A DNA stretch of 64,000 bases from Rubrivivax sp. (GTDB lineage: Bacteria > Pseudomonadota > Gammaproteobacteria > Burkholderiales > Burkholderiaceae_C), in assembly GCA_026125665.1 (NCBI GenBank), contig JAHCKS010000013.1, positions 18,455-82,454 of the forward strand, given 5' to 3'. Shown in pieces: positions 1 through 64,000 of the stretch. The first letter of the stretch is position 1. The number at the start of each line of letters is the position of its first letter. The translations under genes and the position numbers were made by a program. The notes below the pieces were generated by a model. The model was given only the letters and a program-made list of their open reading frames with translations. It had not been told where the DNA came from and did no database searches.

Positions 1-123
1 CGCGGCACGGCGCAGCGAATCCGCGGCCGCACGGATGCCACCCACGGCATCGGCCCGGCGCGCCGCGATCGTGGGTCGCCCACGGCTTCTTCGCGAACGC
101 CAAGCGCGGTCACGGGCCTGGGA

Positions 124-609
124 TCAGAAGTCCAGTGCGCCGGGGGCCATCCAGTACAGCCCGCCGACGTAGAAGAGGTAGCGCAGGAACTTGCCGATCG
201 CCATGTAGGCCACGCAGGGCCAGAACGGCAGGCGCAGCCAGCCGGCCACGGCGCACAGCGGGTCGCCGACGATCGGCAACCAGGCCAGCAGGCACGCCGG
301 CGGCCCGAAGCGCTGCAGCCAGGCGAGGGCGCGCGCGTCGTGTGGCGAGTGGCCGGCCACCTTCTCGTAGGCGCGCTCGGCGCCGTAGCCCATCCAGTAG
401 GTGATCGCGCCGCCGGCGGTGTTGCCGGCGGTGGCCACGACCAGCGCCGGCCAGAACAGCTCGGGGTTGAGCTTGACCAGGCCGTAGACCACCGGCACGC
501 TGGCCATCGGCAGCAGCGTCGCGGAGACGAGCGACACCACGAACACGGCGACCAGCCCGACCTTGGGCACGGCCAGCGCCGACAGCAGCGTGTGCACCCA
601 GGCCTCCAT
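124..609 (-). CDS. YqaA-like (DedA/SNARE-associated) membrane protein
   Basis: Integral inner-membrane protein of about 161 residues, close to the usual size of YqaA-type DedA relatives. What is seen: a short amphipathic N-terminus (MEAWVHTLLSAL), several hydrophobic spans, and the glycine-rich stretch VVATAGNTAGGAITYWMG, which is characteristic of this small DedA-like group. The family belongs to the SNARE-associated/DedA superfamily, linked to membrane homeostasis and possibly lipid transport; the substrate of YqaA itself is not established. I chose the ATG at 609 because MEAW begins homologues as I remember them; an in-frame ATG at 636 would add nine residues. It is divergent from dusB and shares a 114-141 bp intergenic region with it. 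Confidence 0.8.
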   Translation of the reverse strand: MEAWVHTLLSALAVPKVGLVAVFVVSLVSATLLPMASVPVVYGLVKLNPELFWPALVVATAGNTAGGAITYWMGYGAERAYEKVAGHSPHDARALAWLQRFGPPACLLAWLPIVGDPLCAVAGWLRLPFWPCVAYMAIGKFLRYLFYVGGLYWMAPGALDF

Positions 610-683
610 GGCGGGGCCGATTATCGGCAGGCCCATGCGTCGACTCCGCGCCTTCGCGGTGCCGCGGGCCCGAGGGCCACGGC

Positions 684-689
684 TATACT
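684..689 (+). promoter_or_regulatory. candidate -10 box for dusB-fis
   Basis: TATACT lies about 60 bp upstream of the dusB start in the divergent yqaA-like/dusB intergenic region. It matches the sigma-70 -10 consensus well, but no convincing -35 hexamer sits 16-18 bp upstream, so this is a weak-to-moderate call. Confidence 0.35.
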
Positions 690-750
690 CGCGCCTCTTT
701 TTTCGGCAGCGGCACCGCTCGACGCGCACGCCGCCGGCCCGCTCCCCGCG

Positions 751-1821
751 ATGCGCCTCGGCCCCCTCATCGGCAGCTTCACGCTGCCCAATCCGTTCTT
801 CGTGGCGCCGATGGCCGGGGTGACGGACCGACCCTTCCGCATGTTGTGCCGGCGCCTGGGTGCCGGACACGCGGTGAGCGAGATGGTGACCAGCAAGCGA
901 GAGCTGTGGGAGTCGCTGAAGACCTCGCGCCGCGCCGACCACGCCGGCGAGCCCGGGCCGGTGGCCGTGCAGATCGCCGGGGTCGAACCGGCCGAGATGG
1001 CCGACGCGGCCCGCTACAACATCGACCGCGGCGCGCAGATCATCGACATCAACATGGGCTGCCCGGCCAAGAAGGTGTGCAACCGCTGGGCCGGCTCGGC
1101 GCTGATGAAGGACGAGCCGCTCGCCGTGCGCATCATCGAGGCGGTGGTCGCCGCCTGCGCGCCGCGCGCCGTGCCGGTGACGCTGAAGATGCGCACCGGC
1201 TGGAGCGCCTCGAGCCCGGGCGGGCGCAACGCGCTGGCGCTGGCCCGCGCCGCCGAGGCCGCGGGCGTGGCGATGGTCGCCGTGCACGGCCGCACGCGCG
1301 AGATGGGCTACGGCGGCGTCGCCGAGCACGAGACGGTGGCGGCGGTCAAGGCGGCGCTGACGATCCCCGTCGTCGCCAACGGCGACATTCACACGCCCGC
1401 GCGCGCGCTCGAGCTGCTGCGCGCCACCGGTGCCGATGCGGTGATGATCGGCCGCGGCGCGATGGGCCGGCCGTGGATCTTCCGCGACCTCGTGCACCTG
1501 CACGAACATGGCTGCCTGCCTCCGCCGCCGGCCACGCGCGACGTGCAGCGCTGGCTGCACGAGCACCTGCTCGACCACTACGCGCTGTACGGCGAACACA
1601 CCGGCGTGCGCAGCGCGCGCAAGCACATCGGCTGGGTGGTGCGCGCGCTGCCCGGCGGCGAGGCCTTCCGCCAGGCGATGAACCGGCTCGAGACCTGCGA
1701 TGCGCAGCTCGCGGCCGTCGACCGCTACTTCGCCGAACTGGCGCAGCGGCACGTGCAGCTGCCCGAAGCGCGTTCCGGTGCCGCCAACGACGAGGGGCCC
1801 GGCTGGGCCGTGGCGGCCTGA
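751..1821 (+). CDS. dusB: tRNA-dihydrouridine synthase DusB
   Basis: FMN- and NADPH-dependent enzyme that reduces specific uridines in the tRNA D-loop to dihydrouridine in the cytoplasm. The 356-residue protein has the FMN-site opening PFFVAPMAGVTDRPFR near residue 15. The block INMGCPAKKV near residue 105 carries the catalytic cysteine region. A phosphate-binding region GADAVMIGRGAMGRPW lies near residue 230, followed by a helical C-terminal tRNA-binding domain. Length and motifs fit the DusB subgroup. The ATG at 751 is used because it starts just before the conserved LGPLIGSFTLPNPFFVAPM segment. It is followed after 61 bp by fis, the classic dusB-fis pair of proteobacteria, so the two are probably co-transcribed. 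Confidence 0.93.
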   Translation: MRLGPLIGSFTLPNPFFVAPMAGVTDRPFRMLCRRLGAGHAVSEMVTSKRELWESLKTSRRADHAGEPGPVAVQIAGVEPAEMADAARYNIDRGAQIIDINMGCPAKKVCNRWAGSALMKDEPLAVRIIEAVVAACAPRAVPVTLKMRTGWSASSPGGRNALALARAAEAAGVAMVAVHGRTREMGYGGVAEHETVAAVKAALTIPVVANGDIHTPARALELLRATGADAVMIGRGAMGRPWIFRDLVHLHEHGCLPPPPATRDVQRWLHEHLLDHYALYGEHTGVRSARKHIGWVVRALPGGEAFRQAMNRLETCDAQLAAVDRYFAELAQRHVQLPEARSGAANDEGPGWAVAA

Positions 1822-1882
1822 CGGGCGCCGCGCTCGCCGGCCGGCCGCATCCGCACGAAGACAACGAAGAGGAGAACTCCCC

Positions 1883-2119
1883 ATGTCCCGCAAGGCGATC
1901 GACGACGCGATGCGTGCCAGCGTCGAGCAGTACCTCAACGACCTGCGCGGCGCCGCTCCGGACGGCCTGCACGATCTGTTCATGGCCGCCGCCGAACGGC
2001 CGCTGCTGGACGTGGTGATGCGCCACGCCGAGGGCAACCAGAGCCGGGCCGCCGAGTGGCTGGGCATCAACCGCAACACGCTGCGGCGCAAGCTGCACGA
2101 CCACCGTCTCGGGCGCTAG
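1883..2119 (+). CDS. fis: Fis family nucleoid-associated DNA-binding protein
   Basis: Small (78 residues) homodimeric DNA-bending protein of the Fis family, acting in nucleoid organisation, rRNA promoter activation and recombination. The C-terminal helix-turn-helix is clear: [20 protein letters not shown] at about residues 52-71. It is slightly shorter than the 98-residue E. coli Fis, lacking most of the N-terminal beta-hairpin arm, as is typical of betaproteobacterial Fis. A purine-rich Shine-Dalgarno (GAGGAGAA at 1869-1876) fixes the ATG. It sits between dusB and purH, the usual gene order in this group. Confidence 0.93.
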
Positions 2120-2150
2120 CGCCGACCCCCTTCCCTACAACGCCTGCACC

Positions 2151-3773
2151 GTGCCTGTCCACCCCCGCACCGCCCTGCTCTCCGTCTCCGACAAGACCGG
2201 CATCGTCGAGCTCGCCCGGGCGCTGCACGCGGCCGGCGTGCGGCTGCTCTCCACGGGCGGCACGTCGCGCCTGCTCGCCGACGCCGGCCTGCCCGTCACC
2301 GAGGTGGCCGAGGTCACCGGTTTCCCGGAGATGCTCGACGGCCGCGTGAAGACGCTGCACCCGCGCGTGCACGGCGGCCTGCTGGCGCGACGCGACCTGC
2401 CCGAGCACATGGCGGCGCTGGCCGAGCACGGCATCGCGCCGATCGACCTGCTGGTGGTCAACCTCTACCCGTTCGCGCAGGCCACCGCGCGCGAGGGATG
2501 CACCTTCGACGAGGCGATCGAGAACATCGACATCGGCGGCCCGGCGATGCTGCGCGCCGCGGCGAAGAACTGGGCGCACGTCGCGGTGCTCGTCGACCCC
2601 GCCGACTACGCCGGCGTGCTGGCCGAGGTGCAGGGCGAGGGCGTCACGCGTGCCACGCGCTTCCGCCTGGCGCGCAAGGTGTTCGCGCACACCGCCGCCT
2701 ACGACGGCATGATCACCAACTACCTGACGGCGCTCGAGCCCGGCGCCGAGCTGGCGCCCGAGGGCGTGCCGGTGCGCACGCCGTTCCCCGCCGTGCTCTC
2801 GCTGCAGCTCGCGCGCGTGCAGGAGATGCGCTACGGCGAGAACCCGCACCAGGGCGCCGCCTTCTACCGCGACGTGCTGCCGGCGCCGCCGGCGGCAGCG
2901 GGCGGCCTGCTCGCAAGCTACGTTCAGCACCAGGGCAAGGCGCTCAGCTTCAACAACATCGCCGATGCCGACGCGGCGTGGGAATGCGTCAAGAGCTTCG
3001 GCGAGCGGCCGGCGTGTGTGATCGTGAAGCACGCCAACCCGTGCGGCGTGGCCGTTGGCGCCACGCCGGCCGAGGCCTACGCGAAGGCCTGGAAGACCGA
3101 TCCCACGTCGGCCTACGGCGGCATCGTCGCCTTCAACCGCGAGGTCGACGCCGCCACGGCCGAGGCGATGCAGGCCACGAAGCAGTTCGTCGAGGTGCTC
3201 GTCGCGCCCGGTTTCTCGGCCGAGGCGCGCGCCTTCTTCGCCGCCAAGGCGAACCTGCGGCTGCTCGAGGTGCCGCTGGAAGGCGCCGCTGCCGCGTCGT
3301 CGACCAACGCCTTCGACTTCAAGCGCGTCGGCGGCGGCCTGCTCGTGCAGGCGGCCGACGCGAAGAACGTCGCGGCCGCCGAGCTGCGCGTGGTGACGAA
3401 GCTCGCACCGACGCCGGCGCAGCTCGCCGACCTGCTGTTCACCTGGAAGGTGGCCAAGTTCGTCAAGAGCAACGCCATCGTCTTCGGCGCCGGCGGCGCG
3501 ACGCTGGGCATCGGCGCCGGCCAGATGAGCCGCGTCGACAGCGCGCGCATCGCCTCGATCAAGGCCGGCCAGGCCGGCCTCGCGCTGGCCGGCTCGGCGG
3601 TGGCGAGCGACGCCTTCTTTCCGTTCCGCGACGGGCTGGACGTCGTCGTCGATCAGGGCGCGGCGTGTGTCATCCAGCCGGGCGGCAGCCTGCGCGACGA
3701 CGAGGTGATCGCCGCGGCCGACGAGCAAGGCGTGGCGATGGTGTTCACCGGCACGCGGCACTTCCGGCACTAG
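2151..3773 (+). CDS. purH: bifunctional AICAR transformylase/IMP cyclohydrolase PurH
   Basis: Catalyses the last two steps of de novo purine synthesis: formylation of AICAR using 10-formyl-THF, and ring closure to IMP. The 540-residue protein matches family length. The N-terminal IMP cyclohydrolase domain (about 1-200) begins with [19 protein letters not shown] and contains the STGGT and [11 protein letters not shown] segments. The C-terminal AICARFT domain shows the catalytic [11 protein letters not shown] motif (about residue 292) and ends TGTRHFRH. The start is the GTG at 2151; no ATG fits before the first conserved residues. It lies 31 bp after fis, so it is probably in the dusB-fis-purH transcript. 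Confidence 0.95.
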
Positions 3774-4102
3774 AGCCCGCCGGCCACTCGGAGCCGCGGT
3801 GCGGCCGCGGCCGGCAGATCCGCTGGGAAGTGCGGAGGTTTCCGCTCAAGTTGGCCGCGGACCACGCCGATACACGACTACTGCCGCGTTGCCGGCCGGT
3901 GGCGTGGACTTCACGCTGCGATGGCTGGTGCCGGTTTCCAATCCGAGGGGGGCCGTCAAGCCCGCCAGGCACGACTCATGCACTCGCAGCCAAGAAGTAC
4001 CGCGACATCGGCCACCGAACCGCCACGAGTCCTGTCGGTACGGGCTCGCCATCGGGTGATGGTCCCGCCTGCCGTGCCGGGGGCTCGGTGACGCGCGACA
4101 CC
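3774..4102. other. 329-bp intergenic stretch purH / GGDEF-EAL gene
   Basis: No gene, RNA or clear terminator recognised. The reading frame of the downstream gene stays open through it, but the encoded sequence looks non-native and lacks the response-regulator start. The promoter of the c-di-GMP gene is expected here. Confidence 0.4.
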
Positions 4103-6400
4103 ATGGTGCACTCTGCTGGCGGTACGGGGGAGGTGCCCGGCGCGGCCGCGCGGGCTGCGCCCGCGGCCGCACGGCGGCCGCATGTACTGGTCGTGGACGA
4201 CGACGACAACGTCCGGCAGTTCGCCCGTGCCGCGCTGTCCGCAGCAGGGTTCGCCATCAGCGAGGCCAGCGACGGATGGGCGGCACTCGCAGCGATCCGC
4301 CGCCAAGGCATGCCCGATCTCGTGCTGCTCGACGTCAGCATGCCGACGATGGACGGTCTCGTCACCTGCGCCGAGTTGCGTCGGCTTCCCGGCGGAGACA
4401 GCGTGCCGGTCGTCGCGATGACGGGCCCGGGCGACACGCGGTCGATCGAGCGCGCTTTCGCGGCAGGCGCCACCGACTTCGTCCCCAAGCCCATCGAGTG
4501 GGTGGTGTTGCCGCATCGGGTGCGCTGCACTCTGCGCGCAAGCGCTGCCATCAGCAAGCTGCAGCGCAACGAGCGCCGGCTATCGAACGCGCAGCGGATC
4601 GGCGAGATGGGCGACTGGGAGTGGAACGTGCGCGAGGGCCGCGTCAGCTCGTCCGAGCAGGCCTGGCGCATCTTCGGTCACGCTGGCGCACCGCGGTCGT
4701 TGACGCCCGCCCAGTTCTTTGCCGCCGTGCACGCCGACGACGCGCAGCGAGTGAGCCAGGCCTTCGACGACGCCGTGGCGCACTGCAAGGGGTTTGCCGT
4801 CGACTATCGGCTGCAACTCGCTGGCGGCGTGCGCCACGTGCAGCAGCAGGTGGAGGTGGCGGCAAGGGGCCCCGACGGGCGCGCTTTGCGCCTCGCAGGC
4901 GTCGTGCACGACATCACGCGGCGCAAGGACGACGAGGAGCAGATCCGCCGCCTTGCCTACTACGACCCGCTGACCGGCCTGCCGAACCGGCTGCTCTTCG
5001 CCGAACGGCTGGAACGGGCGATGGCACAGGCCAAGCGTCACGGCCGGCGCCTGGCGATCCTGTTTGTCGACCTCGACAACTTCAAGCGCGTCAACGACAC
5101 GCTCGGCCATCGCGCCGGCGACGAGCTGCTGCGCAACGCGAGCGCGCGCCTGGCGAGCTCGCTGCGCACGCACGACGCCGTCATGCGCGCAGGCGGCGAT
5201 GGCAACACGGACTTCACCGACTTTGCCTCGCTTGCCCAGGTCGAGGCGATGGCGCGCGGGCTGCCGCGGCCGCCCAAAGCGGAACAGGATATCGCCCGCC
5301 TGGGCGGCGACGAGTTCATCGTGTTGCTTACGGACGTCGAGTCGCCGAACGATGTCGTTCAGGTCGCGCAGCGCCTCGTGCAAACGCTGGCCGAGCCGAT
5401 CGTCGTGCAGGGCACCGAGGTCTTCGTCGGCGGCAGCATCGGCATCGCCGTCTACCCCGAGGACGGCGGCGACATCGACACGCTGCTGATGAACGCCGAC
5501 ACCGCGATGTACCGCGCCAAGGCGGCCGGGCGCGGCGGCTTCCAGCTCTACGACCGCTCGATGAACGCTCGGGCGCTCGACCGCCTGCACATGGAGACGC
5601 GGCTGCGCCGGGCGCTCGAGCGCGACGAGTTCGTGCTGCACTACCAGCCGCGCGTGGACGTCGTCAGCGGCTGCATCGTCGGCGCCGAGGCGCTGATCCG
5701 CTGGCAGCACCCCGAGCGCGGCCTGCTGCTGCCGGCCGAGTTCATCCCGCTGGTCGAGGACGCGGGGCTCGTGGTGCCGATCGGTGAGTGGGCGATCGAG
5801 ACGGTGTGCCGGCAAAGCGCCGCCTGGCGGGCGGCCGGCCTGAGCCCGGTGCCGGTGGCGGTGAACCTGGCGGCCACGCACCTGCGCGAGCGTGGCCTGC
5901 CGGCGCTCGTGGCCCGGGCCCTGGCCAGGCACGGCGTTCCGGCGCGGGGCCTGGAGATCGAGGTCACCGAGTCGATCCTGCTGGCCGACCCCGAGCTCTC
6001 GGTGAGCATCGCGCAGCAACTGGCGGCGATGGGCGTGGAGCTGTCGATCGACGACTTCGGCACCGGGTACTCGTCGATGAGCTATCTGAAGAAGCTGCCG
6101 ATCGCGGCGTTGAAGATCGACCGCTCGTTCGTGCGCGACCTGGAGAGCGACCCCGACGACGCGGCCATCGTCAGCGCCATCGTCGCGCTGGCGCACAGCC
6201 TGAAGCTCAAGGTCGTGGCCGAGGGCGTGGAGACGGCGGCGCAGCTGGCGTTCCTGCAGTCGGTGCGCTGCGACGAGTACCAGGGTTTCCTCACCAGCCG
6301 CGCCGTCGGCGTGGCCGAGTTCGAGCGCCTGCTGCGCCGGCGCGCGCAGATCGAGGGCCTGCTCACCGACCAGGGTGCACGCGCGCCGCTGGTGCTGTGA
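4103..6400 (+). CDS. response regulator with PAS, GGDEF and EAL domains (c-di-GMP turnover)
   Basis: Cytoplasmic 765-residue signalling protein. Domain order: receiver domain (about 27-150; acidic pocket D32-D34, phospho-acceptor D77 in LVLLDVSMP, conserved K in PKPIEW); PAS domain with PAC tail (about 165-285, ending VVHDITRRK); GGDEF domain (about 290-490); EAL domain (about 505-755). The GGDEF signature is intact at 401-405 and EAL at 529-531. EAL catalytic blocks EVTES, IDDFGTGYSSMSYLKKLP, KIDRSFV and AEGVET are present, so both cyclase and phosphodiesterase activity are possible. Oddity: about 36 residues are inserted inside the GGDEF domain. An RxxD (R355-D358) with a vestigial GGD (364-366) precedes the insert, and the true GGDEF follows it. 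The next gene, a PilZ effector, is translationally coupled. Confidence 0.9.
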   Translation: MVHSAGGTGEVPGAAARAAPAAARRPHVLVVDDDDNVRQFARAALSAAGFAISEASDGWAALAAIRRQGMPDLVLLDVSMPTMDGLVTCAELRRLPGGDSVPVVAMTGPGDTRSIERAFAAGATDFVPKPIEWVVLPHRVRCTLRASAAISKLQRNERRLSNAQRIGEMGDWEWNVREGRVSSSEQAWRIFGHAGAPRSLTPAQFFAAVHADDAQRVSQAFDDAVAHCKGFAVDYRLQLAGGVRHVQQQVEVAARGPDGRALRLAGVVHDITRRKDDEEQIRRLAYYDPLTGLPNRLLFAERLERAMAQAKRHGRRLAILFVDLDNFKRVNDTLGHRAGDELLRNASARLASSLRTHDAVMRAGGDGNTDFTDFASLAQVEAMARGLPRPPKAEQDIARLGGDEFIVLLTDVESPNDVVQVAQRLVQTLAEPIVVQGTEVFVGGSIGIAVYPEDGGDIDTLLMNADTAMYRAKAAGRGGFQLYDRSMNARALDRLHMETRLRRALERDEFVLHYQPRVDVVSGCIVGAEALIRWQHPERGLLLPAEFIPLVEDAGLVVPIGEWAIETVCRQSAAWRAAGLSPVPVAVNLAATHLRERGLPALVARALARHGVPARGLEIEVTESILLADPELSVSIAQQLAAMGVELSIDDFGTGYSSMSYLKKLPIAALKIDRSFVRDLESDPDDAAIVSAIVALAHSLKLKVVAEGVETAAQLAFLQSVRCDEYQGFLTSRAVGVAEFERLLRRRAQIEGLLTDQGARAPLVL

Positions 6401-6408
6401 AGGCGGAC

Positions 6409-7206
6409 ATGAGCGCGGCGCAGGCCCTGCTGGCCGAGATCGAGGACCCGCTGCAGGCCGCCGGCTGGCGTGTCAGCCGGCCCGACGACGAAGGCATGCT
6501 GCACGCCGACGTGCTGCGCGAGCTGTGCGACCGGGCGCTGCCGCTGCACGTGGGCGGCATCGGCCGGCGCGGCGTGGCGGCGACGCTTTCGGTGGTGGAC
6601 GAGCTGCAGCAGCAGCTCGTGCTCGCCTGCCACGCCGACGGCATCGCCATCGCGCGGGCGTTGCAGGCGCGGCCGCTGTGGGCGGCGGCGCTGCTGCAGG
6701 GGCTGCGCGTGCAGTTCGCGCTCGCCGCGGCCTGCGCCGTGCGCGAGGGTTCCGGCACGGCCGCCGAGGCCGCCCGCCGCGGCGAACGGTTCCTCATCCG
6801 CACGCGCTGGCCGGGCGAGATCTACCGCACGTCGCGCCGCCGCGCCGCGCGCCTGAGGCCTGCGCGCGCGGAGCCGTCGCGTTCGCCGGTGGCGCGGCTG
6901 ACGCACGGCAGCGTGCTCGTCAGCGCGCGCAACCTGCCGGTGCTGGACATCAGCGAGCTGGGCTGCGCGCTCAGGCTGCCGGGCGGCATGCTGCCGCCGG
7001 CCCAGGGCACGCTGCTGCCCTGCGTCGAGGTGGACCTCGACGACGAGCACGGCTTCGTCACCGACGTCGTCGTCTCGCACGTCGCGCCGCTCGGCCGCGC
7101 GGGGCACCGCGTGGGTTGCCAGTGGCAGGGCCTGGGCGGCGCGGCGCAGCTGATGCTCCGTCGCTGGCTGGCCGAGGCCGCGCAGCCGGCGCCGGCCGTC
7201 GCCTGA
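6409..7206 (+). CDS. PilZ domain protein, flagellar-brake (YcgR)-like
   Basis: A 265-residue soluble protein with the two-part architecture of YcgR-type c-di-GMP effectors: an N-terminal beta-rich domain (about 35-130) and a C-terminal PilZ domain. The c-di-GMP-binding signatures are seen: RTSRR (RxxxR, residues 140-144) and DISELG (DxSxxG, residues 180-185). Such proteins bind c-di-GMP and slow the flagellar motor or alter other surface processes; which one applies here cannot be told. A GTG at 6397 overlaps the upstream stop codon (GTGA) and would add four residues; the ATG at 6409 is given. Coupling to the GGDEF/EAL gene suggests enzyme and receptor act together. Confidence 0.8.
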   Translation: MSAAQALLAEIEDPLQAAGWRVSRPDDEGMLHADVLRELCDRALPLHVGGIGRRGVAATLSVVDELQQQLVLACHADGIAIARALQARPLWAAALLQGLRVQFALAAACAVREGSGTAAEAARRGERFLIRTRWPGEIYRTSRRRAARLRPARAEPSRSPVARLTHGSVLVSARNLPVLDISELGCALRLPGGMLPPAQGTLLPCVEVDLDDEHGFVTDVVVSHVAPLGRAGHRVGCQWQGLGGAAQLMLRRWLAEAAQPAPAVA

Positions 7207-7294
7207 GGCCGCCGCGCGCCCGGGACCGCCGCGGCCGGGGCCACCGCGGGCGCGGCGGCGCAGGCCCGCACGGCCCGTGCAATAGCATCGCCAC

Positions 7295-7939
7295 ATGTCG
7301 CTGGCCACCTTCATGGGCATGCTGCTCGCGTTCATCGCGCGCCTCGTCACCGGGGCCCAGGGCCACTGGCGCGGCTGCCCGCCGAAGGCCGAACAGCGCA
7401 TCTACTTCGCCAACCACCAGAGCCACCTCGACTGGGTGCTGATCTGGGCCGCGCTGCCGCACGACCTGCGCGCCGCCACGCGGCCGATCGCGGCGCGTGA
7501 CTACTGGACGAAGACGCCGTTCCGGCAGTGGCTGACGAGCCAGGTGTTCCACGCCGTGTACGTGGCACGCACGCGCACGAAGGGCGCCGACGCGCCGGGC
7601 GGCGCCGACGAGGACCCGCTCGAGCCGCTCGTGGAGGCGCTGCGCTCGGGTGATTCGCTCGTCATCTTTCCCGAGGGCACGCGCAGCGCCATGGGCGAGC
7701 CGCTGCCGTTCAAGAGTGGCCTCTATCACCTTGCGCAGCAGTTCCCGCAGGTGCCGCTGGTGCCGGCGTGGATCGACAACGTGCAGCGCGTCATGCCCAA
7801 GGGCGAGGTGGTGCCGGTGCCGATCCTGTGCACGGTGACCTTCGGTGCGCCGATCCTGCTCGCGCCGGGCGAGGACAAGGCCGGCTTCCTCGAGCGCGCG
7901 CGCGCCGCCGTGCTGGCCGAGCGGCCGCGCGTGGCCTGA
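7295..7939 (+). CDS. 1-acyl-sn-glycerol-3-phosphate acyltransferase family protein (PlsC-like)
   Basis: Membrane-associated acyltransferase of 214 residues that probably acylates lysophospholipids. The family motifs are visible: motif I NHQSHLDW (H-x4-D catalytic pair, about residues 40-47) and motif III FPEGTRS (about 126-132), plus the later VPLVPAWI block. It is shorter than typical PlsC (about 245 residues) and lacks a long N-terminal membrane segment. It resembles the acyltransferases often paired with a CdsA-like cytidylyltransferase, and that gene follows after 30 bp. Together they suggest a small phospholipid-modification operon. Confidence 0.85.
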   Translation: MSLATFMGMLLAFIARLVTGAQGHWRGCPPKAEQRIYFANHQSHLDWVLIWAALPHDLRAATRPIAARDYWTKTPFRQWLTSQVFHAVYVARTRTKGADAPGGADEDPLEPLVEALRSGDSLVIFPEGTRSAMGEPLPFKSGLYHLAQQFPQVPLVPAWIDNVQRVMPKGEVVPVPILCTVTFGAPILLAPGEDKAGFLERARAAVLAERPRVA

Positions 7940-7969
7940 AGCAGCGGGCCGCGGCGCAGCACGCCAGGC

Positions 7970-8938
7970 ATGGAAGAGCTGCGCCGCCTCGACGCCGCCG
8001 GCCAGGTGGCGCTGCTCTTCGTCGGCATGTTCGGGCTGCTGGCACTCGCCAGCATCGCGGTGGCGCTGCGCTCGCTGCGGCCGGTGGCCGACGAGGGCGC
8101 ACGCGAACGCCGCACGATGCTGCAGCGCGACCTGCGCGCGTTGTGGGTCGGCGCGCTCGTGTTCTGGCTGGCGTGGATCGCCGGGCCGGTGGGCGCGACG
8201 CTGGCCTTCGGCGTCTTCTCGTTCCTCGCGCTGCGCGAGTTCATCACGCTCGTGCACACGCGGCGTGCCGACCACCGCGGGCTCATCCTCGCGTTCTTCG
8301 CCATCCTGCCGCTGCAGTACGTGCTGGTGGGGCTGCGGCGCTTCGACCTCTTCAGCGTCTTCGTGCCGGTGTACGCCTTCCTCGCCATCCCGGTGGCCAG
8401 CGCGCTCGCCGGCGACCCCGAACGCTTCCTCGAGCGCAACGCCAAGATCCAGTGGGGCATCATGGTGTGCGTGTTCGGCCTGTCGCACGCCCCGGCGCTG
8501 CTGCTGCTGGAGTTCCAGGGCTACGAGGGGCGTGGTGCCTTCCTCGTGTTCTTCCTCGTCGTCGTGGTGGCGGCGGCGCAGCTCGTGCAGGCGCTGGCCA
8601 GCCGCAGCCTGCGGCGGCGGCCGCTGGCGCGGCAGATCGACCGCAGCTTCTCGCTGCGCGCCTTCGCGCTGGGCGTGGCGGCCGCGGCGGCGGTGGGGGC
8701 GGGGCTGTTCTGGATCACGCCGGTGGACGCGATGCGCGCCGCGGTGATGGCGGCGGTGGCCGGCGGCTCGGGCACGCTCGGCGAGTTCGTGATGCGCGCG
8801 CTGAAGAAGGACGCCGGCGTGCGCTGGTGGGGCAACCGCAGCTCGGTCACCGGCGCCGTGGGGCTGCTCGACCGCATCGCGCCGCTGTGCTTCGGCGCGC
8901 CGGTGTTCTTCCATTCGGTGCGCTGGTACTTCGTCTGA
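7970..8938 (+). CDS. phosphatidate cytidylyltransferase (CdsA family)
   Basis: Polytopic inner-membrane enzyme of 322 residues predicted to make CDP-diacylglycerol from CTP and phosphatidic acid. About eight hydrophobic spans are visible. The C-terminal CdsA-type signature is recognisable though diverged: [14 protein letters not shown] followed by [11 protein letters not shown], containing the Lys-Lys-Asp and Asp-Arg residues expected at the active site. This divergent group is commonly found next to a PlsC-like acyltransferase, as here, and may be a second copy alongside the main cdsA of the lpp/dxr region. Ends 13 bp before ruvC. Confidence 0.82.
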
Positions 8939-8951
8939 GGCGCGGCGGGCC

Positions 8952-9500
8952 ATGCGCATCCTCGGCATCGACCCCGGCCTGCAGAGGACGGGCTTCGGCG
9001 TCATCGAAGCCCGCGGCGCGCGGCTCGTCTATGTCGCCAGCGGCACCATCAGCACCGCCGACGCGCCGCGCGGCGAGCTGCCGCGGCGGCTGAAGATCAT
9101 CTTCGAGGGCGTGTGCGAGGTCGTCGAGCGCTACGCGCCCGACTGCGCCGCCACCGAGATCGTGTTCGTCAACGTCAACCCGCAGAGCACGCTGCTGCTC
9201 GGCCAGGCACGCGGCGCGGCGCTGGCGGGCCTCGTGCGCGGCGACCTGCCGGTGGCCGAGTACACGGCGCTGCAGATGAAGAAGGCCGTCGTCGGCCACG
9301 GCCTGGCCAACAAGGCGCAGGTGCAGGAGATGGTGCGGCGGCTGCTGGCGCTGCCCGGGCTGCCGGGCAAGGACGCCGCCGATGCGCTGGGCCTGGCGAT
9401 CGCGCACGCGCATGCGGCGGCGTCGCTGGCGGCGGTGCGCGGCGCCGCGGCGCTGGCGCCGCGCACCGCGGCGCAGTACCGCAAGGGGCGCGTGGTTTGA
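8952..9500 (+). CDS. ruvC: crossover junction endodeoxyribonuclease RuvC
   Basis: Holliday-junction resolvase of 182 residues, acting as a dimer with RuvAB in recombinational repair. The start [17 protein letters not shown] carries the first catalytic Asp (D7). [21 protein letters not shown] supplies the catalytic Glu and the DNA-contacting loop. [14 protein letters not shown] supplies the last two acidic residues. Length is within the family range. Unusually, ruvA and ruvB do not follow; the next 500 bp hold a palindromic repeat and then an unrelated hydrolase. Confidence 0.95.
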
Positions 9501-9616
9501 TGCGACGTCGCGTTTCGCGCTTGAGTGGCTGAAGCTCGAGGTGGCATTACCGTTGGCGACCCAGCGGCCTTGCCGGCAACGCTGGTGGTACTCGATCGAA
9601 GACAGTCCACGTGTCC

Positions 9617-9862
9617 GCAAAGGGCTGTGCGGGCCCGGTGCGGCGCGGCACTTGCGGCGCCGAGCAGCGCAGGTCTTGTGGCCCGCGCGCGTACTCGCGC
9701 GCTTCCACATCTGACTCGCGCAGCTGTCCGAGTGGCACGAGCGAAGCGAGTGCAACGAGTTCTGCGCGTGGGCCACAAGACCGAGCAGCGCAGGGCAGTT
9801 CCGAGCGCCAGCGAGGAACCGCCGCATATGCCGCGCCGCACCGGGCCCGCACAGCCCTTTGC
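9617..9862. repeat. palindromic intergenic element with 34-bp perfect terminal inverted repeats
   Basis: Positions 9617-9650 are the exact reverse complement of 9829-9862 (34 of 34 bases; the arm starts GCAAAGGGCTGTGCGGGCCC). A second nested inverted pair, GTCTTGTGGCCC and its complement, lies inside, so the element could fold into one long cruciform or RNA hairpin. The interior carries GAGCGAAGCGAG-type sequence. It fills most of the 514-bp gap between ruvC (ends 9500) and the hydrolase gene (starts 10015). No transposase is encoded. It resembles a MITE-like or REP-like dispersed element; no obvious target-site duplication was found by eye. Confidence 0.75.
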
Positions 9863-10014
9863 CGCCACCATCTTCGGAGGCCCAGCCCGAACCCTCGACC
9901 CAACGCACAACGCCGCTCCCATACGATTGAACCCAATGCGTACGAGCGCTTCGCAGATCATCGACGTTCATCGAAGCCATCGGCCACACCCACGCACCGA
10001 CAGAGGAGCCCGAC

Positions 10015-10740
10015 ATGACCGACCCCGTGCAGCGCGAGTGGATCGACCTCGCCCCCGGCTACGCCGCCTACCTGGCCCGGCCGCCGGCCGGGCGCGGGCC
10101 GGGGCTGCTGCTGCTGAAGGAGATCTTCGGCGTCAACGAGCACATCCGTGCCGTCGCCGACCAGTACGCGCTCGACGGCTTCGTCGTGCTCGCGCCCGAC
10201 CTCTTCTGGCGCCGGGCGCCGCGCATCGAGCTGGGCTACAGCGCCGCGGAGGTGACGCAGGCACGTGCGCTGATGCAGGCCTACACGGCCGAGCAGGCGA
10301 TCGAGGACCTGGGGGTCGCGGCGCGGGCGCTGCGCGGGCGCGCCGAGGTGGGCAGCGGCAAGGTCGGCGCGTCCGCCGAAGCGCGCATCGGCGCGGTGGG
10401 CTACTGCATGGGCGGGCGCATGGCCTGGTTCGCCGCAGCCACCGCCGGGGTCGATGCGGCGGTGGCCTACTACGGCGGCGGCATCCACAACCACCTGCAG
10501 CATGCGGCCAACGTACGATGCCCGATGATGTTCCACTACGCCGGGCACGACGACAACATCCCGCCGGCGGCGGTGGCGGCCGTGCGCGAGGCGATGCCAC
10601 CGCCGCGCGCCGAGCTCTTCGTCTACGACGAGGCGCACCACGGCTTCAACTGCTGGGCGCGGGCCTCGTACCACGCGCCGAGCGCGGCGCTGGCGCACGG
10701 CCGCACGCTGGCCTTCCTGGCCACGCACCTGTTCGCCTGA
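10015..10740 (+). CDS. dienelactone hydrolase family protein
   Basis: Cytosolic alpha/beta hydrolase of 241 residues of the dienelactone hydrolase (carboxymethylenebutenolidase) family. The catalytic triad is visible: nucleophile Cys in GYCMGGRMAW (about residue 131), Asp in YAGHDDNIPP (about 180) and His in DEAHHGFNCW (about 208). The N-terminal LLLLKEIFGVNEHIRAVAD block, with the Glu that shields the nucleophile, is typical. Classical members hydrolyse dienelactone in chlorocatechol breakdown, but many homologues have other ester substrates and no pathway partners are adjacent. A long GC-rich hairpin follows the stop codon. Confidence 0.88.
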   Translation: MTDPVQREWIDLAPGYAAYLARPPAGRGPGLLLLKEIFGVNEHIRAVADQYALDGFVVLAPDLFWRRAPRIELGYSAAEVTQARALMQAYTAEQAIEDLGVAARALRGRAEVGSGKVGASAEARIGAVGYCMGGRMAWFAAATAGVDAAVAYYGGGIHNHLQHAANVRCPMMFHYAGHDDNIPPAAVAAVREAMPPPRAELFVYDEAHHGFNCWARASYHAPSAALAHGRTLAFLATHLFA

Positions 10741-10753
10741 GGCCCAAAGAAAG

Positions 10754-10782
10754 CGGCCCCGGGCTGCAAGGCCCCGGGGCCG
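10754..10782. terminator. GC-rich hairpin between convergent genes
   Basis: A perfect 10-bp stem, CGGCCCCGGG (10754-10763) with its complement at 10773-10782 and a 9-nt loop, sits 13 bp after the hydrolase stop and faces a convergent small gene. There is no T-run, so it is a structural terminator candidate for both strands rather than a canonical intrinsic one. Confidence 0.55.
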
Positions 10783-10848
10783 AATACGTCTCGCAGTGAG
10801 AACGTAGGAGGAAGGGTGGCGCCGTCCTGCGGCGCGCCGAAGGGCCGA

Positions 10849-11007
10849 TCAGCTGCGCGCGACGGCCGCTTCCGCACGGGCCAGCTGGGCCGCCGGGGCG
10901 TCGCTCGTGGCGAGGTGATCGACCGCGCCCAGCATGCCCAGCGTCATCATCAGGGCCAGGGCGAAGGCGGCGAAACGTTGCGTGGGGGCTTGGCGGGTCG
11001 TGTTCAT
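10849..11007 (-). CDS. 52-residue hypothetical protein with one hydrophobic segment
   Basis: Small protein starting MNTTRQAPTQRFAAFALALM. The single hydrophobic stretch (about residues 12-28) is either an uncleaved membrane anchor or a signal peptide, followed by an alanine-rich tail with acidic and basic residues. A GGAG Shine-Dalgarno about 9 nt upstream of the ATG supports translation. I recall similar short peptides being annotated as hypothetical in Burkholderiales, but no function is known. It is convergent with the dienelactone hydrolase gene. Confidence 0.6.
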   Translation of the reverse strand: MNTTRQAPTQRFAAFALALMMTLGMLGAVDHLATSDAPAAQLARAEAAVARS

Positions 11008-11499
11008 GGTGTGGGCTCCGGGTGGCTGGGCTGTCGGCGGTGGGCGTCTGTCGCTGTCTCGCTGGGGGGCCCGTCGGTTTGTCGATGAAGGCACTGTAGG
11101 TTCCCGCCCGGCGCGCCGCCACCGCCAGCCGACCGACCGCCGGCTGGCCGCGACGGGCTGCGGCTGAGCGCGATGAACGGCACGGCCTGCCCCGCGGCCG
11201 GGCGGCGCTGCCGCGGGTGCAGGCCGCCGCGCACCCGCGCGTGGCGCCGGCGCACCGGTTCGTGACGCTTTCGTGGCAATCCCGCCTGCCTGCGGCCGGT
11301 GGGCCGCCAGTGCCACCCAATTGAGGCCTTCCCCGGCCTTTGATCGCGCGGCCGGCTTGTGGCATCTTTGCTTCCAATCCGGCAAGACGGCCTTCGGGCC
11401 CTGCCGGCGGCGCCGGCTCCGCCGGTCTGCCGGCAAGGGTGGCGGGACGTTGAGCCAGGCATCCCGTGTCGTCGCGCTCGCCGAGCAGGAGTGTTGTGC
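11008..11499. other. 492-bp divergent intergenic region
   Basis: Lies between the start of the 52-residue peptide gene (minus) and the start of the AAA+ ATPase gene (plus), so it should contain both promoters. A TTGATC/CATCTT pair around 11340-11372 is a possible but weak promoter for the ATPase gene. No RNA gene or repeat recognised. Confidence 0.35.
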
Positions 11500-12495
11500 A
11501 TGAGTCGATCCACCGGTCTGGTCCCGCGCGTGCAGGCTTCGATCCCGCTTGCGCACATGCGCACCGTCTTCCGCGTGCACGACGTGGAGAAGCGGCTGGA
11601 CAAGCTGCCGCCGCGCGAGCACGAGACGCTGCGCGCCACCTACGAGCGCATGCTCGAGAAGGGCGCCGAGCGCTTCCAGGTGAAACCCTCCGGCGTGCCG
11701 GCGATGGAGCACCTGTACGAGGAGCTGCCCAACTTCACCGACGTGCTCGACGACATCCGGCGCCAGCTGGCGCTGTGCCAGGACAGCCGCGACGCGCTGG
11801 AGATCACGCCGATGCTGCTGCTCGGGCCGCCGGGCATCGGCAAGACGCACTTCGCGCGCGAGGTGTCCAAGCTGCTCGGCACGGGGCTCGGCTTCGTGTC
11901 GATGTCGAGCCTCACCGCCGGCTGGGTGCTCTCCGGCGCCAGCAGCCAGTGGAAGGGCGCACGGCCGGGCAAGGTGTTCGAGACGCTGGTGGACGGCGTC
12001 TACGCCAACCCGGTGATGGTGGTCGACGAGATCGACAAGGCGCGCACCGAGCACGCCTACGATCCCCTCGGCGCGCTGTACAGCCTGCTCGAGCACGACA
12101 CGGCCGAGGCGTTCACCGACGAGTTCGCCGAGGTGCCGATCGACGCCAGCCAGGTCATCTGGGTGGCCACGGCGAACGACGAGCGCGCGATTCCCGAGCC
12201 GATCCTCAACCGCATGAACGTGTTCGAGGTGCTGGCGCCCGACCGCGACGCGGCGCGCCAGATCGCCGAGCGCCTCTACGCCAGCATCCGCGCCGCGCAC
12301 GACTGGGGGCAGCGCTTCGACGCCGAGCCGGCCGAGGCGGTGCTCGAGCGCATGGCGACGATGGCGCCGCGCGAGATGCGCCGTGCCTGGATGACGGCGT
12401 TCGGCAACGCGCGGCTGGCCGGCCGCGGCACGCTGGAGCTGGCCGACCTGCCCGACGCCGGCCCGCGCCGCGCGCCGATCGGCTTCATGCAGTAG
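11500..12495 (+). CDS. AAA+ ATPase resembling the Lon ATPase module, without protease domain
   Basis: A 331-residue cytoplasmic ATPase. Walker A GPPGIGKTH (residues 109-117), Walker B VMVVDEID (172-179), sensor-1 Asn in VIWVATAND (about 229) and an arginine region in PEPILNRMNVFEV are all present, so it should bind and hydrolyse ATP. The fold and motif spacing resemble the AAA domain of Lon. There is no N-terminal substrate domain beyond a helical 80-residue region and no Ser-Lys protease domain. It could be a stand-alone unfoldase or chaperone; its partner is unknown. The start is the ATG at 11500, with a weak AGGAG 8-12 nt upstream. Confidence 0.82.
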   Translation: MSRSTGLVPRVQASIPLAHMRTVFRVHDVEKRLDKLPPREHETLRATYERMLEKGAERFQVKPSGVPAMEHLYEELPNFTDVLDDIRRQLALCQDSRDALEITPMLLLGPPGIGKTHFAREVSKLLGTGLGFVSMSSLTAGWVLSGASSQWKGARPGKVFETLVDGVYANPVMVVDEIDKARTEHAYDPLGALYSLLEHDTAEAFTDEFAEVPIDASQVIWVATANDERAIPEPILNRMNVFEVLAPDRDAARQIAERLYASIRAAHDWGQRFDAEPAEAVLERMATMAPREMRRAWMTAFGNARLAGRGTLELADLPDAGPRRAPIGFMQ

Positions 12496-12613
12496 CGCGG
12501 CGGCGGCGTCGGCGGCGGTGTGCTCGCCGCCGCGGCCCGGGCCGGCGCCACAGGCATCCCGATCGAGCCGCCGCAGCGCCGGCTCGAGCCCGCGCTGCGC
12601 ACAAAATGACCGC

Positions 12614-14956
12614 ATGACGTTGCCCGCGAAGCGGCGCCCGGCGGGGCCGGGGCGAAACGGCCCGGCCTCGGCCCTGCGCGCCGCAGTGGCGGGCTGGGGC
12701 GTGCTCGTCTGCAGCGGCCTGGCAGCGGCGCAGACGCTGCCGGCGCCGCCCAACCTGCCACCTGCTCCTCCCGCCTCGCCGGCCGCGGCCCCGGCGAGAC
12801 CATCGCCGGGCAGCCCGGCGACCGTGCCGCCGCCCCGCCCGCGGGTCGGCCTGGTGCTCGGCGGCGGCGGCGCGCGCGGTGCCGCGCACATCGGCGTGCT
12901 CGAGGTGCTCGAGGACCTGCGCATCCCCGTCGATTGCGTCGCCGGCACGAGCATGGGCGCGCTCGTCGCCGGCACCTGGGCCGCGGGCCTCTCGCCGGCG
13001 CAGATGCGCGAGGAGCTCGGCCGCGCCGACTGGGCCGACATGTTCCAGGACAACCCCGACTACGCCGAGCTCAATCACCGCAACAAGCGCCTGTCGCAGC
13101 GCTTCCTGCCCGGCAGCGAGACGGGCTTCCGCGGCGGCGACGCGGTCACGCCGCCAGGCGTCGTCGCGGCGCAGAAGATCAAGCTCTTCTTCAACCGCCT
13201 CGTGCGCTCGGACGCCGGCGAGCGCCGGCTGGAGGACCTGCCGCTGCCGGTGTCGATCGTCGCCACCGACATCGGCACCGGCGCGCGCGTCGTGCTGCGC
13301 GAAGGCAGCCTGACGCAGGCGATGCGCGCCAGCATGTCGGTGCCGGGGCTGATGGCGCCACTGGAGATCGACGGACGGCGCCTCGTCGACGGCGGCCTGG
13401 TGGACAACCTGCCGGTGCGCGAGGTGCGCGAGCGCTGCGGCGCCGAGGTGGTGATCGCCGTCAACGTCGGCAGCGCGCCGCTGAAGCCCGAGCAGGTGCG
13501 CGGGCTGCTCACCGTGAGTGCCCAGGTCATCGCCCTGCTCACCGAGCAGAACGTGCAGGCGACGCTGGCACGGCTTGCGCCCGGGGACATCGTCATCCAG
13601 CCCGACCTGGGCACCATCGGTGCCGGCGACTTCGAGCGCCATGCCGACGCGGCATTGCGCGGCCGCATCGCTGCCAGCGCATTGGCCGATCGGCTGCGCG
13701 CGCTGTCGGTGGACGAGGTGGCGTGGCAGCGGTGGCGCCAGGAGATGGCCGTGCGCCTGCCCGAGCGGCCGCGCATCGACGCGGTGGAGGTGAGCGGCCT
13801 GTCGCTGGCCAGCGAGGCGGTGGTGCGCCGCTACCTCTCGCAGGCGGTGGGCGAGCCGCTGGACACGCACGCGCTCGACCAGGCGCTCGGCCGCGTCTAC
13901 GGCGACGGCTGGTACGAACGTGTCGACTACACGGTGCTGCGCGAGGGCGGGCGCAACGTGCTGCGCGTGATGCCGGTGGAGAAGGGCTGGGGGCCGGACT
14001 ACCTGCGCCTGGGGCTGCGCCTGGACAGCAACCTCAGCCAGGGCAGCACCTACCTGCTGCGGCTGGGCTACCACCGCACCTGGCTGTGGCCGATGGGGGC
14101 CGAGTTGCTGCTGGTGGGCGAGCTCGGCAGCAGCACCGGTGCCAGCATCGAGTGGCTGCAGCCCTTCACCGCCGACCGCACGTGGTTCGGCGACCTGACG
14201 GCCGAGTATCGGCGCGAGCGCACCGACTACTTCTTCGTCGAGCAGCGCGTGGCCGAGTACCGCAGCGCGCGCACGCGGCTGGAGGCGGCGGCCGGCTACA
14301 ACCTGAGCCTCGTCGGCACGTTGCGTGCCGGCTGGCGCGAGACGCGCACGACGCGCGACCTCGAGACCGGCATCGACATCCTCGCGGCGGTGCCCGAGCG
14401 CGGCAGCGGCGGCTGGCTCGTCGCTGCCGACCTGGACCGGCTCGACCGTCTGTACTTCCCGCGCAGCGGCTGGAGCGCGCTGGTCGACTGGACCCACGGC
14501 CACACCGGCGGCGACGGCAGCGACTACCAGCGCGCCAGTGTCGACCTGCGGGCCGCGATGCCGTGGCAGGCCAACGTGCTCGGCGCGCGATTCACCTGGG
14601 TGGGTTCGCCGCGCGGCGCGCTGCCGCTGCACGACGCCGGGCGGCTGGGGGGCTTCCTCAACCTCACGGCGTTTGCCAGCGGCCAGCTGATCGGCGACGA
14701 CGTCGCCTATGCGCACGTGCGCGGCGAACGCATCATCGGCCGCCTGCCGCTCGGGCTGCGCGGCGACATGCGCGTGGGCGTCGCCGTCGAGAGCGGCCGC
14801 GTGGCCATTCCGTACACGGTGCAGAAGCGCGAAGGCTGGCTGCACTCCCTGGCGGTGTACCTGGGCGGCGAGACGCCGCTCGGGCCGGTGTACCTGGGCA
14901 TCGGCCGCGGCAGCGGCGGCTCGACCAACGCTTACCTGTTCGTCGGCACGCCCTGA
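12614..14956 (+). CDS. patatin-like phospholipase with POTRA and outer-membrane beta-barrel (type Vd, PlpD-like)
   Basis: A 780-residue type Vd autotransporter-like protein. Order: signal peptide (about 1-39, ending GLAAAQ), proline-rich linker (to about 75), patatin phospholipase domain (about 77-290), POTRA-like domain (about 360-430) and a C-terminal Omp85/surface-antigen beta-barrel (about 450-780, ending in an aromatic-rich strand). Catalytic features are intact: oxyanion loop GGGGARG (83-89), nucleophile S113 in GTSMG, and the Asp of the DGG motif (D259). Relatives anchor in the outer membrane and secrete or display the lipase domain. The preceding ATPase gene ends 118 bp upstream and need not be functionally linked. 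Confidence 0.9.
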   Translation: MTLPAKRRPAGPGRNGPASALRAAVAGWGVLVCSGLAAAQTLPAPPNLPPAPPASPAAAPARPSPGSPATVPPPRPRVGLVLGGGGARGAAHIGVLEVLEDLRIPVDCVAGTSMGALVAGTWAAGLSPAQMREELGRADWADMFQDNPDYAELNHRNKRLSQRFLPGSETGFRGGDAVTPPGVVAAQKIKLFFNRLVRSDAGERRLEDLPLPVSIVATDIGTGARVVLREGSLTQAMRASMSVPGLMAPLEIDGRRLVDGGLVDNLPVREVRERCGAEVVIAVNVGSAPLKPEQVRGLLTVSAQVIALLTEQNVQATLARLAPGDIVIQPDLGTIGAGDFERHADAALRGRIAASALADRLRALSVDEVAWQRWRQEMAVRLPERPRIDAVEVSGLSLASEAVVRRYLSQAVGEPLDTHALDQALGRVYGDGWYERVDYTVLREGGRNVLRVMPVEKGWGPDYLRLGLRLDSNLSQGSTYLLRLGYHRTWLWPMGAELLLVGELGSSTGASIEWLQPFTADRTWFGDLTAEYRRERTDYFFVEQRVAEYRSARTRLEAAAGYNLSLVGTLRAGWRETRTTRDLETGIDILAAVPERGSGGWLVAADLDRLDRLYFPRSGWSALVDWTHGHTGGDGSDYQRASVDLRAAMPWQANVLGARFTWVGSPRGALPLHDAGRLGGFLNLTAFASGQLIGDDVAYAHVRGERIIGRLPLGLRGDMRVGVAVESGRVAIPYTVQKREGWLHSLAVYLGGETPLGPVYLGIGRGSGGSTNAYLFVGTP

Positions 14957-14964
14957 GGGCGTCA

Positions 14965-15272
14965 AGGTCGTGGCGCGCCAAGGCCGCCGGGTGGTCGGCT
15001 CCGCGAGTGTCCTCTTCGAGCGGCCCAGCTTCGCTGGTCCCCTCGATGCCCCGTTGATTTCGCTGCGCCGACCACCCGGCGTCCTTGGCGTGGCACCCGC
15101 GTCGGTCACCGACGGGTGGCCACCGCAAGGGGGTGCCTCGATCGGGACGGTGGGGTGCCCTGCTCCGTGAAATCAAGGAGGCATTCGGGGGACCAGCGAA
15201 GCTGGGCCGCCGAAAGGGGACATTCACGGAGCAGGGCACCCCGCCGTCCCGATCCCGCCACCACCCCGTCGA
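14965..15272. repeat. dispersed double-hairpin repeat, copy A
   Basis: A roughly 310-bp element between convergent genes, repeated at 37915-38228. It consists of two head-to-head copies of one unit, each a long hairpin. Hairpin 1 pairs 14965-14999 with about 15067-15096. Hairpin 2 pairs 15140-15171 with 15223-15254 (31 of 32 positions complementary). The loops of the two hairpins are reverse complements of each other, sharing a core containing CCCAGCTTCGCTGGTCCC. It may act as a bidirectional terminator here. See copy B and the related finding for compensatory changes. Confidence 0.8.
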
Positions 15273-15306
15273 AGCGCGTTCTCGTCCGCACGCTCGAGCG
15301 AGCGCC

Positions 15307-17742
15307 TTACGGCCGCAGCAGCCCCACCAGCTCCTTCCACATGCCATGCCCGCCTCGCCCTTCACGCGCTGCCTCGTGCACGGCCAGGCCCGGCTCGGCG
15401 CAAACGACGTGGCAGTGGTCGACGTAGACGTTCTTCCTGCTCTTGCCCGACTCCACGCGGAAGCGCGTGCCCACCACCCAGCCCACCACGCGCGCCTGCG
15501 CCACCGAGCGGCGCTCGGCGCTGGCGCGCGTGTAGGCGTGCTGCACCAGCAGGCCCGGCCCGCGCGCCGCGGCCACGGTGACGTGGCCCAGCACCAGCGT
15601 GCCGAGCTTCAGGCTGAAGATGCGCCGCACGCGCACGCTGCCCGACATGCCGGCGAAGCGATCCCAGCGGAAGGCCACCTCGGCGCCTTCGGGGACGTCC
15701 CAGCAGAAGAAGTTGGTGCCGGGCGTGGACTTCAATGTCAGCGCCAGCGGCTCGCCGCCTGACGCGTCAGGGGCCTCGATCTCCTTCAGGAACCAGCAGC
15801 CGTGGCGGATGCGCGCCAGCGGCGCGCACCACGGTTGCGGCGGCAGCCACAGCGTGTTGGGCGCCGCGCCGTCCACGTCGAAGGCGGGTTTCATCAGCAG
15901 GCGGCCATGCGCGAGGCTCATGTGCAGCTCGTCGCCGGCGGGCACGTCCAGCCGCACCGGCGTGGCCTGCTCCGCCAGCGGCTTCTCGCGCGGCGTGAGG
16001 GTCATGAACACGTGCTTGTTCTGCGCGAACAGCAGCCGCGCCAGGATGAGCAGGAAGGCGCGCGCGGCCACGAACAGCAGCGCCGCGTTGCCGAAGGCGG
16101 CCACGCCGGCGGCGCCCACCAGCGTGGCATCGGCCTGCTCGCGCGCCAGCCGCAACGCGTGCACCGCCTGGCCGCGCAGCGCCGCCTGCACTTCGTTCGA
16201 CGCCGTGGCGGCGGCCCGGTCGACGGCGCCCAGCGCCACGGCCACGCGCTGGTCGAGCGCGGCGCGCGTGCGGTCACGCGGCCGCTGGTACGCCGCCTCG
16301 GCCGCGTCGAAGGGGATGTTGGCCAGGCACGCGATGGGGTCGAACAGGTGGCAACGCGGGCGCACGGGCATGCCGGGATACGCAAACAGGCTCGGCAGCA
16401 GCACCTCGTCGTAGGCGCGCAGCACGCCTTCGCGCACCTGGGCGGCGACCTGGCCCACCGTGCCGCGCGTCTGGCGCGCCACGCCGATCGCCTTCTGTTC
16501 GATGGTCGCGAAGCTGCGTGCCAGCGCCACCTGAAGGTCCTCGCGCAGCGTGTCGCGTGCCGGGTCGCTGTTGCGCACGAGCACCTCGCCCGGCGTTTGC
16601 GCACACGCCTCGGCGTCGCCCGACGGGCAGTAGATGCGCGCCTCGACGCGCGAGGCCACGGCCGCACCGGCCCAGAAGTTGGCCGCCAGCACCAGCGCGA
16701 ACGGGCTCCACAGCAGCAGCGACCAGGCCAGCGCGCGGCGCAGCACGGGCCCTTCGGTGCTGCGCCAGATCTCGCGGTTGTCGAGCCAGCCGCGCACCAG
16801 CACCCGCAGCACGAGGAGCGCGAGCGTGCCGACGAACACCGGCTGCAGCGCAGCGATGGCCAGCGCGGTGCCGCCGCCTTCGAGGCGGGCCGCCGCCGAG
16901 GCGAGCGAAACGGCGAGCGCGAGGCCGACGAAGCCGAGCGTCACGCGGTGCCCGATGCCCAGCGTGGCGACGACGGCCAGCACCAGCAGCGTGCTCGCGA
17001 CGCGGTAGGGCAGCTCGAGCCAGCGGGCGCGCTTGTCGCCCTGCCACAGCTCATGCAGGCCGAGCGCGATGCGCAGCTCCCACAGCGCGGTGGCCGGCGG
17101 CGGCGGCGCAGCGGCCACGTCGCGCAGGTAGCGCTCCTCGTCGGCCCGCAGCTGTGCGTGCTGCCGCTCGAGCTCCTTGCGCATCGGCTCGCGGGCCTCG
17201 GGCGGTGCCACCGCAGCCAGCGCATCCAGCCGCTCGCGTTCCTGCCGCAGGCGAACGAGCTGGCGGCGTTCGGCGCGCGCCCAGCCTTCGAGCGGCTGCC
17301 AGCGCGGCTCGAGCGCGGCCGCGGCGTCGGGCAGCGTGGGCGGCAGGCGCGCGAGCCAGGTGTCGATGCGACCGCCGGGCTCGCGCAGCCGCTCGCCGGC
17401 CTGGCGTTCGGCCTCGAGCGCGGGGTCGGGTTCGTCCTGCTCGATCCAGTGCAGCGGCCCTTCGGCCGCCCCGATGCGTGCGGCCGGAGTCAGCACCAGC
17501 GCCAGCAGCGGCAGCAGCGCCAGCCCCAGCCAGCGCGGCCGCAGCGATGCGCCGACGAGACCCGCGGCGAGCAGCAGCGCGACGAACACCCAGCGCGTGG
17601 CGCCGAGGTCGAACCAGGCCCAGCGGAAGCCTTCCACTCCGGGCAGCCACGTCGTCGTGGGCAGCACGTTGGTGACGAACGCCGGCACGACGCCGGCCAG
17701 GCTGAGCAGCAGGAACAGGTCGCGCCGCCGCGGCCGGATCAT
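15307..17742 (-). CDS. large multi-pass membrane protein of unknown function
   Basis: An 811-residue protein I do not recognise. Seen: two or three hydrophobic segments in the first 110 residues starting MIRPRRRDLFLLLSLAGVV; a charged, coiled-coil-prone stretch (about 150-250); four or more further membrane spans (about 270-400); a probably extracytoplasmic region with several Cys (IYCPSGDAEACAQ, RCHLFDPIACLANIP); another span near 590; and a soluble beta-rich C-terminal domain (about 620-790). The C-terminal domain loosely recalls AIM24-like beta-sandwiches (uncertain). The ATG at 17742 is preferred; an ATG at 17808 would add 22 residues that look non-native. It is divergent from the fascin-like gene and convergent with the patatin gene. 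Confidence 0.75.
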   Translation of the reverse strand: MIRPRRRDLFLLLSLAGVVPAFVTNVLPTTTWLPGVEGFRWAWFDLGATRWVFVALLLAAGLVGASLRPRWLGLALLPLLALVLTPAARIGAAEGPLHWIEQDEPDPALEAERQAGERLREPGGRIDTWLARLPPTLPDAAAALEPRWQPLEGWARAERRQLVRLRQERERLDALAAVAPPEAREPMRKELERQHAQLRADEERYLRDVAAAPPPPATALWELRIALGLHELWQGDKRARWLELPYRVASTLLVLAVVATLGIGHRVTLGFVGLALAVSLASAAARLEGGGTALAIAALQPVFVGTLALLVLRVLVRGWLDNREIWRSTEGPVLRRALAWSLLLWSPFALVLAANFWAGAAVASRVEARIYCPSGDAEACAQTPGEVLVRNSDPARDTLREDLQVALARSFATIEQKAIGVARQTRGTVGQVAAQVREGVLRAYDEVLLPSLFAYPGMPVRPRCHLFDPIACLANIPFDAAEAAYQRPRDRTRAALDQRVAVALGAVDRAAATASNEVQAALRGQAVHALRLAREQADATLVGAAGVAAFGNAALLFVAARAFLLILARLLFAQNKHVFMTLTPREKPLAEQATPVRLDVPAGDELHMSLAHGRLLMKPAFDVDGAAPNTLWLPPQPWCAPLARIRHGCWFLKEIEAPDASGGEPLALTLKSTPGTNFFCWDVPEGAEVAFRWDRFAGMSGSVRVRRIFSLKLGTLVLGHVTVAAARGPGLLVQHAYTRASAERRSVAQARVVGWVVGTRFRVESGKSRKNVYVDHCHVVCAEPGLAVHEAAREGRGGHGMWKELVGLLRP

Positions 17743-18018
17743 CGTGAAGCCCACGCGGGCCAACTTCCCCCCAGGCAGTCCGAGGCCGGCGCGGCGCGCG
17801 CCGGGCATCGGCGCGCGCGGTGCGCGGCGCGCCGAGCATGCCGCATCACACGTTCGGGGTCACCCGGGCATGTTCCCGAGGGATGACCTCGTTGACACGG
17901 AGCGTGCCGTTCCACGACGCTTGCCGCATCGCCTGCCCCGAGGGTGCCGCGGCCCACCGCGTGTCTTCGCGTGCCTTCGCGCGGCAGGCGCGGCCAAAGC
18001 ACGAAAGGAGCGGCCGGC

Positions 18019-20343
18019 ATGTCCGTGCACCTGCGAGACGCGTGCGCCCCGGGCGCCGTCCGGTTCATCGCCGGGCGGCTGCTCGCGCTGGCGATCGCAC
18101 TGGGTCTGGCGGCGGCGGTGCCGGCCTGCGCGCAGGTCGCCACCGAAGCCGCGGGCACGCGGGTCACGCTGAAGACGGCGCACGGCCGCTTCGTCGTCGC
18201 CGAGCCCGACGGGCGCGCGCGTGCCGACCGCGAGCGGGCCGGGCCGTGGGAGATGTGGGCGCGCATCGACCACGGCGGCGGTGTCGTCTCGTTGCGCGGC
18301 CACCATGGCAAGTACCTCGTTGCCGAGCCCGACGGCCGCGCGAACGCGAACCGCGAGGCCATCGGCCCGTGGGAGAAGTGGGCGATGACCACGCACGCCG
18401 ACGGCACCGTCTCGTTCAAGGGCGCGCACGGCAAGTACCTGGTGGCCGAGAGCAACGGCGAGCTGAACGCCAACCGCGCCGCCATCGGCCCGTGGGAGAG
18501 GTTCGTCATGTCCGCCGCGTCGGCCGCGGCCGCCGCGTCCGGCGCCGCCGCGCCGGCGCCGCCACCGGCCGTCCAGGGCGGCGTGCCTGCGCCGCTCGGC
18601 CAGTACGCGTACTTCCAGGACGTCTCGAGCGGGCACTACATGACGGCGGTGCCGCCTGCGCGGGCCGGGCTGCCCGGCGCGCTGCAGCTCACGCCGTTCG
18701 ACGCCGGCTTCGACCAGCTGTTCAAGGTCACCGACCTCGGCGGCGGCAAGGTCTCCATCGAGAGCCGCACGCAGCCCAGGCACGTGCTCACCACTTCGAG
18801 GACGAACTACAGCAGCGACGCCGAGTACCGCCAGCCGGGGCTGCCGCTGTGGCTGTACGAGTGGCTGAACGGCGGCAACCAGTCGTGGCGGCTGGAGAAG
18901 CTGCGCGACGAAGGGCAGGTCGGCATCTACCTCATCCAGAACGTGCACTCGCGCCACTACGTCGGGCTCGATGCCAACGGCTGGGTCGAGCACAGCCGGC
19001 GCGAGACGGCCCGCCAGTGGCGCGTGCACGCCGCCGACGCGCCGCCGCCGCCCCAGCCCGGCGACCTGAAGGCCGTGTACCTGGAGCCGCTGGACCACCA
19101 CGAGCAGACGGTGGCGCTGCGCGAGCGGGGCGAGGTCGTCGTGGACAGGAAGCGCGGCTTCTATACCTGGGGGCAGGAGCAGAAGGACCTGCGACAGCAC
19201 TTCATGGCCTACCCGCTGCACGACGGCACCACCGTCGTCGTGTCGGCCGACGGCCGGAACGCGCTGCGGCACTCGCAGCGCGCCGACGGCAGCTACGCCG
19301 TGTCGTCCGGGCCGCTGAGCTTCGACGCGTCGCAGCGCTTCCGGCTGCGCCCGGGGCCGGGCCGCGACGACTCGTTCGTCATCGAGGTGCCGGGCAGCGA
19401 CCGGACCCTGGCCGTGCAACGCGGCGCGAACGGCCTGGACCTGACGCTGGCCCCGAAGGGTCCGGTGGCGCAACGCTTCGGCTTCGTCGACGCGCGGTGG
19501 GTGGCGCGCTTCTTCGCCGGCGGCAGCGGCGTCATCCAGAACGACATGGTCCCCGAGGCGATCCAGGTGCTGTGGAGCGCCAGGGGCGACGGCCCGCTGG
19601 CCGTCTCGTTCGACGGCACCATCGACGTGAAGTGGCCGAACTCGCCGCGGCGCGAGACGCGGCAGGTCCAGAGCAACTTCCACCTCGGCGGCACCTATGC
19701 CACCGAGGGGCAGACGGTCCGCTCGGCGATCGGCTCGTTCAGGCCGGGCGCCTTCAGCCGGGCTTCGGTGGGCATCCGCCCCTGGGGCGGCACGCAGGTG
19801 CGCTGGTTCCGCGTGCTCGGCGCGCCCGTCGTGCCGTGGATGAGCGGCCGGGACAACTGGTTCTTCATGATGAACGACGGCCGCATCAGCCGCACCGCCG
19901 ACGGCGGCTTCGCGCTCAAGCTGCCCTCGTGCAAGGTGGCCTGCTGGAAGGGCAGCGCGGCGCCGACCGGCCTGACCTGCCTCGGTGCGCTGTGCGGCAA
20001 GGACGAGCAGGAGATCGCGGCCCGCATCAGCTACCAGGCGATGGCCATCGCCGAGCTCGGTGCCAACGTGGTCTCCTTCGGGGCCGGCCGGATCGGCGCG
20101 AGCACGGCCAGGAAGACGACGTTCAGCATCGTGCGTGACGGCATCGGCGACGTCGCCAAGGAAGCGGCCACCCAGGGCTTCGAGGCACTCACGGGCCCGG
20201 CCGTCTCGCATCTGGAGACGGCCATCATCAACGAGCTCGGCTTCCTCGAAGGGAACCTGCTTGCCGCGGCCCTGAACGCCGACCCGAGCGGCATCTACAA
20301 CGTGGTGCGCGCGTTCTACCTGCCGTCCTGCGATTGCCGGTGA
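18019..20343 (+). CDS. secreted protein with N-terminal fascin-like beta-trefoil
   Basis: A 774-residue exported protein. A signal peptide (about 1-38, ending VPACAQ) is followed by three tandem 41-residue repeats starting near residues 50, 91 and 132. Each has the pattern HGKYLVAE..G...AN...IGPWE.W, the signature of fascin-type beta-trefoils; three repeats make one complete trefoil. After an Ala/Pro linker (about 165-192), a second region (about 194-370; QDVSSGHYMTAV, NVHSRHYVGLDANG) also looks trefoil- or lectin-like. The C-terminal 400 residues are unrecognised and include a four-Cys patch (CKVAC...TCLGALC). A strong AAAGGAG at 18004-18010 fixes the ATG. Likely a carbohydrate- or surface-binding secreted protein; no catalytic motif was seen. 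Confidence 0.8.
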   Translation: MSVHLRDACAPGAVRFIAGRLLALAIALGLAAAVPACAQVATEAAGTRVTLKTAHGRFVVAEPDGRARADRERAGPWEMWARIDHGGGVVSLRGHHGKYLVAEPDGRANANREAIGPWEKWAMTTHADGTVSFKGAHGKYLVAESNGELNANRAAIGPWERFVMSAASAAAAASGAAAPAPPPAVQGGVPAPLGQYAYFQDVSSGHYMTAVPPARAGLPGALQLTPFDAGFDQLFKVTDLGGGKVSIESRTQPRHVLTTSRTNYSSDAEYRQPGLPLWLYEWLNGGNQSWRLEKLRDEGQVGIYLIQNVHSRHYVGLDANGWVEHSRRETARQWRVHAADAPPPPQPGDLKAVYLEPLDHHEQTVALRERGEVVVDRKRGFYTWGQEQKDLRQHFMAYPLHDGTTVVVSADGRNALRHSQRADGSYAVSSGPLSFDASQRFRLRPGPGRDDSFVIEVPGSDRTLAVQRGANGLDLTLAPKGPVAQRFGFVDARWVARFFAGGSGVIQNDMVPEAIQVLWSARGDGPLAVSFDGTIDVKWPNSPRRETRQVQSNFHLGGTYATEGQTVRSAIGSFRPGAFSRASVGIRPWGGTQVRWFRVLGAPVVPWMSGRDNWFFMMNDGRISRTADGGFALKLPSCKVACWKGSAAPTGLTCLGALCGKDEQEIAARISYQAMAIAELGANVVSFGAGRIGASTARKTTFSIVRDGIGDVAKEAATQGFEALTGPAVSHLETAIINELGFLEGNLLAAALNADPSGIYNVVRAFYLPSCDCR

Positions 20344-20442
20344 CGGCGGCGCCGCGCGTCGACCGCGGCCGCCGCCCCAGGCCATCGCACCACCGCGGCG
20401 TACGATCGTGAGCGCCGAGAAAGGGCGAAGGAGGGTTCGGCC

Positions 20443-21387
20443 ATGCGCATCGCGATGATGGGTTCCGGGGGGCTCGGCGGCTACTTCGGCGCGCGCCTCG
20501 CGCACGGCGGCGCCGAGGTGCACTTCGTGGCGCGGGGCGGGCACCTGGCTGCCATGCGCGAGCATGGCCTGCGCATCGAGGGCCCCGCCGCGCTGCACCT
20601 GCCGCGCGTGCACGCGACCGACGACGCGGCCGAGATCGGCGTGGTCGACTTCGTGCTCGTCGGCGTGAAGCTCTGGGACACCGAAACCGCGCTGCAGCAG
20701 ATGCGGCCGCTGGTCGGCCCCGCGACCACCGTCATCTCGTTCCAGAACGGCGTGCTGAAGGACGAGCTCCTGCGCGCCGCCTTCGACGCAGCGCGCCTGA
20801 TGGGTGGGGTCGGCTATGTCGCGACCACCATCGTGCAGCCCGGCGTCATCCGCCAGACCGGGCCGATGCAGCGGCTCGTCTTCGGCGAGTTCGACGGCTC
20901 GCGCTCGGCACGCGGCGAGCGGCTTCTCGAGGCGTGCCTCGCCGGCGGCATCCATGCCGAGCTCTCGCCGCACATCCTGCGCGAGATCTGGCAGAAGTTC
21001 GTCTTTCTCGTCGGCCTGTCGGGGGCGACGACGACGATGCGCAGGACCATCGGGCCGATCCGCGAGAACGCGCAGACGCGTGCCTTCCTGCTCGATCTGA
21101 TGCGCGAGGTCGTCGCGGTGGGGCGTGCGCACGGCGTGGATCTGGACGCCGACTACGCCGAGCAGCGGCTGAAGCTCGCCGACGACGTGGCCTACGACAT
21201 GACCTCGTCGATGCACCACGACCTGGAGCGCGGCAACCGGCTCGAGGTGCGCTGGCTGGCCGGCGCCGTGGTCGAGCTCGGCCGCCAGAAAGGCGTGCCG
21301 ACGCCGCTGAACCGCGCGGTGGCCGACATCCTGGCGCTGCATGCCGATGGCGGCGCGGCCGCCCCGGGCGCGCGGGGGCAGCCATGA
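20443..21387 (+). CDS. ketopantoate reductase family protein (PanE/ApbA-like)
   Basis: A 314-residue NAD(P)H-dependent 2-dehydropantoate 2-reductase family enzyme. The Rossmann motif MGSGGLGGYFGARLA is at the N-terminus. The conserved Lys region VLVGVKLWDTE, ISFQNGV and the C-terminal domain with KFVFLVGLSGATT and TSSMHHDLERGNRLEVRWL match the family. An AAGGAGG at 20428-20434 supports the ATG. Many genomes carry several paralogues that reduce other 2-keto acids. The ATGA overlap with an enolase-superfamily gene, rather than pan genes, suggests a catabolic role rather than pantothenate synthesis. Confidence 0.85.
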   Translation: MRIAMMGSGGLGGYFGARLAHGGAEVHFVARGGHLAAMREHGLRIEGPAALHLPRVHATDDAAEIGVVDFVLVGVKLWDTETALQQMRPLVGPATTVISFQNGVLKDELLRAAFDAARLMGGVGYVATTIVQPGVIRQTGPMQRLVFGEFDGSRSARGERLLEACLAGGIHAELSPHILREIWQKFVFLVGLSGATTTMRRTIGPIRENAQTRAFLLDLMREVVAVGRAHGVDLDADYAEQRLKLADDVAYDMTSSMHHDLERGNRLEVRWLAGAVVELGRQKGVPTPLNRAVADILALHADGGAAAPGARGQP

Positions 21388-22493
21388 ACGCTTCGGCGCG
21401 TCACGGCGCAGCGCTCACGGTGCGAGGCGTGGCTACGCGCGCCGTGCTCGTGCCGCTGACCTTCGCGCTCGGCACGAGCGCGGCGGTGGTGCGCGAGGTG
21501 CCGCTGCTGCTGTGCGACGTGTCGACGCAGGAGGGCGTCACCGGGCGCGTCTACCTCTTCTGCTACACGCCGGCCGGTGCCCGCGCGGTTGCGAACGTGC
21601 TGGCCGAGGCGGCCGCGATGATCGAAGGCCAGGCGGTGCATCCCGCCAGCCTGCAGTCGATGCTGATGCGCCGCTACGCGCTGCTCGGCGTGACCGGTGC
21701 GGTGCGCATGGCGCTGTCGGCGCTGGACATCGCGCTGTGGGATGCGCTCGGCGTGGCGCTGAAGCTGCCGCTGGCGGAACTGCTCGGGGCGGAGCGCCGC
21801 CCGATCCCCGCCTATGACAGCCGGGGCCTCGGGCTGATGCCGCCCGACCAGCTCGCCGACGAAGCCGCCGCGCTGCTCGAGAAGGGACTGCGCGCGGTGA
21901 AGCTTCGCCTCGGGTACGCGACCCTGGCCGAGGACCTGCGCGCGCTCGACGCCGTGCGCAAGGCGGTGCCGCCGGACCTGCCCGTGATGCTCGACTACAA
22001 CCAGGCGCTCACGCCGGCCGAGGCCGTGCGCCGCGGCCTGGCGCTGCAGCGCGAGAACGTTTCCTGGCTGGAGGAACCGATCCGCCACGATGACTACCGC
22101 GGCGGCGCGCATGTCGCCCGTTGCCTCGACGTGCCGGTGCAGCTGGGCGAGAACTTCAACGGCCCCGAGGCGATGGCCGAAGCCATCGCCGCGGGCGCCT
22201 GCGACCACGTGATGCCCGACGTGGGCCGCATCGGCGGCGTCACCGGCTGGATGCAGGCTGCCGGCATCGCCGCGGCGCACGGCCTGCAGGTCTCGTCGCA
22301 CCTCGTGCCCGAGGTCAGCGTGCACCTGCTGGCGGCCACGCCGACGGCGCACTGGCTCGAGTACGTCGACTGGGCCGATGCCGTGCTCGACGAGCCGATG
22401 CAGATCGTCGACGGCGCGGTGGTGCCGCCCGACCGGCCCGGCCTGGGCCTGGCGTGGAGCGAAGGCAAGCTGCGGCGCCTCGCGGCACTCTGA
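21384..22493 (+). CDS. mandelate racemase/muconate lactonizing enzyme family protein
   Basis: Enolase-superfamily enzyme of 369 residues, translationally coupled (ATGA overlap) to the ketopantoate-reductase-like gene. The metal ligands are visible in order at the ends of barrel strands: Asp in VMLDYNQA, Glu in SWLEEPI and Glu in QLGENFNG. The second-strand base motif reads VKLRLG (K-x-R instead of the usual K-x-K). A His in QVSSHLVPEVS sits where mandelate racemase has its catalytic His. It should abstract the alpha-proton of a carboxylate substrate (racemase or acid-sugar dehydratase), but the substrate cannot be assigned. Confidence 0.85.
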   Translation: MNASARHGAALTVRGVATRAVLVPLTFALGTSAAVVREVPLLLCDVSTQEGVTGRVYLFCYTPAGARAVANVLAEAAAMIEGQAVHPASLQSMLMRRYALLGVTGAVRMALSALDIALWDALGVALKLPLAELLGAERRPIPAYDSRGLGLMPPDQLADEAAALLEKGLRAVKLRLGYATLAEDLRALDAVRKAVPPDLPVMLDYNQALTPAEAVRRGLALQRENVSWLEEPIRHDDYRGGAHVARCLDVPVQLGENFNGPEAMAEAIAAGACDHVMPDVGRIGGVTGWMQAAGIAAAHGLQVSSHLVPEVSVHLLAATPTAHWLEYVDWADAVLDEPMQIVDGAVVPPDRPGLGLAWSEGKLRRLAAL

Positions 22494-22788
22494 GCCGAGC
22501 CGGGTCAGCGCGGGTCCGCCCGCGCGTCATCGCATCGCGTCAGGCTCCGCGCCGCCGCAGCTCTTCTGCCGGGTGGCGGCCTCGCACGGGCGGGACATCC
22601 CATTGGAGCCACGGCGGTGGCGTGGGCGGCCGCTCACGCCCGCTGCGCGTGGCCGAGGCTTCTCTGCAGTCAGGTCGTCCTTGCCTGGCATTGCGGCAAG
22701 TCAACGGCAACGGCGACGGGGAAGTGCAGCATGGATTTGGTGTCGGCCAAGGGTGCCGATGCTCCTGGGTTCACTTCCGGAGCGAGAA

Positions 22789-24090
22789 ATGAAGTTCAGC
22801 AAGTCGATCTTCCTTCCGTTGTTGGTGGTTGCCGGTGCCGCATCGGCGGCCGATCCGGCGCGCATCGACTGGGGTCGCATCTCGGCGCAGCGTGTGCCGC
22901 TGTTCTACCCCGGCCAGTCGTCGTACGAGTGGGTGCGCAGCCCCGCTCACAAGGGCGCGGCGTCCCGGGTGGCCGGTGGGGAGGCCTGCACCTACTGCCA
23001 CGACGAGGCCGATGCAGAGAAGGACATGGGCGCCAAGATCGTCACGGGCGAGCGCCTCGAGCCGACGCCGGTGGCGGGCAAGAACGGCTTCATCGAGCTC
23101 CTGGTGCAGGCGGCCTACGACGACCGCAACGCCTACCTGCGGTTCCAGTGGAAGACCCACAACCCCTTCCCCGGCACCGAGCACCAGTTCCTGCGGTTCG
23201 ACGGCAAGGAGTGGAAGGTCCACGGCTATCCGAAGCTCGACCAGGTGGTGCGCGAAGGCAAGCAGCCCGGCATCTACGAAGATCGCATGTCGGTCATGAT
23301 CGACGACGGCAAGGTGCCGGGTTTCGCCAAGCAGGGCTGCTGGCTCACCTGCCACGACGGCCAGCGCGACATGCCCGGCCAGTTCACCAGGGACGAGGTG
23401 GCCGCCAACACGCTGCTGCAGGCGATCAAGCGCAACGACGTGCGCAAGTACCTGCCGGAGACCCGGCTCGACCCGGGCGACTGGAAGACGGGCAAGGCCG
23501 CCGACGAGATTGCCAGGATCAAGGCCGGCGGCGGTTTCGTCGACCTGATCCAGTGGCGGGCGCATCGCAGCCACGGCGTCGGCATGGCCGATGACGGGCA
23601 CGTGCTCGAGTTCCGCTACAGCGACGCCGGCAAGGACATGTTCTCCGGCAACTTCGACCGCGCGAGCAAGGCGCCCAGGTTCATGTGGGACGAGAAGAAG
23701 GTGGGCTACCGGTCGATCACGGCGGACCAGTTGCGCAAGGGTGAGCACTTCCTGGTGCGCGAGTCGAATGCCGTGCCGTTCGATCCGCGTGCGCCCTGGA
23801 AGGAAGGCGACCTGGTGCCGGACTACGTGCTCAGCCGCGCCGACGCACAGGGCTCGGCCGCCGACAACAACGCCATCGCCAGCTGGAAGGACGGCATGTG
23901 GACCGTTCTGCTGATCCGGCCGCTCGGGCTGGCGAACGCGGACGACAAGGCGCTGAAGCCGGGCGGGGTCTACAACGTGGGCTTCGCCGTGCACGACGAC
24001 AACATCACGACGCGCGGACACCACGTGTCGTTCGTCCGCACTCTGGGCCTCGGCGCGAAGGCCGACATCGAGGCCGTCAAGCTGCCTTGA
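22789..24090 (+). CDS. ethylbenzene dehydrogenase-related, c-type haem protein
   Basis: A 433-residue exported protein with signal peptide (about 1-21, AGAASAADP) and the ethylbenzene-dehydrogenase gamma-like haem-binding fold (C-terminal blocks WTVLLIRPLG and NVGFAVHDDN). It has a canonical c-haem site C67-T-Y-C-H71 and a second site C184-W-L-T-C-H189 with three rather than two residues between the cysteines. Relatives serve as periplasmic electron carriers for molybdenum oxidoreductases or nitrate/DMSO-type respiration. No molybdoenzyme gene is adjacent. About 295 bp of unassigned sequence precedes it, so it is probably transcribed separately from the enolase-family gene. Confidence 0.83.
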   Translation: MKFSKSIFLPLLVVAGAASAADPARIDWGRISAQRVPLFYPGQSSYEWVRSPAHKGAASRVAGGEACTYCHDEADAEKDMGAKIVTGERLEPTPVAGKNGFIELLVQAAYDDRNAYLRFQWKTHNPFPGTEHQFLRFDGKEWKVHGYPKLDQVVREGKQPGIYEDRMSVMIDDGKVPGFAKQGCWLTCHDGQRDMPGQFTRDEVAANTLLQAIKRNDVRKYLPETRLDPGDWKTGKAADEIARIKAGGGFVDLIQWRAHRSHGVGMADDGHVLEFRYSDAGKDMFSGNFDRASKAPRFMWDEKKVGYRSITADQLRKGEHFLVRESNAVPFDPRAPWKEGDLVPDYVLSRADAQGSAADNNAIASWKDGMWTVLLIRPLGLANADDKALKPGGVYNVGFAVHDDNITTRGHHVSFVRTLGLGAKADIEAVKLP

Positions 24091-24211
24091 ACGGGGGCGG
24101 CTCGGGCGGCGAGCACGAGGGCCGCTCGGGCGGGCGAGCACGAGGGCCCGCTCGTGCGTCGCTCCTCGAGCTTGGCTTGCGCCTGGCCGGCCGCGTCCGG
24201 GCGCGGCCAGC

Positions 24212-25990
24212 CTATCTTCCCAGCTCGTCGTGCACCACCTTGCCGTTGACGATGGTCATGACCGAGCGGATGTCCAGGATCTGCTCGTCGGAGACCTGGT
24301 GGGGGTCGAAGTAGTCGGCGCTCAGCACCACGAGGTCGGCCCACTTGCCCTTCTCGATCGTGCCGAGCTTCTTCTCCCACTTCGGGCCGAGGAACCAGGC
24401 GTTGTCGGCCGTGTACAGGCGCAGCACCTGTTCCCGCGTGATGGTCTGGCCGGCATTGATCAGCTCGCCGCGGGCGTTCTTGCCGGTCACCGCGTAGTAC
24501 ATGCCGGTCCACGGGTCCATCACCGCGATCTGCATGCCGTCGGAGCTCATGCCGGCGCGCGCGCCGAGATCGAGGATGGTGCGGAAGGGCGGGCCGTTGC
24601 CCGTGGGCGTGCCGCTCAGCCAGCGCCACCCGCCCAGCACGCTCAGGCCCACGCCCAGGTTCTTCGACAGCTCGATGTAGCTCGGCGTGATGAAGGGCAC
24701 GTGCGCGACCACCCAGCGCAGCTGCGTGATGCCGGCGGGGTTGACGACGTTCGGCTTCAGCGGGTCGGGGGCCGCGGGCGTCTGCGGGATGCCGATCGTC
24801 TTCAGCTCGGTGTTCACCGTGTTCCAGAAGTCCAGGATGGACACGAAGTCGGTGCGGCTGAGCGAGTGGTTCTCGTTGCGCCAGCCGTGCTGGGCGACCT
24901 GCCGCGTGCCGTTCATCCAGGCCGCCGAGCCGATGCCGCCGAAAGGCGCGCCGGCGGTGAACTCCCCGATGCCGCCGTTCGACAACCACTGGTCACCGAG
25001 CAACGGCACGGCGTTGTTCAGCCGCTGGGTCAGCTGCGGCGTGGTGACGTCCGGCTCGATGTGCAGGTAGTTGATCTGCACGCGCGCCGGCAGCCTGCCC
25101 ATCGCATGCAGCGCCCGCGCGGCATCGAACGCCCGGTACTGGTCGAACGCCGCGAGGCCGTCTGCACTCGTGCCGGGGTTGCCGAAGAACGACTGGGCGA
25201 AGTGGAAGCTGCCCTGATCGACGTGCGTCGTCAAGCCGACCGACACGCCGAAGCCCAGGGCGTTGAGCAGGCCGCGCATCTTCGCCTGCGGGTTGTTGTG
25301 CTGCGGCAGGATGCGCAGCGCCTGCAGGGCGAGCAGGGACTGTGTATTGGCGGCAATCGTGCCGTCCGCCCCGACCACGATGCCCTGGCTCTCGAAGAAC
25401 GTCTTGCCGATCGAGTTCGTCTGGCTGGGGCCGGAGAAGCTCTCGTAGAGCAAGGTCGGGTGGGCGGGCAGCGCCGCATCGAGCTCGGCGAGGTTCGGAA
25501 ACCTCGCGGTGGCCGGCGGGGCGACGAACTGGTTGCGGTGCAGCCCGCCCAGCGAGACCACCCACTCGCCCGCAGGCACGGTGGCGGCCTTGGCGGCCAG
25601 CAGTTCCTGCGCCTTGGCGATCGAGCGGGCCTTGTCCAGGCGCACGTCGTTGCCGGGCCGCAGCCCGAGCAGGATGATGTGGTTGTGGTTGTCAATGAGC
25701 CCCGGTACCACCGTGCGGCCGTGCAGGTTGATCACCCGCGTGCAGCCGGGCGACCCTCCGCCCTGTTGATTGCCGACCGCCGCGAACTCTCCGTTGTCGA
25801 TCAGCACCGAGGACACGACGCGGTTCTGCGCGTCCATCGTGTGGATCTTGCCGTTCACGAGCCGGATCGAGCCGCCGCCCGGGCAGTCGCTGCCGTACAC
25901 GATGCCCGGCGAGGCGCAGAGCAGGACGGCGGCCAGCAGCCCCACGGGCGCTGCGCCCGATCTGGATCGCAGGGACTCGTGCTTCTTCAT
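24212..25990 (-). CDS. exported amidohydrolase family 3 protein
   Basis: A 592-residue metal-dependent hydrolase of the YtcJ-like amidohydrolase 3 group, with a signal peptide (about 1-33, ending GIVYGS) that should place it in the periplasm. The urease-type beta-sandwich start (IRLVNGKIHTMDAQNRVVSSV) leads into the metal-binding PGLIDNHNHI (H-x-H, about 110). Later blocks include THVDQGS, WVVAHVPF and the C-terminal GTIEKGKWADLVVLSADYF, typical of the superfamily. The expected fourth-strand Lys and terminal Asp (GMSSDGMQIAVMDPW) look preserved. Substrate unknown. Convergent with the cytochrome gene (122 bp gap). Confidence 0.85.
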   Translation of the reverse strand: MKKHESLRSRSGAAPVGLLAAVLLCASPGIVYGSDCPGGGSIRLVNGKIHTMDAQNRVVSSVLIDNGEFAAVGNQQGGGSPGCTRVINLHGRTVVPGLIDNHNHIILLGLRPGNDVRLDKARSIAKAQELLAAKAATVPAGEWVVSLGGLHRNQFVAPPATARFPNLAELDAALPAHPTLLYESFSGPSQTNSIGKTFFESQGIVVGADGTIAANTQSLLALQALRILPQHNNPQAKMRGLLNALGFGVSVGLTTHVDQGSFHFAQSFFGNPGTSADGLAAFDQYRAFDAARALHAMGRLPARVQINYLHIEPDVTTPQLTQRLNNAVPLLGDQWLSNGGIGEFTAGAPFGGIGSAAWMNGTRQVAQHGWRNENHSLSRTDFVSILDFWNTVNTELKTIGIPQTPAAPDPLKPNVVNPAGITQLRWVVAHVPFITPSYIELSKNLGVGLSVLGGWRWLSGTPTGNGPPFRTILDLGARAGMSSDGMQIAVMDPWTGMYYAVTGKNARGELINAGQTITREQVLRLYTADNAWFLGPKWEKKLGTIEKGKWADLVVLSADYFDPHQVSDEQILDIRSVMTIVNGKVVHDELGR

Positions 25991-26204
25991 GGGTCGGCTC
26001 CTCGGTGGCGATCGGGCGGGAGCTCTTCGCTGCGCACCGTGCAGCGATCGAGCGCGATGACGCTAGCTCGACGAAACAGGCAGGAACAGAGGTCAAACCT
26101 GTAGACGGCGGCCCGGGCCTTGAGGCGCGGACCCGGGTGTTCGCAGTTGGGCTTCGTCCCCAGGATCGTGGGCACGAATCGATGGGAGCCTTCCCACGCG
26201 CCGG

Positions 26205-26349
26205 CCGCGCGCAGACCCTCGCGTCGATCCGGCGCATGAAGCACATCGAGAAGAACCTGAAGGCGACGGCGATCATCCAGCACGACCCGCGGGACATCGG
26301 GAAGCTGCCGGCGTTTCCGGGGGCGGCGAAGGAAGCAGGTCAGGCGTGA
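26205..26349 (+). pseudogene. C-terminal remnant of an N-acyl homoserine lactonase-like MBL hydrolase
   Basis: The frame ending at 26349 reads RAQTLASIRRMKHIEKNLKA followed by TAIIQHDPRDIGKLPAFP. From memory this matches the last 45 or so residues of metallo-beta-lactamase-fold lactonase-family proteins. No HxHxDH metal site or N-terminal domain precedes it; upstream translation degenerates. It is therefore a truncated relic. It lies between the amidohydrolase start and the vapBC pair, in a region with other gene fragments. Confidence 0.6.
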
Positions 26350-26648
26350 GGGGTCCACGAGTCTGCCGAACGAGCAGCCGCTTCAGGCTGGCTGCCGTCG
26401 CTCAGGTTGGGCGGTCGAGCGACGGCCGCGACCGGAACCGGCCCTTGGCGGGTCGGCAGGTCGGATGACCGACGCCCCTTCCGCACCGGCCACACGAGCC
26501 TGGCCGCTCGCGTGACGGGAGGCGACCGACTCCTCCCGGCCTCGGCGACAGGTCGAGTCCGACCCGTCAGAGACACCCGACTACCGCCAAGAGCCGCCGG
26601 GATGCACTTGCCACTGTTTGCGGGGCGCATTGCGGGGCGGGCCGCGGC
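26350..26648. other. about 300 bp of degenerate sequence
   Basis: No intact gene, RNA or repeat recognised. Frames translate to Arg/Pro/Gly-rich non-protein-like sequence. Given the relics on both sides, it is probably further decayed mobile-element or gene debris. Confidence 0.4.
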
Positions 26649-26709
26649 TTGCTCGGTGAGCGCATACAAATTACCATATAAACCATATTGACGGTATGGG
26701 TCACCCATA
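26649..26709 (+). promoter_or_regulatory. vapBC promoter/operator
   Basis: An AT-rich island upstream of the antitoxin gene. A plausible promoter is TTGCTC (26649-26654) with TACCAT (26672-26677), 17 bp apart. A perfect palindrome TATGGGT-C-ACCCATA (26695-26709) ends on the first base of the antitoxin start codon. A further half-site CCATA (26683-26687) pairs with TATGG (26695-26699). Autorepression by the antitoxin-toxin complex binding here is inferred from the family. Confidence 0.55.
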
Positions 26710-26951
26710 TGAAGACCACCATCGAACTACCGGACGACCTTCTCGAGCGTGGCAAGGCGGTGGCGCGGCGCGAGAACTCCACGCTCAAGGCGCTCATCGA
26801 GGAAGGCCTTCGCCTTGCGCTTCGGGCGCGCACACGCAAGCGACCCGCGCCTTTTTCGGTGCAGCCGTTCCAGGGTGACGGCTTGTCGCCCGAGTTCGCA
26901 AGCGGCGGCTGGGAGAAGATTCGCGACGAGATCTACCGTGATCGCGGTTGA
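26709..26951 (+). CDS. vapB: VapB-family antitoxin (type II toxin-antitoxin)
   Basis: An 80-residue antitoxin. The N-terminus MKTTIELPDDLLERGKAVA is the ribbon-helix-helix-like DNA-binding motif of VapB antitoxins. The C-terminal part (about 45-80; FSVQPFQGDGLSPEFASGGW) is the flexible toxin-binding tail. An upstream in-frame start at 26688 would add seven residues but would place the operator inside the gene, so the ATG at 26709 is preferred. Its 3' end overlaps the toxin gene by 14 nt. Confidence 0.85.
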   Translation: MKTTIELPDDLLERGKAVARRENSTLKALIEEGLRLALRARTRKRPAPFSVQPFQGDGLSPEFASGGWEKIRDEIYRDRG

Positions 26952-27372
26952 CACGAACATCCTGGTCTATGCGCACCGGGCGGACTCGCCGTTTCACGAG
27001 CGCGCACGATCCGCACTCGAGTCACTCGCCGGCGGGGGTCGGGAGTGGGCCATTCCCTGGCCTTGCGCGCACGAATTCTTCGCGATCGTGACTCATCCTC
27101 GAATCTACAAGACCGCCACACCACCCGAAACGGCGTTTGCCCAACTGCGCGCCTTGCATGCGCTTGCCAGCCTTGCGTTCATCGCGGAAGCTGACGATCA
27201 CCTCGAGCGCCTCGAACCCTTGGCGCTGACCGCCAAGGCGCAAGGCAGTGCCATCCACGATGCGCGCATCGCCGCGATCTGCTTGTCGCACGGCGTGGCC
27301 GAACTGTGGTCGGCCGACCGCGACTTCGCCCGATTCCCGGCTCTGGCCGTCCGCAATCCTCTTGTCGCCTGA
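26938..27372 (+). CDS. vapC: VapC-family PIN-domain ribonuclease toxin
   Basis: A 144-residue PIN-domain endoribonuclease toxin. The acidic metal-binding residues are in order: Asp in VIAVDTNILVYAH (residue 5), Glu in CAHEFFAIV, Asp in IHDARIAAICL and Asp in WSADRDFARFP. VapC toxins cleave tRNA or rRNA and are neutralised by the cognate VapB. It starts at the GTG (26938) inside the end of vapB, so the two are translationally coupled. The pair is intact although flanked by gene fragments. Confidence 0.88.
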   Translation: MIAVDTNILVYAHRADSPFHERARSALESLAGGGREWAIPWPCAHEFFAIVTHPRIYKTATPPETAFAQLRALHALASLAFIAEADDHLERLEPLALTAKAQGSAIHDARIAAICLSHGVAELWSADRDFARFPALAVRNPLVA

Positions 27373-27393
27373 CCACGAGCAGAGATTGCCGGC

Positions 27394-27457
27394 GGTGAGG
27401 TACCTCGGCATCGAAGTCGAAGACGCCCTGGAGATCTCGGAACAGACCGAGATCTGA
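27394..27457 (+). pseudogene. C-terminal fragment of a tyrosine integrase
   Basis: The frame ending in TGA at 27457 reads VRYLGIEVEDALEISEQTEI. This looks like the last 20 residues of phage-type site-specific integrases, where it follows the catalytic-Tyr segment (TVRYLG). The rest of the gene is absent; vapC ends 22 bp upstream. It is a relic from an excised or deleted mobile element. Confidence 0.55.
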
Positions 27458-27495
27458 GAGTGTCGCTGGCGGCCACCCGGGGCGGCGCCTCCAGG

Positions 27496-27640
27496 TGGCC
27501 GCCTTCTGTGGCCGCTTTGCGGCGCGGGCAGTCACGATGAGCGACAAGGGGACGCCACGCTCGTCCACCAGGAGGTGGCGCTTGCTCCCGTTTTCTTCCC
27601 CGATCCGTCGGGTTGGGCCCGACGGCTTGCTGTGCGGCCC
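27496..27640 (-). pseudogene. fragment of an IS5-type DDE transposase, frameshifted
   Basis: Read on the minus strand, one frame gives AVGPNPTDRG and, after a frameshift, the next gives NGSKRHLLVDERGVPLSLIV. Together these are the recognisable central segment of IS5-family (IS4/IS5 superfamily) transposases around the second catalytic Asp (LLVD). Both sides are missing, and homology is lost after LIVTA. The remnant ends three bases from the stop codon of the adjacent oxidoreductase gene. Confidence 0.65.
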
Positions 27641-27642
27641 GC

Positions 27643-29160
27643 TCAAGCCAGCAACACCAGCGCCCCGCTCGTCGCCCTGCGCTCCAGCCGCGCATGCGCC
27701 TCGGCCGCGCCAGCCAGCGAGTGCCGTTCCACCGGCGGCAGCTTCAGCGTGCCATCGGCGAGCGCCGCCCACAGCCTCGTCGCGCGCCGCTCCAGCTCGC
27801 CGCGCGTGGCCACGTAGTCGAAGACCACCGGCCGCGAGAAGGTGATGCTCTTGGCCAGCAGCGCGTGCGTGTCCACCTGCGCCAGCGCGCCGGTGGCGTT
27901 GCCCAGGCTGATCCAGTGGCCGCGGCGGGCGAGTGCCGCGAGGTTCTCGTCGCGCGCGGCTTCGCCCAGGCCGTCGATCAGCACGTCGGCGCCGCTGCCG
28001 CCGGTGGCCTGCTTCACCGCGTCGGCGAAGCGGTAGCCGCGTTCGCCGAGGACGATGACGTGCTCGCAGCCATACTCGCGTGCGAGCCGCGCCTTCGCAT
28101 CGCTCGAGACGGTGCCGATGACGGTGGCGCCGAGCTTGCGCGCCCACGCGCACACGAGCAGACCGACGCCGCCCGCCGCCGCGTGCACGAGCAAGCGGGC
28201 GCCTGGGCCGCCGCGCGTGCCGCCACGGCGGTCGAGCTGCGCCAGGTCGTGCACCAGGACCTCGGCCGTCAGCCCCTTCAGCAGCAGCGCGGCGGCGGTC
28301 TCGTCTTCGACCGCGGGCGGCAGCCGCACCACCCAGTCGGCGGGCACGTTGCGCACGTGGCAGTAGCTGCCGGGCACCGGGCCGAGATAGGCGACGCGGT
28401 CGCCTTCGAGGAAACCGTGCACGCCCTCGCCGCAGTCGAGCACGCTGCCCGCGGCCTCCATGCCCGGCGTGCCCCCTTCGGCCAGCATCGCGGGGATCCA
28501 GCCGCGGCGCTGGTAGATGTCGATGAAGTTCACGCCGACGGCGCGCTGGCGGATGCGCACCTCGCCCGGGCCGGGGGCGGGGCAGTCGGCGTCTTCGAGC
28601 TGCATCTGCTCGGGCCCGCCATAACGCTTGACGACGACGCGGCGCGAGGCCACGGGCAGCGCGCGCGGCAGGGCCACCATCGCCGCATCGCGCGTCGAGC
28701 CGGGCGCGCGCAGGTCACCACCTTCGCGCAGATGCTTGCGCAGGTTCTCGAAGCCCGCCTCGTACACGCCCTGAGCCACCATGTCGGTGAGCTCGCGCTC
28801 CATGCCCGGCGGCGTGGCGAAGGTGCTCTCCCAGTGCCAGAAGGTGCGGTTGCCGTCGGTCACCGGCTTCAGCGTCACGGTGGCCACGTAGCGCTGCAGC
28901 GGCACGGTGGCTTCGACGATGCAGTAGGTGCTCTTCCAGTGGTGGTCGTCCAGCGTCAGCAGTTGCTCGCGGATGTGGTTGCCGTCCTTCAGGGTGAAGT
29001 TGCGCACGCAGCCGACCTGGTCGCTCTTCTCGCCGCGCTCGATGCGGCTCGTGTCCACCACGGCGTGCCACTGGTCGTGGCTGTTGAAGTCGCGGATGAC
29101 GGCCCAGACGCGCTCGATCGGCGCGTCGATGATGGTCGAGCGGACGACCCTCTGCAGCAC
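27643..29160 (-). CDS. SRPBCC domain fused to quinone oxidoreductase (MDR family)
   Basis: A 505-residue two-domain protein. Residues about 1-150 form a START/SRPBCC ligand-binding domain (STIIDAPIERVWAVIRDFNS, VGCVRNFTL). After a linker containing SRRVVVKRYGGPEQMQLED, residues about 172-505 form an NADPH:quinone oxidoreductase/zinc-independent alcohol-dehydrogenase domain. That domain has VGVNFIDIYQRRG, GMEAAGSVLDCGEGV and the dinucleotide loop HAAAGGVGLLVCAWARKLGA. These parts are normally separate proteins. The upstream neighbour, 7 bp away, is a stand-alone SRPBCC paralogue of the N-terminal domain. It is the last gene of the minus-strand cluster and is bounded by transposase debris. Confidence 0.87.
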   Translation of the reverse strand: MLQRVVRSTIIDAPIERVWAVIRDFNSHDQWHAVVDTSRIERGEKSDQVGCVRNFTLKDGNHIREQLLTLDDHHWKSTYCIVEATVPLQRYVATVTLKPVTDGNRTFWHWESTFATPPGMERELTDMVAQGVYEAGFENLRKHLREGGDLRAPGSTRDAAMVALPRALPVASRRVVVKRYGGPEQMQLEDADCPAPGPGEVRIRQRAVGVNFIDIYQRRGWIPAMLAEGGTPGMEAAGSVLDCGEGVHGFLEGDRVAYLGPVPGSYCHVRNVPADWVVRLPPAVEDETAAALLLKGLTAEVLVHDLAQLDRRGGTRGGPGARLLVHAAAGGVGLLVCAWARKLGATVIGTVSSDAKARLAREYGCEHVIVLGERGYRFADAVKQATGGSGADVLIDGLGEAARDENLAALARRGHWISLGNATGALAQVDTHALLAKSITFSRPVVFDYVATRGELERRATRLWAALADGTLKLPPVERHSLAGAAEAHARLERRATSGALVLLA

Positions 29161-29167
29161 GGTGGAG

Positions 29168-29608
29168 CTACCGACGCGAGAAGTGCCGCTTCAGTGCGTC
29201 GAAGCCGCCCTGGAAGACGCCGTTGCCGACGAGCTCGGTCAGCTCGTGCTCGCGGCCTTCGGCGCAGTCGAACTCGGCGCTCCACTCCGCGAACGTGCGC
29301 CCACCGTCGGTGACGGGCGAGAGCTTCAGCGTCGCCACGTAGTTGGCCACGCCCATCGGGCTTTCGAGGATCTCGTAGATGCAGGTGTAGTCGTAGTCGG
29401 AGAGCGCCAGCAGCCGCTCGCGGATCATGCCGCCTTCGCGCGTGTGGAAGTGGCGGATGCAGCCGACGCGGTCGGATGGTTCGTTGTTCTCGATGCGGCT
29501 GTCGGCGATGCCCGGGTGCCACAGCGGCAGCGCGTTGAAGTCGCGGATGCGGCCCCACACCGTGTCGGCGGCGGCATCGATGACGGAGGAGACGTAGACG
29601 CGGATCAT
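29168..29608 (-). CDS. SRPBCC (polyketide cyclase/START-like) family protein
   Basis: A 146-residue ligand-binding helix-grip protein: MIRVYVSSVIDAAADTVWGR, FNALPLWHPGIADSRIE, VGCIRHFHTREGG, and the long C-terminal helix region HELTELVGNGVFQGGFDALK. It closely parallels the N-terminal half of the next gene (shared VGC.R.F and GVFQGGFDALK/GVYEAGFENLR patterns), so the two domains arose by duplication. Such proteins bind hydrophobic ligands or act as aromatase/cyclase-like enzymes; a dehydratase-like or carrier role in the cluster is possible. The ATG at 29608 is used because earlier in-frame residues are Arg-rich and non-native. Confidence 0.82.
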   Translation of the reverse strand: MIRVYVSSVIDAAADTVWGRIRDFNALPLWHPGIADSRIENNEPSDRVGCIRHFHTREGGMIRERLLALSDYDYTCIYEILESPMGVANYVATLKLSPVTDGGRTFAEWSAEFDCAEGREHELTELVGNGVFQGGFDALKRHFSRR

Positions 29609-29627
29609 CGCTTCGGCGCCCGGGCGC

Positions 29628-31328
29628 TCACTCCTTCTTGGCCGGCCCGGCCGCCGGCGGCAGCGCCGCCGCGCCGCCCGCCGCACCGGCGGTGAGGCGC
29701 TGGATGTCGCCGCCCTCCAGCCCGATCTCGCGCAGCAGCTGGTCGACGATCGGCGCCTGCGCCCGGAAGCGCAGCGCCGAGTTCACCACGCTGTCGGCGA
29801 AGCCGGCGTTGTGGCCATTCTCCGAGGCGCCGCCCCCGCCGCCGCCGGCCAGGCCCTCGACGTGCAGGATCTTGATGCCCTCGATGCGCTCCATCGGGCG
29901 CACCGCCTCGCGGATGATGGCCTCGGCCTTGGCCACGAGCGCCAGGCGCAGCGCCGAGGCACGCGCCTCGGGGCTCAGCACGTTCTGCGCCTCGTTCATC
30001 ATGCGCGTCGCGTCGGCCTCGGCCTCGGCGCGGATGCGCGCGGCGATGGTGCGGATCTTCTCCGCGTCGGCGTCGGCTTCGGCCTGCGCGCGGATGGCGG
30101 CGCCGCGGTCCTCGCTCGCGGCCTTCTCGGCCTTGGCGGCGAGCGTCAGGCGCAGCGCCTCGCGTTCGGCGGCCTGGCGTGCACCGATGATCTCGATGGC
30201 CTTCTTGCGCTCGGCCATCTCGACCTCGCGCGCGGTGAACACCTTCTCCTCGGCGGCGACGGCCATCGCACGCGCCGCCTCGGCCTCGGCCAGCGCCTCG
30301 CTCTGCGCCTTGCTCGCGCGCGCGATGGCGATGGCGCGCTGCTGCTCGGCGAGCTCCAGCGCCTTGCGCCGCTCGATCTCGGCGGCCTGGATGGCGCGCT
30401 CCTTGCCGATGCGCTCCTGCTCGAGGCTCTGCTCGCTGCGGATGCGCGCCGCGTCGATGGCCTGCCGGGCGGTGATCTGCGCGCCTTCGGCGTCCTGCTC
30501 GCGCTGCGCGCGCTCGGCGGCCAGCTCGGCGCGCTGGCGCGCCCGTGCGATCTCCACCTCGCGCTGCTGCGTCAGGCGAGCCTGCTCGGCCTCGCGGTCG
30601 ATCTCCAGGCTCAGCTTCTCGGCCTCGAGGTTCTTGTTGCGGATGGCCACCAGCGTGTCCTGCTCGACGTCGTTGCGCTGCTTCTTGCGCCGCTCGATCT
30701 GCTCGGTCAGGCGCGTCAGGCCCTCGGCGTCGAAGGCGTTGCTCGGGTTGAAGAACTCCATCGCCGTCTGGTCGAGCTGCGTCAGGCTCGCGCTCTCGAG
30801 CTCCAGGCCGTTCTTCGTCAGGTCCTCGGCCACGGCCTCGCGCACGCGCTTCACGTAGCTGCCGCGCTTCTCGTGCAGCTCCTCCATCGTCATCTCGGCG
30901 GCGGCGGTGCGCAGCGCGTCGATGAACTTGCCCTCGACCAGCTCCTTCAGCTGCTCGGGCTCCATCGTGCGCAGGCCGAGCGTCTGTGCCGCCGCGGCCA
31001 CCGCGTCGGCGTTGGCGGCCACGCGCACGTAGAACTCGGCGATGACGTCCACGCGCATGCGGTCCTTCGTGATGAGCGCCTTGTCGCGGCCGCGGCTCAC
31101 CTCCAGGCGCAGCGTGTTCATGTTCACCGGGATCACGTCGTGCACGATCGGCAGCACGAAGGCGCCGCCGTCGAGCACCACCTTCTGCCCGCCGAGGCCC
31201 GTGCGCACGAACGCACGCTCCTTGGAGCTGCGCAGGTACAGCCAGTGCAGCAGCCACACGACGATGGCGACGACGATCGCGACGACGATCAGCGCGAGGA
31301 TGAAGCTGCCGAATTCAGCGCCGGTCAT
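29628..31328 (-). CDS. flotillin/YqiK-like SPFH domain protein
   Basis: A 566-residue membrane-anchored scaffold protein. One N-terminal transmembrane helix (about 8-28, FILALIVVAIVVAIVVWLL) is followed by an SPFH (stomatin/prohibitin/flotillin) domain (about 40-205). A very long Ala/Glu/Arg-rich coiled coil spans about 210-490, and a Gly/Ala-rich C-terminal tail includes SENGHNAGFADSVVNSALRF. This is the YqiK/FloT architecture, associated with functional membrane microdomains. It usually sits beside a yqiJ/NfeD-type gene, which is missing here. Instead it lies in a transporter/catabolic cluster, 46 bp after the TIM-barrel gene. Confidence 0.88.
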   Translation of the reverse strand: MTGAEFGSFILALIVVAIVVAIVVWLLHWLYLRSSKERAFVRTGLGGQKVVLDGGAFVLPIVHDVIPVNMNTLRLEVSRGRDKALITKDRMRVDVIAEFYVRVAANADAVAAAAQTLGLRTMEPEQLKELVEGKFIDALRTAAAEMTMEELHEKRGSYVKRVREAVAEDLTKNGLELESASLTQLDQTAMEFFNPSNAFDAEGLTRLTEQIERRKKQRNDVEQDTLVAIRNKNLEAEKLSLEIDREAEQARLTQQREVEIARARQRAELAAERAQREQDAEGAQITARQAIDAARIRSEQSLEQERIGKERAIQAAEIERRKALELAEQQRAIAIARASKAQSEALAEAEAARAMAVAAEEKVFTAREVEMAERKKAIEIIGARQAAEREALRLTLAAKAEKAASEDRGAAIRAQAEADADAEKIRTIAARIRAEAEADATRMMNEAQNVLSPEARASALRLALVAKAEAIIREAVRPMERIEGIKILHVEGLAGGGGGGASENGHNAGFADSVVNSALRFRAQAPIVDQLLREIGLEGGDIQRLTAGAAGGAAALPPAAGPAKKE

Positions 31329-31373
31329 GGTGGGTCTCCTGGATCTCTCTCGAAGTCTCTGTCGAAGTCGGGC

Positions 31374-32204
31374 TCATCGGGTCATCTGCGTGAACCGCCG
31401 CGTGGTCTCGGTCAGCGCCACCTCGGCGGGCAGGCGCTCCATCGAGCTGGCGCCATAGAAGCCGTGCACGCCGGGGCAGTGCCTGAGGATGTACTGCGCA
31501 TCGTCGGGCGTGGCAATGGGGCCGCCGTGGCACAGCACGATGACGTCGGGCTTGACGGCCTTGGCCTCGCCGGCCCAGGCGTTGATGGGGTCGACGCAGT
31601 CCTTCAGCTTCAGCGCCGTGCCGGCGCCGATGGTGCCGCCGGTGGTGAGGCCCATGTGGCACACGACGATGTCGGCGCCGGCCTTGGCCATGGCGCGCGC
31701 CTCTTCGGCGCCGAAGACGTACGGCGTGGTCAGCAGGTCGAGCGCGTGCGCGCGCTCGATCATCTCCACCTCGAGCCCGTAGCCCATGCCCGTTTCCTCG
31801 AGGTTGGCGCGGAAGGTGCCGTCGATGAGGCCGACGGTGGGGAAGTTCTGCACGCCGGAGAAGCCGAGGTCGATGAGGCGGCGGAGGAACTGGTCGGCGA
31901 TCATGAACGGATCGGTGCCGTTCACGCCGGCCAGCACCGGCGTGCGCCTGACCACCGGCAGCACCTCGCGCGCCATCTCGCAGACGATCTCGTTGGCGTT
32001 GCCGTAGGCCAGCACGCCGGCGAGCGAACCGCGCCCGGCCATGCGGTAGCGGCCCGAGTTGTAGATGACGATGAGGTCGATGCCGCCGGCTTCCTCGCAC
32101 TTGGCCGAAAGGCCCGTGCCGGCGCCGCCGCCGATGATGGGCCGGCCGGCGGCGATCTTCGCGTGCAGGCGGCCGAGCAGTTCGTGGCGGGCGATGCGGG
32201 GCAT
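31374..32204 (-). CDS. phosphoenolpyruvate hydrolase family TIM-barrel protein
   Basis: A 276-residue single-domain protein of the 'PEP hydrolase'/TIM-barrel signal-transduction family. Motifs: [63 protein letters not shown] and [10 protein letters not shown]. In tomato Tm-1 and many bacteria this domain is linked to the UPF0261 ATP-binding domain. Here that domain is the C-terminal half of the gene immediately upstream (24 bp), so the two proteins probably form a complex. The enzymatic activity of the family is not firmly established. ATG at 32204. Confidence 0.85.
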
Positions 32205-32227
32205 GGGAGTCTCTGTGCGACAGTCGC

Positions 32228-34513
32228 TCAGGCGCGGCGGGCGGAGTTGTCGTGCGCCGGCGCGATCTCGCGCCAGGCCGCCACCAGCGCGTCGGCGAAG
32301 GCCTCGTCGTTGATGTGGTGCGGCAGGCGCACGAGCTTGCGGTCGGCCCCGGCGCGGAAGCGCTGGGCGAGGGTGTCGAAGAGCGCGCGGTCGGCCTCGG
32401 GGTCGTGGAAGGGGCCGCCGGGCTTGTCGAGCGCCGAGACGCCGCCCTCGGGGATGAGGAAACGCACGGGCCCGCGCATCGCGTTGAGCTTGCCGGCGAT
32501 GAACTCGCCGATGGCGCGGCACTCGTCGGCGGTGGTGCGCATCAGCGTGACGTTGGCGTTGTGCCTGACGAGGCGCCGGCCGGCGTGGCGCGCGGGCACC
32601 GTGTCCCAGGCACCGAAGTTCACCATGTCGAGCGCGCCGCAGCTGCCGACGTACGGGACGGCGTGCCGAGCGAAGACGTCCAGTCGTGTCGGGCCGGCAC
32701 TGAGCACGCCGCCGCCGATCTCGTCGGCGATCTCGGTCGTGCTGACGTCGATGACGCCTTCGAGCAGGTGGCTCTCGGCGAGCTTCTCCATGCTCTGCCC
32801 GCCGGTGCCGGTGGCGTGGAAGACGAGGCAGTCGTAGGTGTCCGCCAGGCGTTTGGTCACCGCCTGCACGCAGGGCGTGGTGACGCCGAACATCGTCAGG
32901 CCGAGCGCGGGCTTGTGCACCGGCTGCGCCGCGCCGTCCGTCGCCGGCGCGTGCGTGATCATGCCGGCCAGCGCATGCGCGGCATTGGCCAGCACCTTCT
33001 CGCTGATGCGGTTGATGCCCTGCACGTCGGTCACCGAGTACATCATGCAGATGTCGCTCGGGCCGACGTAGGGGCGCGTGTCGCCGCTGGCCATGGTGCT
33101 GACCATCACCTTGGGCACGCCCACCGGCAGCGCGCGCATGGCCGGCGTGGCGAGCGAGGTGCCGCCCGAGCCGCCGGCGGAGACGAGGCCACCCAGGTCG
33201 CGCCGCGTGCGAATGAAGTGCTCGAAGGCGGTGGCCATCGCCGTGACGGCGCTGCCGCGCTCGCCGCTGAAGACCGCCGCTTCGCCCTGCGGGTGATGGC
33301 GCGCCACCTCGCGCGGGTGGATGCTCGCCGTGCTCGTCTTGCCGCTCGTCGAGAGGTCGACGGTGACGACGCGCAGGCCCAGCTTCTCGAGGCACTGGCG
33401 CAGGAAGAAGAGCTCGCGGCCCTTGGTGTCGAAGGTGCCGGCGACGTAGGCGGCGCGGCCGCTGGTGGCGGCCACGGGGAAGGGCAGCACCGTGCCGGCA
33501 GCCGGAACCGAAGGGGGCGGGCGCCGGCCGGCCGCGTCGGCCGCGCCATCGTCGCGAGGCCCGTCACCGCCGGGCAACGGCGCCGACGGCATCGGCGCCG
33601 CGGCCGACGCGGCGCTCCAGCGGTTGAAGCCGCCGCCGGCGCGCGGCGCCATGGCGTCGAGCGAGGGCCCGCCGCCCCCATGTTCGCGGCGCACGGTGTA
33701 CACGCGCGTCGGCGCGTCCGCCGCGGCCGGGGCCGGGGCCTCGGGTTCGGCGTCGTCGTCGCCCGGGCCGCTGCGCACGCCGAGCAGCCGCTCCTGCAGT
33801 GCGCGGTCGGCGGCGAGCTCGGCAGCCGGCATCAGCTCGGCGAGGCGGCCGTTGACCATCACGCCGATGCGGTCGGCCACGTCGAGCGCGACGCCGAGGT
33901 TCTGCTCGATCAGCAGCACGGCGATGTCGCCCTCGGCGGCGAGCTGGCGCAGCGCCTGCGCCACCTGCTCGACGATGACTGGCGCCAGCCCCTCGGTGGG
34001 CTCGTCCATCACCAGCAGCCGCGGCTGCAGCAGCAGCGCGCGGCCGATGGCCAGCATCTGCTGTTCGCCGCCGGAGAGCTGCGCGCCGCCATGGCCCTTG
34101 CGTTCGGCCAGGCGCGGGAACATCGAGTAGACGCGGTCGACCTCGCGCCGGTTCGCGGCGACGAGCTTCAGCGTCTCGTCCACCGAGAGACTCGGCCAGA
34201 CGCGCCGGCCCTGCGGCACGTAGGCGATGCCACGTTTCGTGATCTCGTTGGGGCTGCGGCCGAGGATCTCCTCGCCGAGCAGGCGAACGCTGCCGCTGGC
34301 CGAGCCGAGCGCGTGGATGAGCCCGGTGACGGTGTTGCACAGCGTCGTCTTGCCCATGCCGTTGCGGCCGACGACGCCGAGCACGCCGCGCTCGATGGCG
34401 AAGGCCACGCCCTGCAGCGCGTGGGCGCGGCCGTAGTAGACGTCCAGGCCCTCGACGACGAGCACCGGCGCCTTCACCGCCGGCGTGTCGGAGTGACGCG
34501 ACCAGAGGGCCAT
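32228..34513 (-). CDS. LivF-type ABC ATPase fused to Tm-1-like (UPF0261) ATP-binding domain
   Basis: A 761-residue fusion. Residues about 17-247 are a branched-chain amino acid-type ABC ATPase (LivF): Walker [10 protein letters not shown] (49-57), Q-loop [10 protein letters not shown], signature LSGGEQQ (146-152), Walker [11 protein letters not shown] (167-176) and a switch region with LLIEQN. Residues about 248-350 are a low-complexity Ala/Pro/Gly linker. Residues about 351-761 are a Tm-1-like/UPF0261 domain beginning [20 protein letters not shown], with [19 protein letters not shown] and [16 protein letters not shown]. The UPF0261 half of plant Tm-1 binds ATP. The start overlaps the livG stop codon (TGATG). 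The reading frame is continuous across the linker, with no stop or restart signal seen. Confidence 0.88.
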
Positions 34514-35352
34514 CAGTGTTTCCCGCCCATGTAGATCGCCTGCACCTGGGCGTCGTTCTCGATCTGCTCGGGCGTGCCCGTCTTCAGCACCTGGCCGTTG
34601 TGCATCACCGTCACCTTCTCGGTGACGCGCAGCGCGATGTCGAGATCGTGCTCGATGAGCACGAAGCTCATGTGTCCCGGCAGCGAGCGCAGCAGCGCCA
34701 CCAGCTCGCGCCGCTCGGCGGGCGACAGGCCGGCCGCCGGCTCGTCGAAGAGGATGAGGCGCGGCGCCCCGGCGAGCGCCATGCCGATCTCGAGCTGGCG
34801 CTGCTGGCCGTGCGCGAGGTTGGCCACCGTCTCGCCGGCGATGTGCGCCAGGCGCGCGCGCTCGAGCAGCTCGTCGGTGGCGCGCTGCGACGCGTGCGCC
34901 GGCCCGGGGCGGCGGAAGCTGTAGCGGCCGTTGGCCACGCCGCGCACCGCGAGGAAGAGGTTGTCGCGCACCGTGAGCTCGCGGAACAGCAGCGAGCTCT
35001 GGTAGGTGCGTCTGAGCCCCTTGCGGATGCGCTCGTGCGGCGGCAGCTCGGTGATGTCCTCGCCGAAGAAGCGGATGCGCCCGCTCGTGGGGGGGAAGTC
35101 GCCGGTGATGGCGTTGAACAGCGTCGTCTTGCCCGCCCCGTTGCTGCCCAGCACGGCGTACTTCTGGCCCGCGGCCACGCTCAGCGAGACATCGTCCACC
35201 GCGCGCAACGCGCCGAAGGCGCGCGTCACGTTCTCCAGCACCAGCGCGTCGTTGGAGGCGAGCGTCGAGGCCGAAGACGAAGGCGAGGGCGGCGCGCCGC
35301 GCACGAGTGCGCGCGCGGCGGCCGCCGGACGAAGCTGCGTGATCGAGGCCAT
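34513..35352 (-). CDS. livG: branched-chain amino acid-type ABC transporter ATPase (LivG)
   Basis: A 279-residue ATP-binding subunit of a hydrophobic amino acid transporter-type importer. Walker [10 protein letters not shown] (about 68-76), the Q-loop region [19 protein letters not shown], signature-like [12 protein letters not shown] (the LivG variant of LSGGQ), Walker [13 protein letters not shown] and the switch His in [10 protein letters not shown] are all present. About 35 N-terminal residues ([17 protein letters not shown]...) extend beyond the domain. It pairs with the LivF half of the following fusion to power the LivHM channel. A 48-bp dispersed repeat separates it from the substrate-binding protein gene. 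Confidence 0.9.
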
Positions 35353-35379
35353 GCGCGCGGGTCAACCCAGCCCAGCGGA

Positions 35380-35427
35380 CGCCGCGGATCCGGCTTTGCC
35401 GGTCCGCTGGCGTTGCCCCCTGGGGGG
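35380..35427. repeat. 48-bp dispersed repeat (family 2), inverted copy
   Basis: Reverse complement of 48405-48452 with 47 of 48 bases identical; the unit contains GCGGACCGGCAAAGCCGGAT. It is imperfectly palindromic. It is followed by a GC-rich CGCCGAAGGCGCTTCGGGG stretch. It sits between the livK-like and livG genes, a position where it could cut down read-through from the abundant binding-protein message. Confidence 0.8.
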
Positions 35428-35459
35428 AGGCGCCGAAGGCGCTTCGGGGGGGGCGAAGG

Positions 35460-36713
35460 TCACGGGCAGTTCGGCTCGTCGCGCGAGCCGATCTTGAACT
35501 GGTCCTTCGGGATGCCGAGCGTCTGCTCGACGTTGTCCACCTTGCGCAGCACGCGCGTCGACAGCTCGCCCTTGCCGTCCTTCACCACCTCGGTGACGAA
35601 GGTCGTGCCGATGGCCTGGCGGTTGCCGTCCAGCCGCACGGTGCCCGTGGGCATCTTCAGCTCGAGCTTGGCCAGGGCTTCGCGGTACTTCTTCTGGCCG
35701 TCGGAGAGGTCGCCCTTCACCGCCTCCAGCCCGTCGAGCGCGGCCTTCATGTTCGTGTAGTACACGAGCGCGAAGAGGCTCGGGCTCGGGTAGCCGCCCT
35801 TGCTCACAGGGAAGTGCTTCTGGTAGTCGGCGACGAAGGCCTTCCACTCGGCGCCGTCGTAGCTGTCGGCCAGCGGGCCGGCGGCGATCGTGCCCACCAG
35901 CGAGTCGCGCCGCTTGCCGCGGTAGTTCAGCACGTCCTGGCTGACGGTGATGCTGCCGCCCATCATCGGCTTGTCGCCGCCGGCGGCCTCGTACTGGTTG
36001 AGGAAGTTCACCGCGTCGGCGCCGCCGAGCACGACGAGCAGCGCGTCGACGTCCTTCGGGATGCGCGCGATGGTGCTGGCGTAGTCCTTGCCGCCCAGCG
36101 GCACCCAGGCCTTCACCGGCACCTTGCCGCCCAGGCGGCAGTACTCGGCCATGAAGCCCTGCACCTGGCTGTACGGGAAGGCGTAGTCCTCGGCGATGAC
36201 CATCACCTTCTTGTAGCCCTTGTCGATGGCCGCCTTGCCCAGGCCCACCATCCACTGCCCGCCTTCGGTGTTGAAGCGGAAGAAGTTCGGGCTCGGGTCG
36301 ACCAGCGTCGTGGCCTGCGCGCCGCTGCCGCCGTTGATGAAGGTGACACCCGGCTGGGTCTTGCTGTAGTTCTTGACGGCGATGCCCTCGCTGCCCGACA
36401 GCGGGCCGACCATGATGTCGACCTTGTCCTGCTCGACGAGCTTGCGCGTGGCGTTGACGGCCACGTCGGGGTTGGCGTTCGAGCTGGCCTTGATGATCTC
36501 GACCTTGCGCCCGCCGGCCATGCCGCCGCGCTGGATGAGCGCGAGCTCGGCGCCGCGCATGCCGTCGGCGCCGCCGGCCGCGAACGGGCCCTCGAGCGTG
36601 GCCAGCAGGCCGATCTTCACCGGGCCGCCCTGCGCCAGCGCGGCGCCCGACACGAGCATCGCCGCGGCGGCGCCGACGAGGGTACGCACCGCAATTCGCT
36701 TGTTCACTTTCAC
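35460..36713 (-). CDS. ABC transporter substrate-binding protein (LivK/Leu-Ile-Val type)
   Basis: A 417-residue periplasmic type I binding protein. A signal peptide (about 1-30, [14 protein letters not shown]) leads into the Leu/Ile/Val-binding fold: [47 protein letters not shown] and [11 protein letters not shown]. The start is a GTG at 36713 that overlaps the livM stop (GTGA) and follows GGAG by 6 nt; a second GTG at 36707 is the alternative. The ligand is unknown. The surrounding hydrolases suggest a non-amino-acid organic compound. Confidence 0.88.
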
Positions 36714-37858
36714 GCTTGTCTCCTGGGTTGCGAGGTTAGGGCTGCGCGTGGGCCGAAGCGCGAGCGAAGCTTCGCCCACAGCCCCAGCAGCCCGTCGGGG
36801 GAAAACAGCACGATGGCGAGGAAGACGACGCCGATGACGAGGTTGAAACGCTCGCGGTCGATGACGTCGATGGCGAAGGTCTGCAGCAGCACGAAGACGA
36901 TGGCGCCGAGGAAGGCGCCGATCGGGTGCCGCATGCCGCCGAGCACGGCAATGACGAGGATGTTGATGAGCCAGCCCGTGCCCACCGAGTTCGGCGAGAT
37001 GAGGCCGTTGTACCAGGTGAAGAGCACGCCGCCGACGGCGGCGACGAGGCCGGAGAGCGCGTAGGCGGCGACCCGGTGCGCGGTGACGTGGTAGCCGAGG
37101 GCGGCCATGCGCCGCGGGTTGTCGCGCACGCCCTGCATCGCGATGCCGAAGGGCGTGCGCACGAGCCACTTGACGAGCAGGTAGCCGGCGAGGCTCCAGA
37201 ACAGCGCGAGGAAGTAGAACGGCACGGGGTCGCGCCAGTTCACTTCGCCCACGGTGGGCGGATAGACCTTCTGGAAACCCTGGAAGCCGTTGAACAGCGA
37301 GTAGTTCTGCAGCACCAGGTAGTAGAACGCCACGCCGATGGCCAGCGTGATCATGATCGTGTAGATGCCCTCGGTGCGCACGGAGAGCCAGCCGATCAGC
37401 GTGGCGCAGGCGACCGAGATGGCGAGCGCGAACGGCACCACCACCCACCATGGCCAGCCGAGGCTGATGGCCTGTGCGCTGCCGCCGAGAATCGAGACGA
37501 CGTAGCCGGCGATGCCGGCCACCGTCATCTGCGCCAAGGAGACCATGCCGCCGTAGCCGCCGAGGAAGGTGAGCGACAGCGCGATCAGGCCGAGCGCCAG
37601 CGCCTGGCCGGCGATCTGGAAGGTGAAGAAGGGCGTGGCGACGAACGGGTAGATCAGCACGAACGCAAGCACGAAGACGTGGCGCGCGGAGAGGTGCGTC
37701 CAGAGGTACTTCAGCCAGCGGGGGGCGTCGCTGTGGGCGTAGGGGTCGGGGGCGGGCGCCGCCGGCGGCAGCGTGGCCACGGCCCTCGGCAGCGGCAGCG
37801 GCCGGGCCGCCGCGGCAAGGCCGGTGTTCATGGCACGGCGCCAGTAGGCTGCGCTCAT
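36710..37858 (-). CDS. livM: branched-chain amino acid-type ABC permease (LivM)
   Basis: A 382-residue inner-membrane permease with about ten transmembrane segments. Family features: the FLGGYGGMVSLAQMTVAGIAG block and the EAA-like loop GIAMQGVRDNPRRMAALGYH, followed by VAAYALSGLVAAVGGVLFTW. A 70-residue cytoplasmic N-terminal extension (MSAAYWRRAMNTGLAAA...) precedes the first span; an alternative ATG lies at 37831. Its stop overlaps the GTG of the binding-protein gene. A 314-bp structured repeat separates it from livH upstream. Confidence 0.9.
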   Translation of the reverse strand: MSAAYWRRAMNTGLAAAARPLPLPRAVATLPPAAPAPDPYAHSDAPRWLKYLWTHLSARHVFVLAFVLIYPFVATPFFTFQIAGQALALGLIALSLTFLGGYGGMVSLAQMTVAGIAGYVVSILGGSAQAISLGWPWWVVVPFALAISVACATLIGWLSVRTEGIYTIMITLAIGVAFYYLVLQNYSLFNGFQGFQKVYPPTVGEVNWRDPVPFYFLALFWSLAGYLLVKWLVRTPFGIAMQGVRDNPRRMAALGYHVTAHRVAAYALSGLVAAVGGVLFTWYNGLISPNSVGTGWLINILVIAVLGGMRHPIGAFLGAIVFVLLQTFAIDVIDRERFNLVIGVVFLAIVLFSPDGLLGLWAKLRSRFGPRAALTSQPRRQA

Positions 37859-37914
37859 GGTTGTGGCTCCCTGGCTGGCTGTCGTGGGGTTGATAGGCGA
37901 CGACCGGCCGCGCG

Positions 37915-38228
37915 AGGTCGTGGCGCGCCAAGGCCGACGGGTGGTCGGCTCCGCGAATGTCCTCTTCTGGCCGCCTGGCTCGCAAGCTCGCAAGGCGCCC
38001 AGATGCCCCCTTGATTTCGCTGCGCCGACCACCCGCCGTCCTTGGCGTGGGACCCGAGTCGGTCATCGAAGGAGCGGGCGCCACAGGGGGTGCCGGATCG
38101 GGACGGCGGGGCGCCCTGCGCGGCGAAATCAAGGGGGCATTCGAGTGACCAGCGCAGCTGGGCACTCGAAAGAGGACATTCGCGGCGCAGGGCGCCCCGG
38201 CGGCCCGATCCCGCCAACCCCGTCGAGA
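37915..38228. repeat. dispersed double-hairpin repeat, copy B
   Basis: Second copy of the element at 14965-15272, here inside the operon between livH and livM. Its second hairpin pairs 38096-38127 with 38179-38210 (29 of 32 positions). Compared with copy A, three of the four changed stem positions in the inner 20 bp are compensatory (T-A to C-G twice, T-A to G-C once). That suggests the folded structure is maintained. Confidence 0.8.
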
Positions 38229-38249
38229 GCCGAGCCGGCACACCGAGCC

Positions 38250-39203
38250 TCATGCCGCCTTCCCCATGATCCCGCGCGGCCTGAACGCCAGCACCAGAAC
38301 CAGGATGACGAAGGTGAACACCACGCTGTAGGTCGGCGCGTAAGCGAGCCCGTACGTCTCCGCCAGCCCGAGGATCACCGCCCCGATCGCCGCGCCCACG
38401 ACGCTGCCCATGCCGCCGACGATGACCACCACCAGCGAGGCGAGCAAGAGCCGCGTGTCCTCGCCCGGCACCATCGACAGCTCCACCGCGCCGATCACGC
38501 CGCCGATGCCGGCCAGCCCCGCGCCGAGCATGAAGGTGACGGCGAAGACGAGGTTCACGTTGATGCCGGCCGCTGCCAGCATCGCGCGGTCGTCGACGCC
38601 GGCGCGGATCATCGCGCCGACCTTCGTTCGGTTGAGCAGCCACCACAGGAACACGCCGATGGCGATGCCGAAGCCGAGCAGCGACAGGCGATAGGCCGAG
38701 TAGGCGCGGATCACCGGGATGTCGCGGATAGGCCCCTGCAGCCACTCCGGCGCTTCCATCTGGTGCACCTGGCCGGTGAAGATCCACAGCAGGATGTCGG
38801 CGATGACGATCGACAGGCCGATCGTCACCATCGTCTGGCGCAGGTCCTGCCCCTGCATGTGGCGCAGGATCAGCACCTGGATCAGCAGGCCGGCGATCGC
38901 CGCGGCGAGGAAGCCGCCGGCCAGCGCCAGGATCCACCAGCCGGTCTGCTCGGCGATCGTGAAGGCGACGTAGCCGCCCAGCAGGTACAGCGAGCCGTGC
39001 GCGAGGTTGACGTTGCGCATGAGGCCGAAGACGAGCGTGAAGCCGCTGGCGACGATGAAGTACAGCGCTGCGAGCGTCAGGCCGTTCAGCAGCGTCAGCA
39101 GGTACAGGCGCGCGTTGTCCACCATCGCCCAGACGGAGAACACGGCGATCGGGCCGCCGATGAGCAGCCAGAGGAGCCAGCGGATGCGCTCGCTGCGGGT
39201 CAT
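38250..39203 (-). CDS. livH: branched-chain amino acid-type ABC permease (LivH)
   Basis: A 317-residue inner-membrane permease with about eight or nine hydrophobic spans. Family blocks: LLNGLTLAALYFIVASGFTL, FGLMRNVNLAHGSLYLLGGY, TIGLSIVIADILLW, the EAA-like loop GAMIRAGVDDRAMLAAAGIN, and VVVIVGGMGSVVGAAIGAVI. The ATG at 39203 is chosen; a GTG at 39212 would add three residues. It begins 28 bp after the amidohydrolase gene and is separated from its partner livM by repeat copy B. Confidence 0.92.
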   Translation of the reverse strand: MTRSERIRWLLWLLIGGPIAVFSVWAMVDNARLYLLTLLNGLTLAALYFIVASGFTLVFGLMRNVNLAHGSLYLLGGYVAFTIAEQTGWWILALAGGFLAAAIAGLLIQVLILRHMQGQDLRQTMVTIGLSIVIADILLWIFTGQVHQMEAPEWLQGPIRDIPVIRAYSAYRLSLLGFGIAIGVFLWWLLNRTKVGAMIRAGVDDRAMLAAAGINVNLVFAVTFMLGAGLAGIGGVIGAVELSMVPGEDTRLLLASLVVVIVGGMGSVVGAAIGAVILGLAETYGLAYAPTYSVVFTFVILVLVLAFRPRGIMGKAA

Positions 39204-39231
39204 CGCGGTCACGCGGCCTTCGGGGTTGGTT

Positions 39232-40518
39232 TCACGCTGCGCGCTCCCACACGCGCGAGGCCGCCACCGGCGGCTGCTTGGCGAACACGCCGTCCTTCAT
39301 CACCGCGAGGATGCGCTTGGGGTCGCGCAGGATCGCGAGGTTGGCCAGCGGGTCGCCGTCCACCAGCAGCAGGTCGGCGAGGTAGCCTTCCTTCACGAGG
39401 CCCAGCTCGTTCGGCCGCATCATGATCTGGCCGCCGTACAGCGTGCACGCGCGGATCGCCTCCATCGGCGTGAAGCCGAGGTGCCTGACGAAGAGCTCGA
39501 GGTCGCGCGCGTTCTGGTAGTGCGGGTTGAAGGCGAAGCCGTAGTCGCCGCCGGGCAGCACGCGCACGCCGCGCTTGTGCATCGCCTTCAGGCTTTCGCA
39601 GGCGGCGGCCCACTCCTCCTCGTAGCCCATCTTCACCGCCTGCTCGTGGCTGACGCCCCAGCGTTCGGCCTCCCACAGCAGTGCCCAGAGGATGCCGATG
39701 CCCGGGGCGACGAAGATGCGGTCCTTCGCCGCCTCGAGCATGTCCAGCGCCTCTTCGTCGGTGAAGCTGGCGTGGTAGATGAGCGTGATGCCGTGGCGCA
39801 GCGCCTGCTTCACGCTGGCGCACGAGCGCGCGTGCACGATGATGCGCCTGCCGCGCATCGTGACCTCTTCCACCGCGGCAGCGACTTCGGCGTCGGTCAT
39901 CCAGGTCGTCTTCGCGTCGGCGCCGGGCACGAAGTTGTCGCCGGAGATGTTGAGCTTGATGGAGTCGACGCCGTACTTCAGGAACATGCGCACGACGCGG
40001 CGCATGTCATCGGCGCCGTTGACCACCTGGCCGAAGCTGAAGTCGGGGAAGGGCAGGTGCGGCGGCATCTCGTCGCCCAGCCCCCCGGGCACGGTGATCT
40101 CCTGGCTGGCCGCCAGGTAGCGGGGCCCCGGGATCTGGCCGCTTTCGATGGCGTTGCGGATCACCACGTCCAGCCGCGGCTTGGCGCAGGCGGCACCGAG
40201 GCAGCTGGTGAAGCCGGCCTGCAGGTAGTTCTTCGCCACCTTCGCGGACCACAGCACGTGTTCCTCGAGCGGCATCGTCTGGATGGCGCCGAGCGTGGGT
40301 GCGTCGTTCCAGCTGAAGTGCGTGTGCGCCTCGCACATGCCGGGCATGAGCGTCGCGCCGGCGGCGTCGATGACAGTGGCGGTGCCGGGCGCGATCGGCG
40401 CCGTGCTGCGGCCGACCTGCCGGATGCGGTTGCCGCTGACCAGCACGCTGCCGGTGTAGGGCGCGTTCTGGCCCGTGCCGTCGAGGATGCGCACGTTGGT
40501 GAACAGGGTGTCGGCCAT
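39232..40518 (-). CDS. amidohydrolase family protein (paralogue 1)
   Basis: A 428-residue cytosolic metal-dependent hydrolase of the imidazolonepropionase/prolidase-like amidohydrolase group. Seen: beta-sandwich start TLFTNVRILDGTGQ, metal site EAHTHFSWND (H-x-H, about 65), the strand-4 SIKLNISGD with the bridging Lys, IIVHARSC and LIYHASFTDEEALDML His ligands, and LPGGDYGFAFNPH with the final Asp. The C-terminus returns to the sandwich (VKEGYLADLLLVDGDPLANL). It is clearly paralogous to the next upstream gene. Together with the transporter they suggest hydrolysis of an imported cyclic amide or ester. Confidence 0.87.
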   Translation of the reverse strand: MADTLFTNVRILDGTGQNAPYTGSVLVSGNRIRQVGRSTAPIAPGTATVIDAAGATLMPGMCEAHTHFSWNDAPTLGAIQTMPLEEHVLWSAKVAKNYLQAGFTSCLGAACAKPRLDVVIRNAIESGQIPGPRYLAASQEITVPGGLGDEMPPHLPFPDFSFGQVVNGADDMRRVVRMFLKYGVDSIKLNISGDNFVPGADAKTTWMTDAEVAAAVEEVTMRGRRIIVHARSCASVKQALRHGITLIYHASFTDEEALDMLEAAKDRIFVAPGIGILWALLWEAERWGVSHEQAVKMGYEEEWAAACESLKAMHKRGVRVLPGGDYGFAFNPHYQNARDLELFVRHLGFTPMEAIRACTLYGGQIMMRPNELGLVKEGYLADLLLVDGDPLANLAILRDPKRILAVMKDGVFAKQPPVAASRVWERAA

Positions 40519-40548
40519 GGCGGTGTCTCCTGCGCGTTGCGCTGCGTA

Positions 40549-41892
40549 TCAGGCGGCCCAGCGGGTCACCGTCGCCGGCGCGCCGTAGCGCGTGGCCCCG
40601 CCTGCCTGCCGCAGAGGCGGCGCGCGGTGGAACTCGCCGTCCTTCATCACGGCGAGGATGCGCTTCTTGTCCTGCAGGATCGTGATGTCGGAAAGCGGGT
40701 CGCCGTCGACGAGCAGGATGTCGGCCAGGCAGCCTTCGCGGATGTAGCCGATCTCCTTGTGACCATCGCGATTGAGGCCCATCATCGGCCCGCCCCACGC
40801 GGTGGCCGAGAGCAGCGCTTCCATCGTGCTCATTCCCACGTGCTTGACGAAGTACTCCAGGTCCTTCGCGTTGGTGCCGTGCGGCGTCCACGCGAAGCCG
40901 TAGTCGCCACCGGGCAGGATGCGGATGCCGCGCCGGCGCATCGCCTTCATGCTCTCGATGGCCGCCTCCAGCTCGCGGTGGTAGCCCATCTTCTTCGTCA
41001 CCTCGGGCGGCAGGCCCCAGGCGCTGGCGTGGTAGCTGGTGTTGATGAGCCACGCGAGGCCGGGGGCAACGAAGTGCTTGAACTTCGCCGCCTCGAGCAT
41101 GTCCAGCGCCTCCTCGTCGGTGAAGCTGGCGTGGTAGATGACCTCGATGCCCTGGCGCACGCACTCCTTGATCGACCAGGTGCTGCGCGCGTGCGCGGCG
41201 ACGCGCTTGCCCCAGCGGTGCGCCTCGTCGACGCAGACGGCCACCTCCTGCTCGGTGAACTGGCTCATCTCGCTGGGCATGCCGGTGATCGACTCGCCCG
41301 AGAGGTTGATCTTGATCTGGTCGACGCCGTACTTGGCGAACATGCGCACGCAGCGGCGCATCTCCTCGGCGCCGCTGACGATGGCGCCGAACGCGAACTC
41401 GTGCTGCGGCAGGTGCGGCGCCGTGGTGTCGCCGAGGCCGCCCGGCACGGTGATCTCCTGGCTGGCGGCGATGTAGCGCGGGCCGACGATGGTGCCGTCG
41501 TTGATGGCGTTCCGGATGACGACATCCAGGCGAGGCTTGGCGGTGGCGGCGCCGACGCAGCTCGTCCAGCCCATGTCGAGGTAGGTCCTGGCGACCTGCG
41601 CGCACCACAGGATGTGCTCCTCGGGCGGCATGCGCTGGATGCTGTCGAGCGTGGGCTGGTCGTTCCAGCTGAAGTGCGTGTGCGCCTCGACCATGCCGGG
41701 CATGAGGAAGGCACCGTTGCCGTCGATGACGGTGGCGCCGGCGACTGCCGATGCGGCGGGCGCGCCGCGCTGGCCGTAGGCTGTCCTGACGACGCGGGCG
41801 ATGCGGTTGCCGCTGACCAGCACGTCGCCGGTGAACGGCGTTTCGCCGCCGCCGTCGAAGATGCGCACGTTGGTGAAGAGGGTGTCGGCCAT
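40549..41892 (-). CDS. amidohydrolase family protein (paralogue 2)
   Basis: A 447-residue tandem paralogue of the preceding entry, sharing the MADTLFTNVRI start, VEAHTHFSWND metal site, QIKINLSGES, VIYHASFTDEEALDML and LPGGDYGFAWTPHG blocks. All expected metal ligands are present, so both copies look active. It differs mainly in the first 45 residues and the C-terminal 25. Duplication followed by divergence suggests two related substrates or sequential steps. The 30-bp spacing and same direction indicate one operon. Confidence 0.87.
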   Translation of the reverse strand: MADTLFTNVRIFDGGGETPFTGDVLVSGNRIARVVRTAYGQRGAPAASAVAGATVIDGNGAFLMPGMVEAHTHFSWNDQPTLDSIQRMPPEEHILWCAQVARTYLDMGWTSCVGAATAKPRLDVVIRNAINDGTIVGPRYIAASQEITVPGGLGDTTAPHLPQHEFAFGAIVSGAEEMRRCVRMFAKYGVDQIKINLSGESITGMPSEMSQFTEQEVAVCVDEAHRWGKRVAAHARSTWSIKECVRQGIEVIYHASFTDEEALDMLEAAKFKHFVAPGLAWLINTSYHASAWGLPPEVTKKMGYHRELEAAIESMKAMRRRGIRILPGGDYGFAWTPHGTNAKDLEYFVKHVGMSTMEALLSATAWGGPMMGLNRDGHKEIGYIREGCLADILLVDGDPLSDITILQDKKRILAVMKDGEFHRAPPLRQAGGATRYGAPATVTRWAA

Positions 41893-41929
41893 CGTGGTTG
41901 CCTCTCGTGGCGCTTCGCCTGCGCCGCCT

Positions 41930-42742
41930 TCAGCGCACGCGCTCGAGGAAGTCGCGCAGCACGCGCTGCGATTCCGCCGTCCGTTCGAGCATCGGCCAGT
42001 GCCCGCAGCGCGAGAAGACCTCCAGCCGCGCCTGCGCCAGCCGTTCGACGAGCTGGCGCGCGCCCTGCAGCGGCGTCACCTGGTCCTCGTCGCCGTTGAC
42101 GACGAGCACCGGGCAGCGGATGAGCTCCAGCCGCGCGCTGCGCGCTTCGGCCAGCGCCTCGCAGTTGCGGGCGAACCCTTCCGCGTCCTGCGCGCCGACG
42201 ACCTCGCGCACGTAGGCCACGGTGACCGGCTGCGTCTCCTTCGTGCTGGTGCTGAGCGCGAAGTCGGCGATGCCTTCGGCGATGCCGAACATGCCCTGCT
42301 CGCGTGCCACCGGGGCGCGCCCGACCATGTTCTCGCGCATGCCTTGCGGCGGCTCGGCGAGTGCGCCGAACAGCGCCAGGCTGCGCACGAGCCCCGGCCA
42401 CTCGGCGGCGACGTGCTGCGCGATGATCGTGCCGAACGAGTGGCCGACGAAGTGCGCGCGGTGGATGCCGAGCGTCTCGCACACGCGCTTCAGCGCCTCG
42501 GCGTGCGTGGTGGTGCTGATGCGGCCGCGGTGCGGCGTGGCCTCGCCCAGCGCGTAGGCCTTGTGCGAACGGCCGGCACCGGGCAGCTCGGGCCGCACGC
42601 AGCGCCAGCGTGAAAGCGCGGGCAGCAGCGGCCCCCAGGTGTTGTGGCTGCCGCCGAGACCATGCACGAAGACGATCGTGTCGGCGCCCTCCGAGGCACC
42701 ACGCACGTCCACCGCCATGCGGTCGATCCACACGAGGCTCAT
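41930..42742 (-). CDS. alpha/beta fold hydrolase
   Basis: A 270-residue cytosolic hydrolase of the MhpC/BphD/3-oxoadipate-enol-lactonase-like group. The oxyanion HG motif is in VFVHGLGGSHNTWGP (about 25-39), the nucleophile in FVGHSFGTIIAQ (Ser about residue 99), the Asp in VVNGDEDQVTP (about 215) and the His in CGHWPMLE (about 245). Its start overlaps the stop of the FAH-family gene (ATGA). A meta-cleavage-type C-C hydrolase or esterase role fits the company of a FAH-family enzyme, but this is inference. Confidence 0.87.
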   Translation of the reverse strand: MSLVWIDRMAVDVRGASEGADTIVFVHGLGGSHNTWGPLLPALSRWRCVRPELPGAGRSHKAYALGEATPHRGRISTTTHAEALKRVCETLGIHRAHFVGHSFGTIIAQHVAAEWPGLVRSLALFGALAEPPQGMRENMVGRAPVAREQGMFGIAEGIADFALSTSTKETQPVTVAYVREVVGAQDAEGFARNCEALAEARSARLELIRCPVLVVNGDEDQVTPLQGARQLVERLAQARLEVFSRCGHWPMLERTAESQRVLRDFLERVR

Positions 42743-43632
42743 CGTTCCTCGAACCGGTTCTCGATGGCGCCGAGGCCGTCGACCTCGATGCGCACGACGT
42801 CGCCATGCCGCAGCCACTTCGGCGGCGTGAAGCCCATGCCCACGCCGCTCATCGTGCCGGTGGCGATGAGGTCGCCCGGGTACAGCGTGATGCCGCGCGA
42901 GATGTGCTCGATCTGCGAGGGGATGTCGAAGATCATGTCCTTGGTCGACGCCTCCTGGCGCAGCTCGGCACTGCCGCCGGCCGGCGTGACCCAGCCGCGC
43001 ACGCGGGTGTTCGTGCCGTCCAGCTCGTCGGCGGTGACGATGCACGGCCCCATCGGGCAGAAGGTGTCGAGGCTCTTGCCCAGGTGCCACTGCTGGTGGC
43101 GCGTCTGCACGTCGCGCGCGCTGACGTCGTTGCAGACGGTGTAGCCGAACACATGCTCCATCGCACGCGAGCGGGCGATGTTGATGCCGCCCTTGCCGAT
43201 GACGACGACGAGCTCGCTTTCGTAGTCGATCTGCTCGGTGATGGCGGCACCGGGCAGGCGCACCACGTCGTGCGGCCCGATCACCGTCTCGGGCACCTTC
43301 GTGAAGACGATCGGCCACAGCTCACGCTCGCGCGAGGCCGCCACCGCGTCGCGGAAGACGCTGGTCGACAGCTCCTCGGCGTGCGAGCGGTAGTTGCGGC
43401 CGATGCAGAAGACGTTGCGGCGCGGCCTGAGCGGTGCACGCAGCGTCACCGCCTCCAGCGGCAGGCGCGGGCCGGCGGCGGGCGGCAGCGGGTCGCCGTG
43501 CGCGAGCGAGTGCACCAGCTCGAAGGCGCCACGCTCGGGCGTGCGCACGGCCAGCGGCGTGAGCTCGCGCCCGTCCGGCGAAACCAGGCCGACGTGCGGC
43601 CGGCCGCCCCAGCTCCAGCTGGCGATGCGCAT
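42739..43632 (-). CDS. fumarylacetoacetate hydrolase family protein
   Basis: A 297-residue FAH-superfamily enzyme that acts on a 2-keto or acylpyruvate-type substrate (hydrolase, decarboxylase or hydratase). Seen: VFCIGRNYRSHAEE, the metal-binding Glu pair in DYESELVVVIGKGG, the metal Asp in VCNDVSARDVQ, and the C-terminal PGDLIATGTMSGVGMG with HGDVVRIEVDGLG. It is the first gene of the minus-strand cluster, 147 bp from the divergent TetR gene, and overlaps the next gene by 4 bp. Confidence 0.9.
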   Translation of the reverse strand: MRIASWSWGGRPHVGLVSPDGRELTPLAVRTPERGAFELVHSLAHGDPLPPAAGPRLPLEAVTLRAPLRPRRNVFCIGRNYRSHAEELSTSVFRDAVAASRERELWPIVFTKVPETVIGPHDVVRLPGAAITEQIDYESELVVVIGKGGINIARSRAMEHVFGYTVCNDVSARDVQTRHQQWHLGKSLDTFCPMGPCIVTADELDGTNTRVRGWVTPAGGSAELRQEASTKDMIFDIPSQIEHISRGITLYPGDLIATGTMSGVGMGFTPPKWLRHGDVVRIEVDGLGAIENRFEER

Positions 43633-43694
43633 GGGTCCTGTCTCCGTACGGCAGCGTGCCCCTGGGCAACGGCCGGCACCCGTTCGAACCCGCA

Positions 43695-43710
43695 TGAGAC
43701 TTGTGTCTCA
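43695..43710. promoter_or_regulatory. palindromic operator candidate TGAGAC-N4-GTCTCA
   Basis: A perfect 6+6 inverted repeat with a 4-bp centre in the intergenic region between the FAH-family gene (minus) and the TetR-family gene (plus). Position and symmetry fit a TetR-type operator controlling both directions; it would overlap a possible -35 (TTGTGT, 43701-43706) of the regulator gene. Confidence 0.6.
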
Positions 43711-43779
43711 AAACGGGATCGGTGCATCATACGGGCACGTTCGCCGCGGCCACAAGAACATCACACCATTCACTGCCCG

Positions 43780-44550
43780 GTGAAAACCCGCACCCGCCCC
43801 ACTGCCCCGGCCACGGCCTCCCGCGGCGGCGCCTCCGAGGCCGGCCGTGCGCGGCCTGATGCCGCGGCCGCGGCGATGAAGCGCCGCGCCCAGCCGAGCA
43901 CGCCGGCGCCGCCGCCCGAGCGCGGCGTGAAGGCGGCCACCTTCCGCCTGCTGCTCGACACGGCGATGGAGATCATCCGCGACGGCCATATCCCCAGCGT
44001 GGCCGAGGTTGCCGTGCGCTCGCGCGTCTCGCGCGCCACCGCCTACCGCTACTTCCCGAGCCGCAGCGCGCTCGTCACCGCCGTCATCGACAGCTCGCTC
44101 GGACCCGTTCGCACGCTGTCGAGCAACGTGCCGGACGGCCGCGCCCGCGTGCACGAGCTGTTCGAGCAGACGTTCCCGCGCTTCCGCGAGTTCGAGCCGC
44201 AGCTGCGCGCCGCCGCGCAGCTGGCGCTGGAGCAGTGGGCGCTGGAGCGCGCCGGCCTGCTGGAGGAAGAGCCGTACCGGCGCGGGCACCGCATCCGCAT
44301 CCTCGAGCACGCCATCGCGCCGATGAAGGGCGAGCTGACGCCGGCGCTCAGGCAGCGGCTGCACCACGCGCTGTCCGTCGTCTACGGCATCGAGCCGGTG
44401 GTCATCCTGAAGGACATCTGGGGCCTGCCCGACCGCGAGGTGCAGCGCGTCGCGCTGTGGATGGCCGATGCACTCATCGACGCGGCGCTGGCGCAGTCGG
44501 CGCCGGGCCGGCTCGCGCGCGTCGCCGGCAACGGCACGAGGGTCCGCTAG
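43780..44550 (+). CDS. TetR/AcrR family transcriptional regulator
   Basis: A regulator of up to 256 residues. The helix-turn-helix is clear: FRLLLDTAMEIIRDGHIPSV then AEVAVRSRVSRATAYRYFPS, with the family's YRYF. The all-helical ligand-binding domain follows (about 110-250), ending WMADALIDAALAQ. Start uncertain: GTG at 43780 (given) or ATG at 43876; the extra N-terminal 32 residues are low-complexity. Divergence from the 13-gene minus-strand cluster and the palindrome between them make it the likely local repressor, with the imported compound or a product as ligand (inference). Confidence 0.85.
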   Translation: MKTRTRPTAPATASRGGASEAGRARPDAAAAAMKRRAQPSTPAPPPERGVKAATFRLLLDTAMEIIRDGHIPSVAEVAVRSRVSRATAYRYFPSRSALVTAVIDSSLGPVRTLSSNVPDGRARVHELFEQTFPRFREFEPQLRAAAQLALEQWALERAGLLEEEPYRRGHRIRILEHAIAPMKGELTPALRQRLHHALSVVYGIEPVVILKDIWGLPDREVQRVALWMADALIDAALAQSAPGRLARVAGNGTRVR

Positions 44551-44617
44551 CCGCGAGGCGCCCGTGACCGTCGCCGCGGCGACGCCGGCGGTGCGCACCG
44601 ACGCCGACAATGCGGCG

Positions 44618-45286
44618 ATGGGAAGCGTGACCTTCGTGCGCCACGGGCAGGCCTCGTTCGGCGCGGCCGACTACGACCAGCTGAGCGACCTCGGCGCCCG
44701 CCAGTGTGCGGCGCTCGGCGCCTACTTCTCCGAACGCGGCCGCCGCTTCGACACCGTGCTCACCGGCACGCTGAGGCGCCACGCCCAGTCGCTGGAGGCG
44801 ATCGCGACCTCGCTGGCCGGGTTGCCGGCGGCGCGTGCCGTGCCGGCACTGAACGAGTACGACGCCGAGGCCCTGGTGCGTGCCGTGCGCGGCGCGGGGG
44901 AGGAGGGGCCGGTGGCATCGGCGCAGGGCGACCGGCGCGAACACTTCCGCCTGCTGCGCGACGCGCTGGCGCGCTGGATGGCCGGCGAGATCGTCGCCGC
45001 CGGCATGCCCGACTGGCCGGCCTTTCGCGACGGCGTGGCCGGCGTGCTGGACGGCCTGCGCAGCGCGGGCGACGTGCTCGTCGTCAGCAGCGGCGGGCCC
45101 ATTGCCACCGCCATCGCACACGTGCTGCAGGCGCCCCCGCAGGCGGTGGTGGCGCTGAACCTGCAGATGCGCAACAGCGCACTCACCGAGGTGACCTGCA
45201 CGCCCGCGCGGCACTGGCTCGTCAGCTTCAACGGCGTGCCGCACCTGGACCACCCGGAGCGTGCCGGGTGGATCACGTTCTCATGA
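44618..45286 (+). CDS. histidine phosphatase family protein (phosphoglycerate mutase-like)
   Basis: A 222-residue protein with the branch signature TFVRHGQASFG (catalytic His in RHG, about residue 8), the second Arg in LTGTLRRHAQS, the acid in NEYDAEAL and the second catalytic His region VVSSGGPIATAIAH. In the last motif the usual His-Gly is replaced by SGG, as in some members. Phosphate-ester hydrolysis is expected; the substrate is unknown. The ATG at 44618 is chosen; a GTG at 44564 would add 18 residues. It follows the TetR gene by 67 bp. Confidence 0.82.
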   Translation: MGSVTFVRHGQASFGAADYDQLSDLGARQCAALGAYFSERGRRFDTVLTGTLRRHAQSLEAIATSLAGLPAARAVPALNEYDAEALVRAVRGAGEEGPVASAQGDRREHFRLLRDALARWMAGEIVAAGMPDWPAFRDGVAGVLDGLRSAGDVLVVSSGGPIATAIAHVLQAPPQAVVALNLQMRNSALTEVTCTPARHWLVSFNGVPHLDHPERAGWITFS

Positions 45287-45401
45287 CGGGCGGCTGAGCC
45301 CGGCGGCGCCCCTCGCGGGGGACGGGCCGCCCCACCGCGAAGCAGTCCGAGGACTGTTCCCGGCTGCAACGACCGAAGGCTGCTTCGGGAATCAGAGGGG
45401 G

Positions 45402-45902
45402 TCAGAGGGGCGGGATTCGCAGCATCTGCCCCGGATAGATCTTGTCCGGGTGCGTGAGCATCGGCTTGTTGGCCTCGAAGATGACCGGGTACTTGTTGGG
45501 GTCGCCGTAGAACTTCTTGGCGATCTTGCTGAGGTTGTCGCCGCTGACGACGGTGTGCCACTGCGCCTCGGGTTCGGGCTTGGCCACCGTGAGCATGTCG
45601 TTGACGGCGGCGACGCCGGCGACGTTGCCGCAGCACAGCAGCACCTTCTCCTTGGTGGGCTGGTCGGGCATCACGCCGTCGGCGGTGACGGTGGAGGTGG
45701 CGGCGTCGAAGGTGACATTGAGCCCGTCCGTGGGCAGGCCCTGCGCGCGCACGTACTGGATGATCGCGTCGCCGGCCGCCTTGCTCAGCGCGGCCACGTT
45801 CTCGGGCGTCGGCCTGGAGGCCGCCGCTTCCTGCGCCGCCTTGGCTTCACCCTTGCCGAAGAGCTTTTCCCCGGCTTCCTTGAAGAACGACATCAGACCC
45901 AT
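45402..45902 (-). CDS. BON-LysM protein, YgaU/Kbp-like
   Basis: A 166-residue protein with a short amphipathic N-terminus (MGLMSFFKEAGEKLFGKGEA), a BON domain (about 35-105; GLNVTFDAATSTVTADG) and a C-terminal LysM domain (about 113-163; WHTVVSGDNLSKIAKKFYGD ... IYPGQMLRIPPL). This is the architecture of E. coli YgaU/Kbp, a cytoplasmic potassium-binding protein, and not of a secreted wall hydrolase, as no signal peptide is seen. AGGAGAG upstream fixes the ATG at 45902. Convergent with the phosphatase gene. Confidence 0.87.
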   Translation of the reverse strand: MGLMSFFKEAGEKLFGKGEAKAAQEAAASRPTPENVAALSKAAGDAIIQYVRAQGLPTDGLNVTFDAATSTVTADGVMPDQPTKEKVLLCCGNVAGVAAVNDMLTVAKPEPEAQWHTVVSGDNLSKIAKKFYGDPNKYPVIFEANKPMLTHPDKIYPGQMLRIPPL

Positions 45903-46017
45903 GGGCTCTCTCCTGGTTGGTCCGGACCTCCGCGGCCCGCGGGGGCATCCTACCCCCGTGCCGTGACGGCCCGACCCGTGCCCTGGCATGGGCGCAGGCC
46001 GGGCGCCTTGCTCGATC

Positions 46018-46686
46018 TCAACCCTTGTGCGCGTGGTCGTGCGAGGGGCCGTGCCCGTGCGAGTGACCGTGGTCATGCGAGTGACCGTGGTCATGCGAGT
46101 GACCGTGGTCGTGCGAGTGACCGTGGTCATGCGAGTGACCGTGGTCGTGCGGGTGACCGTGGTCGTGCGCGCGGCCGTGTTCATGCGCGTGGCCGTGCTC
46201 ATGCGCATGGCCGTGGTGATGGGCGTGCCCAGGGGCTTCGTAGGCGCCGGCTTCGGGCTCGAAGGCCGCGCGCTCCTCGCTGACGATCAGGTGCATGCGC
46301 CGCAGCAGCTCGGCCAGCACGTGGTCGGGCTCGAGCTTCAGGTGGTCGGGTTTGAGTTCCACCGCGACGTGCCGGTTGCCCAGGTGGTAGGCGGCGCGCA
46401 GGAGGTCGGATGGCGTGCCATGTTCGGTGCAGTGGCGCACCACCAGCACCGGCTGCGGTGCCGCTTCGACGCGTACCAGGCTGCCGTCCTCGGCCACGAG
46501 CACGTCGCCGCCGCGCATCACGGTGCCCCGCGCCAGGAAGATGCCGAGGGCCCGGCCGGTGGAGTCGGTGGCCTCCAGGCGGCTCTTCTGCCGCAGGTCC
46601 CAGTCGAGCGACACCGTGCTCGCGCGCTTGAGCAGCGCCGCGGCGAGCCCCCGGCCGCCCGGGATCAGCTTGTTGATCGTCAGCAT
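46018..46686 (-). CDS. ureE: urease accessory protein UreE with expanded His-rich tail
   Basis: Nickel metallochaperone for urease maturation, 222 residues. The N-terminal domain ([19 protein letters not shown]) and peptide-binding/nickel domain ([42 protein letters not shown] with the Cys and His residues of the dimer nickel site) are complete to about residue 150. The last 70 residues are a run of [16 protein letters not shown] repeats encoded by an 18-bp tandem repeat. No other urease gene is in the window. It is divergent from urtA, the urea transporter operon, so it belongs to urea nitrogen assimilation. Confidence 0.9.
46063..46224. repeat. 18-bp tandem repeat encoding the UreE His tail
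   Basis: About nine consecutive 18-bp units (GTGACCGTGGTCATGCGA and variants) with units at 46063, 46081, 46099, 46117, 46135, 46153, 46171, 46189 and 46207. The period is a multiple of three, so copy-number change would lengthen or shorten the His-rich tail in frame. Confidence 0.9.
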
Positions 46687-46940
46687 CGGAGCAGTGTAGC
46701 CAACGCGCCGCGACGGATCGGCGCGCCCGGCCGCGCATCGAGTTGGGATGCTGGCTGCACCGATCATGCACTTGCCGATCGGGGTGGCGCACGAACGGTG
46801 CGGCGCCGCGCCTTCTTGGCGCTGCCGTCGCGCACCGTGCCGGGCCCCGGACGGCGTCGACCTGGTGCGCCGCGCCCGAGGTCGGGCGGCGCGGCGCGGC
46901 ACGGGGCGGCCGGTGCCGGCGGACGCCGGGCGGCCCCCGC
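46687..46940. other. upstream part of the ureE/urtA divergent region
   Basis: The 368-bp region between the two start codons holds the sigma-54 promoter (46941-46956). The remaining upstream part shows GCAC...GTGC motifs, for example CGCAC-N5-GTGCG near 46788-46802. None has the spacing expected of a standard NtrC site, so no enhancer is called. Confidence 0.35.
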
Positions 46941-46956
46941 TGGCACATCGCTTGCA
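46941..46956 (+). promoter_or_regulatory. sigma-54 (RpoN) promoter of urtABCDE
   Basis: TGGCACATCGCTTGCA matches the -24/-12 consensus TGGCACR-N4-TTGCW exactly, with the invariant GG and GC correctly spaced. It lies about 100 bp upstream of urtA. Sigma-54 control agrees with known NtrC-dependent regulation of urea uptake. Confidence 0.8.
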
Positions 46957-47054
46957 CTGCGAAGCGGGCTTGTCCGGCGGGCGGCGATGACCGCCGCCCG
47001 ATCCTTCGTCCCCGCGTCGCTGAAGACCGATCCCCTCCTGGAGGAACCTGACCC

Positions 47055-48332
47055 ATGAAACGTCGTGATCTGCTCGCCACCGTGCCCGCCGGCATGGCGG
47101 CCGTCGCCGCGCCCGCGCTGCTCTCGACCGCCGCCCACGCGCAAGCCGGGCCGATCAAGATCGGCGTGCTGCACTCGCTGTCGGGCACGATGGCGATCTC
47201 CGAGACGGTGCTCAAGGACACGGTGCTGATGGCCGTGGACGAGCTCAACGCCAAGGGCGGCCTGCTCGGCCGCAAGATCGAGGCGGTGGTCGTCGACCCG
47301 GCCAGCAACTGGCCGCTCTTCGCCGAGAAGGCGCGCCAGCTCATCAGCCAGGACAAGGTGGCGGCCGTCTTCGGCTGCTGGACGAGCGTCAGCCGCAAGA
47401 GCGTGCTGCCGGTGTTCGAGCAGCTCAACAGCCTGCTCTTCTACCCCGTGCAGTACGAGGGCGAGGAGCTCAGCAAGAACGTCTTCTACACCGGTGCGGC
47501 GCCGAACCAGCAGGCCATCCCCGCCGTCGAGTACCTGATGAGCAAGGACGGCGGCGAAGCCAAGCGCTGGGTGCTGCTGGGCACCGACTACGTGTACCCG
47601 CGCACGACGAACAAGATCCTGCGCGCCTTCCTGAAGAGCAAGGGCGTGGCCGAGGCCGACATCATGGAGGAGTACACCCCCTTCGGCCATGCCGACTACC
47701 AGACCATCATCGCCAAGATCAAGAAGTTCGCCGGCGAGGGCAAGCGCACCGCCGTCGTCTCCACCATCAACGGCGACAGCAATGTGCCGTTCTACAAGGA
47801 GCTGGGCAACCAGGGCCTCAAGGCCACCGACGTGCCGGTGGTGGCGTTCTCGGTCGGCGAGGAAGAGCTGCGCGGCGTGGACACCAAGCCGCTGGTGGGC
47901 CACCTCGCGGCGTGGAACTACTTCATGAGCCTGAAGAACCCGTCCAACGACGAGTTCGTCAAGAAATGGACGGCCTACGCCAAGGCCAAGGGGCTGCCCG
48001 GCCACAAGGACAAGCCGATCACCAACGACCCGATGGAAGCCACCTACATCGGGTTCAACATGTGGGCGCAGGCGGTGGCCAAGGCGAAGAGCGTCGAGAC
48101 CGACAAGGTCATCGCCGCGATGGCCGGCCAGACCTTCAAGGCCCCCTCGGGCATCACGAGCAAGATGGACGAGAAGAACCATCACCTGCACAAGAGCGTG
48201 TTCATCGGCGAGGTGCAGGCCGACGGGCAGTTCAAGGTGGTGTGGAAGACCCCGGGCCCGGTGAAGGCCAACCCGTGGAGTCCGTTCATCCCCGAGAACA
48301 AGGGCAAGAAGGACGAGCCGGTGAAGGCTTGA
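47055..48332 (+). CDS. urtA: urea ABC transporter substrate-binding protein UrtA
   Basis: A 425-residue periplasmic urea-binding protein. The signal peptide (about 1-32; [13 protein letters not shown] with a twin-arginine-like start, ending AAHAQA) is followed by [20 protein letters not shown], the hallmark of UrtA. Also present are [34 protein letters not shown] and [16 protein letters not shown]. Length and motifs separate it from general Liv-type proteins. First gene of urtABCDE, behind a sigma-54 promoter; a hairpin and a dispersed repeat follow before urtB. Confidence 0.95.
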
Positions 48333-48365
48333 CCTCCCGAAGCGGCCTGGCGGCCCTCGCAGCCA

Positions 48366-48388
48366 TGAACAGTCCCCCGGACTGTTCA
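48366..48388 (+). terminator. intercistronic hairpin between urtA and urtB
   Basis: TGAACAGTCC-CCC-GGACTGTTCA forms a perfect 10-bp stem with a 3-nt loop, 34 bp after the urtA stop. It has no T-run. It probably stabilises the urtA message or attenuates read-through so that more binding protein than permease is made. Confidence 0.6.
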
Positions 48389-48404
48389 CGGTGAGGCTGC
48401 TCGG

Positions 48405-48452
48405 CCCCCCAGGGGGCAACGCCAGCGGACCGGCAAGGCCGGATCCGCGGCG
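48405..48452. repeat. 48-bp dispersed repeat (family 2), direct copy
   Basis: Starts CCCCCCAGGGGGCAACGCCA and matches the inverted copy at 35380-35427 at 47 of 48 bases. Both copies lie immediately downstream of an ABC transporter binding-protein gene. Confidence 0.8.
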
Positions 48453-48494
48453 TTCGCTTGGCCGGCAGGTCTCGGTCCATCTTCGGAGTCTTCG

Positions 48495-50096
48495 ATGTTT
48501 CCTCGGGTGAGCTGGCGGGCGCTGCTCGCCGGCATGTTGCTGGCCGTCGGCCTCGTCACCGCGCAGCGTGCGCTGGCGCTGACGCCCGAGGAGGCCGGGG
48601 CCATCGCCGCCGGTGACAGCGACGCGCGCATCGCCGCGCTGGCGCAGGCCGTGGGCCGCGCCGACGCGGCGCTGGTGCCCTTCCTGCAGGCGCTGCTGGC
48701 CGACGAGGTGAAGGTGGCCGGCGGCCGCGCGTTCGTCGTGCAAGGCGACAAGGTCACGCTCGCCGGCAGCGGGCTCGCTGCGCCGCTGCCCGAAGGGGCC
48801 GAGGACGTCATCAACAACAACCGCATGCGCCGCGAGCTGGAGTCGGCGCTGGCGTCGCTGGCGCTGCTGTCGACCGAGCGCGCCAAGCGCGCCGCCGCGG
48901 TGGCCGAGCTGAAGAGCGCACCGGCCGACCCGGCGAAGCTGCCGGTGCTGGAACGCGCCTTCGAGGACGAGACGGACGCCACGTTGAAGGCCGAGCTCGG
49001 CCGCATCGTGGCGGCGGCGTCGATCGCCGCGCCCGAGAAGGCGCGCCGGCTCGCGGCGGCCAAGGCGCTGGCCGCGAGCGGCGAGCCGGTGACGCGCGCG
49101 CTGCTGAGCGAGCGCCTGGGCAAGGAATCCGACCCCGAGGTGAAGGCCGCGGTCGCCGCGGCGCTGGACGCGGTGGAGTCGCGGCTGGCATGGGGCGAGC
49201 GGCTCGGCGTGCTCTTCTCCGGCGTGAGCCTCGGCTCGATCCTGATGCTGGTGGCGCTCGGCCTGGCGGTCACCTACGGCCTGATGGGCGTCATCAACAT
49301 GGCGCACGGCGAGCTGATGATGATCGGCGCCTACGCCACCTACGTCGTGCAGAACCTGTTCCGCACGCATGCGCCGGGGGCCTTCGAGGCCTACCTGGTG
49401 GTGGCGATTCCGGTGTCGTTCCTCGTCGCCGCGGCGGTGGGTGCGCTGCTCGAGCGCACGGTGATCCACTGGCTCTACGGCCGGCCGCTCGAGACGCTGC
49501 TGGCCACCTGGGGCATCAGCCTCATCCTGATGCAGACGGTGCGCACCGTCTTCGGCGCGCAGAACGTGGCGGTGGAGAACCCAGGGTGGCTCTCGGGCGG
49601 CATCGCCGTGCTGCCCAACCTGGTGCTGCCCTACAACCGCATCGCCATCATCGTCTTCGCCGCGCTCGTGCTGGCCGGCATGGCGCTGCTCATCGCGCGC
49701 ACGCGGCTGGGCCTGTTCGTGCGCGGCGTGACGCAGAACCGCCGCATGGCCGCCTGCGTCGGCGTGCCCACGGCGCGCGTGGACACCTACGCCTTCGCGC
49801 TGGGCGCGGGCATCGCCGGGCTTGCCGGCTGCGCGCTCTCGCAGCTGGGCAACGTCGGGCCGGATCTCGGGCAGAGCTACATCGTCGACTCGTTCATGGT
49901 CGTCGTTCTCGGCGGCGTCGGCCAGCTGGCGGGCACGGTGTACGCGGGCCTCGGGCTGGGCATCGTCAACAAGCTGCTCGAGGGCTGGCAGGGAGCGGTG
50001 CTGGCGAAGATCATGGTGCTGCTGCTCATCGTCGCCTTCATCCAGAAGCGGCCGCAGGGCATCTTCGCGCTGAAGGGACGGAGCGCCGAGGCATGA
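48495..50096 (+). CDS. urtB: urea ABC transporter permease UrtB
   Basis: A 533-residue LivH-like permease. As in other UrtB proteins it carries a signal peptide (ending ALALTPEEAG region) and a roughly 200-residue periplasmic helical domain (Ala/Glu/Lys-rich, about 25-225). The membrane part has about eight spans: GVSLGSILMLVALGLAVTYG, MGVINMAHGELMMIGAYATY, GRPLETLLATWGISLILMQT, and RTRLGLFVRGVTQNRRMAA as the EAA-like loop. Stop overlaps the urtC start (ATGA). Confidence 0.95.
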   Translation: MFPRVSWRALLAGMLLAVGLVTAQRALALTPEEAGAIAAGDSDARIAALAQAVGRADAALVPFLQALLADEVKVAGGRAFVVQGDKVTLAGSGLAAPLPEGAEDVINNNRMRRELESALASLALLSTERAKRAAAVAELKSAPADPAKLPVLERAFEDETDATLKAELGRIVAAASIAAPEKARRLAAAKALAASGEPVTRALLSERLGKESDPEVKAAVAAALDAVESRLAWGERLGVLFSGVSLGSILMLVALGLAVTYGLMGVINMAHGELMMIGAYATYVVQNLFRTHAPGAFEAYLVVAIPVSFLVAAAVGALLERTVIHWLYGRPLETLLATWGISLILMQTVRTVFGAQNVAVENPGWLSGGIAVLPNLVLPYNRIAIIVFAALVLAGMALLIARTRLGLFVRGVTQNRRMAACVGVPTARVDTYAFALGAGIAGLAGCALSQLGNVGPDLGQSYIVDSFMVVVLGGVGQLAGTVYAGLGLGIVNKLLEGWQGAVLAKIMVLLLIVAFIQKRPQGIFALKGRSAEA

Positions 50097-51295
50097 ACCT
50101 GCCGGCCCCGCCAGCCGCCGTTGCGGCCCCGCCCGCGCTGCAGATCGCGCGCCCGGCGCTGCTCTCGCCGCGCGCCTGGGGCGCCGTGGCGGTGGCGGTG
50201 CTGGTGCTCGTCGTCGGCGTGCCGGTGCTGCACCTGGCGTTCCCGCAGGGGCACGCGCTGCACCTCTCCGCGTACTACGTGAGCCTCGTCGGCAAGATCC
50301 TCTGCTACGCCATCTGCGCGCTGGCGATGGACCTCATCTGGGGCTACGCCGGCATCCTCTCGCTCGGGCACGGCCTGTTCTTCGCGCTCGGCGGCTACGC
50401 GATGGGCATGTACCTGATGCGCCAGATCGGCAGCGACGGCCAGTACCGCCTGCCGATGCCCGACTTCATGGTCTTCCTGAACTGGAAGGAGTTCCCGTGG
50501 CACTGGGCGGTGAGCGACAGCTTCGTCGCGCAGGCGCTGCTCGTCGTGCTCGTGCCGGGGCTGCTGGCCTTCGTGTTCGGCTTCTTCGCCTTCCGTTCGC
50601 GCATCAAGGGCGTGTACTTCTCGATCATCACGCAGGCGCTGACCTTCGCCGCGATGCTGCTGTTCTTCCGCAACGAGACCGGCTTCGGCGGCAACAACGG
50701 CTTCACCGACTTCAAGCGCGTGCTGGACATCCCGCTGAACACGCCGCAGATGCGGGTCGTGCTGTGCGTGCTGTCGGGGCTCGTGCTGATCGGCTTCTTC
50801 CTGATGGGCCGCGCGCTGGTGCAAAGCCGCTTCGGCCGCGTGCTGCAGGCCATCCGCGACGCCGAGAGCCGCGTCATGTTCACCGGCTACGACCCGGTGG
50901 CCTACAAGCTGGCGATCTGGACGCTCTCGGCGGTGATGTGCGGCGTGGCCGGGGCGCTGTACGTGCCGCAGGTGGGCATCATCAACCCGAGCGAGATGAG
51001 TCCCGCGGCGAGCATCGAGATCGCCATCTGGGCCGCGGTGGGCGGGCGCGGCACGCTGGTCGGGCCGATCGTCGGCGCCTTCTTCGTCAACGGCGCGAAG
51101 AGCTGGTTCACGGCCGCGGCGCCCGAGGTGTGGCTGTTCTTCCTCGGCGCGCTGTTCATCGCCGTGACGCTGTTTCTGCCGCGCGGGCTGGTGGGGCTGT
51201 GGGAGCTGGCGATGCGCTGGCGCAGTGCTGCCGGCAGGTCCGGCGACCCGGCCGGGTCCGCACCGGCGAAGCCGGCGAAGGGACGGGCGGCATGA
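50093..51295 (+). CDS. urtC: urea ABC transporter permease UrtC
   Basis: A 400-residue LivM-like permease with about ten spans. Family motifs: ICALAMDLIWGYAGILSLGH, FFALGGYAMGMYLMRQIG, TGFGGNNGFTDFK, and the loop SRFGRVLQAIRDAESRVMFTG, then NPSEMSPAASIEIAIWAAVG. The C-terminal 25 residues are Ala/Gly/Lys/Pro-rich low complexity. It overlaps urtB and urtD by 4 bp each, so translation is coupled. Confidence 0.95.
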   Translation: MNLPAPPAAVAAPPALQIARPALLSPRAWGAVAVAVLVLVVGVPVLHLAFPQGHALHLSAYYVSLVGKILCYAICALAMDLIWGYAGILSLGHGLFFALGGYAMGMYLMRQIGSDGQYRLPMPDFMVFLNWKEFPWHWAVSDSFVAQALLVVLVPGLLAFVFGFFAFRSRIKGVYFSIITQALTFAAMLLFFRNETGFGGNNGFTDFKRVLDIPLNTPQMRVVLCVLSGLVLIGFFLMGRALVQSRFGRVLQAIRDAESRVMFTGYDPVAYKLAIWTLSAVMCGVAGALYVPQVGIINPSEMSPAASIEIAIWAAVGGRGTLVGPIVGAFFVNGAKSWFTAAAPEVWLFFLGALFIAVTLFLPRGLVGLWELAMRWRSAAGRSGDPAGSAPAKPAKGRAA

Positions 51296-52179
51296 CGCCC
51301 GACCTGATGCGCGAAGGCGCGGCCCGCCGCGCCGCCTACGAGGCACGCATGGCGGCGTTGCGCGCGGCCGGCCACCGGCGCCCGCGCGGCGGCTTCGGCC
51401 GCCCGCTGCAGCCGCTGGAGCCCGTGTTCACGCAGGGCGTGGCGCTCTATGTCGAGGAGGTCACCGTCAGCTTCGACGGCTTCAAGGCGCTCGATGCGCT
51501 GTCGCTCACCGTCGACGCGGGCGAGCTGCGCTGCATCATCGGCCCCAACGGCGCGGGCAAGACGACGATGATGGACTGCATCACCGGCAAGACGCGTCCG
51601 GACGGCGGCCGCATCACGTTCGGCAGCAACATCGACCTGCTGCGGCTCAACGAGACCGAGGTCGTCACGGCCGGCATCGGGCGCAAGTTCCAGAAGCCCA
51701 CCGTCTACGAGCGCCTCACGGTGCTGGACAACCTGGCGATGTCGCTCGCCGGAGCGCGCAGCGTGCGCGCCAGCCTGTTCGGCCACCGGAACGGCGCCGA
51801 GACGGCGCGGCTGGACGAGCTGCTGACGCTGATCGAGCTCAAGCCCGCGGCCTTCCGCGAGGCGGGCATGCTCAGCCACGGCCAGAAGCAGTGGCTCGAG
51901 ATCGGCATGCTGCTGGCGCAGGACCCCAAGCTGCTGCTGCTCGACGAACCCGTGGCCGGCATGACCGACGAGGAGACCGAGCGCACGGCCGAGCTCTTCC
52001 TCTCGCTCGAGGGGCAGCATTCGCTCGTCGTCGTCGAGCACGACATGAAGTTCGTCGCCACGCTGGCCGGCGCGCACCGCACGGTGACGGTGCTGCACGA
52101 AGGACGCGTGCTGGCCGAGGGCAGGCTCGCCGACGTGCAGGCCGACGAACGGGTCGTGGAGGTGTACCTTGGCCGCTGA
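51292..52179 (+). CDS. urtD: urea ABC transporter ATPase UrtD
   Basis: A 295-residue LivG-like ATP-binding subunit. A charged N-terminal extension of about 50 residues is followed by the ATPase: VEEVTVSFDGFKALDALSLT, Walker A GPNGAGKTT, IGRKFQKPTVYERLTVLDNL, signature LSHGQKQWLEIG, Walker B LLLLDEPVAGMTDEE and switch VEHDMKF. These are diagnostic of UrtD. ATGA overlap with urtC and an 11-bp overlap with urtE. Confidence 0.95.
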   Translation: MTPDLMREGAARRAAYEARMAALRAAGHRRPRGGFGRPLQPLEPVFTQGVALYVEEVTVSFDGFKALDALSLTVDAGELRCIIGPNGAGKTTMMDCITGKTRPDGGRITFGSNIDLLRLNETEVVTAGIGRKFQKPTVYERLTVLDNLAMSLAGARSVRASLFGHRNGAETARLDELLTLIELKPAAFREAGMLSHGQKQWLEIGMLLAQDPKLLLLDEPVAGMTDEETERTAELFLSLEGQHSLVVVEHDMKFVATLAGAHRTVTVLHEGRVLAEGRLADVQADERVVEVYLGR

Positions 52180-52987
52180 CGTCGCCCCCGCCGAAGCGGC
52201 CTGCGGCCGCCTCCCGCCAGGGGGCGCCGCCAGCGGACCGGCCGAGCCCGATCTGCGGCGGCCCCTTGGCCAAGGCGCGGTCGCATTGAGCGTTCACGGC
52301 CTCGACCAGTACTACGGCGGCTCGCACATCCTGCGCAACGTGTCGCTCGAGGCGCGCCGCGGCGAGGTCACCGTGGTGCTCGGCCGCAACGGCGTGGGCA
52401 AGACGACGCTGCTGAAGAGCCTGATGGGCGTGCTCGGCGTGAAGACCGGCCGCGTCGCGCTGCACGGCCGCGACATCACGCGCGAGCCGCCGTACGAGCG
52501 CGTGCGCGCGGGGCTGGCCTACGTGCCGCAGGGGCGCGAGATCTTCGGCCGCCTCACGGTGGAGGAGAACCTGCGCATGGGGCTGGCGACGCGGTCCGGC
52601 GGCACGCCCGTGCCGCCGGTGCTGTTCGAGCTGTTCCCGGTGCTCAGGCAGATGCTCAACCGCCGCGGCGGCGACCTCTCCGGCGGCCAGCAGCAGCAGC
52701 TCGCCATCGCGCGCGCGCTGGCGCCGGGGCCGAGCGTGCTGATGCTCGACGAGCCCACCGAGGGCATCCAGCCGAGCATCATCAAGGACATCGGCCGCAC
52801 GCTGGCGCGGCTGGCGAAGCAGGGCCTGGACGGCCAGCCGATGGCCATCGTGCTCGTCGAGCAGTACTACGACTTCGCCGAGGAGCTGGCCGACGCGTAC
52901 CTGGTGATGGAGCGCGGCGAGGTGGTGATGCGCGGTCGCGGCGCCGACATGGCGGCCGACGGGGTGAAGGCGCGGCTGGCGATCTGA
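52169..52987 (+). CDS. urtE: urea ABC transporter ATPase UrtE
   Basis: A 272-residue LivF-like ATPase: GLDQYYGGSHILRNVSLEA, Walker A GRNGVGKTT, YVPQGREIFGRLTVEENL, signature LSGGQQQQLAIARAL and Walker B LMLDEPTEGIQPS. The usual homologue starts just before the first of these. Here there is no ATG or GTG; in-frame TTG codons exist at 52169 (given, overlapping urtD) and 52286. The extra 39 residues between them are encoded by sequence resembling the family 2 dispersed repeat (about 52199-52270), so the first part of the protein may be repeat-derived or untranslated. Confidence 0.92.
   Translation: MAADVAPAEAACGRLPPGGAASGPAEPDLRRPLGQGAVALSVHGLDQYYGGSHILRNVSLEARRGEVTVVLGRNGVGKTTLLKSLMGVLGVKTGRVALHGRDITREPPYERVRAGLAYVPQGREIFGRLTVEENLRMGLATRSGGTPVPPVLFELFPVLRQMLNRRGGDLSGGQQQQLAIARALAPGPSVLMLDEPTEGIQPSIIKDIGRTLARLAKQGLDGQPMAIVLVEQYYDFAEELADAYLVMERGEVVMRGRGADMAADGVKARLAI
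52199..52270. repeat. diverged family 2 repeat inside the 5' end of urtE
   Basis: Contains the same ordered elements as the other copies (a GGGGGC-rich start, GCCAGCGGACCGGC, then GCGGCG) but with several differences. It lies in the open frame before the conserved UrtE sequence. Confidence 0.5.
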
Positions 52988-53151
52988 GCGGCGGCCCGTG
53001 GGCAGGCCGTCCGGCGCCCCGCGGCGGCTGTTGTCCGGCACCCACGGTGCAACGCCTTGTCACCGGCGCGAAGGTGGGCCGGTGCGCCACCGGGCGCGGC
53101 GCGCGCCGAGAATGGCAGCAGGCCGGCGCGTCGCGCGGCCAAGGGGAAGCC

Positions 53152-53889
53152 ATGTTCCGAACCGTCACGCGCGCCCGCCAGATGGCGGCCGCCATCGCCG
53201 CGGCAGCGGCCGGTGCCACCACCGCGCACGCCGCCGACTTCAACGCCATCGGCACGCTGACGCAGGCCGAGTTCCGCGCGCTGGCCGAGGACATCGGTGC
53301 CGCGGTCTCGTACAAGCCGATGATCCCCTCCGAGGGGCTGGGCATCACCGGCTTCGACCTCGGCCTGTCGATCGGTGCCACCGAGGTGGCCAACCGCGCC
53401 GTGCTGATCAAGGCCGCGGGCGGCGAGGACGTGCCCAAGCAGGTGCCGCTGGCCGGCCTGCGCGCCGTCAAGGGGCTGCCGTTCGACATCGACATCGGCG
53501 TCGTCGCGATGGGCATCCCCGACACCAACGTGCGCGCCGCCGGCGGCGAGCTGCGCTGGGCCTTCGTCGGCGGCAGCGCGGTGCTGCCGGCGGTGGCGCT
53601 GCGCGCCTCGTACATGAACCTCACCGGCGTGGACCAGCTGAAGATGCGCGCCACCGGCGTGGACCTGTCGATCAGCAAGGGCGTGCTCTTCCTCACGCCG
53701 TATGCCGGCATCGGCCGCGTCGAGATCGACGCGAAGGCGCCGGGCACGACGCTCGTGCGCGAGAAGTTCCAGAAGGACAAGGTGTTCGCCGGCGTCAACA
53801 TCGCCTTCGTGCCGTTTGCCCTGGTGATCGAGGCCGACAAGACGGGCGACGCGACGAGCTACGGGCTGAAGCTGGCCGTCCGCTGGTGA
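53152..53889 (+). CDS. predicted outer-membrane/periplasmic beta-rich protein of unknown function
   Basis: A 245-residue exported protein: signal peptide about 1-27 (ending TTAHAADF), then alternating beta-type sequence with repeated aromatic/Gly ends (GELRWAFVGGSAVLPAVALR, VLFLTPYAGIGRV), finishing GLKLAVRW with a C-terminal aromatic residue as in outer-membrane barrels. I recall similar proteins annotated as outer-membrane-like hypotheticals. AAGGGGAAG upstream supports the ATG at 53152. It follows urtE by 164 bp and precedes rnpB; no functional link to urea is evident. Confidence 0.7.
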   Translation: MFRTVTRARQMAAAIAAAAAGATTAHAADFNAIGTLTQAEFRALAEDIGAAVSYKPMIPSEGLGITGFDLGLSIGATEVANRAVLIKAAGGEDVPKQVPLAGLRAVKGLPFDIDIGVVAMGIPDTNVRAAGGELRWAFVGGSAVLPAVALRASYMNLTGVDQLKMRATGVDLSISKGVLFLTPYAGIGRVEIDAKAPGTTLVREKFQKDKVFAGVNIAFVPFALVIEADKTGDATSYGLKLAVRW

Positions 53890-53914
53890 GGCAGCGCGCG
53901 GTGGCCGCAGCGGG

Positions 53915-53920
53915 GATAAT
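53915..53920 (+). promoter_or_regulatory. -10 box of rnpB
   Basis: GATAAT ends 7 nt before the first base of the RNase P RNA P1 helix, the expected spacing for a sigma-70 start. The -35 region (about 53892-53897) is poor. Confidence 0.55.
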
Positions 53921-53927
53921 CCGTCCC

Positions 53928-54375
53928 GTGAAGCAGGCCAGACCGCCGCTGGTGCGAGCGGGGAAACCCGGCACTGGAGGAAGGTCCGGACTGCACAGGG
54001 CGGCGTAGCAGCTAACGGCTGTCCACCGCGAGGTGAGGATCAGAGCAACAGAGACGAGTCGACGAGGGGTCGCCCCAAGGGTGCTCTGTCGAGGGCCGGC
54101 GCAGCCGGCAGGTCGTGCGGCTTGCCGCGCGACCCCGGGCGCAAGCCCGGCCGAGACAGCCACCCGACGCGGGGCTTCAGCCCCGCGTCGGGTGAAACGG
54201 GCAATCTCTACGCGCAGCAACACCAAGTAGGCCGGCGATGATGCGGCCCGCGGAGCCGGCGGGTAGGTGGCACCGAGCCGGGTGGGCGACCCCCGGCCCA
54301 GAGGAATGGCGGTCACGGCGCGGGCTTCGCAAGGAGCCCGGGCTGCACAGAATCCGGCCTATCGGCCTGCTTCAC
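53928..54375 (+). ncRNA. rnpB: RNase P RNA (bacterial type A)
   Basis: Catalytic RNA of RNase P, which removes tRNA 5' leaders. The ends pair as helix P1: GTGAAGCAGGCC (53928-53939) with GGCCTGCTTCAC (54364-54375). Conserved regions are present: GAGGAAGGTCCGGACT-type CR-I near 53976, the GCAGCAACACCAAGTAGG segment near 54213, and the 3' ACAGAATCCGGCCTATCGG. At about 448 nt it is longer than the 377-nt E. coli RNA. A strong extra-long hairpin at about 54161-54195 (CACCCGACGCGGGGC, TTCA loop, perfect complement) accounts for part of this and is probably an extended P12. Confidence 0.95.
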
Positions 54376-54384
54376 ACATTTGCC

Positions 54385-54410
54385 GCCCTCGCGACCGCGT
54401 GCGCGAGGGC
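54385..54410. terminator. hairpin downstream of rnpB
   Basis: GCCCTCGCG (54385-54393) pairs perfectly with CGCGAGGGC (54402-54410) around an 8-nt loop, 10 bp after rnpB and before the convergent dioxygenase gene. No T-run; probably a bidirectional structural terminator. Confidence 0.55.
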
Positions 54411-54427
54411 ACCGCGCGCGGGGCGCG

Positions 54428-55135
54428 TCAGGCCGGCACGACGAGCTCGTGCCGCGTCACCCAGGCCAGCGACGGCCCTTCGGCCGCAGCGGCTGCGGCG
54501 GGCGGCTTCGCCAGCCGCATCTCGAGCGCCGCGCGGTCATCGGCGGGCACGTTGCGCCAGAGGAAGTCGCGCGCGTTGCCGGGGTCGCCGGCGACGAAGA
54601 GCTGCGAGGTCCACTCGCCAAAGCTCACGTGGCGAAGCTTGACGTGGATGTGCGGCGTGCGGCCCGGGTAGGCGACCGGGCGGATGGTGCGGAACGAGAG
54701 CTCGCCGCGGGCATCGGCCCTGCCCGCGCCGAAGCCCTGGAAGCCCGGGTCGAAGCGGATCGTGCGGTCGGCGGCCTCGCGCGGCACGTCCGGATGGCGG
54801 TAGTGCTGCATCGTGTCGCACTGCCAGATCTCGACCTCGGCGCCGTCGACGAGGCGGCCGGCGGTGTCGGCGACGACCAGCGAAAGGCCGAGGTGCTCGC
54901 CACGCGCCACGAGCGTCTCGCGCCCCTGCTGCACGCGGGTGAGGTCGGCGTCCCAGTCGCTCCACTGCGCGCGCCAGCGCGCCGGCGGATAGAAGGGGCC
55001 GTCGGTCATCTGGCGCAGCGCGCGGCGCGAACTGGCCAACGCGGGCGCGCCCGGCAGCACGGACAGGGCCGCGCCGGCAGCGCTGGCCGCGGCGAAGGTC
55101 ACCAGCTGGCGTCTCGAGGTCGGCATCACGGGCAT
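54428..55135 (-). CDS. exported intradiol ring-cleavage dioxygenase (protocatechuate dioxygenase-like)
   Basis: A 235-residue protein of the catechol/protocatechuate intradiol dioxygenase superfamily. It has a twin-arginine-type leader (TSRRQLVTFAAASAAGAAL, cleavage after LAS). Non-haem iron ligands are visible: Tyr in MQHYRHPD, Tyr in VAYPGRTPHIHV and the two His of that same motif. LSLVVADTAGRLVDGAEVEIW and SFGEWTSQLFV support the fold. Export is unusual for classical catabolic enzymes but common in this small 'PcaH-like' group of unknown substrate. An alternative start at 55126 lies three codons downstream. Convergent with rnpB. Confidence 0.87.
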   Translation of the reverse strand: MPVMPTSRRQLVTFAAASAAGAALSVLPGAPALASSRRALRQMTDGPFYPPARWRAQWSDWDADLTRVQQGRETLVARGEHLGLSLVVADTAGRLVDGAEVEIWQCDTMQHYRHPDVPREAADRTIRFDPGFQGFGAGRADARGELSFRTIRPVAYPGRTPHIHVKLRHVSFGEWTSQLFVAGDPGNARDFLWRNVPADDRAALEMRLAKPPAAAAAAEGPSLAWVTRHELVVPA

Positions 55136-55235
55136 TGAAACACGGCCCGCCGCGCGGCGGCCATCGCGGCAACGTTTGCCCCCGACGGCGGCGTTGCGAT
55201 CGGCCGCCTACACTGGCCGGCTCACCGCGCCGCGC

Positions 55236-56555
55236 ATGACTTCCCCTTCCTCCGACGCGCCGCCGTCCGACCCCGGTTCCGCCGCGGCGGCGCCGGCGGC
55301 CTCCGCAAGCTCCGCCGTGCCGTTCGTCGCGCCCGCCGAGGCGCTTTGGCGAGGGCCGCGCTGGGCGTTGTCGCTGCTGCTCGCCGGCCTGGCGACGCTG
55401 GGCCCGTTCGCCATCGACACCTACCTGCCGGCGTTCACGGCCATCGCCTCGTCGCTGTCGGCGACGCCGGTGCAGATGCAGCAGACGCTGTCGGCCTACC
55501 TGCTGGCCTTCGCGCTGATGAACCTCTTCCACGGGGCGCTGGCCGACAGCTTCGGCCGCCGCCCGGTGGTGCTCGGCGGGCTGGTGGCCTTCGTCGCCGC
55601 GTCGGTGGGCTGCGCGCTGGCGCAGTCGATCGGCGCGCTCGTCTTCTGGCGCGCCGTGCAGGGATTGGCCGCCGGCGCCGGCATGGTGGTGGGGCGCGCG
55701 ATCATCCGCGACCTGCACGCGCCGGCCGAGGCGCAGCGCGTGATGTCGCAGGTGACGATCTTCTTCGGCGTCGCGCCGGCCATCGCGCCGGTGCTTGGCG
55801 GGCTGATGGTGGGGCCGCTCGGCTGGCGCTCGATCTTCTGGCTGCTGGCCGCGATCGCGCTGGTGCTGGCGCTGGCCAACGTGCGCCTGCTGCCCGAGAC
55901 GCTGGAGCCGGCGGCGCGGCAGCCGTTCCACCCGGCGCCGCTGCTGCGCGGCTACGGCCAACTCGTGCGCAACCCGAGCTTCCTGGCCCTCGTGGTGGCC
56001 AGCGGCATCCCGTTCAACGGCATGTTCCTCTACGTGCTCTCGGCGCCGGCGTGGCTGGGGGGCGTGCTCGGCCTGGCGCCGACGCAGTTCTTCTGGTTCT
56101 TCGTCGCCAGCGTCGGCGGCATCATGGCCGGCGCGGCGCTGTCGGGGCGGCTGGCGGGGCGCGTGGCGCCGCGGCGGCAGGTGCGCTGGGGCTTCGTCGT
56201 CGTCGGCGTGGCGACGCTCGTGAACCTGGCGCTGAACGCCTTCGTGCCGCCACCCGCCGTGTGGGGTGCCGCGTGGGGTGCCGCGTGGGCCATCGCGCCG
56301 GTGGCGCTGTACTCGTTCGGCTGGTCGCTGCTGACGCCGGTGGTGACCCTGCTCGTGCTCGAGCAGGCGCCGCAGCGGCGCGGCATGGCCTCGTCGGTGC
56401 ACTCGAGCATCGGCAGCGGCGCCAATGCCGTCGTCGCCGGCGTGCTGGCGCCGCTGGTCATGCACTCGGCCGTCGGGCTCGCGGTGGCCTCGGCCGGGCT
56501 GATGCTGACCGGCCTTCTCGCCTGGACCTGGGTGAAGCGGCGCGTGACGGTGTAG
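55236..56555 (+). CDS. MFS multidrug effflux transporter, Bcr/CflA type
   Basis: A 439-residue major facilitator with twelve predicted spans after a 45-residue Ser/Ala/Pro-rich cytoplasmic N-terminus. Diagnostic segments: ATLGPFAIDTYLPAF in helix 1, motif A GALADSFGRRPVVLGG between helices 2 and 3, and GLAAGAGMVVGRAIIRDL in helix 4 (DHA1 motif region). It probably exports small drugs or metabolites such as bicyclomycin-type compounds or Cys derivatives by proton antiport. The substrate cannot be inferred. Note: 'effflux' in the call means efflux. Confidence 0.88.
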   Translation: MTSPSSDAPPSDPGSAAAAPAASASSAVPFVAPAEALWRGPRWALSLLLAGLATLGPFAIDTYLPAFTAIASSLSATPVQMQQTLSAYLLAFALMNLFHGALADSFGRRPVVLGGLVAFVAASVGCALAQSIGALVFWRAVQGLAAGAGMVVGRAIIRDLHAPAEAQRVMSQVTIFFGVAPAIAPVLGGLMVGPLGWRSIFWLLAAIALVLALANVRLLPETLEPAARQPFHPAPLLRGYGQLVRNPSFLALVVASGIPFNGMFLYVLSAPAWLGGVLGLAPTQFFWFFVASVGGIMAGAALSGRLAGRVAPRRQVRWGFVVVGVATLVNLALNAFVPPPAVWGAAWGAAWAIAPVALYSFGWSLLTPVVTLLVLEQAPQRRGMASSVHSSIGSGANAVVAGVLAPLVMHSAVGLAVASAGLMLTGLLAWTWVKRRVTV

Positions 56556-56646
56556 CGCCGTGCGGCGACGGTTGCGCCCGGCGCGACGGCGACTCGCTCA
56601 AGTGATCTCGCGCCGCGGCCGAAATGAGGCGAGGGATCCTCTCGCC

Positions 56647-57980
56647 ATGAACCGCCCGAGCCTTGCCTTCGTCGCCGCCATCGCCTTGCTGACCGTGGCG
56701 AGAGGGTCGGCGTGGGCAGCGCCGGCATCCGGCGGGTCGGCCGAAGCGACGATTCCCGCCGTGGCCCGCAAGGCCGACGTCGCGCCGGCAAGCGCGGCGC
56801 CGGCGCGCGGCGCGACGTCCGCGGCGTCGCCGGCGGCTGCTGCTTCGACTGCCGGGGCTGCGACGGCCCACGCGGAGCTCGACCCCATGGAGCGGCTGCG
56901 CCTGCGCCTGGCCGAGCGCCTGGCAGGGCGGGGCAGCCAGGCGTCGGCGGGCGGCACGTTCGACCTGCGCGCGGGCACGCGCGCCAGCGCGCCGGCGAAG
57001 GCGCCGGTGGCAACGGCGCCGCAGGTACATTCCGGGCGCGCGGGCGGCGCCGGCGATCCACGGCACCCGCAGCGAGCGCCGAGGACATCAGGCGCAGTCG
57101 TGCCGAAGGCATCGCCTGGTCCCGCGCGGCTGCCGGCGCGCAGGCGGGCGTGTCCTCTCATCGTGCGAGGCGCGGGCACCAGTTTCGGCGCACCGCAGGC
57201 CCCGCCTGCCCGCCGCACGCGCCGCCAGCGCGGCGCTCGGCCGCCGCTGTCGCGGCGGGCGGCAAGGCGCTGGCCGGCGCCGCGGCACAGGGCGCCGGCC
57301 ACGTCGCGCTGCGCTGGAGCTACGAAGGCGTGGCCGGCCCCGCCGCGTGGGGCGCGCTGCGGCCGGAGTTCAACCTCTGCGCCAACGGCCAGCGCCAAAG
57401 CCCGATCGACATCCGCGGCGGCCTCGCGGTGGACCTCGAGCCGGTGCACTTCGACTACCGGCCGAGCACCTTCGCCGTCATCGACAACGGCCACACGGTG
57501 CAGGTCAACCTGCCGCCGGGCAACGCGATCGAGGTCGGCGGGCGCCGCTACGAGCTGCAGCAGTTCCACTTCCACCGCCCGAGCGAGGAGCGCATCGACG
57601 GCCGGCAGTTCGAGATGTCGCTGCACCTCGTGCACAAGGACGCCGACGGCCGCCTGGCCGTGGTCGGCGTGCTGCTCGGGCGCGGCCCGGCGCACCCGGT
57701 GGTGCAGGCGGTGTGGAACAACCTGCCGCTGGAGCGGCACGAGGAGGCGCCGGCCCGCGGCCCGCTCGACCCGACGCTGCTGCTGCCCGAGGACCGCCGC
57801 TACTACACCTACATGGGCTCGCTGACCACGCCGCCGTGCAGCGAGGGCGTGCTGTGGGTGGTGATGCGCACGCCGGTCACCGTGACGGCCGAGCAGGTGG
57901 AGCTCTTTTCGCGCCTGTACCCGATGAACGCGCGCCCGGCGCAGTCCATCGCCGGCCGGCGCATCCTGCAGTCACGCTGA
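56647..57980 (+). pseudogene. alpha-type carbonic anhydrase, apparently frameshifted
   Basis: The signal peptide and N-terminal region (MNRPSLAFVAAIALLTVARG ... MERLRLRLAERLAGRG) are in one frame. The complete alpha-carbonic anhydrase domain, from LRWSYEGVAGPAAWG to the stop at 57980, is in another (one-base offset). The domain looks intact: CANGQRQSPIDIRGG, zinc His pair in LQQFHFHRPSEE, third His in MSLHLVHKD, and SLTTPPCSEGVLWVVM. Both frames stay open for hundreds of bases because of the GC content, so the shift, somewhere in about 57030-57270, cannot be placed. It may be a true inactivating indel or a sequencing error. Function if intact: periplasmic CO2 hydration. Confidence 0.7.
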
Positions 57981-58472
57981 CGGCGGTGGCGTGGCCGACC
58001 CGTGCGAGGGCGGCGACGAGGGTGAAGCCTGCGAAGCTGATGCGGACGCTGCCGGCGCCGGTGCTGCCGGCGGCGCAGCGCTCGGCCCCGGCGCCAACGA
58101 CCCGCCCGAGACGGCCGCCGCAGGCGGCGGCCCGGCTTCGGCGGCGGCCGCCGCGGGCCGCTTCGCCACCAGCAGCAGCCCCGGCCACAACCACAGGCTC
58201 GCCAGCCACAGCCCGACCCGGGCCGCGCTGAGCGGCCGTTTCTCGTGCTGCGCCACCTTGACGAACAGCACGAAGGCGCCGCTCACCACGTACAGCAGCA
58301 GCCCGCTGTAGATGCCGGCGCGCCAGCCGTAAGTGCCGCCGAACCAGTCGCCAAGCGTGCTGCCCAGCAGCGCGGCCACCGGCACCGACAACAGCAGCGC
58401 CAGCGCCACGCCGGCCAGCGCATGCCTCAGGTTCCAGAGTGGGTCGTTTTGCACACACGCACCAAGTTGCAA
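57972..58472 (-). CDS. small membrane protein of unknown function
   Basis: A protein of up to 166 residues with three hydrophobic spans in the first 105 residues (LAGVALALLLSVPVAALLGS, GIYSGLLLYVVSGAFVLFVK, RVGLWLASLWLWPGLLLVAK), then a 60-residue Ala/Pro/Ser-rich tail. Start uncertain: ATG at 58472, or a GTG six codons in at VQNDPLWNLRHALAG. Its 3' end overlaps the end of the carbonic anhydrase gene by 9 bp (convergent). No family recognised. Confidence 0.6.
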   Translation of the reverse strand: MQLGACVQNDPLWNLRHALAGVALALLLSVPVAALLGSTLGDWFGGTYGWRAGIYSGLLLYVVSGAFVLFVKVAQHEKRPLSAARVGLWLASLWLWPGLLLVAKRPAAAAAEAGPPPAAAVSGGSLAPGPSAAPPAAPAPAASASASQASPSSPPSHGSATPPPSA

Positions 58473-58631
58473 TGCGTAACGGCGAAGCTGTATGCATTCA
58501 CAGCTACTGCCTCGAAAGCACTTTCAGTCAGAGAGGCAAGTGCTTCATTCATAACGTGTTTTGCTGAGGCACTGGATACGAACCCAGGCCTAAGTGCTTG
58601 ATTCACCAAGGCTTTCCGCCTTCGGCGCGAT

Positions 58632-58660
58632 TTGACCCTCCCTCACCCCTCCTATACAGT
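58632..58660 (+). promoter_or_regulatory. dcw cluster promoter (Pmra)
   Basis: TTGACC (58632-58637) and TACAGT (58655-58660) with 17-bp spacing fit a sigma-70 promoter directly upstream of the MraZ boxes and mraZ. Confidence 0.7.
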
Positions 58661-58663
58661 GTG

Positions 58664-58693
58664 GTGGGGAATCGTAGGCGAAGGTGGGGTTTC
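58664..58693 (+). promoter_or_regulatory. MraZ operator: three 10-bp GTGGG-type repeats
   Basis: GTGGGGAATC, GTAGGCGAAG and GTGGGGTTTC start at 58664, 58674 and 58684 with exact 10-bp periodicity, just after the promoter and ending at the mraZ start codon. This matches the known MraZ-binding box arrangement (repeats of about GTGGG-N5) used for autorepression of the mra cluster. Confidence 0.82.
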
Positions 58694-59155
58694 GTGTCAG
58701 CCGTTTCTCAGTGGCGGTTTTTCGGTGGGCCAGTGCTCACATTGGACGTCAAGGGGCGGCTGACGGTGCCTTCGAAGTGGCGTGAGCAGATCCAGGAGAA
58801 GGCGGCCGGCCAGCTGGTGGTGTGCAAGGACCCCTCGGGCTGCCTCGGGCTGTACCCGCCCCCGGTCTTCGCGCAACTCGCCGACGTGCTGCTGAAGCTC
58901 GACAGCCCCGATGCCGACGAGTGGCGCCGCCTGTACCTCGGCAGCCATGCCGAGCTGGAGATCGACAGCGGCTCGCGCATCCTCGTGCCGCCGGAGCTGC
59001 GGCGCTGGGCCGGGTTCAAGGAGAACGGCTCGGTCATCTTCATGGGCGTCGGCGTGCACTTCGAATTGTGGGACCCCGAGCGCAGCGAGATCAGCGAATC
59101 CCAAGTGATCGCCAAGGGCAAGCCCGAGGCCTTGCGCACCCTGGTGCTGCAGTGA
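58694..59155 (+). CDS. mraZ: transcriptional regulator MraZ
   Basis: A 153-residue AbrB-like DNA-binding protein that represses its own operon. Two SpoVT/AbrB-type half domains are seen: [17 protein letters not shown] and [19 protein letters not shown], with [10 protein letters not shown] between. The start GTG at 58694 gives [18 protein letters not shown]; longer in-frame starts would include the operator. First gene of the dcw cluster; it ends overlapping the rsmH start (AGTGA). Confidence 0.92.
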
Positions 59156-60090
59156 ACGCCGAGCCGACGAACACATGGCCGCACCGCACCGTCCTGCTCA
59201 CCGAAGCCGTCGAGGCGCTGGTGACGCAGCCGGAGGGCACCTACGTCGACGGCACCTTCGGCCGCGGCGGCCACGCGCGCGCCGTGCTGGCACGCCTGGC
59301 GCCGGCCGGGCGGCTGATCGCCTTCGACCGCGACCCCGAGGCGGTGGCCGAGGCCCGGCGCATCGACGACGCCCGCTTCACGATCCGCCACGCCAGCTTC
59401 GCCGAGCTGAAGCCGCAGCTGGCCGAGCTCGGCTGCGCGCGCGTGCAGGGGCTGCTGCTGGATCTCGGGGTCAGCTCGCCGCAGATCGACGACCCGGCGC
59501 GGGGCTTCAGCTTCCGGCACGACGCCGTGCTCGACATGCGCATGGACACCACGCGCGGCGAGACGGCGGCCGGCTTCCTGGCCCGCGCGGGCGAGCGCGA
59601 GATCGCGCAGGTCATCCGTGAGTACGGCGAGGAGCGCAACGCCCGCCCGATCGCCAGGGCCATCGTCGCGCGCCGCGCCGGCGGCGCGGCGGTGGCGCGC
59701 ACCGGAGAGCTGGCGGCGCTCGTCGCGCGCGTCGTCAGGACGCGCGAGCCGGGCCAGGATCCGGCGACGCGCACCTTCCAGGCGCTGCGCATCCACGTCA
59801 ACGGCGAGCTCGACGCGCTGCGCCAGGCGCTGGCCGATGCGCTGGACGTGCTGGCGCCGCATGCGCGGCTCGTGGTGATCAGCTTCCACTCGCTCGAAGA
59901 CCGTATCGTCAAGACCTTCATCGCCGCCGAGAGCCGCGACGTGCCCGACCGCCGCGCGCCGTTCGCGCCGCCGCGCGCATTGCGCCTGCGCGCGCTGGCC
60001 CGCGTGCGCCCCGGCGCGGCCGAGGTGGCGGCCAACCCGCGCGCACGCTCGGCGGTGATGCGCGTGGCCGAGCGCACGGAGGCGGCTTGA
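59152..60090 (+). CDS. rsmH: 16S rRNA (cytosine(1402)-N(4))-methyltransferase RsmH
   Basis: A 312-residue SAM-dependent methyltransferase acting on C1402 of 16S rRNA (formerly MraW). Motifs: [13 protein letters not shown], the SAM loop [64 protein letters not shown] and [17 protein letters not shown] start at 59152 overlapping the mraZ stop; its stop overlaps the ftsL start. Confidence 0.95.
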
Positions 60091-60407
60091 TGAGCCGCGT
60101 CAACCTGCTGCTGCTCGCGCTGCTGCTGGCCAGCAGCCTGGCGCTGGTGCGCACGTCGTACGAGGCGCGGCGGCTGTTCGCCGAGCTCGACCGCGCCAAG
60201 GCCACGCAGCTGCGGCTGGACGCCGAGTACCGCCGCCTCGACGCCGAGCGCCAGACGCAGGCCACGCACCTGCGCGTCGAGCGCGTGGCCCGCGAGAAGC
60301 TCGGCATGCGCACGGCCACGCCGGCCGTGGTGGAGCATGTCGTCGACCCCGGTCCCGGGGCGCCCGCGCCGACACCTGCCGTGGGCGCGGCCGGAGGGCG
60401 GCGATGA
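60090..60407 (+). CDS. ftsL: cell division protein FtsL
   Basis: A 105-residue bitopic divisome protein. A short N-terminus (MSRVN), one transmembrane helix (about 5-22, LLLLALLLASSLALV), then a leucine-zipper-like periplasmic coiled coil (FAELDRAKATQLRLDAEYRR ... VERVAREKLGM) and a Pro/Ala tail. It forms a complex with FtsB and FtsQ and activates FtsWI. Overlaps rsmH by 1 bp (TGATG) and ftsI by 4 bp. Confidence 0.92.
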   Translation: MSRVNLLLLALLLASSLALVRTSYEARRLFAELDRAKATQLRLDAEYRRLDAERQTQATHLRVERVAREKLGMRTATPAVVEHVVDPGPGAPAPTPAVGAAGGRR

Positions 60408-62272
60408 ACGCGCGTTCGATCGCCCGCGCGGCCGTGCCCGGCTTCGGCGCCGGCCCGGGTGGCGGTGCGGGCAGCGCCGGCCTCGGCCGCATGGGCAGCG
60501 CCAGCGTGCGCAGCCTGCGTTACGCGACGAGCCCGCTGCTGGCCAGCCGCACGCCGCCGTGGCGCTCGCGCTTCGTCGTGCTGCTCGTCGGCCTCGGCTT
60601 CGCCGTGCTGCTGGGGCGCGCCGCCTACGTGCAGATCGTCGCCACCGAGTTCTTCCAGGACCAGGGCGAGAAGCGCTTCGTGCACCGGCAGACGCTGCCG
60701 GCCAGCCGCGGGCGCATCCTCGACCGCAACGGCCTCGTGCTCGCCACCAGCGTGGCGCTGCCGACGGTGAAGGTGGACACGAAGCTCTTCGCCGCCGAGG
60801 CGCCGCAGCGCCGCGCGCTGGCCCGGCTGCTCGGCATGAGCGTGGCCGAGCTCGACGACCGGCTCGACGGTGGCGCCGGCGGCACGGTGACGCTGCGTCG
60901 CCACGTCGAGGAGCCGGCGTGGCAGGAGATCCAGGCACTCGTCAAGGCACACGGCCTGAAGGGCGTGCACGAGGAGCGCGAGTACCGCCGCCGCTACCCC
61001 GAGGGCGAGGCCGCGGCGCACGTCGTCGGCTACACCGACGTGGACGACATCGGCCGCGCCGGCGTCGAGCTGCTGCTGCAGCAGGAGCTGCGCGGCCACG
61101 AAGGCCGGCGCACGGTGCTGCGCGACCGCATCGGCCGCGCCGTCGAGGACGTGGGCGACGCGTCGCTGCCGCGGCACGGCGCCGACATCACGCTGTCGAT
61201 CGACAGCAAGATCCAGTTCGACGCGTGGAAGCGCGCGCGCGACGCGGTCATCGCGCACAACGCGCGGGCCGCCAGCGTCGTCGTGCTCGACAGCACCACC
61301 GGCGAGGTGCTGGCGATGGCCAACTACCCGGGCGCCGACCCCAACCGCCGCGGCACGCAGGCCGCCGCGCTGCTGCAGAACCGCGCCGCCAGCGACGCCA
61401 GCGAGCCCGGCTCGACGATGAAGCCGTTCACCATCGCGCGCGCGCTGGACAGCCGGCGCGTCTCGCCGGCCACGCCGATCGACACCTCGCCCGGCCGCAT
61501 GGTGGTGACCGGCACCACGATCACCGATGCGCACCCGCACGGCACGCTCAGCGTGGCCGAGGTGCTGCAGAAGTCGTCCAACGTCGGCACCGCCAAGCTG
61601 GCGCTGGCGATGGAGCGGCAGGAGATGTGGCAGACCTATGCCGCGCTCGGCCTCGGCCAGAAGCCGCGCATCGAGTTCCCGCACGTGGCCACCGGCAAGC
61701 TGCGGCCGTGGAAGAGCTGGCGCCCCACCGACCATGCGCGCGTCAGCTTCGGCTACAGCGCCAGCGCCAGCGTGCTGCAGATGGCGCGCGCCTACACCGC
61801 GTTCGCGCGCGACGGCGACGTGGTGCCGCTGACGCTCATCCGGCGCGACGCCAGCGAAGGCCCGGTGCCCGGCCAGCCGGTGTTCAGCGCCACCACCGCG
61901 CGGCAGATGCGCGAGATGCTGCGCCTGGCGGCCTCGCCCGGTGGCACCGCGCCCGACCTGCAGCGCCTGACGCTCGGCTACTCGGTGGGCGGCAAGACGG
62001 GCACGGCGAAGAAGCTGGTCGGCGGCGAATATGCCGACGGCAAGTACCGCGCCTGGTTCGTCGGCCTGGCGCCGGTGAGCGCGCCGCGCATCGTCGTGGC
62101 GGTGATGGTCGACGAGCCGCGTGCGGGCAAGTACTACGCCGGCGACGTGGCCGCGCCGGTGTTCAGCCAGGTGGTGCAGAACACGCTGCGCGCGCTGAAC
62201 GTGCCGCCCGACGTCGACGTGAAGACGCAGATCGCGGCCAAGCCGGTGCCGGCGGAAACGGAGAGCCTGTGA
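60404..62272 (+). CDS. ftsI: septal peptidoglycan transpeptidase FtsI (PBP3)
   Basis: A 622-residue class B penicillin-binding protein required for septal wall synthesis. A 45-residue cytoplasmic N-terminus precedes the transmembrane helix (about 48-68). The dimerisation/pedestal domain (RGRILDRNGLVLATS) and the transpeptidase domain follow. Catalytic motifs: SxxK in EPGSTMKPFTIA, SxN in KSSNVGTAKLA and KTG in VGGKTGTAKK. Length (588 in E. coli) is slightly extended at both ends. Overlaps ftsL. Confidence 0.95.
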   Translation: MNARSIARAAVPGFGAGPGGGAGSAGLGRMGSASVRSLRYATSPLLASRTPPWRSRFVVLLVGLGFAVLLGRAAYVQIVATEFFQDQGEKRFVHRQTLPASRGRILDRNGLVLATSVALPTVKVDTKLFAAEAPQRRALARLLGMSVAELDDRLDGGAGGTVTLRRHVEEPAWQEIQALVKAHGLKGVHEEREYRRRYPEGEAAAHVVGYTDVDDIGRAGVELLLQQELRGHEGRRTVLRDRIGRAVEDVGDASLPRHGADITLSIDSKIQFDAWKRARDAVIAHNARAASVVVLDSTTGEVLAMANYPGADPNRRGTQAAALLQNRAASDASEPGSTMKPFTIARALDSRRVSPATPIDTSPGRMVVTGTTITDAHPHGTLSVAEVLQKSSNVGTAKLALAMERQEMWQTYAALGLGQKPRIEFPHVATGKLRPWKSWRPTDHARVSFGYSASASVLQMARAYTAFARDGDVVPLTLIRRDASEGPVPGQPVFSATTARQMREMLRLAASPGGTAPDLQRLTLGYSVGGKTGTAKKLVGGEYADGKYRAWFVGLAPVSAPRIVVAVMVDEPRAGKYYAGDVAAPVFSQVVQNTLRALNVPPDVDVKTQIAAKPVPAETESL

Positions 62273-62390
62273 GCGCGCGTGGCCGTTCCAGAGCGCTCAC
62301 ACCGCAGCGCTTCGGGCGCGAAGGTCGCGTCATGAGCCGCCGGGCCGTTCCCAAGGCGAACGCCGAAGCGCGCAGCGCGGGGGCGGCGTG

Positions 62391-64000
62391 ATGACGGCCC
62401 CGGCAGCGCTGCAGCACCTGCCCGACGCGGTGGCGGCGGTGGCCTGGCTGCACACGCGGCTGCGGCCGGCCGCGGCCGCGCCGGCCGCAGCCGGAGCCGC
62501 GGGCGGCGCACCGGCCACGCTGCGCACCGACAGCCGCGACGTGCAGCCGGGCGACGCCTTCATCGCCTGGCCCGGCGCGACGGTCGATGGCCGCCGCTTC
62601 GTGCCCGACGCGCTGCGTGCCGGAGCCGCCGCGTGCCTGGTGGAAGCCGAAGGCGCGGCGGCGTTCGACTTCGGCGCGGCGGGCGGGCGCGTGGCCGCGC
62701 TCGCCGGCCTGAAGGCTGCCTGCGGCGCGATCGCCGACGCCTGGTTCGGCCAGCCGAGCCGCGCGCTGGACACCATCGCCGTCACCGGCACGAACGGCAA
62801 GACCAGCACCACGTGGTGGGCGGCCGCGGCGCTCGGCGCGCTCGGCCGGCGGGCCGGCGTCATCGGCACGCTCGGCGTCGGCGAGCCGCCCGCGGTGGCA
62901 GCGACCGGGCTCACGACGCCCGATCCGGTGACGCTGCACGCCACGCTGCGTCGCCTGGTCGACGCCGGCTGCCGCGCCTGCGCCCTCGAGGCGTCTTCGA
63001 TCGGCCTCGTCGAGCAGCGGCTGGCGGCGCTGAAGATCGACGTGGCGGTGTTCACCAACTTCACGCGCGACCACCTCGACTTCCACGGCACGATGGCCGC
63101 GTACTGGGCGGCGAAGCGGCGCCTGTTCGACTGGCCGGGCCTGCGCGCCGCGGTGGTCAACATCGACGATCCTCGCGGCGCGGCGCTGGCCGGCGAGCTG
63201 GACGGGCCAGCAGCGCGTGCACGGGCCGGCGGCGCGCCGCTCGACCTGTGGACCTTCTCGGTGCGACCCACGGCCCGGCCGTCGCAGCTGGCGCGGCCGA
63301 CGCGCCTCGTCGCGCAGGCCCTGCGCTACGAGGCACGCGGCCTCGCCTTCGAGGTGGTCGAGGCGCGTGAAGGCGGCGGCAGCGAAGCGGCCACGCTGGC
63401 CAGCACGCTGGTGGGCGACTACAACGCCAGCAACCTGCTCGGCGTGCTGGCGGCGCTGCGCGCGCTCGGCGTGCCGCTGGCCGATGCGGTGCGCGAGCTC
63501 GGTCGCGTCGGTGCGGTGCCCGGGCGGCTGCAACGCATCGCCGGGCACGAGGTCGAAGTGGTCGTGGACTACGCGCACACGCCCGACGCGCTGGAGAAGG
63601 TGCTGGCGACGCTGCGCCCGCTGGCCGCGGCGCGCGGCGGGCGGCTGACGTGCGTCTTCGGCTGCGGCGGCGACCGCGACGCGACCAAGCGCGCGCTGAT
63701 GGGCGGCATCGCCGAACGGGGTGCCGACCGCGTCGTCGTCACCAGCGACAACCCGCGCAGCGAGGCGCCGCGCGCCATCATGAGCGACATCCTCGCCGGC
63801 ATGTCCGCCGCGGCGCGGGGCGTGGCGCTGATCGAGGACCGCCGCGAGGCCATCGCCACCGCGGTGGCCGGTGCCGCGCCGGGCGATGTGGTGCTGCTCG
63901 CCGGCAAGGGGCACGAGGACTACCAGGAGATCGCCGGCGTGCGCCGGCCGTTCTCCGATGTCGACGAGGCCCGCGCGGCACTGGCGCGGCGCGACGCCGC
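62391..64000 (+). CDS. murE: UDP-MurNAc-L-Ala-D-Glu:meso-DAP ligase MurE (3' end cut by window)
   Basis: Cytoplasmic ATP-dependent ligase adding meso-diaminopimelate to the peptidoglycan precursor; at least 536 residues are in the window and no stop codon is reached. Motifs: LRTDSRDVQPGDAFIAWPG, P-loop VTGTNGKTSTT, LTTPDPVTL, FTNFTRDHLDFHGTMAAYW, VVDYAHTPDALEKVL, VFGCGGDRDATKRALMG and the meso-DAP-selecting SDNPRSE. The DNPR form indicates meso-DAP rather than lysine. Start is the ATG at 62391 (a GTG directly before it is possible), 118 bp after ftsI. Confidence 0.95.
   Translation, partial: MTAPAALQHLPDAVAAVAWLHTRLRPAAAAPAAAGAAGGAPATLRTDSRDVQPGDAFIAWPGATVDGRRFVPDALRAGAAACLVEAEGAAAFDFGAAGGRVAALAGLKAACGAIADAWFGQPSRALDTIAVTGTNGKTSTTWWAAAALGALGRRAGVIGTLGVGEPPAVAATGLTTPDPVTLHATLRRLVDAGCRACALEASSIGLVEQRLAALKIDVAVFTNFTRDHLDFHGTMAAYWAAKRRLFDWPGLRAAVVNIDDPRGAALAGELDGPAARARAGGAPLDLWTFSVRPTARPSQLARPTRLVAQALRYEARGLAFEVVEAREGGGSEAATLASTLVGDYNASNLLGVLAALRALGVPLADAVRELGRVGAVPGRLQRIAGHEVEVVVDYAHTPDALEKVLATLRPLAAARGGRLTCVFGCGGDRDATKRALMGGIAERGADRVVVTSDNPRSEAPRAIMSDILAGMSAAARGVALIEDRREAIATAVAGAAPGDVVLLAGKGHEDYQEIAGVRRPFSDVDEARAALARRDA

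Follow-up and report, generated by a model that had tools for sequence, protein, structure and literature searches.

The window (the whole stretch of Rubrivivax sp. DNA that was analysed, 64,000 nucleotides) contains a gene in which the ATPase of a Liv-type ABC importer is joined in one chain to a UPF0261 (Tm-1-like) domain. The locus raises the question of whether this join is a stable feature of the importer and what a second domain, annotated as ATP-binding, might do to the imported cargo.

Gene organization of the window operon

The fused gene (32228..34513, minus strand) is read without interruption from ATG to TGA and encodes a 761-aa protein formed by a LivF-type ABC ATPase and a UPF0261 domain. 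A Pfam analysis has located ABC_tran at residues 33-173, the UPF0261 N-terminal domain at residues 355-521 and UPF0261_C at residues 534-750, all above cut-off. The ATPase part (residues 1-250; 33764..34513, minus strand) displays a Walker A (GRNGMGKT) at residue 49, the signature LSGGE at 146 and a Walker B (LLVMDEP) at 166. The H-loop place is occupied by EQN, presumably the usual situation in LivF. The top NCBIfam ABC matches were UrtE (TIGR03410) and LivF (NF008626), both below their cut-offs. A dead ABC domain was ruled out because the Walker A, signature and Walker B residues are invariant or nearly so in a 75-row alignment. The preliminary description of this DNA had proposed a single open frame with a complete ABC ATPase and a complete UPF0261 domain, followed by the TIM-barrel partner as the next gene. 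Frame reading and Pfam have confirmed this arrangement, the motif positions then given were correct to within a residue or two, and the PEP_hydrolase-type TIM-barrel gene begins 23 bp past the fusion.

All genes of the operon are transcribed from the minus strand in the following order: a fumarylacetoacetate-hydrolase-family enzyme (FAA hydrolase, 42739..43695), an alpha/beta hydrolase (41930..42742, assigned by frame reading, the Variovorax gene at the same place being annotated as alpha/beta fold hydrolase), the amidohydrolases AH2 (40549..41892) and AH1 (39232..40518), a LivH-type permease (38250..39212), a LivM-type permease (36710..38032, which probably begins further downstream than the listed GTG), a periplasmic substrate-binding protein of LivK type (35460..36713, Peripla_BP_6), a LivG-type ABC ATPase (34513..35352) and the fusion. 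The TGA of livG and the ATG of the fusion overlap, sharing one base (34513; ATGA). Downstream of the fusion are the PEP_hydrolase-type TIM-barrel protein that is the partner of UPF0261 (31374..32204, 276 aa), a flotillin (29628..31328, Band_7 and Flot), an SRPBCC protein (29168..29686, Polyketide_cyc2, probably likewise starting past its listed GTG) and an SRPBCC domain fused to a zinc-type alcohol/quinone oxidoreductase (27643..29160), whose Variovorax copy is annotated as SRPBCC family protein. No second LivF-type ATPase was seen beside LivG in the window operon, and neither a biotin carboxylase nor a phosphatase is found among its annotated genes. The fusion thus shares with LivF the ATPase motifs, the EQN at the H-loop and the place in a complete LivKHMGF operon, but LivF is a single-domain protein, whereas the fusion adds a linker and a second domain of 410 residues.

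A gene of the histidine-phosphatase family (44468-45286, plus strand) lies past the divergent end of the operon; it had no match in the stretches L091-L237, many of which end short of that place.

The linker and its conserved motif

The two domains are separated by a linker (about residues 251-348; 33470..33763, minus strand). In the AlphaFold2 (AF2) model of the 761-aa protein (mean pLDDT 83.6, pTM 0.56) the ABC and UPF0261 domains were each well predicted, residues 248-349 fell below pLDDT 50 and no defined domain arrangement was obtained. The linker had previously been described as a low-complexity segment of 100 residues; its length is indeed about 100, but low complexity is not the whole description, since a conserved motif is present. 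Among 84 fused frames from L091-L230, which gave 81 distinct linkers of 68-155 residues, the motif [TN]RW was found in 76/81, against a mean of 0.67 and a maximum of 3 in 200 shuffles, counts that carry no probability because the shuffles ignore relatedness. The five linkers without RW are those of L157, L160, L166, L173 and L116. The RW pair of the window protein (R298 W299; 33617..33622, minus strand) is at least 90% conserved in the 75-row alignment, and the rest of the linker, inspected by eye, is barely alignable between the alpha and beta groups. The motif was absent from the LivF-like tails and the UPF0261 starts of 12 loci with unfused genes.

The dN/dS of the linker was below 1 in 11/11 close pairs (estimates without a significance test), and its dN exceeded that of either domain in each of these pairs, the linker being the most variable part of the protein. 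No in-frame stop occurs in the 84 fused linkers, compared with 145.4 expected in base shuffles, and the other two forward frames contain a stop in 54 and 50 of them. As these linkers had been chosen as open frames, the fair count is taken over all loci in L091-L237 where a LivF-type domain lies immediately upstream of UPF0261, at most 700 bp away; 86/89 of these are one open frame. A sequencing or frame artefact was ruled out on this basis. The preliminary description had named a stop or a split in relatives as what would speak against the fusion; when such cases were looked for, only three separate pairs were found (L182, L137 and L233), with just 48-55 bp between the aligned parts, so that no linker-length gap was found broken. 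No in-frame start within the linker is preceded by a purine-rich ribosome-binding stretch, as judged by eye. An apparent linker split in Mesorhizobium (L196, L198) was ruled out, the stop being the terminal one and both loci fused.

Unfused LivF and UPF0261 genes

In Thermomicrobium, two Liv permeases, LivK, LivG and LivF are followed 12 bp further on by UPF0261 and then by the TIM barrel, and the unfused locus L137 has the same gene order. In Tagaea (L182), one stop separates LivF from UPF0261 within a common frame, and the TIM barrel is located earlier in the cluster. Liv genes are also near UPF0261 in L134, L208 and L226, and in Sinorhizobium fredii NGR234 the UPF0261 gene adjoins a sugar-type ABC system. 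Most unfused LivF-like proteins inspected stop shortly past the aligned part.

Adjacent genes of this kind (Thermomicrobium, L137 and Tagaea L182) are what would be expected if neighbouring LivF and UPF0261 genes had simply merged, the halves working independently and the join fixing only expression or stoichiometry; the disordered and highly variable linker agrees with this. Nevertheless, a linker of 68-155 residues has retained its fusion-specific [TN]RW across deep divergence and re-splitting is hardly seen, with only four unfused rows (L155, L222, L194 and L121) among the fused ones, and we therefore regard a merely passive join as unlikely.

Two further observations concern these loci. 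In Tagaea (L182:9100-11200) and Thermomicrobium (L233), where one stop and a short gap separate two genes that share a frame, LivF and UPF0261 form a near-fusion without the long linker. On the Thermomicrobium roseum plasmid (L233:12371-13342), the stretch with the unfused Liv, UPF0261 and TIM-barrel genes encodes a PPDK_N protein and a PEP-utilizing enzyme as well, a combination that recalls HpeHI, the two-component aromatic kinase.

Distribution and descent of the fusion

Matches to PF06792 above cut-off were obtained in 20/300 genomes sampled at the level of order, 12/369 of class, 37/398 of phylum and 27/200 of family, the four samples overlapping. Among the loci from these searches, 33/89 UPF0261 frames were joined to an ABC domain. 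The best 80 loci of named genomes comprised 58 fused, 1 split (L182) and 21 others, one of which (L155) is truncated by its contig end. The architecture, which had been proposed for a search across genomes, is therefore widespread and a one-off fusion was ruled out by its distribution. The record titles of the fused loci among these 80 belong to Alpha-, Beta- and Gammaproteobacteria; the matches listed include Rubrivivax, Variovorax, Ramlibacter, Bradyrhizobium, Mesorhizobium, Bosea, Roseibium and Reyranella, and also metagenome-assembled genomes (MAGs) named Gammaproteobacteria and Rokuibacteriota. The sets L091-L150 and L151-L230 partly overlap (L097/L156 and L100/L165, for example, appear to be identical contigs), and some loci are therefore counted more than once in the totals of 84 and 86 fused.

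When the fused label was mapped onto UPF0261-domain trees, it required 3-4 changes versus about 28-43 under shuffling, with well-supported branches forcing at least 2 changes in two trees and at least 1 in another. Holding the fused sequences together as one clade was not rejected (p-AU 0.70), and the tree so constrained scored better by 15.6 log units than that of the free search. One tree places four unfused rows among the fused ones: L155, the locus truncated by its contig end, L222, which has a long branch, and the paired rows L194 and L121. Read most simply, these trees suggest that the fusion arose once and then spread by transfer, with few losses. One fused operon, that of L170 (a MAG named Candidatus Rokuibacteriota), lies within Burkholderiales and Reyranella sequences, which indicates either horizontal transfer or a mis-binned contig.

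The UPF0261 domain and its possible relation to aromatic kinases

The UPF0261 domain (residues 349-761; 32231..33469, minus strand), a putative small-molecule kinase, matches PF06792 and PF23189, both above cut-off, and has the Tm-1 fold; its ATP binding is putative and derives from the annotation 'Tm-1-like ATP-binding domain'. In tomato Tm-1 (PDB 3wrw, 3wrx, 3wry) the UPF0261 domain and the TIM barrel form one chain without any ABC ATPase, whereas in the window the TIM barrel is encoded by a separate gene. The only solved bacterial UPF0261 protein found was Saro_1862 of Novosphingobium aromaticivorans (PDB 9mpy), which holds acetovanillone and, unlike the fusion with its ABC ATPase, is a stand-alone protein. 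The available text of PMC13101465 reports a single-component acetovanillone kinase, MarK, in the same species, and we infer that Saro_1862 is MarK, on the basis of the title of the PDB entry, the species, the bound ligand and the logic of the operon.

The window domain is homologous to Saro_1862 along its whole length, with about a third of the residues identical, and core residues of UPF0261 are kept in L141, a look-alike of Saro_1862, and in other distant rows. However, of the 105 invariant positions of the window domain, 45 recur in no more than 2 of the 9 distant rows; together with the low identity, this indicates that the substrate, and even the reaction, may differ from those of Saro_1862. 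The UPF0261 gene of L141 heads a carboxylase operon with a biotin carboxylase, matching the MarK-type operon, whereas the window operon lacks the three-component biotin carboxylase. Acetovanillone in 9mpy and the kinase reported in that species favour a metabolic kinase over a sensor as the function of UPF0261. Thus, the earlier proposal that the fusion couples import to sensing or processing of the cargo is a sensible inference as far as coupling is concerned; processing fits better with the 9mpy ligand and MarK, and sensing is less likely.

A sensing role has been considered on other grounds too. Some ABC ATPases bear C-terminal regulatory domains, and by this precedent UPF0261 might bind ATP and a pathway metabolite and gate the transporter. 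Near two UPF0261 operons the PEP_hydrolase-type domain forms the N-terminal part of a regulator, a sigma-54/Fis protein in L137 (2579-4297) and a Fis-type protein with only the Fis part in L181 (998-2731), and thus this module family can act in sensing and the TIM barrel probably binds a pathway metabolite. In addition, plant Tm-1 inhibits virus RNA replication directly, according to the accessible part of PMC5028733. However, these regulators employ the TIM barrel and not UPF0261, the ligand of 9mpy is a catabolic substrate, and UPF0261 is also present in catabolic-looking operons without ABC fusion, one of them with a carboxylase, so that a gating function appears quite improbable.

Neighbour genes of fused and unfused loci

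Neighbours were counted only where a locus extended at least 6 kb downstream and 5.5 kb upstream, which retained 70 of 84 fused and 48 of 56 solo loci. LivG, LivH, LivM and the periplasmic binding protein are each present in the window and in 69 or 70 of the 70 fused loci. Within 9 kb, flotillin was found in 69/70 fused versus 0/48 solo loci, SRPBCC in 68/70 versus 18/48, an amidohydrolase of AH1/AH2 type in 47/70 versus 0/48 and FAA hydrolase in 18/70 versus 1/48, this last count being low partly because the gene sits near the 9-kb limit. The Liv genes, flotillin and SRPBCC are therefore constant neighbours of the fusion and the hydrolases are inconstant ones. The operon flotillin varies in length from 566 to 1129 aa (window 29628-31328; L109:5261-8164; L181:12080-14134; L232:13072-16461), and in some relatives there are long stretches between Band_7 and Flot without a Pfam match.

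Few proteins of the operon are as well conserved as the TIM barrel, which is located within 9 kb of UPF0261 in 59/70 fused and 38/48 solo loci. The 11 fused loci without it nearby are of Mesorhizobium type plus L213, and the gene was found elsewhere in 8/8 such genomes searched (G708, G770 and those behind L188, L189, L192, L214, L220 and L225), a search that covered all but L196, L198 and L213. This close association, together with the co-evolution of both families described in the available text of PMC5028733, would suit a single enzyme made of UPF0261 and the TIM barrel (for example an ATP-dependent bond-cleaving or activating one), in which UPF0261 would have no free kinase activity and the fusion would anchor the enzyme. 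In contrast to the window, L141 and most distant UPF0261 loci have no PEP_hydrolase-type TIM-barrel gene within 9 kb, so that UPF0261 can probably do without it, which makes such a two-protein enzyme somewhat less likely than not.

Concerning the substrate, molybdenum-hydroxylase genes occur in other fused operons and a ring-hydroxylating dioxygenase gene is found near the Variovorax fused copy; these genes and the SRPBCC proteins of the operon suggest an aromatic compound.

Proposed function of the fusion

The explanation that we prefer, and to which we give about even chances, is that the operon encodes an ABC importer with a tethered UPF0261 small-molecule kinase that phosphorylates a probably aromatic cargo on entry. 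The three alternatives considered above partly overlap with it and the odds of the different readings need not sum to one. The fusion would be the LivF-position ATPase of a LivKHMGF importer, with the kinase on a flexible tether. LivK would bind the cargo, probably an aromatic or other carbonyl compound, and the LivG/LivF pair would drive it through LivHM. The tethered ATP-dependent kinase could then phosphorylate the cargo near the cytoplasmic mouth of the transporter, which would trap it and pass it to the PEP_hydrolase-type TIM barrel and the other enzymes of the operon. With one LivF per transporter, each importer would carry one kinase domain. The linker motif and the operon flotillin suggest a docked, membrane-clustered assembly, although the two may go back to a single evolutionary event. 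Several of the above findings weigh against the preferred explanation: the modest identity to Saro_1862, an operon without annotated biotin carboxylase or phosphatase, the undefined domain arrangement in the model, the 11 fused loci without a nearby TIM barrel, the five linkers without RW and the label changes forced by well-supported branches. In its most elaborate form, a family of importers carrying out vectorial phosphorylation with a tethered kinase, docking through [TN]RW and a TIM barrel held in flotillin-organised membrane clusters, the proposal is a tentative one and probably not correct in every part.

The phosphotransferase system (PTS) performs vectorial phosphorylation, in which the cargo is modified as it enters. 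The idea is alike, but the proteins and the phosphate source differ and vectorial phosphorylation by the fusion is hypothetical. To our knowledge, ABC importers release their cargo unchanged. In the available text of PMC12167813 and PMC13101465, HpeHI and AcvAB are two-component hydroxyphenylethanone kinases; they resemble the fusion in the proposed role, the phosphorylation of an aromatic ketone as first catabolic step, and are not described there as fused to a transporter. No description of a LivF-UPF0261 fusion was found in searches of an open-licence library, and the words 'ABC' and 'transporter' are absent from the accessible part of the text of PMC5028733, which deals with UPF0261 evolution. 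The parts of the fusion are already known and their joining is a new variant. The product name of the fused gene is 'ABC transporter permease' in the two annotated records inspected, so that the fusion is easily overlooked.

If the proposal is true, an importer ATPase bearing the first catabolic enzyme would constitute a new coupling of uptake and metabolism, of interest for aromatic compounds that pass through membranes and are lost from the cell if they are not modified. It would also place the UPF0261/TIM-barrel pair in a bacterial setting with a set of partners; the antiviral Tm-1 of plants is reported to derive from this pair through gene transfer and fusion (available text of PMC5028733).

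Other genes of the window

Four further features were observed on the plus strand: a protein with FRG1-like, ricin-type lectin and fascin matches (17944-20343), an EB_dh (ethylbenzene-dehydrogenase-type) domain (22378-24090, the listed frame probably starting too early), a PIN-domain protein (26749-27372, start probably over-extended) and a second ABC importer of Liv/urea type with Peripla_BP_5, permease and ABC ATPase (47055-52179).
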